Assembly: GCA_025766275.1 (NCBI GenBank)
Contig: JAFKAC010000011.1
Span: 1,240,001-1,304,000, forward strand
Direction of reading: 5' to 3'
Length of the DNA: 64,000 bases
Source of the DNA: Lactarius indigo
Lineage: Eukaryota > Basidiomycota > Agaricomycetes > Russulales > Russulaceae
Both the position numbers and the translations under genes were made by a program. The notes beneath the pieces were generated by a model, which was not told the origin of the DNA, did not search any database, and worked only from the letters and a program-made list of their open reading frames with translations. How positions within the stretch are numbered: position 1 is the stretch's first letter; every line of letters starts with the position of its first letter. This document shows positions 1 to 64,000 of the stretch, piece after piece.

Positions 1-432
1 GGGGATCACGTGTCAACCCAACGCAGGCTGAACCGGGGTATAGTAACACACGCGGCAGCAAAAGGTAAGAAGAGTATCCCTTGGTGGATACTAGTGGAAG
101 CACACTTAGTTGAAGACTAAGGCAGACAAGAGACGAGTCAAGTGGTGGATTGAAGAAGACCAAGATGGGGACTCTTGGTCTTCCGAGTCGACTACTTATA
201 CAGATACACGCGGGCTTTAAAGCGCCGCTATAATAGTAAGTAACCAGTAGCGTAACTAGCTCGAACCCTAGTACAGCTATCCTAGGAATGAGTCATACAT
301 GAGTCACAATCACATGCGAACTACTATGCTGACTGATGCGAAGTAAGAGTCCATGACTAATACTGATACCGGACCGTAGTCATAACCGGTCATGAGTCGT
401 GTGTGATGAGTCGTCAAGTCCGTACCGTAACA
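1..432 (-). repeat. 3' LTR of element 1 (partial)
   Basis: Matches 7299-7730 base for base as far as I can read, and ends (plus strand) in CGTAACA like the right copy. The outer 72 bp, which would start TGTTACG, lie before the window. Confidence 0.95.
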
Positions 433-448
433 TCACCCCCTTTTCAGG
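433..448 (-). other. Polypurine tract of element 1
   Basis: Read on the minus strand the bases next to the 3' LTR are CCTGAAAAGGGGGTGA, immediately before TGTTACGG. This is the expected plus-strand DNA priming site. Element 3 has the same tract beside its 3' LTR (53071-53086), and element 4 has a related one (62184-62197). Confidence 0.8.
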
Positions 449-465
449 AGTGAGGCCCACCTCAC

Positions 466-1251
466 TTAATCCGCCACCGATTCTTGCCGCATCCGCTCTG
501 CCTCATCCTCCATCCTAGCCAATATGTTAGCGCGTTCCAACCGGTAGAGACTGTCCTTTTTATCCGCAGTCACCATCTCCCTATCCATCTGCAATTGCCG
601 AATCCGCTTTTCCAACTGGTCTTCGGCGAAAGCGAATTGTCGAAACCGGCGCAGCTCTTGAGTGAGGGTGACATCCCCGATGCGCGCGAGTAGTAAGTCT
701 GTGGGATGTCGGTCACGGAGCATGAAATACTCCTCGTGTGGAATGAAGGCGCGGTTGTTCTTTGGGAGATGGGGAGTGGCGTAGAGGGGTTTACCATAAA
801 GGAAACCCGACCCCGGAGCTAATCCGAGTACGAAGGGGTCTCCTCCCCGGATAACCTGTACGTGGGATGCTTGTACCATCGGTCCGTTGGGGAGTTTGAT
901 CGGGAACGGAATGTAATCGGGTCCTCGATTGACCCGGAACCCTTCAGGGATGACGACCCTGGTTGCTGGGTCTCGTTCCCCCATTGGTGTATAACGAGCC
1001 GCTTGTGCCACGGCGACTCGTCCTCGGTGTAGAGGCCCCCCCGCTGCGTCGACGAGGTAGGGAGTGGCGGCTGGATCTTCAGCGTAGAATTCATGTGTGA
1101 GGAATGCGTGCCTGATGGGGTAATAGTCTCCAAGCTCGTCTTCATCCTCATCTTCGTCCAATACTCCTTCCGCTCCTTCATCATTCGTCGTCGGCAGGCG
1201 GCGATATGCAGTTGCTCCCGCTGCCACCGCGCCGCCGTTTCTTTCCATTCT
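466..1251 (-). other. Post-chromodomain C-terminal module of Pol, unknown function
   Basis: About 260 codons after the TGA. An acidic stretch (DEDEDEDE) is followed by a well-conserved block containing YYPIRH, NPFVLG/DPFVLG-like and LYGKPLYATPHL motifs, then a helical, charged tail. Element 4 carries the same block fused directly to Pol (about 61500-62167) and element 3 carries it at 53103-53800. Codon changes between elements 1 and 4 in the LYGKPLYATPHL stretch fall mainly at third positions, so the protein sequence is under selection. I do not recognise this module; it is not one of the standard Pol domains. Confidence 0.75.
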
Positions 1252-4200
1252 TGCTCATACTTCTTCATAGCGTTCGGTGGCTGCACCGCGCGGGACAGCT
1301 GCTTGAAGCCGAAACAACTCGTCTTCGGTGAGGAAGACTTCGGGCTCACCGGTGTTAGGGTTCGTGAGGGCGTACATTGGCGGAGGTGCTGGTTGAGTTG
1401 TTGCTGGATCGTTGTCGACAATTCCCTGTACGGGCATAGGGAATCGTTGCAATGTCTGGTGCAGTTCTTCACTAGTGATAGGGCCGTCTTCCTCATGCTG
1501 CACGGAGGAACGGCCTCCTCCTGTAGTTCTAGTGGCTGTGGTGTCGTTGGTGGAGTCGGGGTCAACAAGCGTGGCGGAGGAGTCGTTGACAAGAGTGGAG
1601 AGGAGTGCGAGCTGGTCATCGTGTCGAGTAGAGGACATGGGGTGAATGGGAGATGGGGACTTATCACGACAGAAGGCTCCCCTTATATGCGTTTCCCGGT
1701 CGGGGTTGGAATGTTTGAAGTCCCGAACGGCTTCGTCGGCAAATACGTCATCCTTATCTATCCACTGATTGTCCGAGTCCGGATAACCCTTCCATTTGAC
1801 AAGGTATTGGAGCCGACGTCTTCTGCCGAATCGCCGAGAGTCTAGAATCTTCTCGACCTCGTACTCTTCTTCGTTATCAACCAAATCAGGTGGTGGGCGC
1901 TGATAGTTTGGTCCGTGCGTGGGTGTTTCGCGATAAGGCGTGAGAAGGTCTATATGGAAGACGTCATGGATGCTCCACTGCGTGGGAAGCTCGAGTCGAT
2001 AGTTGACAGGGGACATCACCTGGATGACCTTAAATGGTCCATGTCGCTTGGCCGCTAGTTTTGCGGTTGGTTGATGAGTGCGTAAGTGGCGTCCTTCTAG
2101 CCACACGAGGTCTCCTTCTTTGAATTTGGGCGTATCTTTATGTTTGACCCATGACTTTTGCGCCCGGAACATACAGGAGAAGGCGCGCTGTCGCGCTTGC
2201 TTAAACTGGTCTAATCTTAACGACACTTGTGGGATAGGGGAAGGCCTATCGGTCCAATCAGCGCGAGGGTTGAACCCAGATAAGAGAAAGAAGGGGGACT
2301 CCCGCGTGGTTTCGTTAGGCCAGTTGTTATGCGTGAATTCTGCCATGGGCAGATAGCGAATCCAGTCGTCTTGTCGTTCGTTTACCCAGAAGCGGAGATA
2401 TTGTTCTAGCCATTGATTTGTTCGTTCCGATTGGCCATCGGTTCTGGGGTGATAAGCGGTTGAGATGTTTTGGCTGATGCCAAGGATTTTACATATCTCC
2501 CGCATAAACTTGGATGCGAAACGGGGGTCTCGGTCACTGATGACGCGCGAGGGGAGTCTGAATCGCGGAAAGACATGAGAGACGTACAAGGCAGCCGTCC
2601 CTTCGGCCGTTATTTCTTCGTTGCAAGGGATGAAAACCGCAGCTTTAGTGCAGTCGTGATCAGTCACTGTGAGAATAGAATCGTAACCGCGGGAGACAGG
2701 GAGTTTGGTAATAAAGTCCACTGCGATGGTTTCAAAGGGTAGAGCTTCCGGTTTAGGATAAATGGGTTGTAGGGGCGCTCTAATTGGTCGGAGGTTGACT
2801 TTGTGCCGCTGGCATTCCGCACAGCCTTTGACATAGTCGGTGACGTCGTTCCTCATTTGCGGCCACCAGTAATGTCGTTCAGTATGTTGAAGGGTTCGTT
2901 TGATGCCAGGGTGGCCGTAAACAGGAGAGTCGTGGTGAGCAGCGATAATGGTACGCTTGTCATGGATATTGCCGGTGACTACTCGGCGTCCATCTTTGTA
3001 CCACGTCCCTTCGATGTCTTTCAGCTTATGAGCATCAACCCAAGGTTTCAACTTAGCGATATCTTGTTCGTAAATGGGATGTTCCGGTGTCATTTCTGCA
3101 GGCAGGATCTCGGGTCTCCAGTGAGGGTGTCGCGGTTCTTCTAGTGTGGTGGCGCGCGCAAAGACGCTTTCGGGTAGTACTGTTACTCCTTCGTTATCAT
3201 TCTCTCCTTGATCGTAATCTGGTCTTCGCGATAGCGCATCAGCGCGTCCGTTGGAGGCGCCCTTGATGTGGTGAATCTCGAAGTCATACTCTGAGAGTTC
3301 GAGCACTTCCCTGGCTACCCTCCTACTGATCTTTTGTGGTGATTTCCAGTATTGTAAGTTGAGATGGTCGGAGAATACTTTGATTTTGTGGGGAGAACCC
3401 GCCAGAAGGGGTCTCCAATGGCGGAAGGCCTTGACGATTGCTAGGAGCTCGAGGTCATATATGTCATAATTTCGTTCGGCCTCATTAAGGGTAGATGAGT
3501 AGTAGCCGATAGGGTGTCGCTTTCCATCCGCCTTGCGCTGAAGAAGGACTGCACCCGTTGCAAAGCCGGATGCGTCGACCTCTAATTCGAATTGTTGGGT
3601 GAGGTCTGGATGCGCTAGGACAGGCTCGCTAGTGACAAGGGTTTTCAGGTCTTGGAACGCCTTTTCTTCCTCGGTTCCCCAGTGCCATTCAGTGTCTTTG
3701 CGTGTAAGTTTGTTAAGAGGTCGTGCTTTGGTTGCGAAACCTCGTATGAAGGGTCGGTAAAAATTGCAGAAGCCTAGGAAAGAGCGGACGTCCTTAACTT
3801 TGGTTGGCGTGGGCCAGTCTTTGATGCCCGAAATTTTGACAGGGTCCATGCGTGTCACCCCCTTTTCAAGGATTACCCCCAGGTAATCCATGCGCGGGGA
3901 GTGGAAGAGGCATTTCTCGAGTTTGTAATATAGGTCGTGTTCGGCTGATACCCGGAGGACGTCTTTGACAGCCTCGATGTGATCTGACAGTGAGTGGTTA
4001 AGTCCGGTGGCAATACCGATATCATCCATGTAGACGCGAATGACTGTGCCGCGTTTTTCATGTTTTGCGATGATGTCCCTGAAAATGAAGTTCATCATAG
4101 TCTGGAACGTTGCCGGGGAGTTGGTTAAGCCGAAAAACATCACCGTGGGTTCGAATAAGCCATAACGAGTTTTGAACGCCGCCTTTTCTTCATCTCCTTC

Positions 4201-5271
4201 TTTAATGCGAATGTTGTTATACCCCCATCTAACGTCAAGTTTAGTGTAAATGTGGGCGTTACTGAGGTCAGTAATGAGATCGGAGATGAGGGGGAGAGGG
4301 TATTGATTGCGGATGGTGACGGCGTTGATTTTTCGATAGTCCTGGACGGGTCGTAGTTTTCCGTCTTTTTTCTTGATGAAGAAAAAGGATGACGCGTAAG
4401 GGGATTTAGAGGGTCTTATGTACCCTTTCTTGAGTTGTTCGTCGATCCATTCGCGCAGCTTCTTGTCTTCCTCTTGTGTCATGGGGTATATTTTGCAATC
4501 AATTGCGTCAGCCGTCCCTGGTTTGAACTCGATAGCGTGATCCCAGGGCCTGCTGGGTGGAAACCTGTCCGATGCCTCTTCACTGAAGAGGCGTTCAAAC
4601 TCTCGGTATTCAGAGGGTAACTCAGCTTTCGTGACATATTGTTGGGCGGCTATGGCGAGATCAGTGGCAGTCGCTCTGATTCGGCATCCCTCCTCGAACT
4701 GTTGTTGTCGTTCACTGGTGATAACGCAGGAGTGTACGACTTCATAGTCGTCGTCCTTGACGGTGGTTGCGGCTACCACTGGCGTTGTTTTGATATAAGG
4801 GTTGGTCAATCGAATGACGATGGGGAGCATATCCTCGTGTATGGCTGCTTGTGACCATTTGATATGTGGGTCATAAATAGCAAGCCAGGGATAACCCAAC
4901 ACGATGTCTTCATTTCCTATGTCTGTGATGAGGAAGCGGATTTCCTTGTGAATGCCTTTAGTTTGGACATCAACGTCGGTATAATGGGTGATACGCCCCG
5001 ATTTATTCTCCGTGTTGTCAATGTTCCATATTTTCTTTGGGATGTCGAGTAATTTGGTCCCAAGTCCCATCCTTCTTGCGAATGACGGTTTCATGAAGCA
5101 GTGGGTTGCTCCTGAATCAACTAATGTGCATATGTCGGCCATGGCGTAACTGGTGCGAATCGATACTGGAACTCTCATAGAACGATAGCGAGTCATGATT
5201 ACACTGTTACAATTAACTGCCCTCACCCAGGCCGATGGGTTCAGGCGTCCTGAAAACCCTCCTTCTTCCAC
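466..5271 (-). CDS. Pol polyprotein of element 1 (protease-RT-RNase H-integrase-chromodomain), one internal TGA
   Basis: Replicates and integrates the element. The frame opens in -1 relative to gag at about 5271. In residues of the open frame: aspartic protease LVDSGAT (Asp52), reverse transcriptase with YMDD at 414-417, RNase H starting at VDASG (Asp566), integrase zinc finger H..H..CAEC (about 787-820), catalytic Asp852, Asp913 and Glu949 (D-x60-D-x35-E), GPF/Y segment near 1078, chromodomain 1137-1187. A TGA at 1257-1255 interrupts the frame after about 1338 residues; the same frame then continues to 466. Element 3 has CAA at that codon, so the ancestor was probably CGA, decayed on opposite strands in the two copies. 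Pol is presumably made by -1 frameshifting. With identical LTRs the element may be young and only just disabled, unless the TGA is read through. Confidence 0.93.
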
Positions 5272-7226
5272 AACTGTTGGAGGATAATGTCCTTTACATC
5301 GTCCGATTCTCCGGCTACTCCATTAAGCCAATCGCTGGCGCGCTGTTGAGGGGGTGCTTCTTGGACCGCCCTGGTAGCGACTTCTGGTTCTTGTTGGTGA
5401 TAGTCGGTATCGATATACCGACTGGTTGATGCTTGGGGTTGATACCCCTCGCGTGGTTGTCTGCAATCGCGGGCCATGTGTCCGTCCTTTCTACAGTTAT
5501 AACACGTGACTGGCCTTTGGTTATTGCGTCCTCCTCCTCTCTGCAAAAATCCTCCCCTTGGTCGGTACGGGGGACGAGGAGCGAGTATATCCTCGGCTCC
5601 TGCGAGTCGCCCTCGAATTCGGTCCGCAGAAGTATCCATGGCGTTTGGATCGCGTAAACTTCTTGGTTGCCATGAGCTTCTTGGTGGTCCTTGCCACTGT
5701 CGTGATTGCCGTTGTCTCCCTTGTCCCTGCCCAGGGGGAACTCCTTTGTTCAACACCGCTTTAAGGTGAAGATATTGTTGTTGGCGAGTAGTGGCCGCTT
5801 CTTTCCATGCACGGTAGTTGCGGGGATTGTCAAGGGTGTAGACCTTCTCGTAGAGATCCTTCGGTAGTCCACTCGCGAATAGATCCAATGTTTGAGGATC
5901 ATCGAGTCTATACTGAGCGCGGCGTATAAGCTGCTCGAATTGAGTACAATACTCATCTAAATTGCCCCCAATCATCTTGACTCCCTTCTTAAGCTCGTAT
6001 TGAGCCTGTTCTTGTTCCATTGTGTTCCGGAAGCGCTGCATGAAGCTGCGCGTGATTTCATTCCATAGTCCTTCACTGGTGCGGGGTATTCCGGTTTGTA
6101 TCTGGCCGTTCAGCCAGGTGAGCATGGCCAGTACCCATTCGCTAACGTTGACGCCTTTGATGTAGGAGAGAAAAAGTAGGGCACGTCGGTATGGGGTTGC
6201 CATGATGCCTTCGTCGGCGTTCATGCCCCAGTAGACATGCCACTGAGTAAGAAACGCCTCGACCTTGGCGCGTTCGCCATCAAATACTGTAGGGGCTTTG
6301 CCAGCTAACTTGTTACTCGGAGGGGGAACAATAGGGCCTGCACCTGGTAATCCTCCTGGTAATCCTCCTCCCGGTGGTCCTCCAGGAAACCCCCCAGGGA
6401 ATCCTCCGAATCCGGGTCCTCTTGATGGGGGTCCTCCTCCTCCTGGTAGCTCAGGAGGTCCTCTTCCTTCTCCTCCGCCGCTAGGCGGGTCTGCTACGTC
6501 TGGTCCGATGGCACGGTGAATTGCTACATCGTCGTCGGTCATTCGGTGACCGGTATAGGGGTTGATGGGTGCCAGATTGGCGCGTGATTCTTCTGCGATA
6601 CGTCTTTGCTCATCCAGAGCTATTTGATCCCTTACTTCGGTAGTGAGCTGCAGCTCTTCTTGTGTGATAGTGGCGGTTGCCATTGCGACTGCTGGGCTAT
6701 GAATGTGGATTACTTCTGGTTCAGGTTGATGAATGGTAAGGGACTCAGTTCGTTGTATGATGTGGTCGCCAATAGCTCCTAGGCTTGCTTCTTCGGCTGG
6801 CGTCGTCCCTCTACTTGGTGATTGTTGACTATCGGAGGCTTCTTCTCCGCTGATTCCTTCGTCGGTATGCTCTTGTGCTTGTCCGTCAATAGGACCGTAG
6901 TCTGCGCGGCTATTAAGCTCTCGCGCGTCGATGTCGCAGTTATAGTTTCTCCCTGCTGGTCGTACGATGTCCCAGCGGTGATCTATGGGGTTCCAAGTAA
7001 CTTCGACCCAACAGAGATGTTCAAAGTTAAACTCAACGGGTCGGAAACGGTTGGGACCGTTAAACTCTACGAAATATCCGGTGTCTCCTCCTCGTTCTCT
7101 CCACTGAGCTGCTCCTAAGAATCTTGTTGGTACGTTGCGATCTCCTCGTCGTTCGATGTGATAGGGACGGAATGACGTCCACTGGTCTCTGGTCGAGTAC
7201 GCCACGATGAGGATCTTGGTCTTAAT
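5241..7226 (-). CDS. Gag of element 1 (CCHC nucleocapsid), with an AUG-less N-terminal open frame
   Basis: Structural protein of the retrotransposon particle. From the first AUG (6683-6681) it is 480 residues: a short helical segment, a long Gly/Pro-rich linker, a capsid-like region, and a zinc knuckle CYNCRKDGHMARDC (C-x2-C-x4-H-x4-C) near the C-terminus. The open frame continues upstream without any stop through the primer-binding segment, adding about 180 codons with no methionine. That upstream segment is conserved at protein level with element 4 (shared VPTRFLGAA, RFRPVEFNF, ELNSRAD). Whether translation starts at a non-AUG codon upstream or only at 6683 cannot be told from sequence. The stop TGA at 5241-5243 lies 11 nt after the slippery site. 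Confidence 0.88.
   Translation of the reverse strand: MKTKILIVAYSTRDQWTSFRPYHIERRGDRNVPTRFLGAAQWRERGGDTGYFVEFNGPNRFRPVEFNFEHLCWVEVTWNPIDHRWDIVRPAGRNYNCDIDARELNSRADYGPIDGQAQEHTDEGISGEEASDSQQSPSRGTTPAEEASLGAIGDHIIQRTESLTIHQPEPEVIHIHSPAVAMATATITQEELQLTTEVRDQIALDEQRRIAEESRANLAPINPYTGHRMTDDDVAIHRAIGPDVADPPSGGGEGRGPPELPGGGGPPSRGPGFGGFPGGFPGGPPGGGLPGGLPGAGPIVPPPSNKLAGKAPTVFDGERAKVEAFLTQWHVYWGMNADEGIMATPYRRALLFLSYIKGVNVSEWVLAMLTWLNGQIQTGIPRTSEGLWNEITRSFMQRFRNTMEQEQAQYELKKGVKMIGGNLDEYCTQFEQLIRRAQYRLDDPQTLDLFASGLPKDLYEKVYTLDNPRNYRAWKEAATTRQQQYLHLKAVLNKGVPPGQGQGRQRQSRQWQGPPRSSWQPRSLRDPNAMDTSADRIRGRLAGAEDILAPRPPYRPRGGFLQRGGGRNNQRPVTCYNCRKDGHMARDCRQPREGYQPQASTSRYIDTDYHQQEPEVATRAVQEAPPQQRASDWLNGVAGESDDVKDIILQQLWKKEGFQDA
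5253..5259 (-). promoter_or_regulatory. -1 ribosomal frameshift site GGGTTTT between gag and pol
   Basis: Gag codons read GAG GGT TTT CAG ... TGA; pol continues in the -1 frame. G GGT TTT fits the X XXY YYZ slippery heptamer. The same heptamer, followed by a TGA at similar distance, occurs in element 4 (57434-57440), and GGGTTTT is kept in decayed element 2 near 50879. Confidence 0.75.
7214..7226 (-). other. Primer-binding segment of element 1 (self-priming type)
   Basis: Directly inside the 5' LTR, read on the minus strand: TT then AAGACCAAGAT. It is the exact reverse complement of ATCTTGGTCTT in the LTR at 7464-7454, the predicted mRNA 5' end. Tf1/sushi-group elements are known to prime minus-strand DNA synthesis with the 5' end of their own mRNA. 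I see no sign of a tRNA-type site. Confidence 0.75.
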
Positions 7227-7730
7227 GTTACGCTCCACAGGCGTTAGTCCGACTTGGACACGAATCGGCGTAATCGACTTAGCAAAGAATAAGCGAATGG
7301 GGATCACGTGTCAACCCAACGCAGGCTGAACCGGGGTATAGTAACACACGCGGCAGCAAAAGGTAAGAAGAGTATCCCTTGGTGGATACTAGTGGAAGCA
7401 CACTTAGTTGAAGACTAAGGCAGACAAGAGACGAGTCAAGTGGTGGATTGAAGAAGACCAAGATGGGGACTCTTGGTCTTCCGAGTCGACTACTTATACA
7501 GATACACGCGGGCTTTAAAGCGCCGCTATAATAGTAAGTAACCAGTAGCGTAACTAGCTCGAACCCTAGTACAGCTATCCTAGGAATGAGTCATACATGA
7601 GTCACAATCACATGCGAACTACTATGCTGACTGATGCGAAGTAAGAGTCCATGACTAATACTGATACCGGACCGTAGTCATAACCGGTCATGAGTCGTGT
7701 GTGATGAGTCGTCAAGTCCGTACCGTAACA
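7227..7730 (-). repeat. 5' LTR of element 1 (504 bp)
   Basis: Plus-strand ends are TGTTACG and CGTAACA, a 7-bp inverted terminal repeat. Contains a TATA box and the R-region hairpin described separately. The same LTR family recurs, diverged, at 51232-51731 (plus) and 52562-53070 (minus). Confidence 0.95.
7453..7498 (-). promoter_or_regulatory. LTR core promoter: TATA box and hairpin at the predicted start site
   Basis: Minus strand: TATAAGTA starting at 7498, then GAAGACCAAG, a 9-nt loop, CTTGGTCTTC (7481-7453). ATCTTGGTCTT begins 34 nt after the first T of the TATA box, a normal start-site distance, and matches the primer-binding segment. The same spacing is found in LTRs 51232-51731 and 54985-55440. 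Confidence 0.75.
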
Positions 7731-7991
7731 GAAACTATGTCGGCGTTGAGGAGAGGGTGACCCACCCATGCCGAAACTGTATTGGTGTTGAGGGGATGAC
7801 AACCCACTCATACCGAAGCTGCGTTGACTTTGAGGGGAGGGTGACCCATCCATGCCAAAGCTGTGTTGGCTTCGTGGAGAGGGCGACCCATCCATGCCAA
7901 AATTGTCTTGACCTTCGGCAGATAATGGCGCATCTCTTCCGGTCACAAGCTGCCGAGTGTCAACCGATAGTGCAAGAAAAGGGCGAGACAT
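7731..7991 (-). pseudogene. 5' part of a gene encoding 14-residue SFGMxGSPSPQ repeats, cut by element 1
   Basis: Minus-strand frame starting at an ATG (7991-7989), about 70 bp downstream of a TATATA box (8056-8064). After about 30 residues it encodes four imperfect 14-residue repeats of the type SFGMDGSPSPQSQR (42-bp DNA repeats) and then runs into the LTR at 7730. The rest of the gene should lie left of the window. Ser/Pro/Gly-rich repeats suggest a disordered protein; I do not recognise a family. CCGA/TCGG motifs like those of the KDZ island occur in it, so it may belong to that island. Confidence 0.55.
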
Positions 7992-8235
7992 AGCTAGCAA
8001 AGAAGTGGGACAGTTTGATGAGGCGGTGATAAGGGAGACTCAATGCGGAATGAGCCTATATATCTAGATTGCTTATTACGCAAGAGACACTCAAGATTCA
8101 TTACTGTTTTTTGCTGAGTCAGGTTCCAGATTCCAGATCGGTAGTTTCGGCAGCTCGGCAGCATGCCGCTTGTTGACCTCGCTTCAATGTGGCAACGTAA
8201 ACTGCCAACACACTTTTTTCTTACCCACCAACGCC
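7992..8235. promoter_or_regulatory. Divergent upstream region with two TCGGCAGC copies
   Basis: About 240 bp between the minus repeat-protein gene and the plus Zn2Cys6-like gene. It holds a TATATATC stretch (8056-8064) and two TCGGCAGC octamers 8 bp apart (8147-8154 and 8155-8162). Confidence 0.4.
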
Positions 8236-9862
8236 ATGAATTCCCTCCTCCATATCGCCGCTAGGGTTGAGGCCGCTGTTGCAAGCTATGTCAGCGTTCG
8301 CGATGTTGCTGACAGGGCTGAATGGGAATGCCGCTTTGAGGAAGAGAAGGTACGTACTTAATTCAATTGCAGTTTCCATCCAATCCCCATTTGAACTAGG
8401 TCCTCACGACGCGAGAGTTCAGGAGGCTCCGGCGAAATTCGGGGGACCTGCCGGCGCTACACCCAACGCTAGCCGCCTTGTATATTGTCCTCGATGCCAA
8501 GGGGGATTTGTCAGACATCGGCAGGGGGCACCCTTCAATTAACAAGCACAAATATTACCTGCCCAGTGCCAAATTCCCCGCCGACATCTCGCACCTATTG
8601 CCTCCAAATGAGGGCCGCTGGTGGGAGCACCTTGGTAAGTCACTGTTCACCTTTCCCTCAAACACAGTCTAAACCTCCACAGCTGCCGAGCATGGGGATG
8701 GGGGGGTGCCCGCTGGAAATGCAGCACCAAGTCCTACACCGCCACCACCACCACCACCTTCACCTCCTCGTCGGCACCTGCCGAAGGTGACGCTCATCAT
8801 GGGCCCACCTCCTGAAGACTCAGAAGACGAGATGGAGGTAGACCAGCTGGAGGAGGTGAGCAATAATACTTCCCCATTTACGTTTTGTTTCTGATTAACT
8901 CCATAAGTCCCCTGAGCCTCCCTCAATCCACAAGAAGGGAAAGAAGAAGGCAGCTGGTTCGGCAGCTACCTCGAGGAAGCGCAAGCTTACTTCACCACCG
9001 CCGCGCCGTTCCAAGAAGCGGAATGTGCCAGTCCGACTCCCTCCCAAAGTGATAGGAGACGAGTTGGAGAGTGAGGACGACGACGACGACGACGACGACG
9101 ACGAGTATGAATTTTCGGTGCGTAGTTATATATTTTCATTAAGATTCGGCTGAAAGAACTTGGTGATAGTGTGAAAGATGCATCAAGGCCAATGTGCACT
9201 GCGAGCCACAGCCGACAGCTCCCTGCTTGCGCTGCCAAAGCAGCAAGGTGGGGTGCAGCTTGATGCCGCCAAACTCGAAGACAGGCAAGACCGATCGGCG
9301 CCACCTGAAGCCGGAAGTGGTGCGCAGGTACCGCATCGCTCAGTACAAGGTGCGGGAAGGAAAGCAGCCCGCAGCTGCATACAGGAAGACGTCGGAGGCG
9401 TCAGACTCGGCAGCATCGGCCTCAAGGTTGGTTGAGGGGCTGACGCTGTACAGCACATCATCCAACGCAGCGTCTCCAGCTTCGCTGGCCCCCACGGCGC
9501 CTGACTCTCCCACCTCTCCCAACCCCTCTGCCACCGACACCACTGCCACCGCTACCGCCGCTGCAGCTGCCGGTCCCTCCGCTCCTGCTGCAGCTGCCGG
9601 TGCTGCCGATGCCACCCCCGCGATCACTCCCTCCCTCCGTCGGCGCTTGCAACCTGCACGACGCCTTGTGCCAGTTGTGGAGGTGCCAATGCCCTCACAC
9701 TTGGTTCTGTCATCCTCTCGGCAGCGTTCTGGGGTTTCGGCAGCTCAAGCACCTCAGGAAGTTCCTGAGCACAACTCTGCCGAAAGGATCCAACACCTGG
9801 AGATGAGGTTGGCGGATGTCGAGGAGAAATTGGAGGTGTTGATGAAAGGCGGTGGGGCATAA
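8236..9862 (+). CDS. Zn2Cys6-like DNA-binding protein with acidic tract and C-terminal coiled coil
   Basis: Five exons in my reading: 8236-8349, 8400-8634, 8683-8855, 8908-9117, 9170-9862, joined in phase by 48-52-nt introns, giving 474 residues. Exon 3 is Pro-rich; exon 4 has a Lys/Arg-rich (nuclear-signal-like) stretch and a run of Asp. Exon 5 opens with C-x2-C-x6-C-x7-C-x2-C-x6-C (CERC...CLRC...C), the spacing of fungal Zn2Cys6 binuclear clusters, which typically bind CGG triplets; then a basic helix, an Ala/Ser/Pro-rich linker and a heptad-like C-terminal helix near the stop (dimerisation likely). Unusually the zinc cluster lies mid-protein. The ATG at 8236 is the only one in frame in exon 1. 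In this octamer-rich island (TCGGCAGC contains CGG) it is a candidate reader of the motif; that is inference. Confidence 0.72.
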
Positions 9863-10102
9863 AAGGCTGATTAGGCCTTCATGTTTTCTGTTTCATCAAG
9901 TATAAGTTTTTGCAACACATCTGTATATCGACTACGACGAATGGACAATAGATACTACAATGAGGACTTGTGATACCATGAATTAGAGAGTGGATGGAGA
10001 AAGGTGATACAAAGACTGCTAGCGACGCGCTCTCTTCCTAGAATACATATTGCTACCCCTATTGGGAACTTCAGGTTCTAGATACAACAAAGAAGTCATT
10101 AC

Positions 10103-12404
10103 TTACTGCGTTTGCTTGACCCGCTCTGTAGGCCGTGTTGAACGCCCTGAGCGCCGAGTCTCAGGCTGTGCATTTATGGTGGGGTTGCTGACTTTCTGAC
10201 GCTTGGGGGGACGAGTATCGGCAGCTGTGTCGGGAACTGGTCTATGAGTGGTAGATGCCTCGGCAGCTTGATCCGCCCTTGAGCTTCCTGTTGTAGAGTG
10301 GCGTTGTGTAATAATGCGAGGGCGAGGGCGAGTGTGAGGGGGTGCAGCGTTGGGTGGGTGCGGAGATGGATCTCGATCTCCCTGTCCCAGCTCCTCACAC
10401 ACCTCGGCACCATTTCCATGCCTTTGGCTGCTGGTGCTGTGGTGAGGGTGAGGCTTAAGGTGCGGAAAAAGATGGTAAGCATCTCCCATCAACACAAGGA
10501 GCTTACTTACATCGCTTGGACCCCCAGCGCTGTCTTCTTGGCCATTACCGTCAGCCCCCTCTTTGGTTAGAGCATTTCCATCTCCAGGGGTTTCTTCATC
10601 ATTTCCTTGTGCCTGACGCCCCCAGACATCTCTCATCTTGAAACGGAATGGGATCTCGCCGGCAGCTTGCCTTTGCGTCCAGTGTTTGAGCAATGCGTTG
10701 ACATCCTCTTGGCGAATGTGATGGTACTGAGTGAGCGTAACACCGGCCGGCAGGTACTTGGAAAGGATGAAGTCACCTGGGGTCTCTTTCAGTCTGGCCC
10801 ATGGGATTCTGCCCTTTCCCCCGCCCACGGCAATCTCTGATAAGTTCATAAGTGATAGGTCTACTACAAGCTGTAGCTCACTTACTGTACGTCTCGCCCA
10901 TGAACCTGCCGATGAGGTACTTCCTGTACATGAGACCCTCGCGTTCGATGGCTTCCCATCTCGGCAGCATGGGATACCCATTCTTGTCTATCACCAGCTT
11001 GATAATTGGCGTTGCATCCTTCCCTTTTCCCTCCTCTTCGCTGTCATCGCTAGCATGGACTCCTATAAAGGTGCCGCATTAGCACACTTCCCTTGAAGCA
11101 AAATAGACTCCCACCAAAGGACTCGGCAGTCCATCTTGAGAAGTCCTCGACCATTGGGTCCCTCTGCCAGTCTTTGTGTCGCGATTTGAAGGACGTTCCA
11201 CCCAATTCGTTATTGATGTCATGGCTAGGTAATAGGTCGCTAGATTGTAAGTAGATAGAATTTGATACTCACAACATGATCGCCGGTTCGCCATCACTGT
11301 CGCAGTAGCCTGCTAATATGGCAACCCGTACACCATATTGGCGGTACATGGACTCAGAAAAATCTCGCATGGTGTTGATACCATGTTTCCCAAACATCCT
11401 TGATAGGACTTAGTTACTTCCCACACGATAGAGTGCTTGGCATGCACGTACCGCTGCTGCTGCCGAGGGGGAGCCTGTTGCTCTGTCCATTTCTTCACCT
11501 CCGCTCTGTACTTCACCCGTGTATGTTCATCTAATCTCTGGCTGATCACCTTGATGGACTTTTTGTAGCAACCAAGGTAGGCTGCTGATCCCCGCTTCGA
11601 CCCAGACATTTCGAGAGCCATCTTGTCAAGTTCCTTTCGGTGAACATCAACCAAAATGTCGTGATATGTCCATTTTCTGTGACGAAACTGGCATTGTCTT
11701 CACTCCTGTCGGCACCTGTTATAAAGGAATCGGCGTACAAACTACGAAATATGAGAGCGGTGCAACATTGTTGAGGCTAAAGCAAACGTACCATTTCTAC
11801 GCCATCTCTATTGAAGCCCACGCCTTGTCGCCAACTTTTCTTGATGCTGTCAACGGAAACTTGGATGATTTTGGACCGAGAATCTGGGTCGGCAGCTCGG
11901 AATGCAGCAACGTGCCTCTGCAATATGTCGGTTTGTTCATCTGTTAGTTCAATACTCTGGCTTGAGTGTGAAGCAATGTCAATGGAGGGCGTCTGTGTAA
12001 ACAACAAGTGTACCCACCTCGCTTGACCCATACTATCACTTTCTTTGTTTCCGGGAGCTACACCCTCTTGAGTGACCATGTCTAGATCGCCAGGTGCGAT
12101 CGAATCCCTGTCCAAGGTCACATTTTAGCAGTCATACATTAGACCAGAATACACACCTCTCATTTTCTGTGCTACCTCCCTCCTCATCATCGGTAGGAAC
12201 GCCCCTTCGAGCGATGACATGTAAATCACCAGAGATGATTGACACCCTATCGAAAGATAAATCTGAGCAGTTAGACTGCAGGCAAAAATTGTAGTCGCTG
12301 TCATCAGGGTCTTCAGAGTCTGAAGACTCAATGCCTGGCCCTTTGCGCTCAACCTCTTTGGTAGGCTTGGTAGGCTTTTTCATTTGTTTGCTGGTGTTCG
12401 GCAT
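10103..12404 (-). CDS. Hypothetical 627-residue protein, ten exons
   Basis: Minus-strand exons in my reading: 12404-12157, 12107-12014, 11992-11792, 11741-11716, 11676-11452, 11398-11273, 11224-11115, 11062-10886, 10836-10511, 10453-10103. All junctions keep one open frame; introns are about 40-57 nt, and one exon is only 26 nt. The N-terminus is Lys/Ser/Asp-rich. The middle (exons 3-8) is a compact charged region with several Trp and Cys. The C-terminal exon is low complexity, ending in a basic RRSGRS-type tail with a KRQK stretch, suggesting nuclear location. I do not recognise a domain. It is divergently transcribed from the TET/JBP gene across a 184-bp promoter. Confidence 0.7.
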
Positions 12405-12588
12405 CGGGAAGGTAGGTTTTTCAAGAGGGATAGACTTAAGGTCTAAAGGTTCGGCAGCTTTAAGGCATTATATCACGTACCAACTTGTGCTCGGCAGCGT
12501 GGGATTGTTTATCGGGAGCTCAACTCCCACGGAATCCGCATGTATCGGCAGCTAATCATCTTCATTCAAGTCCCTTGACGCTGAGGAA
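12405..12588. promoter_or_regulatory. Bidirectional promoter with three TCGGCAGC copies
   Basis: The 184 bp between the starts of the minus hypothetical gene (12404) and the plus TET/JBP gene (12589) hold TCGGCAGC at 12451-12458, 12491-12498 and 12545-12552, at near-regular spacing of 40 and 54 bp. Confidence 0.6.
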
Positions 12589-13883
12589 ATGCAGGCTTTC
12601 CAGCTCCCTCAGACGTGCACACTCTCCCCCCTGAGTCTGTCCCATCTCTGTGCCGAATACCTCCGTGCTCAGTTCCAATACAAGTTAAACCAGCGCTCCT
12701 CTCAGCCAATCAGCGTTGCTAAGGCACCACGAGCTCCCTTGATGCTGCCGGTGCCTCTAATTTCAGAGCTGGATCGAATTGCACTCACTCTGGTGGATGC
12801 ATTCATGAACCGTGGTTAGTGACACAGACTGGGCACTCAGACATATATCCTGAGACAATCCAAGCAGTGCAGATAAACTGGGATATTACACGTTATGCAG
12901 ATAAGCTCCCAATGAAGCCAAACAATCCAGGAACCCAGGTGTCCAAGCAGAAAGAGGCCAGCCTGAAGAGGCAATATCCTCCGCTGGAGGGTACGGCAGC
13001 TGCCCTTACCATTTCAAGGCCCTGCATTGTCATTGACAACCAAGGAATGATATTGGCATGGCATCTTCCTGGAATCTTGAATGATTCTCGGCAGGTAAGT
13101 TTACTCACCTTGTCCGATCACCGCATCAAATATAATGTATTTTAGGGTGAAATGATGGCAGCAACAGAGAAGCTACATTTTTTGTTGAGCAAGCGTCAAA
13201 GTAGCACATCTTGGCGTGTTGATCCAGAAATATTTCCTTCAGGGCTAGAGGGCCTTCAGGGGGTGATCAACATATCACCTGCATGGTTCCAACAAGGACA
13301 TGAGGTGAATTTTCTCTACCAGTAATGTTTTATCATTCAGCAGCTGATTTCAATTGAGATGGTACAACCACACCCCCAGGTCGGTGCGGCTTTGAGAAAG
13401 CCAGCTGTCTTGGACTGGCTAGATTGCATCACTCAATCCAATTCAATATTGAGTGCAATCCTGGCTGTCATTCATCCGGAGCTTTATAATGCCGGTCAGG
13501 ATACCTTCAAACGGCTAAGAGAATGTGCCGAGATCCAGCCACAGGATGTCCTCCGTCAATGGACATCCGTTTTCAACGGCGTCTCTGTCATTTGTAATCG
13601 CCTCACGCCGCCACATCGGGACGGAAATTCCAGGAAACAATGGTATGATTTGCTGGCGTCTGTTGGGCGCTACCGAAATTGCAATTTGAGGCTGCCGGGA
13701 ATTGGACTCTCGCTGGAGTATGGTCCTGGTTCAGTAGTTGGCCTGTTAGGGGGGACGCTGGAGCATGAAGTGCACAATTTTGAAGGAGAAAGAGTATGCT
13801 ACGCATACTTCATGAGGGATAGAGTACATGAGTGGGCAGGGGTTCCAGGGAATTCTTGGATGAACATAGCCCACTATCAGTAA
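12589..13883 (+). CDS. TET/JBP-family 2-oxoglutarate/Fe(II) dioxygenase (putative 5-methylcytosine oxidase)
   Basis: Four exons in my reading: 12589-12814, 12841-13094, 13146-13304, 13341-13883; 393 residues. The last exon has the double-stranded beta-helix signature of the fungal TET/JBP family: iron ligands HRD (His305, Asp307) in PPHRDG, a QWYDLL strand, LPGIGLSLEYGPG, the third ligand His355 in LEHEV, and the 2-oxoglutarate-binding Arg364 in GERVCYAYFMRD. All ligands are present, so the enzyme may be active. Family members oxidise 5-methylcytosine (or thymine in JBP). TET/JBP genes are known to be expanded in mushrooms and linked to KDZ transposons, as here, where a KDZ transposase gene follows 1.3 kb downstream on the same strand. 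The first intron is only 26 nt, so exon 1 is less certain. Confidence 0.85.
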
Positions 13884-15145
13884 CATAGCGACTGTCAAAG
13901 CTTTCTCCTATATATCTTTTCTTGACTTAGCAAGGCCAGAATTCGATACCACTAGCAATGGGAATCAGTGTAATAGGGCATGGCTATTATGGTATATCTA
14001 TGATTTCGGCAGCTCACTGTTGGTGCAAGGTTTCACAAATACAAAGAAATATTGTTATTTTTGCAGCAGCTCACCAAACGTCTTGAACAGAAATGGTGAT
14101 CCATAGTAAATTACAATCCCTCTCTATGAAAAATCTCTCTCAGCTCCCTCTCCTGAGCTGCCAGACAACACTCTATTTGGGGCATTACCAATGACATCTC
14201 ATTCATTGGCTAGCTACTAACATCAGACCTGGGTGATGCTATGATATAGGGAAGATGTAGTTTCTGGATCTTCCTCCTTAACAGATACCCTTATCGCTGC
14301 AGGATCTGAGCTCTACACTGCTAGGAAACTACATCAGCATATTTGGGCATACCCCCCATGGCGGATCCATGGCTTCGGTAGCTCATTTGTTAGTACGATA
14401 TTTTGCAGATACAACATTATATTGTTTTTCGGTAGATCAGTAAATGTCTCTGGAGCGATAATTCCTGGTAATTGTCCCTCAGCCAAGTCAAACTGTTTGC
14501 CATCTTAATGGGGTGTACTCATGTCACACTCCTAGAGACCATACTATCGAGCCTTGTCTCAATCACAAGAGAAATATCTTGTTTTTTGTCAAGACAGACG
14601 GCATCTGTGTTATCTCTGTGTTATATTGCCGAGGCTGCCGAGATGGTAATATGGTCTAGTACACTTTCGGTAGCTACCAATCAACCAAATGGTAGAAACC
14701 CTAAAATAATGACAGACACCGCTGCCAGGTACCTTGAGAAGGCACACTTTTGCATAAACAGAACTGTTGACCCCAAATTTGTGCTTCACAGTTGAGGATG
14801 AACGAAGCAACATGCTATCAAAGGGTATCTCATGTCATATACAATAGATAAAATATGTGCTACATGAGAGAACAGCCTGAAGTGGTTTAAGTAGTTGCCG
14901 ATAGTAGTGTAAGTGACCACAGGTCCAGTCCAGTCCAGTTTAACAGCACAAAGTGGTTTGATTGGCTGCCAAACCTGGTTTATCTAAGCTACCGACAGTA
15001 GTGTGAGTGACCACAGGTCAAGTCCGGACCGCAAAATCCACAGACGCAATACCCAGCCAGCCAAAGCTGCCGACAGGTTAATTGGAGGCGCTGCTTCTTC
15101 AGGGACATATACTGCAACACACGACACATCCATTCTTAGTTTCCC
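13884..15145. other. Intergenic 1.26 kb between TET/JBP and KDZ genes, diverged repeats
   Basis: No convincing gene. Two diverged blocks resemble each other: 14005-14090 and 14372-14440 (TTCGGCAGCTCA.. and TTCGGTAGCTCA.., each followed by an AT-rich stretch with GCAGATAC-like words). A second direct repeat contains AGTGACCACAGGTC (about 14895-14937 and 14986-15028). TCGGCAGC or its complement occurs at 14006, 14634 and 15066. Confidence 0.5.
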
Positions 15146-18100
15146 ATGGCACACAAGGGTGTGAAGGCATCCAAATTCCTCCACAGAAAGTCTAAGGCTA
15201 AGGTGATTGAGTGGGTGTCCCGAGAAGGCTCCCGAGGAACCAGAAATATCCCGGTAGAAGTAGGCACCTCAACAAATCTGCCGACACCAAGACAAGATGC
15301 TGGCAGAATGGAGATAGACAACCATGGGGCAATATTGGATGAAACCGACCCTGCGTCCATGGATGTTGATGAGACAATCTGGATAGAGGAGCCATTCATA
15401 CCTGAACAGACGAGAGTGGGTTTGCATCCATGCCCTTCTCCAATAGTATTTTACATGTTCTCCCAGTCCCAGCACATATACATGGAAGAATTTATTCCTA
15501 GGATTGGCCCCTACTTGCGTTGCCTCCTCAACTCTGAGGGTGTCCCAGCTATGACAATGTGCCAGGGCTGCATGTCTGCCCCATTTGAGTGGAGATGTAC
15601 CGACTGCTTCCCTGCTCTGGTGCTCTGCAAGGAGTGCTGCCGAAAATCACATAACCGGCTTCCGTTCCACAGGGTTCAGAAGTGGACAGGGAAATACTTC
15701 ATGCCGTCGTGGTTGCGGGAGGTTGGGATATGCTTGCGTCTTGGGCACTCTGGGGATTTGTGCCCAATTCAAAGTGTGCGTTGCCAACCCTTTTATTTTT
15801 TAAATCTCATTCCAAAAAATACAGTCACAGAGGTGCTATGATGCCGACGAAGACTGCCAGGTCGGTAGCCACAGAGAGTATCATGCAGCTGCCGACCTTG
15901 GCTTCGACAGTCCAAAACCTGGGCGTCATGATAAAGAGGGAAATCAAATAATAACTGTCATTGATAGGTCTGGAATCCACGAGATTGGCGTCAGCTGGTG
16001 CTTCTGCCCTGAAGCTCCCGAGCACGACATGCAGTTGATGATGGCAGGGCTCTTTCCAGCCACATTTCGCAACCCAAAGACAGCATTTACCTTCCGGGTG
16101 CTAGAAGACTTCCATTTGGACAATCTTGAATGCAAGACGACTCCAAGCCAATTTTTCAGTCGCCTAAGGAGACTCACAAATGATGAGTTTCCAAATTCAG
16201 TGCCGGTAAGAGAACTTAGCACATCTGCCGATAGCAGACTAATCGGCAGCTTTAGGACCGATATCGGGAGCTGCTGAGGGTCTCCCGGCAGTGGAGAGTA
16301 CTCATTTCCCGGAAGAGATTCGGTTTCGGGTATGGGGAGAATGAAGAACAGAAGCCGGGATCAACAGCTATATTCTGTGCTTTGTGTGCACAACCTGGAA
16401 TCAACCTCCCCGAGGATTGGAGAGAGTTTGAAAATAGGTGTGTCAATAGTCTTCGGTACCTAGTAACTGCCGACATATTACTTTAGCAAAACCCTTTTCA
16501 TGCGGGGCTTCATGATGGATGGGAACTTCCAGGCAGAGCACATGAAGATGAGGAATCCCGAGAATGACATTCCACTCTCTGAAGGTACAGGATTCATGGT
16601 CAGTCAAAAGTCATATGAATTGCACCTGAAATCGGCAGTTGAGAGGCGGCAGGTAAGCACTATCTCTGGTATTTCGGCAGGGGAGGGTTGACACTTGAGC
16701 AGAGATCGACATGCCATGACCACCGTGCAGTAAATAATGTAAACAAGCACGGCGGACACCTTGAATCGACTGGAATTGGTGCCACTGCGTGCATTCATGG
16801 GGCTTTTGTGCCCAATTCTGTTGTTGACTTTCAAAAGGGAGAAGCGTGAGTTCTTATATCTATCTGCATACAATGAGTGAAAATCAACCCTCCAAAAGCC
16901 AGAAGAATATGGACTATTCCATATTCAAGGCCCTAAACTTCAATATGGAGGGGATAGAGGCCGCCCTCATCTGCTATGATGTCATGTGTCAATGGAGTGT
17001 TCATATGAAGGAGAGGGTTATCGGCAGCAACTATCTCAAACTTCCTGACGGCCTGGAGCTCAGGTTGGGCATTGGTCTTTTTCATATCCATGGGCATCAA
17101 GATACCTGCCTAGCTAGGTATTCGCCCAGCTTCATCAAAGGAGGCCGACAAATAGATGGCGAGACCATCGAAACACTTTGGGCTCCACTCAATGAGATCT
17201 CCAGAAGTACGAGGGGGATGTCAACATCGCATCGCAGGGAGGTCATAGATGACCATATGAATGACTCAAATTGGAAGAAGCTTATTGACCTAGGCAAGTT
17301 CCCTCCTACAGATACCACATCAGTGCTTACGTGGGTTGGGTAGTCAATGCTGTGTCTAGACGCTACCGAAAGGCACTTTCGGGAGCCACAATCAGCACGG
17401 CAGCATTTGAGTCCATAAATGTATCGGCAAGTACGGAGAGTGTTGAGGCTTGGAGCGCTGAAGAGGAGTATGCACAAAGGGAGCGAGGTCATGACGTCAA
17501 AGTCATGGACATCTATGACATCAAGAGGAAACAATGTGGGTACAATTACTCTATGATATGTTTGCCTGACATCAGGTTTCAGTCCCATCGCGTGCAGAGA
17601 TACTTCTTGAATTGACACAGAAGGAGACTGAGGGCTCTAGCCATAAGGGACATGCTGTATGGCTTAGCAGTGGATTGAAGATTCAGGAGTCACAGTAGGA
17701 TTCTCGGCACCTTCTCCAGTGAGACATCTGATCGTGATTTCACAAAAAACATAGGTTATCCCTTCAAGCACTGGTGAGGAAGATTGGATCCCATCCAACA
17801 CCAGATCAACAGAGGGATATTACCTTGAAGCGTGCCCGACTCCAAGAAAGAGTTGACGCATTCCAAAAGCAGGCAGCTAACATTCTTCAAGACCCCCACG
17901 ACAGCGGAGATGACTACTGGGACAATGCCCCAAGAAGAGAAACCTATATTGGTGTAGAATTTGATGGCACTGATGAAGGAGAAGACGATGAGGATTGCAC
18001 TTCATCTGCCGAAGAACATGATCAAATGGAGTTTCCAGGAAATTGCTCTACCAATGGCAGTGTGGATGCAGAGTATATCTCGTTGCATCTTCCTTCACAT

Positions 18101-18889
18101 CTTGGACGTGACTGGTGTGATGGAAATTCTGCCGAAGCCCTGGCGAAGGCAGAAATACATCTACGGGAGGGACAACTGAACGATTCCCTACATCACATTC
18201 GCATCTCCCTAGGCCACAAATCTTATCTGTTCAGACAGGATGTTCGTCCGGCACGTACACAAAGACTCAAAACACGCGCTTGGGCAGAAGTACATGCTGC
18301 CGAGTCAACAGTTCAGCATCATGCCCAGGTGTATATTCGTGCCCGGCAGGCAATGGTAAACCTTGGAGCCGGCACCTCTCTCCTTGATCGATACAAAGTC
18401 TTGAGGCGCCAGGACTTGAGTGTCAAGACAAGTGTAATTGCCCCTCATGTACGTGGCCAGCGGAATAAATCATTGCCCTGGTTTTGGACAATGGACATTC
18501 AGAGAGATGCCGACATTGGGGAATGGATGGAAGACTGTGCGTAGCTCTCTGTTCACACACACTCAAACAATATAACGCTCTATACAGTCTACCGAGTACA
18601 TTGGCTTCGGGCAAAAGCTCAAAATATGCGATGGATAGAAGAACTTCAGTGTCTTCAAGTTGAGATGGAGTCCGCTGTCAGGTTTTTTAGGCATCAAGAG
18701 CAATTTTGGCAAGCAAAGCAGGAGCTCCTTGAGCCCCAGTCACAGTCAGGGCATGCTGCGTGGGCAGCCAAACAGAGTGCAATGTGGTGCTCGATGGCTA
18801 TTCAGGCAGAGTCCAGGTTTACTGCTTTACTCAGGAGTAATCCGCCTCCTGAGTTTGCTAAAGTTCCACGGCTGCAACCAAGTAGATGA
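15146..18889 (+). CDS. KDZ-family transposase with CxC2-like cysteine cluster
   Basis: Ten exons in my reading (15146-15775, 15825-16205, 16256-16437, 16487-16652, 16703-16845, 16878-17293, 17344-17535, 17583-17694, 17755-18536, 18588-18889) joined in one frame to 1101 residues, a full-length KDZ protein. N-terminal region has a CxC2-like zinc cluster (CQGC..CTDC..CKECC, about 137-170) continued by the VSWCFCPEAPEHD / FPATFRNPKTAF block. The RNase H-like core has Asp409 (MDGNF), Asp535 (YDVMCQW), the FHIHGHQDTC motif and Glu599 (DGExxExLW). A conserved C-terminal helical region follows. Intron 6 has a GC donor (gcaagt), and intron 5 is short (32 nt). Catalyses cut-and-paste movement of Kyakuja-Dileera-Zisupton elements. 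No frameshift or stop seen, so possibly active. Confidence 0.9.
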
Positions 18890-19387
18890 GTTTAATAACT
18901 TTCGCATAGCGCTGCCGATTAGCTATCGGTAGTCAGTGGGAGCTTAAAACTACAATTCCTTTAGAAATAAATCTGTTTCATTCCCTCATTTACAATTAGG
19001 CCTGCTATATAGTCTCCAACGGAAAGTCAGAGTTATCTCTATAAAGGGAAACAGATTGGATGTTTTGCTTCACTGCAGCTAGCCATGAGTCACCGGTAGG
19101 TGTTTGTGGCTTGGGCTGCCGGTGGAGGGTCTCTGCTAACGACATTCTATTAGCACATAGCTGGCGGGAGGGCTGCCGATATATGGGCTTGTGACAGGCA
19201 TGTGCCACAGGCATTTCCTCACACAAGCAACAGAAACTTCAAATGGAGATGTCTCGGAGTCATGTGCATGATGCAGCATGGGCGTATGCTCACTTAAGAT
19301 CATCAGCACTCATCGGCAGCTCCCGAAGGCAGCTTCTTAAGCATAGAGATTCCATTCCATTTGCGCATCAATTCACATCCGCATACC
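18890..19387. other. Intergenic 0.5 kb after the KDZ gene
   Basis: No gene seen. Contains an imperfect inverted pair of the motif (GCTGCCGATTAGCTATCGGTAG, 18911 onward), plus GCTGCCGA at 19172 and TCGGCAGC at 19313-19320 just before the next gene. Confidence 0.4.
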
Positions 19388-20065
19388 ATGTCCACTGAAA
19401 TCGGCACCTCCATACTAGATGCTGCACTCGCCTACATTGGCCAGAGAATATCCATTATCCTTCTCAAACCTGCCGATATTGACAAAAACTATATCGGCAG
19501 CTTACACAAGGAAGTGGTAAGCATTACTCAATGTGCTAGGAATATCTTTTCACCAGAAATTGGACTTAGCTTGCTGCTGTATGGATTATTGGCCTTCTGT
19601 CGTCTAGCGGCAGCTCCCCTCAAGTGCCAGAGTCGGTCAGGATTGCCTTTCGTGGGTTTTCAGACATTAGGAACCCAGGGTCCTATATGGCTCCCGAAGC
19701 AAACCAGCAGCTAGAGGGAATGTTCCAGGCAGCTGGCATTCCTCAATTAAATTTTACAGAGTGGTGGAAATTTGAAGGGGAGACAATGAAAGAACCATTC
19801 AATGTCCGTGAGGAGGTAGTAGTGGGGTTGCTGCGTGCTCTAGAGATGGTATGTACCTCGTTTCATTTACTGATCCTCAAATTAACCAGTGCTGTAGCAG
19901 GAAGCTAGCACGCAACTTCGCGCTAGAATAGTAGGGAAATTCAAAGAAGCACAGGAACTGGTCAAGGAAATTGAGAACCAGGTTAATTCCCTTTACGATA
20001 CGATCTCCAATGGTTTTGAGAGTCTTGAGGGAGAGGCCTCTCGTTTGGAAGAAAACATGGGTTAA
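19388..20065 (+). CDS. Small hypothetical protein with C-terminal coiled coil
   Basis: ATG at 19388 opens a 43-codon exon ending at a GTAAGC donor. Further coding segments follow: one from about 19624 (PESVRIAFRGFSDIRN...) to a GTATGT donor near 19851, and a last exon of about 55 codons ending TAA at 20065, rich in Glu/Lys with heptad spacing (coiled coil). I could not find one acceptor that joins exons 1 and 2 in phase, so the model is incomplete or the gene carries a frameshift. No family recognised. Confidence 0.45.
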
Positions 20066-20100
20066 TGAGAATTATATTTCTATGTCTTCGTGAAAATCAA

Positions 20101-20478
20101 CTACAGTTTTCCATCCCCCCCTGCTAAGACATCTACCAAAACCATCTCATTTTCCAAATCACTCAAAAGGTCTTCCAATTTTTCTTTCCTTATCACCTTC
20201 CACTTTTTCAGGAAGCCAGCATTAGATCTGGCTTTTGAAAGCCATTCCGCAGAAACACCCTTTGGAGGGTCCTGTGTTGTGTTAGCTTCGGCAGATCAGA
20301 TGACATTCCAAATCACCTTATCTATGAGCTTTTGAATCACAGGTTGTAAGAGCACCACATTTTTTGGGACCTCACTAAAACCTCCGTTGGAGGGCCCTGT
20401 CATTTCCCTCTGATGTCGACCTGCATCAGAATCTGTTTCACTGAGGAATGAAACACCCTTCCAGAATTCAGAGCACAT
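20101..20478 (-). CDS. Short minus-strand open segments, hypothetical (fragment?)
   Basis: Two adjoining minus-strand segments: a 60-codon frame from 20478 (MCSEFWKGVSFLS...) and, past a possible splice near 20290, a Lys/Glu-rich segment ending in TAG near 20101. The join is inferred. Both have protein-like composition (FLKKWKVIRKEKLEDLL). Could be a small gene or a relic; no homology recognised. Confidence 0.3.
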
Positions 20479-20631
20479 CTACAGGCATTGGTTTAGTGCC
20501 CTGGTTAGGCATTAGTTTGATCCACACACTGCCTCCTTAAAGTTGTTCTCCTCTAACTCAGAGACATGCTTTTGTATCTCTGAATCGTTTCCCTGCATGG
20601 TAGATGGAAGCATGTTTCAGCGACACAATCA

Positions 20632-21060
20632 GGTGCTGCCGATAAGCTCGCAGTGACCCAATAAGTTTCTGCCGATAAACTTACAATGGCCCAATCAGGT
20701 GCCGCCGATAAGCTCGCGGTGGCCTATCAGTTGCTGCCCATAAACCTGTTGCTGCTGATCAAGTTGCAGTGGCCCAATCAAGTGCTACCGATAAAATTAC
20801 AATGGCCCAATCAGGTGCTGCTGATAAACTTGCACCAGCCTAATTAGGTGATGCCGATAAACTTTGCGGTAGCCCAATAGCCCAATCAGGTGCCGCCGAT
20901 AAGCTCACGGCAGCCTAATCAGATAATGGCCATAAGCTTGCCATGGCCCAATCAGCAACTTTTGATATATTTGGAATGGTCCAGTCAGGTGCTACCGATA
21001 AGCTTGTAGCAGCCTACCCGGTGATGCAATAAACTCATAGCTGCCCAATCAGACGCTGCT
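20632..21060 (-). repeat. Tandem array 1: about 12 diverged 33-bp units
   Basis: Plus-strand unit approximately GTGCTGCCGATAAACTTGC then AGTGGCCCAATCAG, repeated with substitutions. Read on the minus strand the unit is ATTGGGCCACTGC..ATCGGCAG, which matches the sub-unit of array 2 (plus strand). The arrays therefore carry one unit in opposite orientation. Confidence 0.85.
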
Positions 21061-21152
21061 AGGAGAAATGCTGTGATGGCCTGTATTATATACCCACACT
21101 AGCTGCCGACAGAACCCGAACGCTCTGATAGGACAGTTGACAATATATCTGC

Positions 21153-22611
21153 ATGGGCCATGATTACAGACCTGCATATGCGCTCTGTACTGCCTCCCCC
21201 TGGATCTACTACCAGCTCTATTCCATGTCAACATCCATGCTCGGTCTAACCAAAGATGAACAAACTCTTCACCACCATGCCGCTATGCTCAAAAATGGGC
21301 TAGAAGCATACCGCACATGCACACACCAAGATGAAATAAAGTGGAAGAATTTATTGAGAGCACGCTTGGTATCCTAGTGTGCTTTCCATCTGCTTCTACA
21401 AGCTAAGCTCAGATATTTCTAGAGAGAATCGATGAACTATTTTGTTGATGCGAATACAAGAAGTCCCACACCTCCCCGTGTTCACCCACTCCTATTGAGC
21501 CTTGCTTTGATGTTCAACGAGTCTGAAACCTCCCTGAACATGAGAGCTGTCTCTGAGGATAATCCAAAGGTGTTAAGTAGCAACTATTATACTTCACCCA
21601 AAGATCTTCCACCGCTGGACATACATCTACCTGGTCAAAATGGTACGGTACTGTTCTCTGATGTTCATGGGTCTCTACTTACATCGGCAGCTTCCTGTGG
21701 CGAATGTATGGTACCTAAGCTTTAAGAAGGTTCGGCGATGGTAAGCAATGTAGCAATGAGTATCCCGTCGGCAGCTTCCATTCTGGAATCTATGGCACCT
21801 GAACCTCAAGACGATTCAACAGAGGTTGACCATTCAATAGTCACTATTCCTAGCAATGGGAAGAAGCAGCAGTGTGCTGCTGGTGGCGGTCTTCGGAGTG
21901 AGTCCCATATTTTATCCCACAGATGCACTGAGAAATAAAATTGCTGCCGAAGAAATTGTCACAAGATCGGCAGAAAAACAGAAAGCTGCCGATGACTGTA
22001 CTAAAGCAATCACCGGTACTATGCCAAAGAGACAAGATAATGGAAACGTAAGTGATTGGATTGAAACATAAAGCTGGCCCAAAGATCCAAGATCTATTAT
22101 TCCTGCAGGTTCTACACGACACTCCAAATACCTGTAGTTCAAAGGTAGCTAGGCTACGAGATAAAGCCAAGGGTAAGATGGCTAAGCACACAAACCCGCC
22201 AAAGGGAGATGGGCCAAATGTCAGGGACGAGGGGAAGCAGTCCAAGACAGTGTTTATAAAGGACAAGCCTTCGCCCCAAGAAGAGAACGCCGATGAAAGC
22301 AGGGAGGAAGGCAATGAGCCAGCAATCTCATGTGTGTTCACTGAAGTTTACATCTGGTTTTACACTCATCGTGCATACTGTCAGTTCGAGGCGAAGACAA
22401 CAATAGTGTCGTCAGAGACCTAGAAAAAGAGGTCCAGGCTCTGAAAAGTAGATGCGAGGGGCAAGACAAGATGATTGAGGACCTGAAATCGAGATGTGAG
22501 ACACATGAGAGGGTCCTTGAGATGCTTCGGCAGGAAATTGTGCAGCTTCATGACGGCCAGAAGACTCTAAATACCATGTATGATGGAAAGAGCTATGATC
22601 TCATGCCATAA
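21153..22611 (+). CDS. Hypothetical coiled-coil protein between the two arrays (multi-exon, model incomplete)
   Basis: Start at 21153 or the in-frame ATG at 21225. Exon 1 ends at 21368 before GTATCC and encodes a helical segment (DEIKWKNLLRARL). Further coding stretches in varying frames: 21530-21720, 21738-21895, about 21925-22047 (KIAAEEIVTRSAEKQKA) and 22110-22330 (Lys/Glu-rich). A last exon at about 22390-22611 forms a clear coiled coil (DLEKEVQALKSRCEGQ, then RVLEMLRQEIVQLHDG) ending in TAA. I could not fix all junctions. No family recognised. TCGGCAGC or its complement occurs five times inside (21684, 21768, 21943, 21985 and, just upstream, 21102). Confidence 0.5.
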
Positions 22612-22685
22612 CTATAGTTCAAGTAGACCCTGTGGCTATTGCGAGTGTAATCAGGTTCATCAGCATCAATCATACATGCCGATTA

Positions 22686-24625
22686 TGGGCCCACACGAGA
22701 TATATGTTCGGCAGCCGTCGCTACCTACTGTGGGCCATTACAAGCTAATCGGCAGTAGCACAAATGCCTTCCTATGGGCCCAGACATGTATATTGTCAGA
22801 TACATGATAGGTTGAATGCGAGCTCATCGGCAGAATATACAAGTGGCCATCGTAGGCCAATACAAGCTAGTTGGCAGAATACATGCATGGCTGCCATGGG
22901 CCCACACGAGATATATGTTCGGCAGCCGTCGCTACCTACTGTGGGCCATTACGAGCTAATTGGCAGTAGCACAAATGCCTTCCTATGGGCCCAGACATGT
23001 ATATTGTCAGATGCATGATAGGTTGAATTGGGCCAATGCGAGCTCATCGGCAGAATATACAAGTGGCCATCGTAGGCCAATACAAGCTAGTTGGCAGAAT
23101 ACGCGCATGGCTGCCATGGGCCCACACGAGATATATGCTCGGCAGCCATCGCTACCTACTGTGGGCCATTACGAGCTAATTGGCAGTAGCACAAATGCCT
23201 TCCTATGGGCCCAGACATGTATATTGTCAGATGCATGATAGGTTGAATTGGGCCAATGCGAGCTCATCGGCAGAATATACAAGTGGCCATCGTAGGCCAA
23301 TACAAGCTAGTTGGCAGAATACGCACATGGCTGCCATGGGCCCACACGAGATATATGTTCGGCAGCTGTCGCTACCTACTGCGGGCCATTACGAGCTAAT
23401 TGGCAGTAGCACAAATGCCTTCCTATGGGCCCAGACATGTATATTGTCAGATGCATGATAGGTTGAATTGGGCCAATGCGAGCTCATCGGCAGAATATAC
23501 AAGTGGCCATCGTAGGCCAATACAAGCTAGTTGGCAGAATACGCGCATGGCTGCCATGGGCCCACACGAGATATATGCTCGGCAGCCGTCGCTACCTACT
23601 GTGGGCCATTACGAGCTAATTGGCAGTAGCACAAATGCCTTCCTATGGGCCCAGACATGTATATTGTCAGATGCATGATAGGTTGAATTGGGCCAATGCG
23701 AGCTCATCGGCAGAATATACAAGTGGCCATCGTAGGCCAATACAAGCTAGTTGGCAGAATACATGCATGGCTGCCATGGGCCCACACGAGATATATGTTC
23801 GGCAGCCGTCGCTACCTACTGTGGGCCATTACGAGCTAATTGGCAGTAGCACAAATGCCTTCCTATGGGCCCAGACATGTATATTGTCAGATGCATGATA
23901 GGTTGAATTGGGCCAGTGCGAGCTCGTCGGCAGAATATACAAGTGGCCATCGTAGGCCAATACAAGCTAGTTGGCAGAATACGCACATGGCTGCCATGGG
24001 CCCACACGAGATATATGCTCGGCAGCCGTCGCTACCTACTGTGGGCCATTACGAGCTAATTGGCAGTAGCACAAATGCCTTCCTATGGGCCCAGACATGT
24101 ATATTGTCAGATACATGATAGGTTGAATTGGGCCAATGCGAGCTCATCGGCAGAATATACAAGTGACCATCGTAGGCCAATACAAGCTAGTTGGCAGAAT
24201 ATACACATGGCTGTCATGGGCCCACACGAGATACATGTTCGGCAGCTGTCGCCACCTGCTATGGGCCATCACAATATCATTGACAACAGCACAAGCTTGG
24301 TCTTATGTGCACATCGTCGGCCTACACAAAGCTCTTGTTCGGCAGCTTTCCTGCTTGCCCTGGGCCATTACAATTGCATCGGCAGCAGCAAATGCCAGTC
24401 CTATGGGCCCATACGTGTATATTGTCAATGACATTGCAATTTAATTCTGGGCCAATACAAGCTCATTGCCAGATACCCCCCATTTGTCCTGGGCCTATAC
24501 ATGGACCTTGTGCAGTTTCCCTATATGTGTTTGGTTGGCCCATACGATGCCTATACAGAATACATATTCATGGGCCCATACATCTATATGCGCTTAAGTC
24601 ACACAATGGGCCCACGTGGGCTTTG
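22686..24625 (+). repeat. Tandem array 2: 220-bp units, each of five about 44-bp sub-units
   Basis: From 22686 to about 24290 seven to eight near-identical 220-bp units (identical landmarks at 22960, 23180, 23400, 23620, 23840 and 24060); the first is 9 bp short. Each unit splits into five sub-units of 42-46 bp starting TGGGCC and carrying GGCAG or TCGGCAG about 15-20 bp later. Diverged sub-units continue to about 24625. High identity of the large units suggests recent amplification or homogenisation. Confidence 0.92.
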
Positions 24626-24899
24626 CCGATGCGCTCGTGAAATTGTCACGTGGGCTCTGCCGAGTACAATGACCCAAATCTGCGTCATGGGCTCACTTCC
24701 CGACGAATGGCATGCACGACCTGCAGTTTGCGCCGAAATTTAGAGTTACGGTACCGTATGCTCACCATTCTTAAGGCAAATGCCGGCGGCCCAAATCCGA
24801 ACCTCTCGTGGGGACGCGGATTGTGCGCATATCGCTACAGTCCGCCGAGTCCATTACCATACTATTACATGGTCGCTGTTCCATTTGTTGTCTTGTATT

Positions 24900-25949
24900 C
24901 TCAGCGTATATTTGCTTGAGTTTCCTGGTATTAGCTAATGTATGACCCGTTTTTTGCGCTGAATTTTGGTATTATAGTTTTTGTATCCGTCTACTTTTCA
25001 TGATGTGAAGGCAAGCACTAGCAGCGCGTACGAAAGTGAGAGACTCGGGTGTGTGTATTCGATTCGAGGATTACATGCTTTCCGTTGCTTTGTCTCACTA
25101 ACCCCTTGTCCCATTGCCCTGGCTTCAGGTTAGACTTACATGTACGTACTTGTGTTTACCTGATGTACATCTTCCCGCTTCTCTCGCAAGGCACTTAGAG
25201 TACATCTTAGGTCACGAGCAACGCATCCCTACTCGTCTCGCAACTGGCCTGCGCTACTCCGCCTAGATCCGCATTCTCGGCGTACATGGATGTCCACGAG
25301 TAGCACCAAAATCCGCTGATAGGACTGTCATTGCCCCAAAATGACGGCTATAATGAGACAAGAGGAATCATGTGCTCCAGGGCTCGAATTCATACCTCAC
25401 ACGTCACCCCAAGGGGGATGTGCGCTACACGTACAAGTGTGAACAATTCCGGAGCGATTTTGTATGGGAACGGTGGAGGTGGAGGAGAGGGATCACATGC
25501 ACGTCAAATGCTTCAAAGTATGCGCTGACCTCGGGGACGAATTTCTCACTGCGTTCGTCATCGGATAGTGACCCTGCGTCTGGCACGTCGGAAGAAAGAT
25601 GAGGAGGACAAAAGGGCAACTGGCGGGACAACAGACACGAGTCAAGAACAAAAAAAAAAGGGATCCCCGCATTCAAAAACTGATATAATCCACAGTCGAC
25701 TTGCGCATCAATTTGCACAAGGCGAGGACTCATGTGAAACGGGTTGTCGTAATGTTACAGCAATTGAGCGCAAGCAGGCATCCTTTGGCATTCTACTCCG
25801 TTGTAAGGACGCTGAGGGGTCTTAGGTGAGTTCGGAGGTGGAGGTGTTCCACTCCAAGAGAATGGGGTAGAGGTAGCGAGAGTGATTTTTCGAGTGCCCG
25901 CGTTTGGGCCTGACTTCCGGGGCAATCACGCAGAGCTAAGGGATCGAAG
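24900..25949. other. Flank and upstream segment of a STAND gene, copy A
   Basis: No gene seen. 24975-25150 resembles 27070-27240, and 25160-25640 resembles 27240-27640 and 36300-36720 (shared words such as GAGTAGCACCAAAATCCGCTG in copies A and C, and GAGACAAGAGGAATCAT in A and B). These mark tandem duplication of a block lying upstream of the Goodbye-NACHT gene. Confidence 0.6.
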
Positions 25950-26877
25950 GGGGTTGACCGAGCGCTGTATGACTCAATGTCCCCCAGAGCCTGAGGGTAT
26001 GGGTTTTAAATACAGAGGAAGTAGCTACAGAGCTAAGGTAAAAACGGAAATACAGTAGAAAGGTAACATGAAAGAGGAAGGAGGCACGGACAAAGTCCGC
26101 ATGGCCGAGGCGATCGAGGGTGCGAAAACGAACGATTTCGGGCTCAGCCCGACGGCTTAGCCTTACACCGTTTGCACGATTGCGTCGACGGCCCGAATGC
26201 CAGTAACGCTCCTCTCGCTGAATACGCCGCCAGACACTGGGTTTCTCACGCGCACGTCGGGAGTATATCGTTGCGTTTTCTGGGAAAATAAAGAAACTCT
26301 TTGACTCGGACAACCCACATTCTTCAGCGTGGGTACAGATATATGACTTAGACATGCCACCATTTTGACCATTTCGGGATTCGCGCTCAGAAAGTGAACT
26401 TCCGAACCCTTATACAATTATGCGCTCTGTGGATTTTATGACCCCATTGAACACCTCGTCACAAAGCGCTCACAGCACGTAAACGCTATTGGTGGAACAC
26501 ACGACTATCCGCTAGTGGCAGCACTACACGAAGGACATATTCGGGTCGCAGAGCTCTTACGTCAACAAGACGCATTGACGGTCGAGGAACGAGTGGATAG
26601 ACTCCATCGCATACATAGATTGAATGGTCCATTTGGCGTGAGCGCGGTGCAGTTTCTGCTTGAACATCGCGCAGATGTAAATGCTCGGCGGACGGATCTC
26701 CCAACTCCACTAGGTGTGGGGAATTTCGAGGTAGCTCCGATGCTGTTTCAACGTGGAGTAGTATTGATTCTCGGAACCTTGGTAGAATTCATCCGAAGCC
26801 CATACTCAGATTTTCAAGGAGCGAGCAAAAGCAGTCATCTCGTTCAAATGTTACTGGAGTGTGGCCAAGTATTGTAG
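25950..26877 (+). pseudogene. Truncated ankyrin-part copy of the STAND receptor
   Basis: From about 26221 to 26877 the sequence follows 31380-31990 of the intact receptor (same order: CACTGGGTTTCTCACGC, YFA/HSS segment, HVNA..G, AALHEGHIRVAELL, AVQFLLEHRADVNARR). It is broken by indels and stops (e.g. the segment around 26330-26460) and lacks the Goodbye and NACHT parts. A 121-codon piece (26515-26877) remains open. 25950-26220 looks like further decayed sequence of the same block. Confidence 0.75.
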
Positions 26878-28790
26878 GCGCTGAGGAAGAAGCAACTTCA
26901 TTACATAATATGTCGGATGTGATGGATCTCGAGTTGACGACAGTAGGGCCTTTCAAAGTTGTCGCAGTGGTAATTTAAACCGACCGATTCGATATTTTTT
27001 TGGCTCGTGACTGGAAATTTACTCAACTTTGATATTTTGCTCTAATGTACGTCCCATCATTTGGGTACTAGATTTTTCCAGTCCTTTTTATCTGAGTCAA
27101 CATGATAATGTGAGGTGCCAGCACTGGCGGCGCAAACCAATATGACTCGTTTTTGACTCGGACGCATACACATTCGACTAGGGGTCAATTGCTTGAATCG
27201 CTTCAATGTTTTGCTGGGTTAGACCTGCATGTATTACATACCTAAAGGTGCCCGACATATCGCGTTTATCTCACCGGGACTTGGAGTATAACGTCACTTC
27301 TCGCATCGCATTCTTGCCAGTCCCGTGGCTGGTCTGCGCAACCCCTCATATCCGCTTCCTCAGCGCACGTCTCCGCGAATAGCACAGGTCCATTGCAAGG
27401 AGTCAAATTGTCGACCATGATGAGACAAGAGGAATCATATGGTCCGGAGCTTGAGTTGATAATACGTTTCCCCCGGGGGGCATCAGCGCTGCACGGATGA
27501 GTGGGAGCGATAGCGAAGAAACCAACCGGGACAGCGAACGAAAGGGAACAGGAACGGAAATGGGGAAGCAAAGGAGAGAAAACACGAAGCACGTCAGATT
27601 TCCAAAGTGAACGTGAGCAACGATAGAGAGGGCAAGACCAAGGTCAGAAAGGTGAGGACGACTCGGAAGCCATGATTAAGTTGTCGTTGAAATCCTACTT
27701 CTGTAGTACTTTCCAGATGCAAGCTGAAAGGGTAGAAGACGAAGGTAAGATGAGGATAGCAATAGCTGAGATGGCAAGGTGGTGGCGGGTGGTGCGCGTA
27801 GCAGGCTGCAGGACGGGGAGATAGCGACAAAGGGAATAGTGGGCGGGTTGAAGGCGAACCTGATGAAGAGACAACAATGTGAGTAAGGAGACGGCGGGTG
27901 GGGCAGCTAGATGAACGGTAGAGGGCTGGCAGGATTCGGCCATAGGCAGGCAGGTTGAGGAGCTACCAGCAAGGAGAAGTAGGGAGCAGTACCAAGAGGG
28001 CGGGACAGAGGAAGAGGAGAATGCGCTGAAGGTTGGGGTATGGTAGGAAGAGGGCAAGGGCGGAAGAGTAGGGAGGGAGAAAACGTAGGTGAGATGGCGG
28101 GGGTCGGAGCGGGGAGCGGGAGGGAGAACGGAGGGATTGTAACGGCAGTGAAAAGGGATGTTGGTGAGACGGCAGATTTGATGAGGGAATGGGAGCGAGC
28201 GACACGAAGAGGGTAGGAGGAAGGAGAGGAAGAAGGGGCCGGAGAGACGGTGGGAGGACGCCGAGGGCAACGAGAAGGCACGAAGGAAATAAGAAGAAAG
28301 ACAACAGTTGTCCCTCGCAATGGCGAGTGAGATGAGCGGTCACGGTGGTCAGGACAAGGGAGATAGCGACAAGTTGTCGGGCTGATGGCGCGAGGAGCGA
28401 ATGGAGAACGGCAGGGGGGATTAGGTAGCAAAGAGCGCGAGGAATATAAAACTGGTGACAGCGGGGAGGACTGTCACGCAGTCGCTAAATGAGGGAGACC
28501 GAAGGAATGACGAACTTATACAAGGAGGGTCAAATAGGCTCGTGGCTCTCCCACCTGGGGAAGGCGGGCGAGGGTAGGGAAAGGCGGAGGGAGGCGGAGC
28601 TGGAAAATGGCGGCGGGGCGACCTCGTACACGAGGGCGAAAAAAGGTACAGTATGTAATGAAGCCCGGAAAGACGAAGGCAGGAAGAGAGAGCAACGAGA
28701 GGGCGAAAGACACTGGCATACACGAGGCTGTGTACTCGTTATCTCGTCTCAACTACCCATACGCTTGTCTAGCTCTTCGCAATTAACACA
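26878..28790. other. Intergenic block upstream of the STAND receptor, including a purine-rich tract
   Basis: 26880-27240 is spacer, part of the tandem duplication. 27240-27640 is copy B of the upstream segment. About 27600-28720 is strongly purine-rich on the plus strand (long runs of GGGAGGAGG-type words). The open frames on its minus strand are Ser/Pro/Leu-rich low complexity and are not credited as genes. A similar tract lies at 36730-37500. Confidence 0.5.
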
Positions 28791-31700
28791 ATGTCGTCCG
28801 ATCTCCGGGCATCTTCCTCATCTACTCCAAACTTTCAACCAATATTCGAAAAGGCCCTAGAAGAGTATAAGAAGACCACCGGCAAAGATCTGACTACACA
28901 CCCACTTGCTACCGAGATAAAGGGCTGCGATTCTCCTGAAGATATCCTCGCCGTACTTCAAGGGAAAGCTAACGAACTAAACCAGTCTCGGAGCGGCGAT
29001 GACCGATTTACCAAGTGGCTCAACCCAACCGTGAATATTCTCAACGCACTCTCTGCCGCCTTTGGCGATGCCTCTGGCTCGGTAAGTCACAGAAGTCAGG
29101 CTCGCTATCTGTCTTTTCCCTCACGTTGACTTTCAGGTATTCCCTCCTACCAAAATCATATTTTCTGGAATTGGCATTCTCCTCTCAGTGAGTCCGCTTG
29201 CTCTATTCTCCACATCGGTCGCGAGAAGTGCATCTTTGGCAGGCGGCAAACAGCACCATGGCGAACCGCGATGTGCTGGCCAAGCTCTTCGGTAGAATCG
29301 AAAGCTTCTTTGAACGCCTCAAGATCTATACCAATGTCCCACCAAGTCCTGCGGTGACGGATGAACTCGCAAAGATCATGGCCGAAGTTCTGTCAATCCT
29401 TGCTACTGCGACCATGGGGATAAAGGAGAGACGAACAAGTAGGTCTACCTTCTGCGATAAGTTGCTCTTCGCTTACTGTAGTCCCGACTAGAAATATTCT
29501 TTAAGAAAGTGGCGGGAATGAACGGTCTCGAGGGCGCCTTACAGAGGTTTGGTGAATTGGAACAGCGGGAGCTTCTAACCAGCATTGCACAAGTGACAAG
29601 TGATACCAATGTTCTCAAAGATGGTATGTAACTATTTCACTGGGCACACGACTCATTTTGAATGTCTTCTGGTTAGATGTGAAGGAAACAAAAGCTGACG
29701 CGAAGGAAACAAAAGCCGACGCGAAGGAGACAAAAGCTGACGCAAAAGAGACAAAAATTCTGGTTAGGGAGATCGCGGACAAAATGAACGCTCGTGATTG
29801 TTCGTACCCTCTTGACCTCATTGCGATATTTTGTAGGAGCTCACACACGGTCATAGTGGAGGAGGTACTACAGAAGCTCAGACGGTGGTTATCTCCGCCT
29901 GACCTGTCGACGAATTACAACATCGGGTTACGTGACCTTCACGAGGCAACAGCTACCTGGTTTTTGGAAGGCCGCATCTTTCAGAAATGGCACTCGAACG
30001 GTTCCCTGTTATGGATTCATGGCAAACGTATGCTCGTTGAAACCTGTCGTTTACTTTTCCCTAATTGCGCTCGTTCATAGCTGGTTCGGGGAAGAGCATC
30101 CTCTGGTTCGCTATTCATCTAATCTCTCCTTATACAACGGCTTAATATTCTTGAGTAGCTCTGCGATCATCCAGCGTATCTTATCACTGTCCGATGGCGG
30201 AAGAGCCTCTGTGGCGTATTTCTACTTTGACTTTAGAGATGAAGACAAGAAGCATCGCCACAACCTCCTACATTCCTTGCTCATCCAGTTTGCTGCACAT
30301 TCCATTGCTTGTTGCGACATAACGTCCCGTGTTTATTCAGCACACGGGACAGGCATGCGGCAACCCAGCGATGAAGTATTGATCAATTGTCTAACGGACA
30401 TGCTCTTAGTTACGACCCAACACCCAACTTACATCGTCGTGGATGCCCTTGATGAATGTCCCAATACCTCTGGTGTGAGATCTCCCCGAGACCGGGTTCT
30501 CAGCCTTATAAAAGGCATTGTTGATCTCGGCCTCTCGAATCTACACATCTGCGTCACGAGTCGGCCGGAGATCGACATCCGCATCTGTCTCGAGCCTTTG
30601 GCATCTCGCCGCGTCTCCCTCCACGACCAAACTGGACACAAGAAAGACATTATTAAATATATCAACTCTGAGGTCGATGTTATTGCCAATCAGAAACGAT
30701 GGCGGGGGGACGACAAGGAACTAGTTATCAGGACACTCTCTGAGAAAGCTGATGGCATGTAAGGTGTTGCCGTTCTTTTCCCGATATCTCCTCTCACTAT
30801 TTATCATACAGGTTCCGATGGGTTTATTGTCAGCTGGAGATGCTAAGGCTTTGTCTCCGATCCAGGGTTCGGCAATTTCTAAATGAGCTACCTGATAGCT
30901 TGGACGAAACCTACGAGCGGGTCCTCAAGGATATTCACAAAACGAACCAAGATTATGTCCAGCGCTTGCTCCAATGCCTGACCGTGGCTATTCGACCCCT
31001 TCGCGTTAACGAGCTTGTGGAGATTCTTACTTTCGGCAATGATGCAATTGAGGGAGAAGTCCCGACGTTGGATGCGGATTGGCGGTTGGAGGACCAAGAA
31101 CAAGAGTTGCTCTCTGCATGTCCAAGTTTGATTACCGTCGTTGGCAGAAGTGGTTGGCGAGTGGTGCAATTTTCGCATTTTTCGGTCAAGGAGTTCCTTA
31201 CATCTGATCGTCTTGCCGCCTCACGCGAAGATATCTTGCGCTATCACGTTCTCCCCGAAGCTGCCCACGCGGCCCTTACCCAGGCATCCCTTTGTGTTCT
31301 ACTCCATTCGGGCAAACGCGTCGTCGGCGTCAACCAATGGAGGGGCTGGGGCGTTCCTCCGCCTCCGGCTGGATATGCTGCTGAACACTGGGTTTCTCAC
31401 GCTCAGGTCGGGAGCGCATCGTCCCACGTGATGGATAGAATGAAGACGCTCTTCGATTCGGAAAAGCCGTATTTCGCAGCATGGGTCCGGGTACATGATA
31501 TTGACGAGTCCTGGTACTCGTTCGGAACTGCCAATCCCCTATACTATTCCGCCCTTTGTGGATTCCATGACCTCATCGAACACCTTGCCAAGGAACACTC
31601 GCAGCACGTGAACGAATTTGGCGGCGAACACGGCTATCCGCTGGTCGCAGCATTGCACGGAGGACATACCCGGGCCGCAGAACTCCTATTTCAGCTCGGC

Positions 31701-33572
31701 GCAAACGTTGACGTTCGAGGAGTGGATGAGCAGACCCCACTGCACGTTGTAATTCAATGGTCCCACCATTTGGCGGTCGGCGCGGTGCAGTTTCTGCTTC
31801 AGCACGGTGCGGATGTGAATGCACGGCGGGAGGACCTCTCGACTCCACTACACCTGGTAGCTGATCGAGGGGATTTCGAGGTAGGTCCAATGCTATTTCG
31901 ATGTAGAGTGGACGTTAACTCTCGGAACGCTGGTGATAAGGCTTTGCCATTTTCAAGGAGCGATCCCAACCTTGTTCAACTATTACTAGAACATGGCGCG
32001 GAAGTTAATGCACGAGACATATACCACAAAACCCCATTACATCACGCATGTTACCCCCCGAAACTCAAGTTGGTGCGGATCCTACTCGACTACGGCGCCG
32101 ATATCGATGCGGAGGACAACCGGGGCCAGACACCGTTGCACCGAATGTTGGAAGCCAAGGGTCAGTTTGATGAAGATCGTTCGACCGTTGCACAGCTATT
32201 AGTAGAACGTGGTGCGGACGTGAATGCGCAAGATAAGGATCACGAAACCCTATTACATTTCGTATCCTACTTTCTCGAACTCGACCTGGTGCGGATGCTC
32301 CTCGACCACGGTGCGAATGTCAACGTTGAGGACGCCTTGGGCCGAACTCCATTGCACCTAGTGTTGGAAGACAACGATTACTCTGACGAAGATCGTTTTG
32401 GTGTTGCACAGCTGTTGGTGGAGCGTGGCGCGGATGTGAACGCGCAAGACGGGGACCACAAAACCCCATTACATTTGGCATCTTACTTTCCAGAACTCAA
32501 GCTGGTGTGGATGCTCCTTGACCATGGCGCGAACGTCAACGCGAGAGACAACGCGGGCCGGACCCCATTGCTCCGAGTATTGGAAGTTGAGGAGTACGTT
32601 GACGAACATCGTTTTAGCGTCGCTTGTCTATTACTCGAGCATGGCGCGGACGTGAATGTACAAGATGAAGACCACGAAACGCCGTTACATTATGCATGTT
32701 ACCCCCCGGAACTCAAGTTGGCACGGATGCTCCTCGACTCGGACCAAGGCGCCGCGAATATCAATGCGGTAGACAAATGGGGTCGGACCCCGTTACACCG
32801 GATGTTAGAAGCCAAGGGCCCATCAGACGAAGATCGTGCAGCCGTTGCACAGCTGTTAGTAGAGCACGGTGCGAACGTGAATGCACAAGACGAAGACCAT
32901 GAAACCCCGTTACACTTCGCGTCCTACTTTCTCGAACACGACTTGGTGCGGATGCTCCTCGACCATGGCGCAAATGTCAACGCAGAGGACAACTTGGGCC
33001 GGACTCCATTACACCTAGCGTTGGAAGACAAGGACTACTATGACAAAGATCGTTTTGGCGTCGTACGGCTATTGGTGGAGCGTGGAGCGGACGTGGATGT
33101 ACGAGACGAGGACCACGAAACCCCATTACATTTCGCGTCGCACTTTCTCGAACTCAACTTGGTGCGGACGCTCCTGGACCATGGTGCGAATGTCAACGCG
33201 GAGGATAACCGGGGCCAGACTCCATTGCACCGGGCGTTAGAAGCCGAGGATTACTCTGACAAAGACGGTTCTGCTGTTGCACAGCTACTAATAGAGCGTG
33301 GTGCAGACGTGAATACGCCTAACGGCAACCACGACACTCCTTTACATCTAGCGTCGCGCCGTCTGTCGCTCGAAGCGGTTTGGATTCTTCTCAAGAGCGG
33401 AGCAGATCTGAATGTGGAGAACAAAGAAGGCAAGCTCCCGGTTCAGCTTGTACGGGAGAATATTAGGGAAGACATGAGATGGTTCCCATTAGCATACCCT
33501 TTTAGGCTAGCCGATGGGCGGGTACGGCGTGCAGAGTGCGTAGCATTAATGGGTCTGCTCTACGGTTACTAG
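28791..33572 (+). CDS. STAND/NLR receptor: Goodbye - NACHT - ankyrin repeats
   Basis: Nine exons in my reading (28791-29081, 29137-29187, 29243-29438, 29492-29623, 29677-29803, 29837-30027, 30081-30105, 30156-30758, 30812-33572) give one 1458-residue frame. The N-terminus fits the fungal Goodbye domain (FEKALEEYKK..LTTHPLA..CDSPEDIL..VNILNALS, then SFFERLK..LAKIMAEVLSIL). A linker of four KETKADA heptads follows. NACHT: Walker A PGSGKS spans the intron at 30028-30080, Walker B is IVVDALDEC, then TSRPEIDIRI. A helical region precedes about 16 ankyrin repeats, most of them in a 72-residue double-repeat unit. Such proteins sense non-self and can trigger cell death in fungi; the ligand is unknown. 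Donor GTTCGC of intron 7 is weak. The gene looks intact. Confidence 0.92.
29684..29760 (+). repeat. 21-bp minisatellite encoding KETKADA
   Basis: Four in-frame copies of a 21-bp unit in exon 5 of the receptor gene, coding KETKADA heptads (the last varied). Keeps frame whatever the copy number. Absent at the same place in the inverted Goodbye gene. Confidence 0.9.
32010..33325 (+). repeat. 216-bp tandem units coding pairs of ankyrin repeats
   Basis: Six full 72-residue units, each GAxVNxxD..H.TPLH.AS....LVRMLLDHGANVNAED..GRTPLH..LE..DYxDEDR..VAQLLVER with small differences, plus a partial seventh. Similarity between units (DHETPLHFAS, RMLLDHGANVN) is higher than normal ankyrin consensus, at DNA level too. 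Confidence 0.9.
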
Positions 33573-33989
33573 TATCGGGTCAACACCAAAACATATCCTT
33601 TGTCGATGACACTGTCTTTGTGTACTAAAGACCCTTGGTCCCTTGAAATCATGAGAGGACGCAACTGTCACCTACTCAGGAGGATTGTAGCAGCGAGTTA
33701 TTTATCGTCTTCTCGGATCGCTTTACTCATGACGTGCACGTCCTGTAGTTTGCACTGGTATCTAGAGTTACATTGTACGTACTATTCTAAAAGGAAGTAT
33801 AAATCCGAACACCCTAGGGGCATGTGTTGGGCGCATCCTTGCAACTTTCCGCGTCTATTCAATTACCATACCCGCTAGGTGAATCGTGGGTTCACTGGAT
33901 GGTGGCGCGTACTCGAGACCAGGTTGTATTGTCAGCAGATGTTGTATGCGGCTTGTAACAAAGAGAAGAAAATGATATCTACCTTGCTA
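33573..33989. other. 3' flank of the receptor gene
   Basis: No gene seen. Short AT-rich stretches, then the start of the exon-intron repeats of the neighbouring minus gene (from about 33890). Confidence 0.4.
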
Positions 33990-34990
33990 AGCTTTCTATT
34001 CTGAAGGAACAGCGCGCCGGCGCACACGGCCGGGAGGTTGTACAGGTGGTGTATACATTGGCGTCTCGACAACGCCTCCTGGCGGATGGGCCTCCAATGT
34101 CTTACGAGGGCGCCTGAATATGCGCTGCCGGTGAACGGGTGCAGGAGGCCCCTCAATAAACGAGCGGGGTGGCTGCGGACGTGGAAGCCCTTTTTTTATG
34201 GACGCATACACACTTGACGGCGGGGAGTTTTCAAGACAAAATTGAACTGTTGGCGGATGTTATATGCCACTTGTAATGAAGAAAACAAAACATTTGCCTT
34301 GAGAATCCCCCTCCTGAACGTATGACTGTGCGTGAGCTTCGATTACTTCTTCAGATTCAGGTGTCACTGTCAGCGATTCTAATAATGGTTCTGGACTGTC
34401 ACCATCACGTGACTCTGTTGGGTGTTGCCAAGGAACCCAGGGTGTGCTAGAGTAGTCTAAACAGTAGAGAGACTCAGCTGATGAGTTAACCTCCGGTTTC
34501 TTACGAGCGCGCCTGAATACACGCCGTTGGTGAACGGGGCGCCTCGTACTAGGGCGGAAGGGTGTAGGAAGCGCCTCAATAGACGAGTGGGGTGAGCGTG
34601 GTTTGAAGAGCCGTGGTGGGCCCTCTGGCGACGTGTATTCACGACCAGCTTGCACTGTTAACGGATGTTATGTGCTTGTAATGAAAAAAAAAAAAAAGAC
34701 ATTTGCCTTGCCAAGTTGCCCATGCCGGGTGGGCCTCAGTTTTCTCAAGAGTGGGCCCGAATTGGACGGACTGCCACGTATCAACGCCAGGTGGTTCATG
34801 AACGGGTGCAGGAGGCTCCTCAAGTGACAGGGCCGCAATAGACGAGGGAGGTGAGCGCGGTCCGAGATGAATCGTGGGTTCGCTTGGTGGCAGGGCATAT
34901 TCAAGATCAGGCTGCACTGTTGGCGGATGTTATGCACGATTCGTAACAAAGAAACAACGACACTTACATTGCCAAGTTGGCCAGGAGCCA
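33919..34990 (-). repeat. Four tandem copies of an exon-plus-intron unit
   Basis: The intron/acceptor block (minus strand: ...CATAACATCCGCCAACAG then a CAG/TGCAAGCTG-like exon start) recurs at about 33935, 34240, 34660 and 34925. Each is followed by a Pro-rich exon containing the APVH..P or PPSSIEA-type words. Units are 300-420 bp and diverged. Confidence 0.65.
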
Positions 34991-36153
34991 GGAGCCTGCG
35001 CCCGATCGGGAGGTGGCCCAGATGGTGGCCACATTAGCATCTCGATGACAGGTCCTGCCGGGCCGCCCACCGATTTTTCACGAGTGTGCTCGGACCCAGG
35101 CCCCACGCCAAGGCAGGAGCGTTCAAGAGCGGGTGTAGGAGGATTCCCAGGCGACATGCATTCCTCCTTTGTGACTATTTTTGAACTTTGACAAGTGCTC
35201 GCGACCACGTCAAGGGAGGGGGAAGAATTGCTGACGTCCATTCTTTTAACGATCTCCTCAGCCGCCCCATTTGTTTGCTTTGTGTCTAACCAGAAGACGC
35301 TCAAAATTAAGTGAATGGCTAGATGAAAGAGTTACGCACCGCCCTTGGTTTCCCTTGATACCTGTGCGATCATCACGAGAAGTTCTCCCTGCTCCAACTT
35401 TCTAAACCTCTGGAGGGCATCCTCGATATCATTCGTTCCCGCCAGCTTCTTTAAAATGGTCTCTGCTCAAAATTAAGCGAGTTATAGCATATCGCAGGAG
35501 ATAGACCCACTAGTTCGTTTTTGCTTCACCCCGTTCGTCGCGATGGCGAGGATTGACAGAACTTCGGCCATGATCTTCACGAGTACACCCACCACCGTCT
35601 GAGTCGGTGAGTCTTCGGTATAGGCCTTGAGGAGTCGAAAGAAGCTTTCGATTCTATCAAAGAGTTCGACAAGCGCATCACGGCTTGTCACAGTGGTCTT
35701 TGCCGCCTACTAGAGTTGAAGCTTTCGTGACCCATGGAGAGGATTGGGTAAAAAAACTTACTAGGAGGAAAATTCCGATTCCAGAGAAGATGATTTTGGT
35801 TGGGGTGAATGCCTGAAAGTTAACGTGAGGGATAACAAGTAACGAGCCTGGCTCCTGTGACTTACCAAGCCAGCGCCCTCGCCGAGGGGCGCAGAGAGCG
35901 CATTGAGGATATTCACGGTAGGTTTAAGCCACTTGGTGAGTCGGTCATCGCTACTCCGAGATTGATTCAGTTCATTTGCCTTCCGTTCAAGTACGGTGAG
36001 GATAGATTCGGGAGAATCGCAGCCATTTAGCTCAATAGCGAGTGGGTGGGTAGTCAGGTCTGTGCCGGTCTTCTTCTTATAGTCTTTCAGGGCCTTTTCG
36101 AATATTGGTTGAAGGTTTGGATCCTTTGGAGTGGATGAGGAGGACGTCTGCAT
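33990..36153 (-). CDS. Goodbye-domain protein with proline-rich repeated exons in place of NACHT-ankyrin
   Basis: Minus strand. Exons 1-3 (36153-35866, 35812-35762, 35706-35511) match exons 1-3 of the receptor gene in length (96 codons, 51 nt, 196 nt) and sequence (FEKALKDYKKKTG..CDSPESIL..; FFRLLKAYT..LVKIMAEVLSIL). Exon 4 (about 35465-35343) also matches. Exon 5 (from about 35288) starts like the receptor linker (DTKQTNGAAEEIV), then becomes Pro/Gly-rich. Next come two to four further Pro-rich exons (about 34923-34710, 34652-34302, 34235-33990) separated by introns with near-identical ends. No Walker motif is present, so this is a stand-alone Goodbye domain with a disordered tail. Last-exon end and some GC-type donors are uncertain. 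Could be a signalling adaptor or a decayed receptor. Confidence 0.6.
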
Positions 36154-37617
36154 AGTCTGCGACGACTTGTGACGATCGCGAGGAACTTAGATAATGGGAT
36201 GAGATAAGACGAGGCAGCCCGAATTGACCGACTTTCCCACGCTCCTACATTTGTCATCCTGTTTCTCTCACAAGCAAGCTCACAAGACACGAGTGCATTT
36301 TCTCAGGTCACTCATCCTTGTTCGTCTTGCGATCGATCTGTGCTACCCGGTATATCCGCGTTCTCGGTACACATACATCATTGTGAGTAGCACCAAAATC
36401 CGCTGATAAGGTCGTAAGGACCTATACAATTACAATGGGAAAGAGGAATAAAGTAGTCCAAAGCTTGAACTGATACCCTACGCATCGTTCCAGGGGGAGA
36501 TGTGCGCTGCGCGGACGAGCGCAAACCATGGCAGACGATTAATCGTATACCTTATCATCTAGAACAGCGAATGAAAGGGAATTGGAATGGGAACGCGGAG
36601 GCGGAGGCGGAGGAGAGAAGTCATAATGCACGTCAAATTTTCCAAAGAATGAACTGACCTTGGCGACAATTTGCTCGCTGTGCTTGTCATCTGACAGTAA
36701 CCCTATGTCTGGCACGTCAGTTTGGGGTGAGGAGGACAAAAGTGGAACTGGGGGCCACACAAGGGACACGAGACAAAAGGAAATGGGATCACGTCGACAT
36801 TTACAATGAGGTTAGTTCCCAGTCTATTTTCGACCGTGGTGCAAGCCGTGGCTTGGGAGAGCAAGTTTTTGCAAAACAGCACATCGGTACCAAATATGGG
36901 AAGCCAATCGGTCGTCATGAAACGATGACTGTGCAATGGCAGGGGACGGCGGGGAGTGAACGGCGCATGTATGAGGGGGAGGTGATGACGAAGGGAGAGT
37001 AGTGGGCGCGAGAGCGAGCAGACATGATCGCAGGTAGGGAAAAGATGGGTGGAGCGACCAGAGGATATAAGGAGGACGGAGGCAAGAGATCTCCCCCAGA
37101 TGCGACGGCAAGGAGGGAAAGGGAATAATGACCAATGGGCGGGAAGGAGAAGAAGAGGAAGACGGCGCCAAAGGGGTGGCAGGCGACAAGAGGACGCTGA
37201 AGATTGTGAGAGACTGCAGGAAGGAGAACGCAAAGGCGTGCAGGTAGGGAGAGTGTGTCAACGAGGTCAGGGGGAGCGAAGAGGAAGAGGGCAGCAATTG
37301 TATATTGTAAAGGCGGGTGAGACTGGTGGGTGGTGAGACCACGGGATGGGCAAAGAGACGCCAGCAAGGAGAGGGATGAAGGCGAAAGTTACACTCGCAT
37401 GCGATGGAGTGATCGTGCGCTGAGAGGGTAGGAGGAAGAACGGAAAGTGGAAGTGGAAAGCGAGGGGCGAAGCTGAGCCCGACAAGAGGGGGAGGAGAGA
37501 AGGTATAAGGAGGGACCGAGAACAAACTCCTCAGCTCACCTTGGCGTACCGATGAAGCCGCCACCCCGCCTCATTCGACGGACCCCAGAAAGTTCGTAAA
37601 TGAAAAATAAATCCGAC
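36154..37617. other. Third upstream segment (copy C) and second purine-rich tract
   Basis: 36300-36720 is homologous, in the same orientation, to 25160-25640 and 27240-27640. 36730-37500 is purine-rich on the plus strand like 27600-28720. In copy B this pair lies directly upstream of a plus-strand Goodbye gene; here the block ends at a mariner-type TIR at 37620, so the gene that should follow was lost or displaced. Confidence 0.5.
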
Positions 37618-37619
37618 TA

Positions 37620-38430
37620 AGGTAGGGGCCATCAGGAACTCGCACCCCTTTATGTAAGCTATAAACCCTAGGGTTAGATTATATAATGTGTACGTAAGCG
37701 GCCATGGCGAGAGGGTTGACTTGGGAAAAATCCTGGCCTGGGGTTTGCGTGTTTAGGGTTATTGAGCTTGGCATCATTGTGATCCCAGGCAAGTTGTTGC
37801 AAGCTGACAGACAACTCAAGAGTGATAATTCAAGCATTATCGATGTATGCACATGACTTCTCTGTAGGCTACTAAGCTACAGATTCTAATAAATGGTTTC
37901 CTTCACTTCAAGAATGCTTTGGGGCGGTAATGTGCGATGTCCGTGATATTTTTTATTCACCCACACTGCTTGTGCACCTGATAGCCCGTCCCTGTAAGCA
38001 GTAGTAAAATGCATGGCTCAGTTTGCAAACCTGTGAGGGAATGAGCCATGAAACAAAACAAAAAAAAATACTGACCATTGGATGTGAAGAAGGGGGATGC
38101 TGTCAAGGCTCTCCTTCACAGTTTGCTTCATTCCGAGGGCAGTCTTTTCTCAGGGGGTGGCATGGTATCGAGCTTTGGCTGCACCCCAATATTGCTCAAT
38201 AAAATTGAGCTCACAGTGATATTTTGGGTAAAAGTCGCAAATGTGGCTGCATGACCTGATTAATTCCTCAAGCTGTGATTTCTCAGCAATGAAATCAGGC
38301 TGGAGGAAAAGGATGTGCCAGCAGCAGCAGTCCATGCAGCCTGGGGGGCACTTGAACTGCCAACACTGAGTGGCCAGCCCTGCTTCGGGCCACAGCCTGC
38401 ATTCACAAATGATTTGCTTCATGCCCTTGA
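37620..38430. mobile_element. Truncated Tc1/mariner-type element (one TIR, transposase 3' part)
   Basis: Starts TA-AGGTAGGGGCCATCAGG, as at the left end of 42138-45560, and follows it closely to about 38430 (GAACCAG), where the copies diverge. On the minus strand it codes the transposase C-terminus (DCCCWHILF..QPDFIAEKSQLEELI..CDFYPKYHCELNFIEQYWGAAK). The third catalytic Glu is in NFIEQYWG. Here the codon after AK A is CGA, while the longer copy has TGA. Confidence 0.85.
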
Positions 38431-39003
38431 ACCAGTTCACACTCCCATTGACTATAACCGCCCTGATTCCCCCCCAGAGAATACCGACAATCCAGGCGTG
38501 CCCTTCTTCCCAAACATCCTGGGGACGCCGAAGTACTTCCCATTACAGATCCCACTACCTGATGGTGGATCCAACACTGCGAAGTATATCTACTATTGCA
38601 AGTAGTGTTTTCCCAGCCTGGCTCATGGGCCGGAAGCCAGCCTAAGCCGGCACTTTAGAAGACGGACCAGGCTGGGCCGAAGAGGGGCCTGGAGGGGCCC
38701 AAGGCTCAGGCTTCAAATTTGGCAGGCCGCTTGCACCGGCCCATGGCCCAGGCTTCCATTTTTGGGGCCGTCTTCTGGCAGGCTCAGCCACTCGCTACTT
38801 ACATCCACGACTACCCGAACTGAGGGTCCCTTGAACACCATTTCTGGGATTGATTTGTGCATATTCAGACAGTGATCCACTCATACTGTACATCTCAACT
38901 CAACTGAGGGTCCCTAGTGATGGCCATGATGGCTGTATTTGAGTACAAAAACCAAGCAAGGAGCAAGCTGCTCCCTCCTTGCGTTCCCTAGCATTTCGCA
39001 CTC
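38431..39003. other. Unassigned segment with a short open frame and GGCC-rich stretch
   Basis: 38431-38605 has an open plus frame (PIDYNRPDSPPENTDNPGV... ending KYIYYCK) that looks protein-like and may be a relic of another TE; I cannot name it. 38620-38790 is rich in GGCC/GGCTCAGGC words and could fold. The rest shows nothing. Confidence 0.35.
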
Positions 39004-39430
39004 GCGCGCGGGCTTAGCTACTCAAACACGACGCGTTCTCATCACAGATGGTCATCGATAAGACGCTTTGCGCCGTGCAGAAGCGTGTGCGACGGTTTCC
39101 GACCACCTTCGACCACCCAACCCACCCAGCTCTGTGTACCCACTCCCGACCTCGCTGCACTCGCGCACGGGCTTATCTACTCAAACCCCACGCACTCCAA
39201 ACACAGGCTGCCACAAATACGATGTTTCGCGCCGCGCAGAACCGTGCACGACAGTTTCCGACCACCTTCGACCACATGACCCAGCAGGATCTGTGCACCC
39301 TCTCCTGACCTCTCCGCACTCGTGCGCGGTCTTAGAAATTCTGCACAGATGCGTCCGCGATCGCCACGGACCCACATATGAAATCCTATGCCCCGCGGAG
39401 GCCTGCGCGAGCACTTGTGATGCTTCACAC
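39004..39430 (+). repeat. Two to three tandem units of about 160 bp
   Basis: CGCGCGGGCTTAGCTACTCAAAC at 39006 recurs as CGCGCACGGGCTTATCTACTC near 39158. Both are followed by TTTCGCGCCG/TTTGCGCCG, CGACxGTTTCCGACCACCTTC and CTCCCGACCTC. A third, diverged start is at about 39320. Function unknown. Confidence 0.75.
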
Positions 39431-39805
39431 CCCTGAGTATCATCATAGCGCATGTTGTTATTGCCTTCATCATTATGGTTCGGCCATGCGCCTTTGCTTG
39501 TCAACTACCTTTCATTTACCAGTAGTCTTTGTTTTAGAGTAGTTGTGTTGTCTATTGCTTAGTCGTGCGGGGAGTTCAATACACATTGATATTTGTCCAA
39601 GCCGTGGCTTGCTGGCCGTAGCTGGCCTAAGCCGTGTGCTCACTAGCCGTGTTGGGCCTAAGCCGTCATAGGCTGCGGGCAGGGGCTCAGGCCTCCACAT
39701 TGTGAGGCCGTGGGCCACCAAAAGCCAAGCCGTGACCCCAATCTTTGAGCCGAGCCGGGCCGGGAAATCACTAATCGCAAGGGATTCACCGAGGTGGTGG
39801 GGACA
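39431..39805. other. Spacer with GC-rich inverted words
   Basis: 39600-39770 is rich in GCCGT and GGCC (AAGCCGTGGCTTG, GAGCCGAGCCGGGCCGGG), similar in style to 38620-38790. No gene. Confidence 0.3.
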
Positions 39806-40735
39806 ATGGGTGCTAGGCAACTGCACTATGGAGAAGAGGTCTACCTCTCAACTCTCAGACCCAATGTCTCAGCTCCCCCTTTCACGGCAGAACAACTGCA
39901 GTTTTTTGACCCTCACGATATCTGAGCCTGCGCCTTAGATGAGACACTCATTGAGCTCAACTCCCCATGCATCACGGCAGAAATAACTAGGCTGCGCACG
40001 GGACTCCTAGCACTGAAGGAGCTGGATGAGAAGCATGAAAAACTGGAGGAAGACACCCGCAAACTCCGATCTGAGCGGCTTACAGTGGATCTGATGCTGG
40101 CCAGTACTAAGAGGCGTCTGCAATATGCCGGGGCCATGGCCACGATAGCAGATGAGTACACTCGCATGACAGCACTCCCTGCTCCCCTACGACATTCATG
40201 ATATGCCATCCCATTTGCCCCTCGACATGGAGGACCACTCGAATTCCCCCACCTTGCCGACAAACCCCACCACTGATGCTGTTACCACTGTAACAGTCCT
40301 CATCATCTGGTGCATGACTGCCCCACCAGACCCAGACCGGCATGCCGACACTGCCAGAGTCAAGAACACCAATCTTACCGGTGCATATTCCATCGCGCAG
40401 AGATGGTTGCTGAAGTTATCACTACCCATCAGGCAGAAGAGTGTATCCGCCAAGCCATATCCACCGAGGCCACTACTTCCTTCACTGTGCCCAATCCACC
40501 AACCACTGCTGCCAACACTCAAGGGAGATGGTGTGGACGATGTTTCAATACCAACGCCAACCACAATGAAATTTGATGCCCGCAATATGAAATGTGCTGC
40601 AAGTGCAGTGCTCATGGACCTCTTTTCTTCCTCAAAACCCACCACTGCCAACTGGACATCTCCCCCTGGCCAGAGAATGACCTCGACGCCAACATTTACA
40701 ACCTCGTCGATGTCACGAACGCCCCATACTTTTTC
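39806..40735 (+). pseudogene. Coiled-coil/zinc-knuckle protein relic with four in-frame TGA stops
   Basis: One frame over 930 nt from ATG 39806, interrupted only by TGA at 39923, 40199, 40274 and 40574. The middle encodes a heptad-rich helix (LKELDEKHEKLEEDTRKLR). Then two exact CCHC knuckles: CYHCNSPHHLVHDC and CRHCQSQEHQSYRC (both C-x2-C-x4-H-x4-C), followed by two looser Cys/His clusters (CGRC..H...C). Could be a retroelement Gag-like or a nucleic-acid-binding host protein; no pol follows. Stops all being TGA fits CGA decay. Confidence 0.6.
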
Positions 40736-40770
40736 TTCTTCTTCTTCTTCTTCTTCTTCTTCTTCTTCTT
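40733..40770 (+). repeat. (CTT)n microsatellite
   Basis: About 12 uninterrupted CTT repeats directly after the zinc-knuckle relic. Confidence 0.95.
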
Positions 40771-41159
40771 TGTTTTGCTGGCATTTGCTTCGCTGGCATT
40801 TGCTTCGCTGGCATCTGCTGGCATCGTACTACCTCGCTGGCATCCCTAGACACTAGCTATATAAACCCTGTAGCACGCCCTGTATTTCCTTAGCTTTGGC
40901 TTCGTCAATATACTGTCTAGTTCCCTCAGCATCTCCCTCTCATCTCTACCACAGTCCTCTTCTCTGAAGCCTTGTTCCCTTGAGCTATATCAAGGAACAC
41001 CCATCAGACTTAGACGCTGTTCTGCTCAGCAGCGGGTCGACTCAGTATCCTTTGCCTAAGGCAGGACCTGTTACAGATCAGACGCACGCCCTGACAGTGG
41101 CGTGACAGTCGATCTGGAGAGCTGAAGTCAAGGCGTCTTCAGACCAAGATGGGGGGTAA
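40771..41159 (+). other. LTR- or promoter-like fragment
   Basis: Three copies of TTTGCTTCGCTGGCA-type words, then TATATAAACC (about 40856) and a pyrimidine-rich downstream region. Ends in GACCAAGATGGGGGGTAA, a polypurine-like tract directly before the LTR at 41160. Probably remains of an LTR element whose body is gone. Confidence 0.35.
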
Positions 41160-41741
41160 TGTTACGATTTCTTTGGGACTTGTTCTTTCACACGTTACTA
41201 TTCCATTCCCAATACTATACAAGCCCTGTACAATTACGTGGACTTTACGATTACCCAGTTCCTATCGCGCACCCTGCTTATTGATGCCCCCTTCTGATAA
41301 AGCTCGACATGTGCTAGTTTCTGACTTGTTCCTACTCATGTGCAACCCTGTGTGATTCACCTTTGTTCTCAATATATCTATGCTTTGTTCCCTTTATGCC
41401 TCTCCCTTTATCCCTTAACCTGGCAATGATGCCCTCTATTTGTCACAGTCATACAACTCGACCTCTATTTAAACCTAGCCATACCTAGCTTGTACAGTAG
41501 ACTAGACTTCTTGTGTAATACTACACTTGTCTAAGACAGACGCCTCTGTGCCTTCCCTTGTCTTGCGAACTCCCATCCTCTGCTAGGCCTTTGAGTCTTA
41601 GCCTTCCTCTACGATCCAAGTGACTACCATCCTTGTGATCCTTGTGCATCATCTTACTGAAGCCAAGCCCTGGAGCTTGCACTACCACAATTCGACTGAC
41701 TTGGTACAGGTTGTGCCTGACGCCCCTGTAGTGGTGTTACA
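41160..41741 (+). repeat. Orphan LTR (582 bp)
   Basis: Starts TGTTACGATTT right after a GGGGGG tract, contains TATTTAAAC (about 41467) and ends GGTGTTACA. No target duplication (GGTAA against CCTAT), so it reads as a 3' LTR whose internal region is deleted. Confidence 0.55.
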
Positions 41742-42135
41742 CCTATAGTACACCAATAGTGTTGCAAAGGCTCTACTTGAGTGACATCTAGAAGAACCCT
41801 CAATTTCCCTCTCAATATCTCATCAGTAACTAAGAAGTTCCTCTTTGGAACCTCTACTCAGAAGCTTGAACCACATCACACCCTTAGTGCAGGGCCTCAG
41901 TAGTGAACTTATCTGATGTTGGGAGAATGTCCCTACCATGATGCAATAGTCTAAGAGCATTTCATAGCTGGTCACATAAATCAGGGACAGGTGGTCTGAT
42001 TACTTAAAGTTGGCATAGGATCCCCTAGCTTTTGAGGCAATATACCTCCCCAAATATTTTCAGATTTTCCACTATTTTATTTCCTAAGACACAAAGCTGG
42101 AAGCAAATTAGCAGTCTGCCAGTGCTATGCTTCCA
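41742..42135. other. Spacer, nothing recognised
   Basis: 394 bp between the orphan LTR and the mariner-type element; no open frame or repeat that I can support. Confidence 0.4.
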
Positions 42136-42137
42136 TA

Positions 42138-45100
42138 AGGTAGGGGCTATCAGGAACTTGCACCCCTTTATGTAAGCTATAAACCCTAGGGTTAGATTAT
42201 ATAATGTGTATGTAAGCGGCCATGGTGAGAGGGTTGACTTGGGAAAAATCCTGGCCTGGGGTTTGCATGTTTAGGGTTATTGAGCTCAGCATCATTGTGA
42301 TCCCAGGCAAGTTGTTGCAAGCTGACAGACAACTCAAGAGTGATAATTCAAGCATTATCGATGTATGTGCATGACTTCTCTGTAGGCTACTAAGCTACAG
42401 ATTCTAATAAATGGTTTCCTTTGCTTCAAGAATGCTTTGGGGCGGTAATGTGAGATGTCTGTGATATTTTTTATTCACCCACACTGCTTGTGCACCTGAC
42501 AGCCTGTCCCTGTAAGTGGTAATAAAACATGTGGCTTGGTTCACAAACCTGTGAGGGAATGAGCCATGAAACAAAACAAAAAAAAATACTGACTGTCAGA
42601 TGTGAAGAAGGGGGATGCTGTCAAGGCTCTCCTTCACAGTTTGCTTCATTCCGAGGGCAGTCTTTTCTCAGGGGGTGGCATGGTATCAAGCTTTGGCTGC
42701 ACCCCAATATTGCTCAATAAAATTGAGCTCACAGTGATATTTTGGGTAAAAGTTGCAAATGTGGCCGCATGACCTGATTAATTCCTCAAGCTATGATTTC
42801 TCAGCAATGAAATCAGGCTGGAGGAAAAGGATGCACTGGCAGCAGCAGTCCATGCAGCCCGGGGGGCACTTGAACTGCCAACACTGAGTGGCCAGCCCTG
42901 CTTTGGGCCACAGCCTGTGTTCACAAATGATTTGCTCCATGCCCTTGAACCAGCTGGGCATGGAGGGGTGGTTGTCTGATAATAAAAAGGTTGTGGCTCC
43001 CTGGTTGGTAATTTACTGTCACACATGCACACTCCGTTGAGATGATGTGTCAATCTGTGCTTTGGACCTGGGGGTAGTGAGGATAAAGTATCCAAGGAAT
43101 AAACAATGACACACCTTTGACCATCCATCAAGCCAAAATCACATCGTCTGCACACTTCTGGTGGCTTGGTGCATTGTTGAAGAGAAGCAACCCCTGCATG
43201 TAGCCACCTGTGAGCCCCTCAAAAATATTGATAGCATGTTCTACCTGGACAAGCAGGTCGTTTGCCATGAACCAGCTGTCCCTGTTCTTCCCAGGCCAGA
43301 AGAACACCCAGGCATCACTGTGTGAGCATGAGTGGGATTGAAAGGGAAAGGGCCAGTGATAATGCACCCATCATTGTCGCACAGTGCACCCCAATCTGCA
43401 GTCAAGAAGTCTGAAACCATCAGGGTGAGGCCTTCTCCCTTTGGTCTTGGAACATTCTTGCTGGGACAGCCCCAGTATGTTTGCCATTGGTCATTTTGAT
43501 AAAAAATCAATTCATCGTGAGTGATGAGAATGAGACGAAAGTGGCCGTTCACCTTGGGCACAGGGAAGCCCAAGGGGTGAGGCAGCTCATTCCCCACATC
43601 ATCCCAGCTGTGAAAGCAACACTCATATTGCTTAAATTGAACCACAAATCCCTTCCTGTATTCCACAACATCCTCACGTTCATGGCCATTAACATACATG
43701 CCATTCTGGTGTCTGCCAAACTGCCACCCCAAGTTGATTAACCAATGATGTGAGGTGCCCATCAATATTGATGGCTTGTGGATGCCAGCTCACATCAATT
43801 GGGCCTGCACCTCTGGGCTCAAAACGACTTCCATAACACCAGCTGCTGTGAGGGATCCATGTTTTGCCTTCTCACTGAGGGTGAGTTTGATTTCATTAAC
43901 AACACCTTTGTCATTCAACACAGATGGCTGAGTTTTGCCATGCTTGTGACTTGGAAGCTCTTGAGTGTGCACAAAGTTAACCACCCATTGTCAGATGGCT
44001 TGCGTGCGAGACCTACCGCACCCTTTGGACTTCATGAAGATTTCCAAGGCACGCTTCCAGGTGAAGCCCAGAGATTCATTCAGATACAGGTTCAACAACC
44101 CGATCATCGCTACTGCACAACCACAAAGCACCAAGTCCAAGTTGAGACTTGTGTTTCTGATCTTGAGGGATAACTCCTCTCGCATGGCCTGCAACTTTGC
44201 ACAGTCTTGAAGGAGCTCAGTGACATTGACCATGGGCTGCTGAGTGGCTGCATCACCAGGGGCATTCCCGTGGTGAATGCCGTTAAGCTCCTTTGGATTG
44301 GTGTCATTGAGGTCTTTAGGATCACTCAGGTCACTGCCACAAGACAAAGATGACTCTTCGTTTTCATACAGAACTGTCCAAGAAGGTCCCCAGTGAGTCT
44401 CCAGCTCCAAGTTGCTAATATCGCCACTAGAGAGCCCATGCATCAACATCATGCATTCTGTTGCCTCCCTGGTCTCATCTTCGGTCTCGGTTTCTTCCTC
44501 CTCTTCAAGCTGTATCACCATTGTGCTGCCTCTGGCACTCTGCAGGTTTTCTGCCACCCCGTTCCCATCATTGGCTGACCCAGCATCATCCCCCACTTCA
44601 AGTGCATTTACTGACACAGTGCCACCATCTGTGTGGCACACGACATCAGTCACTTTGGCCTCGTGCATATCCTTGTTGGCTATGCCCTTGTCCGAGTTGT
44701 GCATCTCATTCTCCTCACTCTGGGTGGCTCCAGTGGATTCTTGCCTTGCACCTTCTGCCTTCTGCCTCAAGAATTCCTGCAACAAGAAGAAACCTTGTGC
44801 TTCAAGATCTCTCTTGGCCTTTTTGTGCCTTCTGATGGTTCTTTCTGATTTTCTGGTGTGATAAGATGTGTGCACATGTTTTCTGGACCCTTCAGGTGCT
44901 GGGGCTTGCCTTGGTGAGTTCTGGGGTGCCGGAATAGAATGATAATTGGCCACAGACAATTCCACGATGTCTGGGTAAATCTCCAGCTTGCCCACTTTGA
45001 TTTCAGTCACTTCCGAGTCCTCACTTGGGAGACGCGTCGCTGCAGGGTTGGTCAATCATGTGACCAAACATCACCAAGGCCAAGTCACACCTGGCCTGGA

Positions 45101-45560
45101 TTCCTTGAACTTCTGGGCCCTTCTGGCTTGTGACTTCTTGACATTTTGGAGGCACAATTGATTTGCTGGTTTTTTCCTCAGCATAAATGTTGATTTTTGA
45201 GACAACAGGAGCTTTAGCGGGTGAACCACTTCACCGTGTTTGTCATCATGACTAATACATGCACATGACTTTACTGTCACATGTGCGGCCACCACTTTTT
45301 GCTTGACTTCAGCAAGTTGGTTTAGATTGACTGTAAATGTTGAGATATTGAGTTTTAATGAAAAAAAATTGTTTTCACTTCTATTCACCAAAATCAAAAT
45401 ATTTTTCAAAAAAAAAATGGGAGTCAAAGAAGGTACAGTTCCCTTTACTTCTCATATTTTACTTTTTGGCCATTGTGATGAGTAAGGGAGGAGAAGAAGA
45501 AACGACAAAGACGACAAAATGCTTACATAAAGGGGTGTGAGTTCCTGATGGCCCCTACCT
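42138..45560 (-). mobile_element. Tc1/mariner-superfamily DNA transposon, 3.4 kb, with TIRs
   Basis: Inverted ends AGGTAGGGGCYATCAGGAAC..CACCCCTTTATGTAAGC (about 39 bp, three mismatches) at 42138 and 45560, flanked by TA on both sides (42136-42137 and 45561-45562), the target duplication of this superfamily. Codes a minus-strand DDE-type transposase with damage. A second, truncated copy is at 37620-38430. Confidence 0.9.
42660..45055 (-). pseudogene. DDE_3-type transposase of the Tc1/mariner element, inactivated
   Basis: Minus strand, split in several frames: N-terminal acidic/coiled region from 45055 (354 codons to 43991), a DNA-binding helix region (43984-43790: RKWVVNFVHTQELPSHKHG), then MGTSHHWLIN..MYVNGHEREDVVEYRKGF (43765-43241) with first catalytic Asp in THDELIFYQND, and a segment 43367-43128. 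In the last, the second catalytic position reads LLLFNNAPSHQ, where the family has FDNAPSH, so Asp is replaced by Asn (G to A). The third, Glu, is in NFIEQYWG near 42710, followed by a TGA (CGA in the other copy). Hence inactive. Confidence 0.8.
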
Positions 45561-45562
45561 TA

Positions 45563-46960
45563 GGATTCAAATAAAAATAAAAATAAAAATCTCCATTCCA
45601 TTTAATGTGTATTGGTCTACCATTACACTAATTTTGAAGTGCTCATAATGTGTTATCGGAGCTTGAAGAAATGTTTATTGCCAAGTGTGGGGACCACAGT
45701 ACTAAAATTGACTTAGACAAATGAAAGCAAGTTCCCAATCTGGGCAGAGGCTCAATTTGTGGCATGTAAATTTTTTACCTCTGGGTGACGCATTCAAACT
45801 CTTCCTTCCCACTTCTTCTCTGTTACTACACTCTCCTTCCTGCCTTCCTCCACATTCTCCAATCTCACACAATCGACATGCAAGAACGACTGGGAACAAC
45901 ATCTTGTCATACCCACTACATTTTGGCCACAAGTACATCTTTTTTTTTTTCTCCCTTTTACTTTCAACTGACAGTGATCGCCGTCACTGCAACAGCCTGC
46001 TGTAGTACACCTTGCCACAGCCAGCCAGTCAAGGCTCTTGAACCCAGCCTCTGCATGCACCCCTGTATCAGGAGGTTCGTCCTCCCTCTCCCTTTCCCTT
46101 TTCCTTTTTTTTTTTTTTGTTTTTTCATTTCATTTCTGACATCCTTTCAGTCACATGCTCATTTGCCTATATTCCCTTGGGGGGAATGCTTTGGGGAACA
46201 ATGGCATCCCCCACCCTCCCTCCCCCATACTTGAGATAAGTTTTTCTTTTTGTTTTCTTTTTTCTTAGCTCATCTTGAGCTGTTGCAGGACAATGGCAGC
46301 AATTACCACTGGTACCCCCTCAATGCAGGCCACCCCACATGCCGCTGAGCCCATTAATGTTGCCCTAATTGTGGCAACAGTCGCTGCTCGACCTCAACAT
46401 CCCCATTGTCACACCTGTTGCCGCCCACCCTGGTCACTGGGGCCAACCCAACTGGCACCCCCCCCTGCCACTGCCACTCCAGTCAGTGAGTGGCTGTGGT
46501 GCTCTTTCTTTCAAATTTACTGACCATGCCTTCTTCAGCTCTCCATTGGTGGGTGGCTGCGGTGCATCCCTGTTGCTGACCACTACCACACCAGCGCATC
46601 TTCAACCCCCACCACCCCAATGGTGCCACAATGGCCTGTCACCACCACCTCAGCCACCGCTCTACCAGCCACCATGCCATGACAACCACACCACTGCCAC
46701 CCCAGCCACCGTGCCACCCTGGTCACCGCTGCCCTAGCCACTGTGCCATGACAAATGCACCACAACAACCACGCTGCTACAGCCACAGCCACTGCAATAC
46801 CACTGTGCCAGTCAACACACCACCACAGCCCCAACCACCGCAGCCACCACCACACCACACCAGTCGCTGCCCACTAACCCAGTAGTACCCCACCCTGTAT
46901 GTAGTACCCTGCCCTGTATTAATTAAATACCAATAATATTTTTATTTTTATTATTATTTG
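45563..46960. other. AT-rich and CCA/CAC-rich low-complexity DNA
   Basis: 45563-45600 has ATAAAA repeats. 45920-46270 has several T-runs in pyrimidine-rich DNA. 46270-46900 is G-poor and dense in CCAC/ACCA (open frames there encode His/Pro/Thr low complexity). No gene credited. Confidence 0.45.
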
Positions 46961-47333
46961 TGACAAATTGATGTGACTGTGACCTGATGTGACCTGACCA
47001 TTTCTTGACTGCTTCTTGACTTCCATAGTCCTTTGAAAGTCAATAAAAAGTCACTGAATTTTAACTGACTTTTGTTTGACTGGAATATGACTTTTCATAG
47101 ACCTTTTTAATCACTGGTACTTGACTTCTGTAGTCAATTTGAAGTCAAAAAAATAGGATGTTAGTCAACAAAAGTCAATGAAAAGGTCATTGACTACCAA
47201 GTGACTATACATTGACCTTAGCCTGACTTTTTTGTGACTTTAGCCTGACTTTTGAAGTCACTAAAATAGGACATCAGTCAAGTGAAAGTCATTGACTTTT
47301 AGCTGACTTTGAATGACTTTTCTTTTTTACTGA
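46961..47333. repeat. TGAC/GTCA-dense block
   Basis: About 370 bp with several dozen TGAC or GTCA tetramers in both orientations, often as TTGACTTTT/AAAGTCA or TGACTTTTGAAGTCA. Ends exactly where the integrase of element 2 begins (47334). Confidence 0.7.
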
Positions 47334-50300
47334 GTATGAGGCCCAGTTATCTTGATGCTTGTTGGCCCAGAATTGCAGGTACTGTTCCAGCCACTGATTA
47401 GTCTGCTCTGATTGTCCATCGGTCTGTGGGTGATAAGTGGTCGAGATGTTCTGTTGGATCCCCAAGATCCAGCATGCTTCATGGGCAAACTTGGAGGTGA
47501 AGCAGGGGTCCCTGTCACTAATGATTTTGTGCAGTAGCCTGAATCTCCTAAATACGTGATCAATGTACAGGAGTGCCATCTCTTTGGCTGTGATTTCTTT
47601 GTTGCATGGGATGAATATCAACGCCTTGCTGCAGTCGTGGTCAGTGACAGTTAGGATGCTGTCAAAACCTTGGGAAGGGGGTAATTTAGTGATAAAGTCC
47701 AAGGCAATGGTGTGGAAGGGGGGAGCATCCATTAAGGGTGTGATGGGGTGAAGTGGTGCTTTCATTGGTCTCGTATTGACCTTATTCTGTTGACATTCTG
47801 CACATCCTGTAACATACTTGTATACATCTTTATGAAGGTGCAGCCACCAGTAATGTTGCTCTACTATTCTCTGTGTTCTTGAGATTCCTGGGTGACCATG
47901 GACCGGAGGGTTGTGGTGGTCCTGGATAATAGTCCAGTGTGTAGAAGCAGGCCCTGTGATGACAAGGTGTCTGTCTTTATACCAACTCCCATTGATTTCT
48001 TTTAGGTGATGGGTGTCGACCCATGCTTCAATGATGATGGGGTCTTGTTGATACCTTGGCCAGTGAAGCATTGGGTGTATTTCAAGGGTACATGTGGTGT
48101 TGGCTGCTCATACGAATACTTCAGGTGGAAGTACTACTACACCTCAATTGTCCTCCTCTCCCTGGTTGTAATGTGGTCTTCTTGAGAGCGCATCTGCCCT
48201 GCCGTTGTTCTTCCCTTTTGTAATGTTACAGTAGGAACATTCAGCTCAGTGTGAGCAAGTCTGGTCTTTCTATGTCAATGAGCAAAGGTTCAGCCAGTAG
48301 TGGCAAGGTTTAAGTGGTTAACAAGGATCTCAGAGTATGACACAATACTCAAGATGTGAGTGGAGTTCAGGGGGTTCAAGAGGTTCGATGGTTCAGCAGA
48401 GAGTTACCCCAAGGGAATGGGAAAACAATGTATACTGTGATGGTAAAGAAGTTGAGTCTAAGGATACAAGCTACTTAGGGCCACAACTTATATAGAAAAA
48501 GGTTTGTTTGTGCAGAACAAACAGATGGTGCAATCCACAGCAAGCGTGAGAAGTAACACAGCAATCCACAGCAAGTGTGAGAAGAAAGTATAGCAATCTG
48601 CAGCAGGCATGGGAAAAAGAAGAAGGTGTGCACAGCTATCCACAGTAAGTGTGAGAAGAAACAAGGATATAAAAGGCAAGTGAGATGTGTCTCAGTTTTA
48701 ACAAAAGTGAGACACCTGCCATAAAAGGGTGCATTTAGCCCAAGTATAGTAGTAATAAAGACTTATAAGGACAATGAGTGTCTCATTGTCTCACTTTGCA
48801 CTAGGAGAGAATCTTAAGGCTCCTAGTGCACAGCAAGTCTGAGAAAGGGAAAGCCAAGAAAGGAAAGACTTTCCCATGAATGCAAGTGTAAGTAAGAAAT
48901 TATGGTAAAGTCGAAAACAAGTCCAGTCTGTAACACCTTTGATGTGGTGGATTTCAAAGTCATATTCCATCAGCTCCAGCACCTCATGTGCTACCCATCT
49001 GCTGATCTTTTGAGGGGTTTTCCAGTACTGGAAGTTGAGGTGGTTGGAGAAGATTTTGATCTTCTGAGGGGACCCGGTGAGGAGGGGTCTCCAATGACGG
49101 AGAGCTTTGACTATGGCTAGTAATTTGAGGTTGTATATGTCATAGTTTTGCTCTGCTTCATTAAGGGTCGCTGAATAGTATCCTATGGGGTGTTTTCTCT
49201 GGTCATCTTTCTTTTGTAGCAATACAGCACCCACCACATATCCTGATGCATCCACTTCAAGTTCAAATTGATCTTGCAGACAGGGATGTGTGAGTCCTGG
49301 TTCTTCTGTGATGAGTCATTTGAGTGTTTGGAAGGCTTTGTTTTCTTCATCTGTCCATTTCCATTCCACATCTTTTCTTGTGAGCCAATTAAGTGGTCAC
49401 ATGTAGTTTGCAAAACCTCAGATGAAGAGATGGTAAAAATTGCAGAAGCTGAGGAAGGATCTCATGTCTCAGACTTTGGTTGGTGTTGGCCATTCTTTGA
49501 TACCCTGGATTTTTACCAGGTCCATATGTGTCACCCCCCTCTCAAGGATTACCCCCAGGTAATCCATCCGAGGTTGGTGAAAGAGGCATTTCTTGAGCTT
49601 GAAATACAGGTTGTGTTCCTCAGCCACATGAAGGACGTCCGTGACTGCAGCCACATGCGTGTCCAGGTCATATCCCTTGCATGTCACAATGCTGATGTCA
49701 TCCATATACATGTGAATAATGGTACCGAGGCATTCATGGTTCGTCATCATCTAAAAGGTGGCAGGTGAGTTGGTCAACCCAAAGAACATGACTGTAGGTT
49801 CAAACTGGCCAAATTTTGTTTTAAAAGCTGCCTTTTCCTGATCGCCTTCACGTATGCATATGTTGTTGTACCCCCACCTGATATCTCATTTTGTATAGAT
49901 GTGGGCATTGCTCAGGTCATAGATGAGGTCTTGAATGAGGGGGAGTGGGTATTGATTATGGACAGTATGGGAGTTGATGACGCAGTAATCCTGTATGGGG
50001 CATAGTTTTCCATCCTTCTTTTTAACGAAAAAGAATGATGATGCATACAGGGACATAGACGGACGAAGGTATCCTTGGGCTAGTTTTTCATCAAGAAATT
50101 CTTTGAGTTTTCCCTCTTCTTCCTGTGTCAGGGGATAGATCTTGCAGTCAATTGCTGATGGTGTTCCAGGTTTGAAGTCGATTGCATGGTCCCATGGCCT
50201 GGCTGGTGGGAAGCACTGTGACGCTTCTTTGTTGAAAAGTTGTTTGAAGGCCTGGTATGCAGGAGGAAGATCCACTTCCTTTGTATGTTGTTGTGCCTGG

Positions 50301-50893
50301 ATAGCCAGCTCCGTAGATGTAGTGGCGCATAAGCGAACTTCTTCTTCCATGAGTTCACCAAGTATGTCATCCTTTGCTTCATTGGTCAGCGCAGCTGCAA
50401 TAACTGTCTTGGATGATTGACTGTCCTTGGTACTAATAACAACTGGCATTATCTCTTCGTGTATTACTGCATCTCTCCAGTTGATGGTTGGTTTGTATGT
50501 TGCTAACCAGGGGTATCCAAGGACGATGTCTTCTTGTCCTAGATCCATGATGAGGAACCTCATTGTCCTGTGTAGTTTCTTTGTGTAGACGTCAAGATCA
50601 GAGAAGTAAGTGATTAACCAAGCTTTATTCTCTGTATTGTCTATGTTCCATATCTTGTGTGCCCATTCCAGGGGCTGGGTTCCAATCCCAAGTTTTTCTG
50701 CAAATCTTGGATGTATGAAGTTGTTGGTGGCTCCCAAATTCACCAATGCTCTTATGTTGGCCATGTGGTAATTTGTGCGAATTGATACTGGAATTTGAAG
50801 AGATTGAAAGCAAGTCATGATTACAGAATTACAGTTTAAAGCCCTCACCCAGGCCAATGGGTTCAGGTGTTCCAAAAACCCTCCTTCCCCCAC
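47334..50893 (-). pseudogene. pol relic of element 2
   Basis: From right to left: protease segment reading LVNLGAT instead of LVDSGAT (catalytic Asp lost) at the 5' end (50893), RT N-terminal part (to 49886), RT with MYMDDISI (about 49690), RNase H ending at HHIKG (48941), solo LTR, KNNGRADALSRR (about 48210), integrase with HGHPGISRTQRIVEQHYWW, GCAECQQNK, LDFITK, SDRDP and GQSEQTNQ. Frameshifts near 49470, 49760 and 48090. Confidence 0.85.
48219..48935 (-). repeat. Solo LTR (717 bp) with 5-bp target duplication CCTTT
   Basis: Ends TGTAATG and CTGTAACA. Direct repeats CCTTT at 48214-48218 and 48936-48940 restore the interrupted RNase H/linker codons when one is removed. Contains several imperfect tandem copies of a 30-45-bp unit with ATCCACAGCAAGxGTGAGAAG (48530-48665), and TATATAAG on the minus strand near 48495 as a promoter candidate. 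Confidence 0.85.
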
Positions 50894-52035
50894 AGATCTT
50901 GCAGTATCTGATCTTTTACTTTGTCACTGGCATTTGCCACTCCTGATAGCCACTCCTTGGCTCGTTCTTCCACTGTTTTGCTGGTGGACATGGCTTGTAA
51001 TTGTGCCAGTGCTTGTTCTTGGGTGTAGTAATTGGTATTGGCAACATGGATGTTTGATGGTCCGCTGATGGCTGGTTGCCACTGCCAGGGCTGTCTAGGG
51101 TGTGGACAATTTCGTGAGAGATGCCCTGGAGCATTACAATTGTAACACAGGACTGTCCTTAGGCTGTGGTGGGATCCTCCTTGCCCTCTCCCTCTTGCTC
51201 CAGGCCCTCCTCTAGGTGGGAATGGGGGTAGTGTTACAGACTCTGTTACAGACTCTGACTCACGACTGGTTATGACTATGGTCCAACTTGAGATTAGTCA
51301 TGGACTCTTACTTCGCATCAGTCAGCATAAGTAGTTTACATGTGAATTGTGACTCATGCATGACTCATTCCTAGGATAGTCGTACTAGGGTTTGAGCTAG
51401 TTACACTATTTGTTCCTTACTGTTCTAGCGGCGCTTTAAAGCCTGTGTGTATCTGTATAAGTAGTCAATCTAGAAGACCAAGAGTCTCCATCTTGGTCTT
51501 CTTCAATCCACTATCTTGACTCATCCTTTGCCTGCCTTAGTCACTGACTAAGTGTGTCTCTGCTTCTATCCATCAAGGGATAGTACTTCTTCATCTCAGC
51601 TGCAGCGTGTGCCAGTGTGCCCCTGTTCAGCTTGCATTGGGTTGACACGTGATCCCCATTCTCCTAGCCTATGCTAAGTTGATTACACCTGTCTCGTGTC
51701 CAAGTCAGACTTATGCCAGTGGAGCATAACAGGTAGCCTGGTATATGGTGGCTTGCTATAATCAATTTCTTCCAATCCAGCCAGCCTCACTTTACTTCAG
51801 TCAGTGGACATATCCATTGCCCAAGGGTTAGCAAGATTTTGTGGTACCATCCATCCCACATTCCTGGTTTTCTTCGGTTTGTTGTCCTTGTAGCTGTCGA
51901 GGCACACTTTAAGGTGAATGTAATTCTTCTGTCTTTTGAGCACTGCCTGCTTCCATTCATCGAATGTTTCTGGTTCATCCAGCTCAAATGTCTTTTCATA
52001 GAGATGTTTGGGGAGTCCTCCTGTGAAGAGGTCAA
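50894..52035 (-). pseudogene. gag relic of element 2
   Basis: Contains GGGTTTT at the gag/pol border (about 50879), a knuckle CYNCNAPGHLSRNC (51110-51150), then, beyond the solo LTR, the GLPKHLYEKTFELDEPETFDEW region matching element 4 Gag. The sixth knuckle residue codon is CGA here, where element 4 has TGA. Confidence 0.75.
51232..51731 (+). repeat. Solo LTR (500 bp) of the element 1 family, target duplication GGTAG
   Basis: Plus orientation, TGTTACAG..GCATAACA, with GGTAG at 51227-51231 and 51732-51736. Follows the element 1 LTR along its length with many C/T and G/A differences. Keeps TATAAGTAG, then 34 nt, ATCTTGGTCTT and the hairpin GAAGACCAAG/CTTGGTCTTC. Confidence 0.92.
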
Positions 52036-52561
52036 TGTCACGAACCTATAACCTGGTCATGACTCAAGGGTGCTTAAGACTGGTCCGCGTCAGCCTGGTC
52101 TTATGTAATCACCTTCCTAAAGGGGAATTCCGAATCGGAGTTTGAAATCTGTTCTCAAACGATCACGTGATCAGTCACGTCTCTCAAGCCACGTGTTGTG
52201 TACATGTGTAATTATCAACCGTTGATTGTTGATCAATCAACAAAGATAATCACCCAAGTCACCACCCCTTGGGGATTCCCGCATTGACTGCGGAATCATG
52301 CCATCCTGATGCAAGATTGTGCCATCGACTGCAGCACAGTCGTTCCATGTTTAAACATCTTCTGATTGGACTCTATTGTTAGATGTCTCTAGAATGTTCC
52401 TTTGCGCAGTACTGCGCAGCACCCGTGGACAGGCCCTAAGCCTGCCCTAAACCTATGCACAGACCACCCCCTGTAGTATATAAGCTGGTGCAATTCTACA
52501 GACAGTCCCTCAGACTGTCCACTTGTGACATCCTCCCTCTTGCCTCTCAGCTCCTTCGAGT
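52036..52561 (+). repeat. Truncated LTR of another family
   Basis: Starts TGTCACGAACC inside element 2 gag, contains TATATAAG (52477-52484) and a palindrome around GTTGATTGTTGATCAATC (about 52219-52240), and is interrupted at 52562 by the LTR of element 3. Its other end should lie beyond the window. Confidence 0.65.
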
Positions 52562-53070
52562 TGTTACGCTCCACCAGCGTCAGTCCGACTTGGACTTGTG
52601 AAGGGCGTAATCGACTTAGCGAAAGTTAGGCGAATGGGGAACACGTGTCAACCCAACGCAAGCTGAACAGGGGCTCACTGGCACACACTGCAGCGAAAGG
52701 GATAAGAGAGAGTATCCTTGGCAGATACGAGTGGAGGCATGCTTAGTCTAAGAACTAAGGCAGACAAGAGACAAATCAAGTGGTGGATTGAAGAAGACCA
52801 AGATGGGGACTCTTGGTCTTCCGAGTCGACTACTTATACAAATACACGCGGGCTTTAAAGCGCCACTTGAATAGTACGTAACCAATAGCATAACTAGCTC
52901 GAACCCTAGTACCGCTATCCTAGGAATGAGTCATACATGAGTCACAATCACATGTGAACTACTATGCTGACTGATACGAAGTAAGAGTCCATGACTAATG
53001 CTGATACCGAACCGTAGTCATAACCGGTTATGAGTCGTGTGTAATGAGTCATCAAGTCCGTACCGTAACA
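52562..53070 (-). repeat. 3' LTR of element 3 (509 bp)
   Basis: TGTTACGCTCC..CGTAACA, same family as 7227-7730, with the hairpin GAAGACCAAG/CTTGGTCTTC near 52794-52822 and the TATA box kept. Confidence 0.95.
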
Positions 53071-53102
53071 TCACCCCCTTTTCAGGAGTGAGGCCCACCT
53101 CA

Positions 53103-54984
53103 CTAGTCCGCTACCGATTCCTGCCTCATTCGTTCTGCCTCGTCTTCCATCCTTGCGAGTATGTTAGCACGCTCCAACCGATAAAGACTGTCCTTTTTGT
53201 CCGTGACTACCATCTCCCTTTCCATCTGCAGTTGCCGTATCCGCTTCTCCAGTTGGTCCTCGGCGAAGGCGAACTGCCGGAACCGTCACAGCTCTTGAAT
53301 GAGGGTGACATCCCCAATGCGCATAAGCAGCAAGTCGGTGGGGTGTCGGTTGCAGAGCATGAAATACTCCTCGTGTGGGATGAAGGCGCGATTGTTCTTC
53401 GGGAGGTGAGGAGTCGCGTAGAGGGGTTTACCGTAAAGGAAACCAGACCCCGGAGCTAGTCCGAGTACGAAGGGGTCTCCTCCTCGGATAACCTGTACGT
53501 GGGATGCTTGTACCGTCGGTCCGTTGGGGAGTTTGATCGGGAACGGAATGTAATCGGGTCCTCGATTGACCCGGAACCCTTCAGGGACGACGGCCCTGGT
53601 TGCTGGGTCTCGTTCGCCCATTGGTGTATAACGAGCCGCTTGTGCCACGGCGACTCGTCCTCGGTGTAAAGGCCCCCCCGCTGCGTCGACGAGGTAGGGA
53701 GTGGCGGCTGGATCTTCAGCGTAGAATTCATGGTTAAGGAATGCGTGCCTGATGGGGTAGTGGTCTCCAAGCTCGTCTTCATCCTCATCTTCGTCCAATA
53801 CTCCCTCCGCTCCTTCATCATTCGGCGTCGGCAGGTGGCGATATGCAGTTGCTCCTGCTGCCACCGCCCCGCCGTCTCCTTCCATTCTTGTTTGTACTTC
53901 TGCATGGCGTCGGGTGGTTTCACCGCGCGGGACAGCTGCTTGAAGCCGAAAAAGCTCATCTTCTGTGAGGAAGACTTCAGGCTCACCGGTGTTGGGGTTT
54001 GTAAGGGCGTACATTGGCGGAGGTGCTGGTTGAGTTGCTGCTGGATCGTCGTCGAGAGTTCCCTGTATGGGCATAGGGAATCGTTGCAGTGTCTGGTGCA
54101 GTTCTTCACCAGTGATAGGGCCGTTTTCCTCATGCTGCACGGAGGGACAGCCTCCTCCCGTAGTTCTAGTGGCTGCGGCGTCGTTGGTGGAGTCGGGGTT
54201 GACAAGTGTGGCTGAGGAGTCGTTGATAAGGGTAGAGAGGAGTGCGAGCTGGTCATTGCGTCGAGTAGAGGACATGGAGTGAATGGGAGATGGGGACTTA
54301 TCACGACAGGAGGCTATCCTTATATGCGTTTCTCTGTCGGGGTTAGAATGTTTGAAGTCCCAAACGGCTTCGTCGGCAAATACATCGTCCTTATCTATCC
54401 ACTGATTGTCCGAATCTGGGTATCCCTTCCATTTCACAAGATACTGGAGCCGACGTCTTCTGCCGAATCGTCGAGAGTCTAGAATCTTTTCAACCTTGTA
54501 TTCTTCTTCATTATCAACCAAATCAGGTGGTGGGCGCTGATAGTTTGGTCCGTGCGTGGGTGTCTCACGATAAGGCGTGAGAAGGTCTATGTGGAAAACA
54601 TCGTGGATGCTCCACTGCATGGGAAGTTCTAGGCGATAATTGACAGGGGACATCACCTGGATGACTTTAAATGGTCCATGTCGTTTGGCTGCTAATTTTG
54701 CGGTTGGTTGGTGTGTGCGTAAGTGGCGCCCCTCAAGCCACACGAGGTCTCCTTCTTTGAATTTGGGCGTATCTTTATGTTTGACCCATGACTTTTGCGC
54801 CCGGAGCATACAGGAGAAGGCACGTTGTCGTGCCTGTTTGAATTGGTCTAGTCGTAGTGATACTTGTGGGATAGGGGAAGGCCTATCGGTCCAATCAGCA
54901 CGAGGATTGAACCCTGATAAGAGGAAGAAGGGGGACTCCCATGTAGTTTCATTAGGCCAATTGTTATGCGTGAATTCTGCCATT
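53103..54984 (-). pseudogene. Element 3 pol, C-terminal part (integrase end, chromodomain, C-terminal module)
   Basis: Open from the element 4 junction (AEFTHNNWPNETTW) through GPF/Y, chromodomain (YKVEKILDSRRFGR..YLVKWKGYPDSDNQW) and the C-terminal module (LYGKPLYATPHL) to a TGA at 53288-53286. After it the tail frame continues to a TAG at 53103-53105. At the codon where element 1 has TGA (1257-1255), this copy has CAA. Confidence 0.85.
54981..54984. other. Target duplication CATT of element 4 (left)
   Basis: CATT occurs directly before the left LTR and directly after the right LTR (62654-62657). Removing one copy plus element 4 restores the element 3 reading CTGCCATTGGTAGATAGCG. Only 4 bp match, one fewer than the 5 bp of the other insertions. 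Confidence 0.75.
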
Positions 54985-55440
54985 TGTTACGTCTCCACCC
55001 CTGACCCTTACTGTACCGGTTGCAACTACGGCGGTAAGGTAGATTAGTTGCGGACTTACGATAGGCGATTACGAGTACGATAGGAGATTGCGCGCGGATT
55101 GCTGACTGAGGACTATGCCACTAATACTAGTAGTAGTAGTATTAGGGTTTGAGCTACTTACGCGACACGTTGGACGCTACATTACAACGACTCATAGCAG
55201 CGCTTGAAAGCCTGCTCTTCTGTATTTAAGGGAGCTGTGGAAGACCAAGGTTCGCTATCTTGGTCTTCTTCAATCATCACTTGTCTCCTTCTTTCTCTAT
55301 TCCCTCTTTGTCTACTTCGTGCCTTAGTGTCTGCGAACATCTAAGAGTTGCCTTCGCGCCATACACCTCGAGCGTGATTAGCTGAGTAATAGTCGCCTTC
55401 ATCCGAGCTCAAGTCGAGCTAACGCTGTGACGGCGTTACA
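54985..55440 (+). repeat. 5' LTR of element 4
   Basis: TGTTACGTCTCC..GGCGTTACA, 456 bp. Carries TATTTAAG (55223-55230). Confidence 0.96.
55223..55268 (+). promoter_or_regulatory. LTR core promoter and hairpin of element 4
   Basis: TATTTAAG, then GAAGACCAAG (55240-55249), 9-nt loop, CTTGGTCTTC (55259-55268). ATCTTGGTCTT starts at 55257, 34 nt after the first T of the TATA box. Confidence 0.75.
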
Positions 55441-55453
55441 TTAAGACCAAGAT
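55441..55453 (+). other. Primer-binding segment of element 4 (self-priming type)
   Basis: TT then AAGACCAAGAT immediately after the LTR, the reverse complement of ATCTTGGTCTT at 55257-55267. Confidence 0.75.
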
Positions 55454-55460
55454 ATTCATT

Positions 55461-57452
55461 GTGGCGACTGTCAATACCCGCGATCAGTGGACGAATTTCC
55501 GTCCCTATTATCTAGAAAGAAGAGGAGATCACAACGTACCGACCCGATTCCTGGGAGCAGCCCGTTGGAGAGATCGGGGAGACAAGACCAGATACTTTGT
55601 AGAGTTCAACGGACCTACAAGGTTCAGACCTGTTGAGTTCAATTTCGACCACTTGTGCTGGGTGGAAATTACGTGGAATCCCATAGACCACCGTTGGGAC
55701 GTCATCAGACCAGTAGGAAGGCAATACCAGTGCGACATCGACGCACGTGAACTTAACTCACGAGCTGACTGGGGGCCCATTGACGGCCAACTGCGAGAAC
55801 ATTCCACCGGGGAAGCGGTAAGCGAAGAAACAGAAGAGGACGAACAAAGTGAAGAAAACTGACCCGCGAGCATCGGACCTATCGAACAGTATACCATCCA
55901 ACAAGCTGAGTCCTTGCATATCTCAGAAACACCAGAAGTAATCCACGTACGATCGCCTGCAGCAGAAATGGCAACAACAACAATGACGGCAGAAGAAATC
56001 ATGTCCGTCAGAGAACAAGCAGCGCAAGAGGCAGCCGAAGCAATCAGGCAAGAATCTCAACGAAACCTCATGCCCATTAACCCCGAAACGGGACATCGCA
56101 TGACTGCGGATGACGCGGCGATTTTCCGCGCCATTGGACCTGACCAAGGCGACCCCCCATCAGGGGAAGGGCCACGGCGGGGATTATCACTTGACCCCCC
56201 GCCAGGTTGGGGCGGCCCTCCTGGGGGAGACTTCCCTAGACGACCGGGAGGAGGAGGAAACCCTCCTGACCTCCCACGAGGAGGACCCCCAGGAGGAGGA
56301 GACGATGGAGGAGGAGAACCACCAGCTGGAGGAGGAGGGGGAGGCGTGCACGGGCACGAAAAACTCACAGGTGAACCTCCCACCATTTTTGATGGAGACC
56401 GAACCAAGGTGGACTCATTCCTCACACAATGGCACGTGTACTGGGGGATGAACCTCGACACTTCCATCATGCGCAACGATTACCGACGATGCCTACTCTT
56501 CCTATCCTATATCAAGGGGGTATCCGTCAGTGAATGGGTACTCTCGTACCTCAAGTGGCTCAATCGACAAATACAACGAGGAATAGATCAACATACGCAG
56601 GACCTATGGAATGTGGTAGCGGAGGGGTTTAACCAAAGGTTCGTCAACACCCTCGAGCGAGAACAGGCTCAAGCCCTGCTGAGAAAAGGCCTCAAAATGG
56701 TCGATGGAGATATCGACAAATATGTCAACGAATTCGAAGAAGCGGCTAGAAAAGCAGGCTACCGCCTCAATGACCCACAAACCATCGACCTGTTCACAAA
56801 AGGCCTTCCCAAGAAATTGTACGAAAAAACCTACGATCTGGACGAGCCAGAAACCTTCGACGAATGGAAACGGGCAACGCTTCGCCGACAGCGCAACTAT
56901 ATTCATATTAGGGCCAGGGTGGACGAGTACAAGGACAATAAGCCGAAGAAGACGGGTAACGCCAACTGGAGCGTCCCACAGAATCTCGCTAATCCCTGGG
57001 CGATGGACACATCCACTGATCGAACTAGGGCAAGATTGGCCGGGTCCGAGGAAATCAATTATGGTAAACCACCATACACCAATCTGCCCCCATTCCCGCC
57101 AAGAGGAGGTCCAGGAGTTAGGGGGCGCGGAAGAGGGGGGATGCGACGAGACCTAAGGACAGTCCTGTGTTACAACTGTAATGCGCCGGGCCATCTCTCA
57201 TGAAACTGCCCCCATCCACGACAGCCACGACAATGGCGACCACAAGAACCCGGACCATCTACCGTCCGGATGACAGAAACCGACTATTACGCACAGGAAA
57301 CGCCACCCGCCCAAATACAAGCTGCTTCGACCAGCAAAACGGCGGAGGAACGGGCTAAGGAATGGCTCACGGGGGTAGCCAACGCACCAGACGAAGTCAA
57401 AGACCTGATATTGCAGGACTTGTGGGGAAAAGAGGGTTTTCGGAGCGCCTGA
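55461..57452 (+). pseudogene. gag of element 4 with AUG-less leader frame and two TGA stops
   Basis: The leader frame (from the LTR end; shared RDQWTNFRPY.., VPTRFLGAA, ELNSRAD with element 1) runs to TGA at 55860-55862. The first AUG is 55968 (MATTTMTAEEI). Then a Gly/Pro-rich linker, capsid-like region (WHVYWGMNLD..LFLSYIKG..; GLPKKLYEKTYDLDEPETFDEW) and a zinc knuckle CYNCNAPGHLS*NC cut by TGA at 57201-57203. Element 2 has CGA at that codon. The 3' end overlaps pol; stop TGA at 57450-57452. Confidence 0.85.
57434..57440 (+). promoter_or_regulatory. -1 frameshift site GGGTTTT of element 4
   Basis: GAG GGT TTT CGG AGC GCC TGA in the gag frame; pol continues as GGG TTT TCG GAG. Same heptamer and same distance to the stop as element 1. 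Confidence 0.75.
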
Positions 57453-60400
57453 ACCCATCGGCCTGGGTGAAGGCTTTAAATTGTAATTCTGTAATCATGA
57501 CGCGCTTTCGTTCTCTTCGAATTCCAGTCTCGATTCGCACGAATTACCGAATGGCCGATATCAAAGCATTGGTTGACTCGGGAGCAACCGACAACTTTAT
57601 GCATCCAAACTTCGTCAAAAAATTGGGCATCGGACTTCAGCTCCTGCCACAACCACGCAAGATTTGGAATATAGACAATACAGAGAATAAAGCTGGGTCT
57701 ATCACCCACTTTACCGATCTAGATGTATACGCTAAGGGATACCACAGAACCATGTGCTTCCTCATAACCGACCTTGGCGGTGAGGATATCGTTCTAGGGT
57801 ATCCCTGGTTGGCAACCTACGAACCAACCATCAATTGGCGAGACGCCGTAATACACGAAGAGGTCATGCCGGTCGTGATCAGCACACAGGACAGTCCGAG
57901 TCGTCGTACCATCATTGCAGCCGCGCTCACTGACAACAAAAAGGAAGCAATCGTCCTCGATATGGACGAAGAAACTACGTACTTGCGGGCAACTACGTCT
58001 ACGGAACTGGCAATCCGTGCAAAGGTGGAGGAAGACCCCGTAGAACTGCCAACAGCATACAAAGCCTTCGAAAAACTCTTCAGCAAAGAGGCGTCCCAAC
58101 GATTCCCTCCAGCTAGGCCTTGGGACCACGCCATAGACTTCAAGCCAGGCACCCCTTCCGCAATCTATTGCAAGATATACCCATTAACGCAAGAAGAAGA
58201 GGGGAAGCTTAAGGAATTCCTAGATGAGAAACTCCAGCAGGGGTACCTGCGACCCTCTATCTCCCCGTACGTGTCCTCATTCTTCTTTGTCAAAAAGAAA
58301 GACGGAAAACTACGCCCGGTACAGGATTACCGAGTTATTAATTCCCACACCATACGCAACCAATACCCACTCCCCCTCATTCAGGATCTCATTTATGACC
58401 TCAGCAACGCCCATATCTACACAAAACTCGATATTCGCTGGGGGTATAATAACGTCCGTATACGAGACGGGGATCAAGAGAAGGCGGCTTTCAAAACCAA
58501 ATTTGGCCTCTTCGAACCAACGGTCATGTTCTTTGGCCTCACGAACTCACCGGCCACCTTTCAAACCATGATGAACCATATCTACCGCGACACCATCGCA
58601 AAACACGAACTGCGAGGGACGGTCATCCGGGTTTACATGGACGATATTGGGATCGCTACACGGGAAGGCTCCACGATGGCTGACCATGTTGCCGCTGTGA
58701 CTGACGTTCTCCGCGTCGCCCAGGACCACGATCTCTATTTCAAGCTCGAGAAGTGCCTGTTTCACCAACCGCGGATGGATTACCTGGGGGTAATCCTTGA
58801 AAGGGGGGTAACACGCATGGACCCGGTAAAAGTTCGCAGTATCAAGGACTGGCCAACTCCGACCAAGGTCAGGGACGTACGATCATTTTTGGGTTTTTGT
58901 AACTTTTACCGACTTTTCATCCGCGGTTTCGCTACCCACGCACGGCCCTTAAACCGACTCACGCGGAAAGACGCAGAATGGAAATGGACAGAAGACGAAG
59001 ATCGCGCGTTCAGAACCCTCAAGCGCCTCATCACCGAAGAACCGGTATTGGCACATCCCAAACTACAGGATCAGTTCGAGCTGGAGGTTGACGCGTCAGG
59101 ATTCGCGGTGGGTGCTGTACTCCTACAAAAGAAAAATGATGGTCGCAAGCACCCGATAGGATATTACTCGGCCACACTAAATGAAGCTGAACGAAACTAC
59201 GACATCTACGACCTAGAACTCCTAGCCATCGTCAAGGCCCTCAGACACTGGAGACCCCTGCTTGCAGGATCCCCGCACAAAATCAAGATATTCTCGGATC
59301 ACCTCAATCTACAATATTGGAAAACCCCGCAGAAGATCAGCCGACGGGTTGCCCGAGAAGTATTAGAGCTAATGGAATATGATTTCGAGATCCATCACAT
59401 CAAGGGGAAGAACAACGGCAGAGCGGACGCCCTGTCCAGACGACCGGACTACGATCAGGGAGAGGGAGATAACGAAGGTGTGGTAGTTTTACCCCCCGAA
59501 GTATTCGTGCGAGCCACTAATACCGCCCGCACTCTGGAAATACACCCATTGCTGCAAATGCCGAGACGACGGCAAGATCCAAAAATTGTTCAAGCGTGGG
59601 TCGACGCCCACCAACTGAAGAAGATAGACGGAGAGTGGTATAAGGACAGACGATTGGTGGTCACCGGACCTATGTCTACATACAGGGTGATAATACACGA
59701 CCACCATGACCTCCCCATTCATGGGCATCCAGGCATCAGTAGGACCCAACGGATAGTGGAGCGGCACTACTGGTGGCCAAGACTTCGTCGAGACATGTAT
59801 GAATATGTCACAGGATGCGCCGATTGCCAACGAAACAAAGTCAACACAAGACCAACGCATGCGCCATTGCACCCCATCACTGCGATAACAGACGCTCCCC
59901 CCTTCCACACCATCGCGTTGGACTTTATTACTAAATTACCCACATCCCAATCCTATGACAGCATTCTCACCGTGACAGATCATGACTGTAGCAAGGCGTC
60001 GATATTCATTCCGTGCAACGAAGAGATTACGGCAGAAGAAACGGCTACCCTGTACGTCCTTCACGTGTTCAAACGGTTCGGACTACCGCGTAAAATCATC
60101 AGTGATCGCGACCCTCGATTCACATCAAAATTCACCAAAGAAGTATGTCGAATCTTGGGCATCAAACAGAATGTCTCCACGGCGTATCACCCACGAACGG
60201 ACGGACAATCGGAGTGGACCAATCAATGGCTAGAACAATATCTGCAGTTTTGGGCCAACGAGCGTCAAGATAACTGGGCGGCATACCTCCCCATAGCAGA
60301 ATTCGCTCACAACAACTGGCCCCATGAGCACACGAGGCAATCCCCCTTTATGCTGCTTATGGGTTACGACCCGATAGCGGATTGGACGGATAAGCCATCC

Positions 60401-62167
60401 CCTATCCCACATGTTGTCACCAGACTCACACAGCTTAAGGAGGCGCGACAGCTGGCCCAGACCCTTATCAAAAAGGCCCAGGATAGTTGGGTGAAACACC
60501 GAGATACCCCGAGATATCAAATAGGTGACCAAGTGTGGTTAGAAGGAAAACATCTTCGAACCAATCAACCTACAGCAAAGCTTGCGGCGCGATGCCACGG
60601 CCCCTTTAAGATAGTTCAGGTGATGTCCCTGTACAACTACCGCCTCGAACTTCCCACACAGTGGAGCATCCACCCGGTGTTTCACATAGATCTTCTCACG
60701 CCGTACAAAAACACGACCATGCATGGTGAAAATTTCCCTCAACCGCCACCGGATCTTGTGGACGGGGAAGAAGAATACGAAGTCGAGGCCGTTCTGGACT
60801 CGCGGTATTTCGGTCGCCGCAAGAAACTTCAATATCTCATCAAATGGAAGGGGTACCCTGACTCGGAGAATCAGTGGGTCGATAAGGATGACGTCTTTGC
60901 CCCGGAAGCAGTAGAGGCGTACCAAGCGGCCCGAACAACCGCACGAGGACTTAAAAGCGAGACCATAGGGCGTCAGGGAGAGTATCACTCCCACCTTCGA
61001 TCCACTTCTACGTCTATGCCCACTTCTCCGCTCAGACATGTCACCACGGCGATCCTCCTCGACCAAGTCGTGCAAGACGCCGCCGCCATCATCCAAGACA
61101 ACGAAGAAACCGTGGTTCCAATGGTCCAGCTCACTCCGTACACACCTGCAAACGTGCGAACGGGGCATATCACCGCTCAAGAATGGGCTGGCATCCTACA
61201 GAGGTTCCCAGACCCCACGCGCCAGCCCAGCGACGAGCAGCATGCCGTCGCTCACATCTTCCGAGACGACAGCGGGGCCCACGAACCCATCGCGATCATC
61301 CCCCCAGACGACGCTCTTATCGGTACTAGGGGAATTTTCCTGACCGATCGACCTAATGAGGGACTGGGAGGAGATGGAAGCGGAGGAGGTTTGGCGGAGG
61401 ACAGCTCAGGATTGGGCCAGAGAACAGTTGAGGTTGGCGCAAGAGAGATTGAGCGAGTTGCGGCAGCGCAGGCAGCGATGCCGGACCAAGCTGACCATGA
61501 CGACGGAGATTACTACCCGGTCAGCCACCCCCTCCTTCGAACGAATCGCGACTCTGCTGATCCTGGAATCACCCCGTGGCTCCTGCACACCGACGGAACC
61601 CCCATGTCTCGAGGACGTGTGCGACTGCCCGGCGTCACACTACACACCCCCATTACGCGCGACGACGACCCCGCGCAGGTCCTTGCGCCTGAAGGGTTCC
61701 GGGCGAATCGACAGCCCCATCACATTCATTTCCCCATCACCGGGCCGGACGGAGTAGAGTTGCAGGCGAGCCACGTACAGATTGTCGGAGGTGCGAATCC
61801 CTTTGTCTTGGGAATCATCCCGGGATCCCCCTATCTCTATGGCAAACCCCTCTACGCCACCCCTCACCTCTCGGCCGCGAATCGCGCCTTTATCGCTCAC
61901 GAGGACCTCGTCATCCTCGCCGCCGACAAACTCACGGACCGCGCACTTAACCACATAGGGGATGAATCCCTGGTTGCGGAGGTGACGCGGTACCGCGCCG
62001 CAGCCCACGAGGAGTCGCGCCTACAAGCGCGTATCCGTCAACTCCGTGGTATGGTGCTTGTCGCCCGAGAGGACAAGATGGACTGTGTGTACCGCTTGGA
62101 ACGGGCAGATGTATTCCGACGAATTGAAGATGAGCAGCGTGAGTGGATCGCGCGGGACTTCCAGTGA
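57441..62167 (+). CDS. Pol of element 4 (protease-RT-RNase H-integrase-chromodomain-C-terminal module)
   Basis: One open frame (the same frame is open from 57362) to TGA 62165-62167, about 1575 residues past the shift site. Protease ALVDSGATDNF; RT with KDGKLRPVQDYR and VYMDDIGIA; RNase H LEVDASGF; integrase finger HGHPGISRTQ..CADCQRNK; DDE residues in ALDFITK, SDRDPRF and GQSEWTNQ. The Arg normally after the Glu is Trp here (CGG to TGG). GPFKIVQVM; chromodomain EYEVEAVLDSRYFG..IKWKGYPDSENQW; then about 400 residues ending in the module with YYPVSHP and LYGKPLYATPHL. In this element the module is fused without interruption. Pol could still be functional, but gag is not. Confidence 0.93.
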
Positions 62168-62183
62168 GTCTGGGGTCTCACGC

Positions 62184-62197
62184 TAAGAAGGGGGTGA
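62184..62197 (+). other. Polypurine tract of element 4
   Basis: AAGAAGGGGGTGA directly before the 3' LTR (TGTTACG at 62198). Confidence 0.8.
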
Positions 62198-62653
62198 TGT
62201 TACGTCTCCACCCCTGACCCTTACTGTACCGGTTGCAACTACGGCGGTAAGGTAGATTAGTTGCGGACTTATGATAGGTGATTACGAGTACGATAGGAGA
62301 TTGCGCGCGGATTGCTGACTGAGGACTATGCCACTAATACTAGTAGTAGTAGTATTAGGGTTCAAGCTACTTACGCGACACGTTGGACGCTACATTACAA
62401 CAACTCATAGCAGCGCTTGAAAGCCTGCTCTTCTGTATTTAAGGGAGCTGTGGAAGACCAAGGTTCGCTATCTTGGTCTTCTTCAATCGTCACTTGTCTC
62501 CTTCTTTCTCTATTCCCTCTTTGTCTACTTCGTGCCTTAGTGTCTGCGAACATCTAAGAGTTGCCTTCGCGCCATACACCTCGAGCGTGATTAGCTGAGT
62601 AATAGTCGCCTTCATCCGAGCTCAAGTCAAGCTAACGCTGTGACGGCGTTACA
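62198..62653 (+). repeat. 3' LTR of element 4
   Basis: 456 bp, differs from the 5' LTR at about seven transitions (e.g. ACGATAG/ATGATAG, ACGACTC/ACAACTC). Confidence 0.96.
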
Positions 62654-64000
62654 CATTGGTAGATAGCGAACCCAATCGTCTTGTCGCTCATTTACCCAGA
62701 AGCGGAGATACTGTTCTAGCCACTGATTTGTTCGTTCTGATTGGCCGTCGGTTCGGGGATGATAAGCGGTTGAGATATTTTGGCTGATGCCAAGGATTTT
62801 GCATATCTCCCGCATAAACTTGGATGCGAAACGAGGATCTCGATCACTAATGACACACGAGGGGAGTCCAAAGCGTGGGAAAACATGGGAGACGTACAGA
62901 GCGGCCGTTCCCTCGGCTGTGATTTCTTCATTACATGGGATGAAAATAGCGGCTTTAGTGCAGTCGTGATCGGTTACGGTCAGAATTGAGTCATAACCGC
63001 GGGATATGGGGAGCTTGGTGATAAAGTCCACTGCGATAGTTTCGAATGGCAGGGCTTCCGGTTTGGGATAGATAGGTTGCAGGGGTGCCCTGACGGGACG
63101 AAGATTAACTTTGTGTCGTTGGCATTCGGCACAGCCTTTGACATAATCTGTGACGTCGTTTTTCATCTGCGGCCACCAATAATGTCGTTCAGTGAGTTGG
63201 AGAGTCCGTTTGATACCAGGGTGACCATAGACTGGGGAGTCATGATGGGCCGCGATAATGGTACGTTTGTCATGGATTCCGCCGGTGACCACTCGGCGTC
63301 CGTCTTTGTACCACGTCCCTTCGATGTCTTTTAGCTTATGAGCATCGACCCAAGGTTTCAACTTAGCTGTGTCTTGTTCATAGATGGGGTGTTCTGGGGT
63401 CATTTCTACCGGTAGGATCTCGGGTCTCCAATGTGGGTGTTGCGGTTCTTCTAGCGTAGTAGCGCGTACAAAGACTCTCTCAGGCAACACCGTGATTCCT
63501 TCGTTATCGTTCTCTCCTTGGTCATAGTCTGGTCTTCGCGATAGCGCATCAGTGCGTCTGTTGGAAGTCCCTTTGATGTGGTGAATCTCGAAATCGTATT
63601 CCGAGAGTTCAAGTACTTCCCTGGCCACACGTCTACTAATTTTTTGTGGTGATTTCCAGTATTGTAAGTTAAGATGGTTGGAGAACACTTTGATCTTATG
63701 AGGGGAACCCGCTAAGAGGGGTCTCCAGTGGCAAAAGGCTTTGACGATTGCGAGGAGTTCGAGGTCGTAGATGTCATAATTTCGTTCGGCTTCATTAAGG
63801 GTGGATGAGTAGTAGCCAATGGGGTGCCGCTTGCCATCTGCTTTTCATTGGAGAAGGACTGCACCTGTGGCGAAGCCAGATGCATCGACTTCTAATTCGA
63901 ATTGTTGTGTGAGATCTGGGTGCGCTAAGACGGGTTCACTAGTGATGAGGGTTTTAAGGTCTTGGAATGCCTTTTCTTCTTCGCTTCCCCAGTGCCATTC
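62654..64000 (-). pseudogene. Element 3 pol, RNase H and integrase part (continues past the window)
   Basis: From the CATT junction: WVRYLPM, GQSERTNQ, SDRDPRF, VDFITK, GCAECQRHK, YGHPGIKRT, ALSRRPDY, SDHLNLQYW-like FSNHLNLQYW. RNase H has KAFCHWRP for KAFRHWRP, and a TGA at 63847-63845 where element 1 has CGC. Together with 53103-54984 it forms one pol once element 4 is subtracted. Confidence 0.88.

Follow-up and report, generated by a model that had tools for sequence, protein, structure and literature searches.

The transposons closest to the one described here are the TET+ Kyakuja elements of Agaricomycetes, with Russulales among the orders named for them; as presented in the main text of the report on these elements, they combine a KDZ transposase with a TET/JBP dioxygenase, are flanked by 7-bp duplications and have 5'-CA..TG-3' ends (Kojima 2025, PMC12730594). 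That main text uses none of the terms subterminal, tandem repeat, binding site and octamer; therefore, a motif spread over the body of the element seems to be undescribed there. A second related system is that of the VANDAL elements of Arabidopsis, in which, according to the published accounts of VANC (Hosaka 2017, PMC5735166; Sasaki 2023, PMC10398659), an accessory protein acts through a short word that is specific to the family (nine bases in VANC21) and tandem arrays, and the entire element is affected. The published speculation on transposon-encoded TET proteins is that their action is non-target-specific. Short words are also repeated in other systems: En/Spm (CACTA) transposons carry many copies of the short TnpA site near their ends, in both orientations, and the DNA-uptake sequences of Neisseria and Haemophilus are self words found across coding and noncoding DNA.

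In this study, we analysed a 64,000-nucleotide stretch of the Lactarius indigo genome (the window), which contains a TET+ KDZ transposon and an octamer dispersed over its whole length.

Results

Structure of the element

The island consists of a KDZ transposon that carries a TET/JBP gene and is here called family A (Table 1). Its left region is common to 21 other places, 20 of which begin at 7731-7732, and its right end is common to 24 places, the window included, reaching 24694 or a few bases past it. An uninterrupted copy (C24:1396711-1417679) is 20.97 kb long and carries the 7-bp duplication AGGACAT on both sides, the 7-bp target-site duplication being read from this copy alone; it runs leftward into a 212-bp array at the point where a Gypsy element interrupts the window copy. 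The extent given in the initial annotation is thus amended: the element measures about 21 kb when uninterrupted, has arrays at both ends and finishes at 24694, its left end in the window having been split off by the Gypsy element. The 5' terminus, CACATAATGG, has the CA of Kyakuja; however, the 3' terminus is ..GGGCTC instead of ..TG, and for this reason we file family A as a TET+ KDZ element and only provisionally as Kyakuja.

Table 1. Features of the window (positions numbered from its first letter)
Feature	Position	Strand	Remarks
Gypsy element interrupting family A on the left	1..7730	.	Direct repeat 1-300 = 7299-7598; not part of the system
Family-A TET+ KDZ transposon, part within the window	7731..24694	+	Shared ends; left end cut off by Gypsy
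Octamer set	7949..24386	.	45 exact copies: 35 dispersed, 10 in array/edge; consensus TCGGCAGCW
G1, Zn2Cys6-like 474-aa protein	8236..9862	+	Exons 8236-8349, 8400-8634, 8683-8855, 8908-9117, 9170-9862 (model)
Locus G2	10103..12467	-	Several frames conserved in family B; five fragments scanned, no Pfam match above cut-off
TET/JBP dioxygenase gene	12590..13883	+	Gene start inferred; HxD (HRD) retained
KDZ transposase gene with CxC2 cysteine cluster	15140..18932	+	Limits approximate
33-bp repeats	20618..20864	.	Units with the word (exact once) or near variants
220-bp tandem array by the right end	22685..24269	.	About one word per unit; TGGGCCCA palindromes
Right target-site duplication, expected place	24695..24701	+	Deduced from where the element ends (24694) and from the 7-bp duplication flanking the C24 copy; left partner beyond the window

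Within the transposase gene, PF18758 (KDZ) scored 109.1 bits at 16828-17343 (cut-off, 26.6) and PF18803 (CxC2) scored 91.8 bits at 15804-16274 (cut-off, 27). PF12851 matched the TET gene with 66.6 bits (cut-off, 34.9), and the nearest solved relative was CcTET (7vpn/8jkk; E about 3e-25), a relationship from which we infer that the family-A enzyme would be of the AG type.

The 17 homologues of G1 found at E <= 0.001 (12 of which entered the alignment) are all from Lactarius. The initial annotation had suggested a Zn2Cys6 reader of the octamer. A six-cysteine pattern, C-x2-C-x6-C-..-C-x2-C-x6-C, is present in family A (CERCIKANVHC..CLRCQSSKVGC) and in the second TET+ family, B (CSRCTHAGVDC..CIRCKEKKQQC); however, PF00172 scored 14.6 bits on the G1 exon, under its cut-off of 21, and did not match the full protein, and the closest solved relative, Pho7, whose site is TCG(G/C)(A/T)xxTTxAA, was weak (E 0.13). 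Such a reader is therefore possible but unproven. The single-sequence AlphaFold model of the G1 cluster (mean pLDDT, 62.0; pTM, 0.30) was not used. By eye, the C terminus of G1 appears coiled-coil-like. Some octamers fall in alanine- and serine-rich coding parts of the gene.

An octamer dispersed over the whole element

A scan of the whole window identified 45 exact copies of TCGGCAGC/GCTGCCGA on both strands and none in the ~47.5 kb outside the interval that they span. The initial annotation had counted 33 copies in 8147-21992, where we found 34; one more lies at 7949 and ten belong to the 220-bp array and its edge (22708-24379). Its observations that one-base variants are common and that Gypsy DNA lacks this density were also confirmed, with 66 variants per 14.8 kb of family A versus 26 per 44 kb of background (totals added by hand) and no exact copy in the Gypsy element. 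The word is present in the arrays at both ends of the element, and in the body it occurs about once per 400 bp in spacers, introns and exons alike; the copy at 8682 spans a 3' splice site in the G1 gene model, and the TET gene is without an exact copy. The ninth base, following the octamer, is T or A at 30 of 35 sites in family A and at 31 of 37 in family B. Apart from this base the flanks are unrelated, and the idea that the word is part of a longer repeat was rejected on that basis.

With the right array excluded, the word occupied 21 of the 30 500-bp bins of family A, so that, unlike CACTA-type sites, it is not confined to the ends; the best word of two background stretches of the window occupied 6 of 31. 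Two 8-kb pieces were examined from each of families A and B, and in them the word filled 12 to 14 of 16 bins; 60 order-2 Markov simulations of each piece gave, for the maximum over any 8-mer, a mean of 4.3 to 4.5 and never more than 7. Chance and base composition were rejected on these grounds. The gaps between copies are near random (coefficients of variation, 0.85 and 0.78, versus 0.97 simulated), and regular, nucleosome-like spacing was rejected.

These positions also bear on the proposal that G1 activates the genes of the element, the octamers being enhancers or promoter elements. The 122-bp spacer separating G2 from the TET gene does contain two octamers and the 5' region three, and most Zn2Cys6 proteins are transcription factors; however, the copies are placed almost at random, occur in exons and far from gene starts, and a density above two sites per kilobase over the whole element would not seem to be needed for promoter function. 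We consider this explanation improbable.

The tested coding frames (5,937 nt, with approximate limits) contain 13 of the 35 dispersed copies, whereas 2,000 synonymous shuffles gave a mean of 0.77 and a maximum of 5. The coding octamers use all three phases on one strand and two of three on the other; a peptide repeat was rejected by these mixed phases together with the shuffles. That the word has no function, having arisen by chance, low complexity, peptide repetition, micro-duplication or mutation bias, is an explanation to which its GC-richness and the copies in alanine- or serine-rich G1 coding sequence lend something. It is nevertheless very hard to credit, given the bin simulations, the synonymous shuffles, the mixed phases, the flanks unrelated except at base 9, and the fact that CpG transitions alter the word at a roughly ordinary rate (see below), yet its density is level between the two families.

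Turnover between families A and B

Family B is 66 to 84% identical to family A at the DNA level in alignable blocks; its top word is the same, TCGGCAGCW, at a similar density (37 in 15.5 kb, compared with 35 in 14.8 kb). Over ~9.3 kb of alignment, the shared octamers represent 9 of 18 in family A and 9 of 21 in family B, against a background retention of 18.7% for all 8-mers (P 0.0025; P 0.012 versus words of the same composition). Nine octamers are found only in family A and 12 only in family B, and 11 of these 21 are one base off in the partner (hand count). Octamer positions turn over between the two families while the density stays level.

Association with TET+ elements

All 30 fetched TET loci (of 39 hits) hold 3 to 9 octamers per 3.4 kb; because these include the window copy and other near-identical copies, they represent only three lineages, A, B and D. 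Lineage D matches A and B at ~68% identity along 0.8 to 1.0 kb at the TET gene and has 7 octamers per 3.4 kb: four in the aligned part, of which one coincides in alignment column with an octamer of B and none with one of A, and three in the neighbouring 1 kb. A partial KDZ exon lies 11 kb from the D TET gene, perhaps in the same element; a 1-kb stretch there had no octamer, and the exon is 93% identical to that of family A.

Among the listed part of the 175 KDZ matches, the families read were A and B together with part of D and five families that lack TET, leaving aside the frames of 358, 213, 537 and others; TET-lacking here means that PF12851 gave no hit within the 8 kb read, with one copy per family. 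In these 8-kb stretches the five TET-lacking families had neither an octamer nor any word exceeding the simulated bin maximum, i.e., no body-wide word. The initial annotation had anticipated enrichment in other KDZ copies, which was borne out for TET+ copies and failed for the TET-lacking families; the word as a general KDZ feature was rejected. The KDZ exons of the TET-lacking families are 62 to 66% identical. The association with TET comes from a single genome and may reflect one evolutionary event, as A and B share a KDZ clade separate from the TET-lacking families and the partial exon near D is close to that of A. In three of the TET-lacking families, different CGG-containing words form clusters next to the KDZ gene; the CGG core that these share with the A/B word is suggestive, the number of families being small. 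The G1 cysteine pattern was not found in any of the five TET-lacking loci or in the 3.4 kb of D.

One alternative is that TCGGCAGC, in terminal and internal copies alike, is a site of the KDZ protein with no role for TET, for example in compacting or synapsing a 21-kb element or in competing out partial copies. The word in both terminal arrays is in keeping with this, as are the clustered CGG words of the three other KDZ families, which have no Zn2Cys6 pattern in their 8 kb, and the hAT-derived CGGBPs, described in the published account as transposon-derived CGG binders whose motifs match subterminal regions. Against this, the TET-lacking families, with related KDZ exons, show no body-wide word, although length is still a confounder, since by visual impression, with unmapped ends, these elements appear shorter. 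On balance, we regard transposase sites alone as a rather unlikely explanation.

CpG change and methylation

Of the 32 differences that recent copies show at the word (13 in A, 18 in B and 1 in L079), 31 carry a CpG transition, a count that is unpolarised and drawn from copies that are not independent. The rate of change at the word was 0.076 in A, versus 0.083 for other CpG-containing 8-mers, and somewhat lower than theirs in B (0.105 versus 0.146). Rates this near to those of ordinary CpG suggest methylation of the sites in many copies and no clear protection; visible protection of the word from CpG decay was not found. The CpG depletion of A and B (0.60 and 0.61) lies within the range of the TET-lacking KDZ families (0.42 to 0.63). 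The suggestion that the word is a methylation target is sustained only insofar as CpG transitions account for nearly all differences at the word among recent copies.

Genome-wide distribution

The whole genome contains 5,741 octamers, compared with 2,800 for the reversed word, an excess of about 2,900. Contig C1 was listed over its first 1.19 Mb, apparently for both strands; there, 62 of 82 TCGGCAGCW are in family B DNA, 58 in one B element and four in a decayed fragment (hand count; the stretches of the element between word clusters, at about 434-440 kb and 460-484 kb, were left unread). The remaining 20, in ~1.14 Mb outside elements, are at background level, with ~19 expected from the reversed control (hand count). 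The word is thus over-represented within the element and rare outside, as for VANC; the equal density away from KDZ loci that would have told against an element-specific site was not seen. TCGGTAGC showed no genome-wide excess in total (2,088, versus 3,660 for the reversed control), and 11 of its occurrences among the C1 places listed fall within the B element (hand count).

A host silencing, replication or chromatin protein that reads the word, to the benefit of the element, is quite improbable in view of this background level and of the lack of the word in the 8 kb read from each of five other KDZ families of the same host.

Discussion

The initial proposal of a binding or self-recognition site for an element protein is supported by the enrichment in coding sequence, by retention and turnover between A and B, and by presence in TET+ elements and absence from five TET-lacking relatives. 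Judging from the sequence, a protein very probably reads the word, and its gene probably lies on the element. TCGGCAGCW would be the recognition site of a DNA-binding protein of TET+ KDZ elements; G1 is the foremost candidate, at a little under an even chance, and the KDZ/CxC2 protein, somewhat unlikely in this role, would be the alternative. The tandem-array sites near both ends resemble ordinary subterminal repeats, and those in the body would let the bound protein label the entire 21-kb element as self. It is envisioned that this protein most likely recruits the TET dioxygenase of the element, directing oxidation or demethylation at its own copies and not at the host genome. That aiming TET is the purpose of the word is plausible, with the odds falling slightly short of even, and much the same holds for the best overall explanation, a predicted site of an element-encoded protein that marks self and recruits TET. 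More tentative is the fuller model of a body-wide barcode, exons included, through which G1 as adaptor would aim TET at its own copies, with selection acting on word density more than on position.

Several observations count against this explanation: the near-ordinary CpG decay at the word, the subthreshold Pfam score of G1, the absence of its cysteine pattern from the 3.4 kb of D, the octamer-free TET gene and KDZ-exon kilobase near D, CpG depletion within the TET-lacking range, the avoidance of coding regions by VANC sites, and the derivation of the TET association from one genome.

How transposon TET enzymes find, or miss, their own element is a question for which the word offers a direct and cheap test. 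If a reader were confirmed, the system would represent a natural form of sequence-guided DNA demethylation and a case in which selection for a DNA tag operates through protein-coding exons.

Among known systems, the three clustered words of the TET-lacking families match the En/Spm TnpA pattern better than family A does, since TnpA sites are subterminal and family A is also covered between its ends. DNA-uptake sequences differ in setting and reader and serve as an analogy only. Family A resembles TET+ Kyakuja in gene content, duplication length and 5' CA, and differs from the elements of that report in its 3' end. With VANDAL/VANC it shares an accessory protein, a short family-specific word, tandem arrays and an effect, predicted for family A, on the entire element, and this precedent supports an element-encoded, motif-guided anti-silencing reading. 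VANC21 sites, as described in PMC5735166 and PMC10398659, are noncoding, with much weaker binding in coding regions, whereas the exons of family A carry the word; and, unlike VANDAL, family A brings its own dioxygenase, which the bound protein is predicted to guide.

Results

The octamer TCGGCAGC, counted on both strands, occurs 45 times in the window, exclusively between 7949 and 24386, and no exact copy was found in the rest of it. By hand count, 34 copies lie at 8147-21992 (33 in the initial annotation), 1 lies at 7949, and 10 lie within the 220-bp array or on its edge, so the density described through the KDZ island and its confinement there both hold. In dispersal the octamer ranks far ahead of other words, occupying 21 of 30 500-bp bins in the island's TET-positive transposon family (family A), compared with 6 of 31 for the best word of two background window stretches. 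In 8-kb pieces of A and of a second TET-positive family, B, it fills 12 to 14 of 16 bins; simulated maxima averaged about 4.5 bins and never exceeded 7. The pattern is genuine and non-random. The site is nine bases long, TCGGCAGC being followed by T or A in 30 of 35 copies in A and 31 of 37 in B. One-base variants, which had been reported as common, are likewise over-represented, with the smallest excess for changes at positions 4 and 6, as is expected for a binding site.

Coding frames (5,937 nt) contain 13 octamers, versus a mean of 0.77 and a maximum of 5 in 2,000 synonymous-codon shuffles. A and B are collinear, and their aligned part (about 9.3 kb) holds 18 octamers in A and 21 in B, with 9 shared. 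Seen from A, retention is 50%, compared with 18.7% for all 8-mers (P 0.0025) and 23% for words of the same composition (P 0.012); the unshared copies have turned over, the partner often carrying a one-base variant. Excess retention together with turnover indicates that density is kept while many positions change, the pattern predicted for a diffuse binding-site requirement.

Features of the KDZ element and related loci
Feature	Location	Detail
TET/JBP gene	island	PF12851, 66.6 bits
KDZ transposase	island	PF18758, 109.1 bits
CxC2 cluster with KDZ transposase	island	91.8 bits
G1, Zn2Cys6-like gene	island, 8236-9862 (+)	
Gypsy element	1-7730	inside left part of KDZ element; 1-300 and 7299-7598 identical
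Right element end	24694 or a few bases beyond	common to 24 places, including the window
C24 copy of A	C24:1396711-1417679	flanked by 7-bp duplications AGGACAT
TGGGCCCA repeats	22686-24607; C24:1396791-1399377 (L076, L077)	in or beside both terminal arrays
Right flank	24681-24900	97% match to C225:264215-264431
L077	C24:1393501-1396700	adjoins left end of C24 copy
CpG-poor stretch	40001-55000	CpG observed/expected 0.40; neighbors 0.93-1.0
B element	C1:433170-484787	58 TCGGCAGCW (hand count)
CTCGGAC clusters (L071)	C1:1008501-1016500	both sides of KDZ gene

The island holds further genes besides TET/JBP, KDZ, and G1. CcTET is the nearest solved structure to its TET part, and the 17 homologues of G1 found (7,987 candidates scored) are all from Lactarius, one being near-identical and from Lactarius indigo. 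The window copy is broken off at 7731 by the Gypsy element; the C24 copy extends leftward into a 212-bp array, most units of which carry the word. Most fetched A loci are at least 99% identical to the window copy across the matched part, which indicates that the family has recently been active.

The CpG observed/expected ratio is 1.0 in the Gypsy element versus 0.6 in the KDZ element, which suggests that the Gypsy insertion is recent. The palindrome TGGGCCCA (19 copies in the window, one at 8800; 1 in B's 20 kb; hardly any in the body) is a second word, subterminal only. The C225 match, which begins 14 bp inside the element end, may stem from duplication of the flank or be what an excision left behind. 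L077 resembles retroelement gag/pol parts by eye; these KDZ elements may therefore lie in repeat nests. The CpG-poor stretch, with its TpG/CpA excess, is probably old, methylated, and repeat rich.

In B (L069 and L070), the octamer ranks first among 8-mers, its 37 copies occupying 24 of 32 bins. All 30 fetched KDZ loci, every one A or B, carry 2 to 8 octamers, and all 30 fetched TET loci carry 3 to 9; both sets contain near-identical copies as well as the copy in the window itself, which leaves lineages A, B, and D as the independent units. Lineage D, also TET positive (L039 and L081), has 10 octamers in 4.4 kb; 11 kb away, 1 kb of sequence at a KDZ exon that may belong to the same element has none. 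Enrichment in other KDZ copies thus extends to A and B but not to five TET-lacking families (L071-L075; no PF12851 match within the 8 kb read; one locus each, KDZ exon 62 to 66% identical to A), which contain neither the octamer nor any body-wide word in the 8 kb searched in each. Three have clustered words of their own, all with CGG: CTCGGAC in L071, and TCCGGAA (L072) and ACGGAA (L073) beside the KDZ gene, mainly on one side, with periods of 14 bp and, by spacing, about 33 and 24 bp, respectively. These clusters are presumed to be subterminal.

Genome-wide, there are 5,741 octamers versus 2,800 for the reversed word, and 3,643 TCGGCAGCW versus 1,509. The first 1.19 Mb of contig C1 has 82 TCGGCAGCW; apart from those in the B element, 4 lie in a decayed B fragment (L079) and 20 elsewhere (hand count), a background density. 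Word-free stretches within the B element look like insertions.

Discussion

The binding-site reading put forward initially is well supported by the coding excess, the 9 of 18 A copies kept in B, and the level density. We favor the view that an element-encoded protein reads the word as a self-tag and would thereby bring the element's own TET to the element body; TET targeting is plausible. G1 is the first candidate reader: it goes with the TET module and, in both A and B, displays a six-cysteine pattern; it also weakly matches Pho7, its nearest solved relative, whose 12-base site starts with TCGG or TCGC. Next in line comes the KDZ protein, given that clustered CGG words are also present at KDZ loci lacking the G1 pattern.

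Of 32 within-family differences at the word, 31 involve a CpG transition; the rates are 0.076 in A and 0.105 in B, versus 0.083 and 0.146 for other CpG words. This indicates that the word's CG is methylated in many copies, without clear protection. CpG depletion of A and B equals that of several TET-lacking loci. All the evidence for the TET association comes from a single genome and a single KDZ clade, and TET-positive elements look longer than TET-lacking ones.

TET-positive Kyakuja elements are described in the 2025 survey by Kojima (PMC12730594), which speculates that AG-type TET acts non-target-specifically. None of the literature matches listed describes a body-wide motif for KDZ or TET-positive transposons, but the collection searched omits most subscription papers, so absence is not proven; the octamer as a whole word appeared in one unrelated paper. 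Element-encoded, sequence-guided anti-silencing is already known, and the octamer system would be a variant of it. The closest working model is the VANC protein of VANDAL elements: it recognizes a word of nine bases, and its binding strips methylation from the whole element (PMC5735166 and PMC10398659). There the word is described as non-coding, whereas in A the coding frames carry it too.
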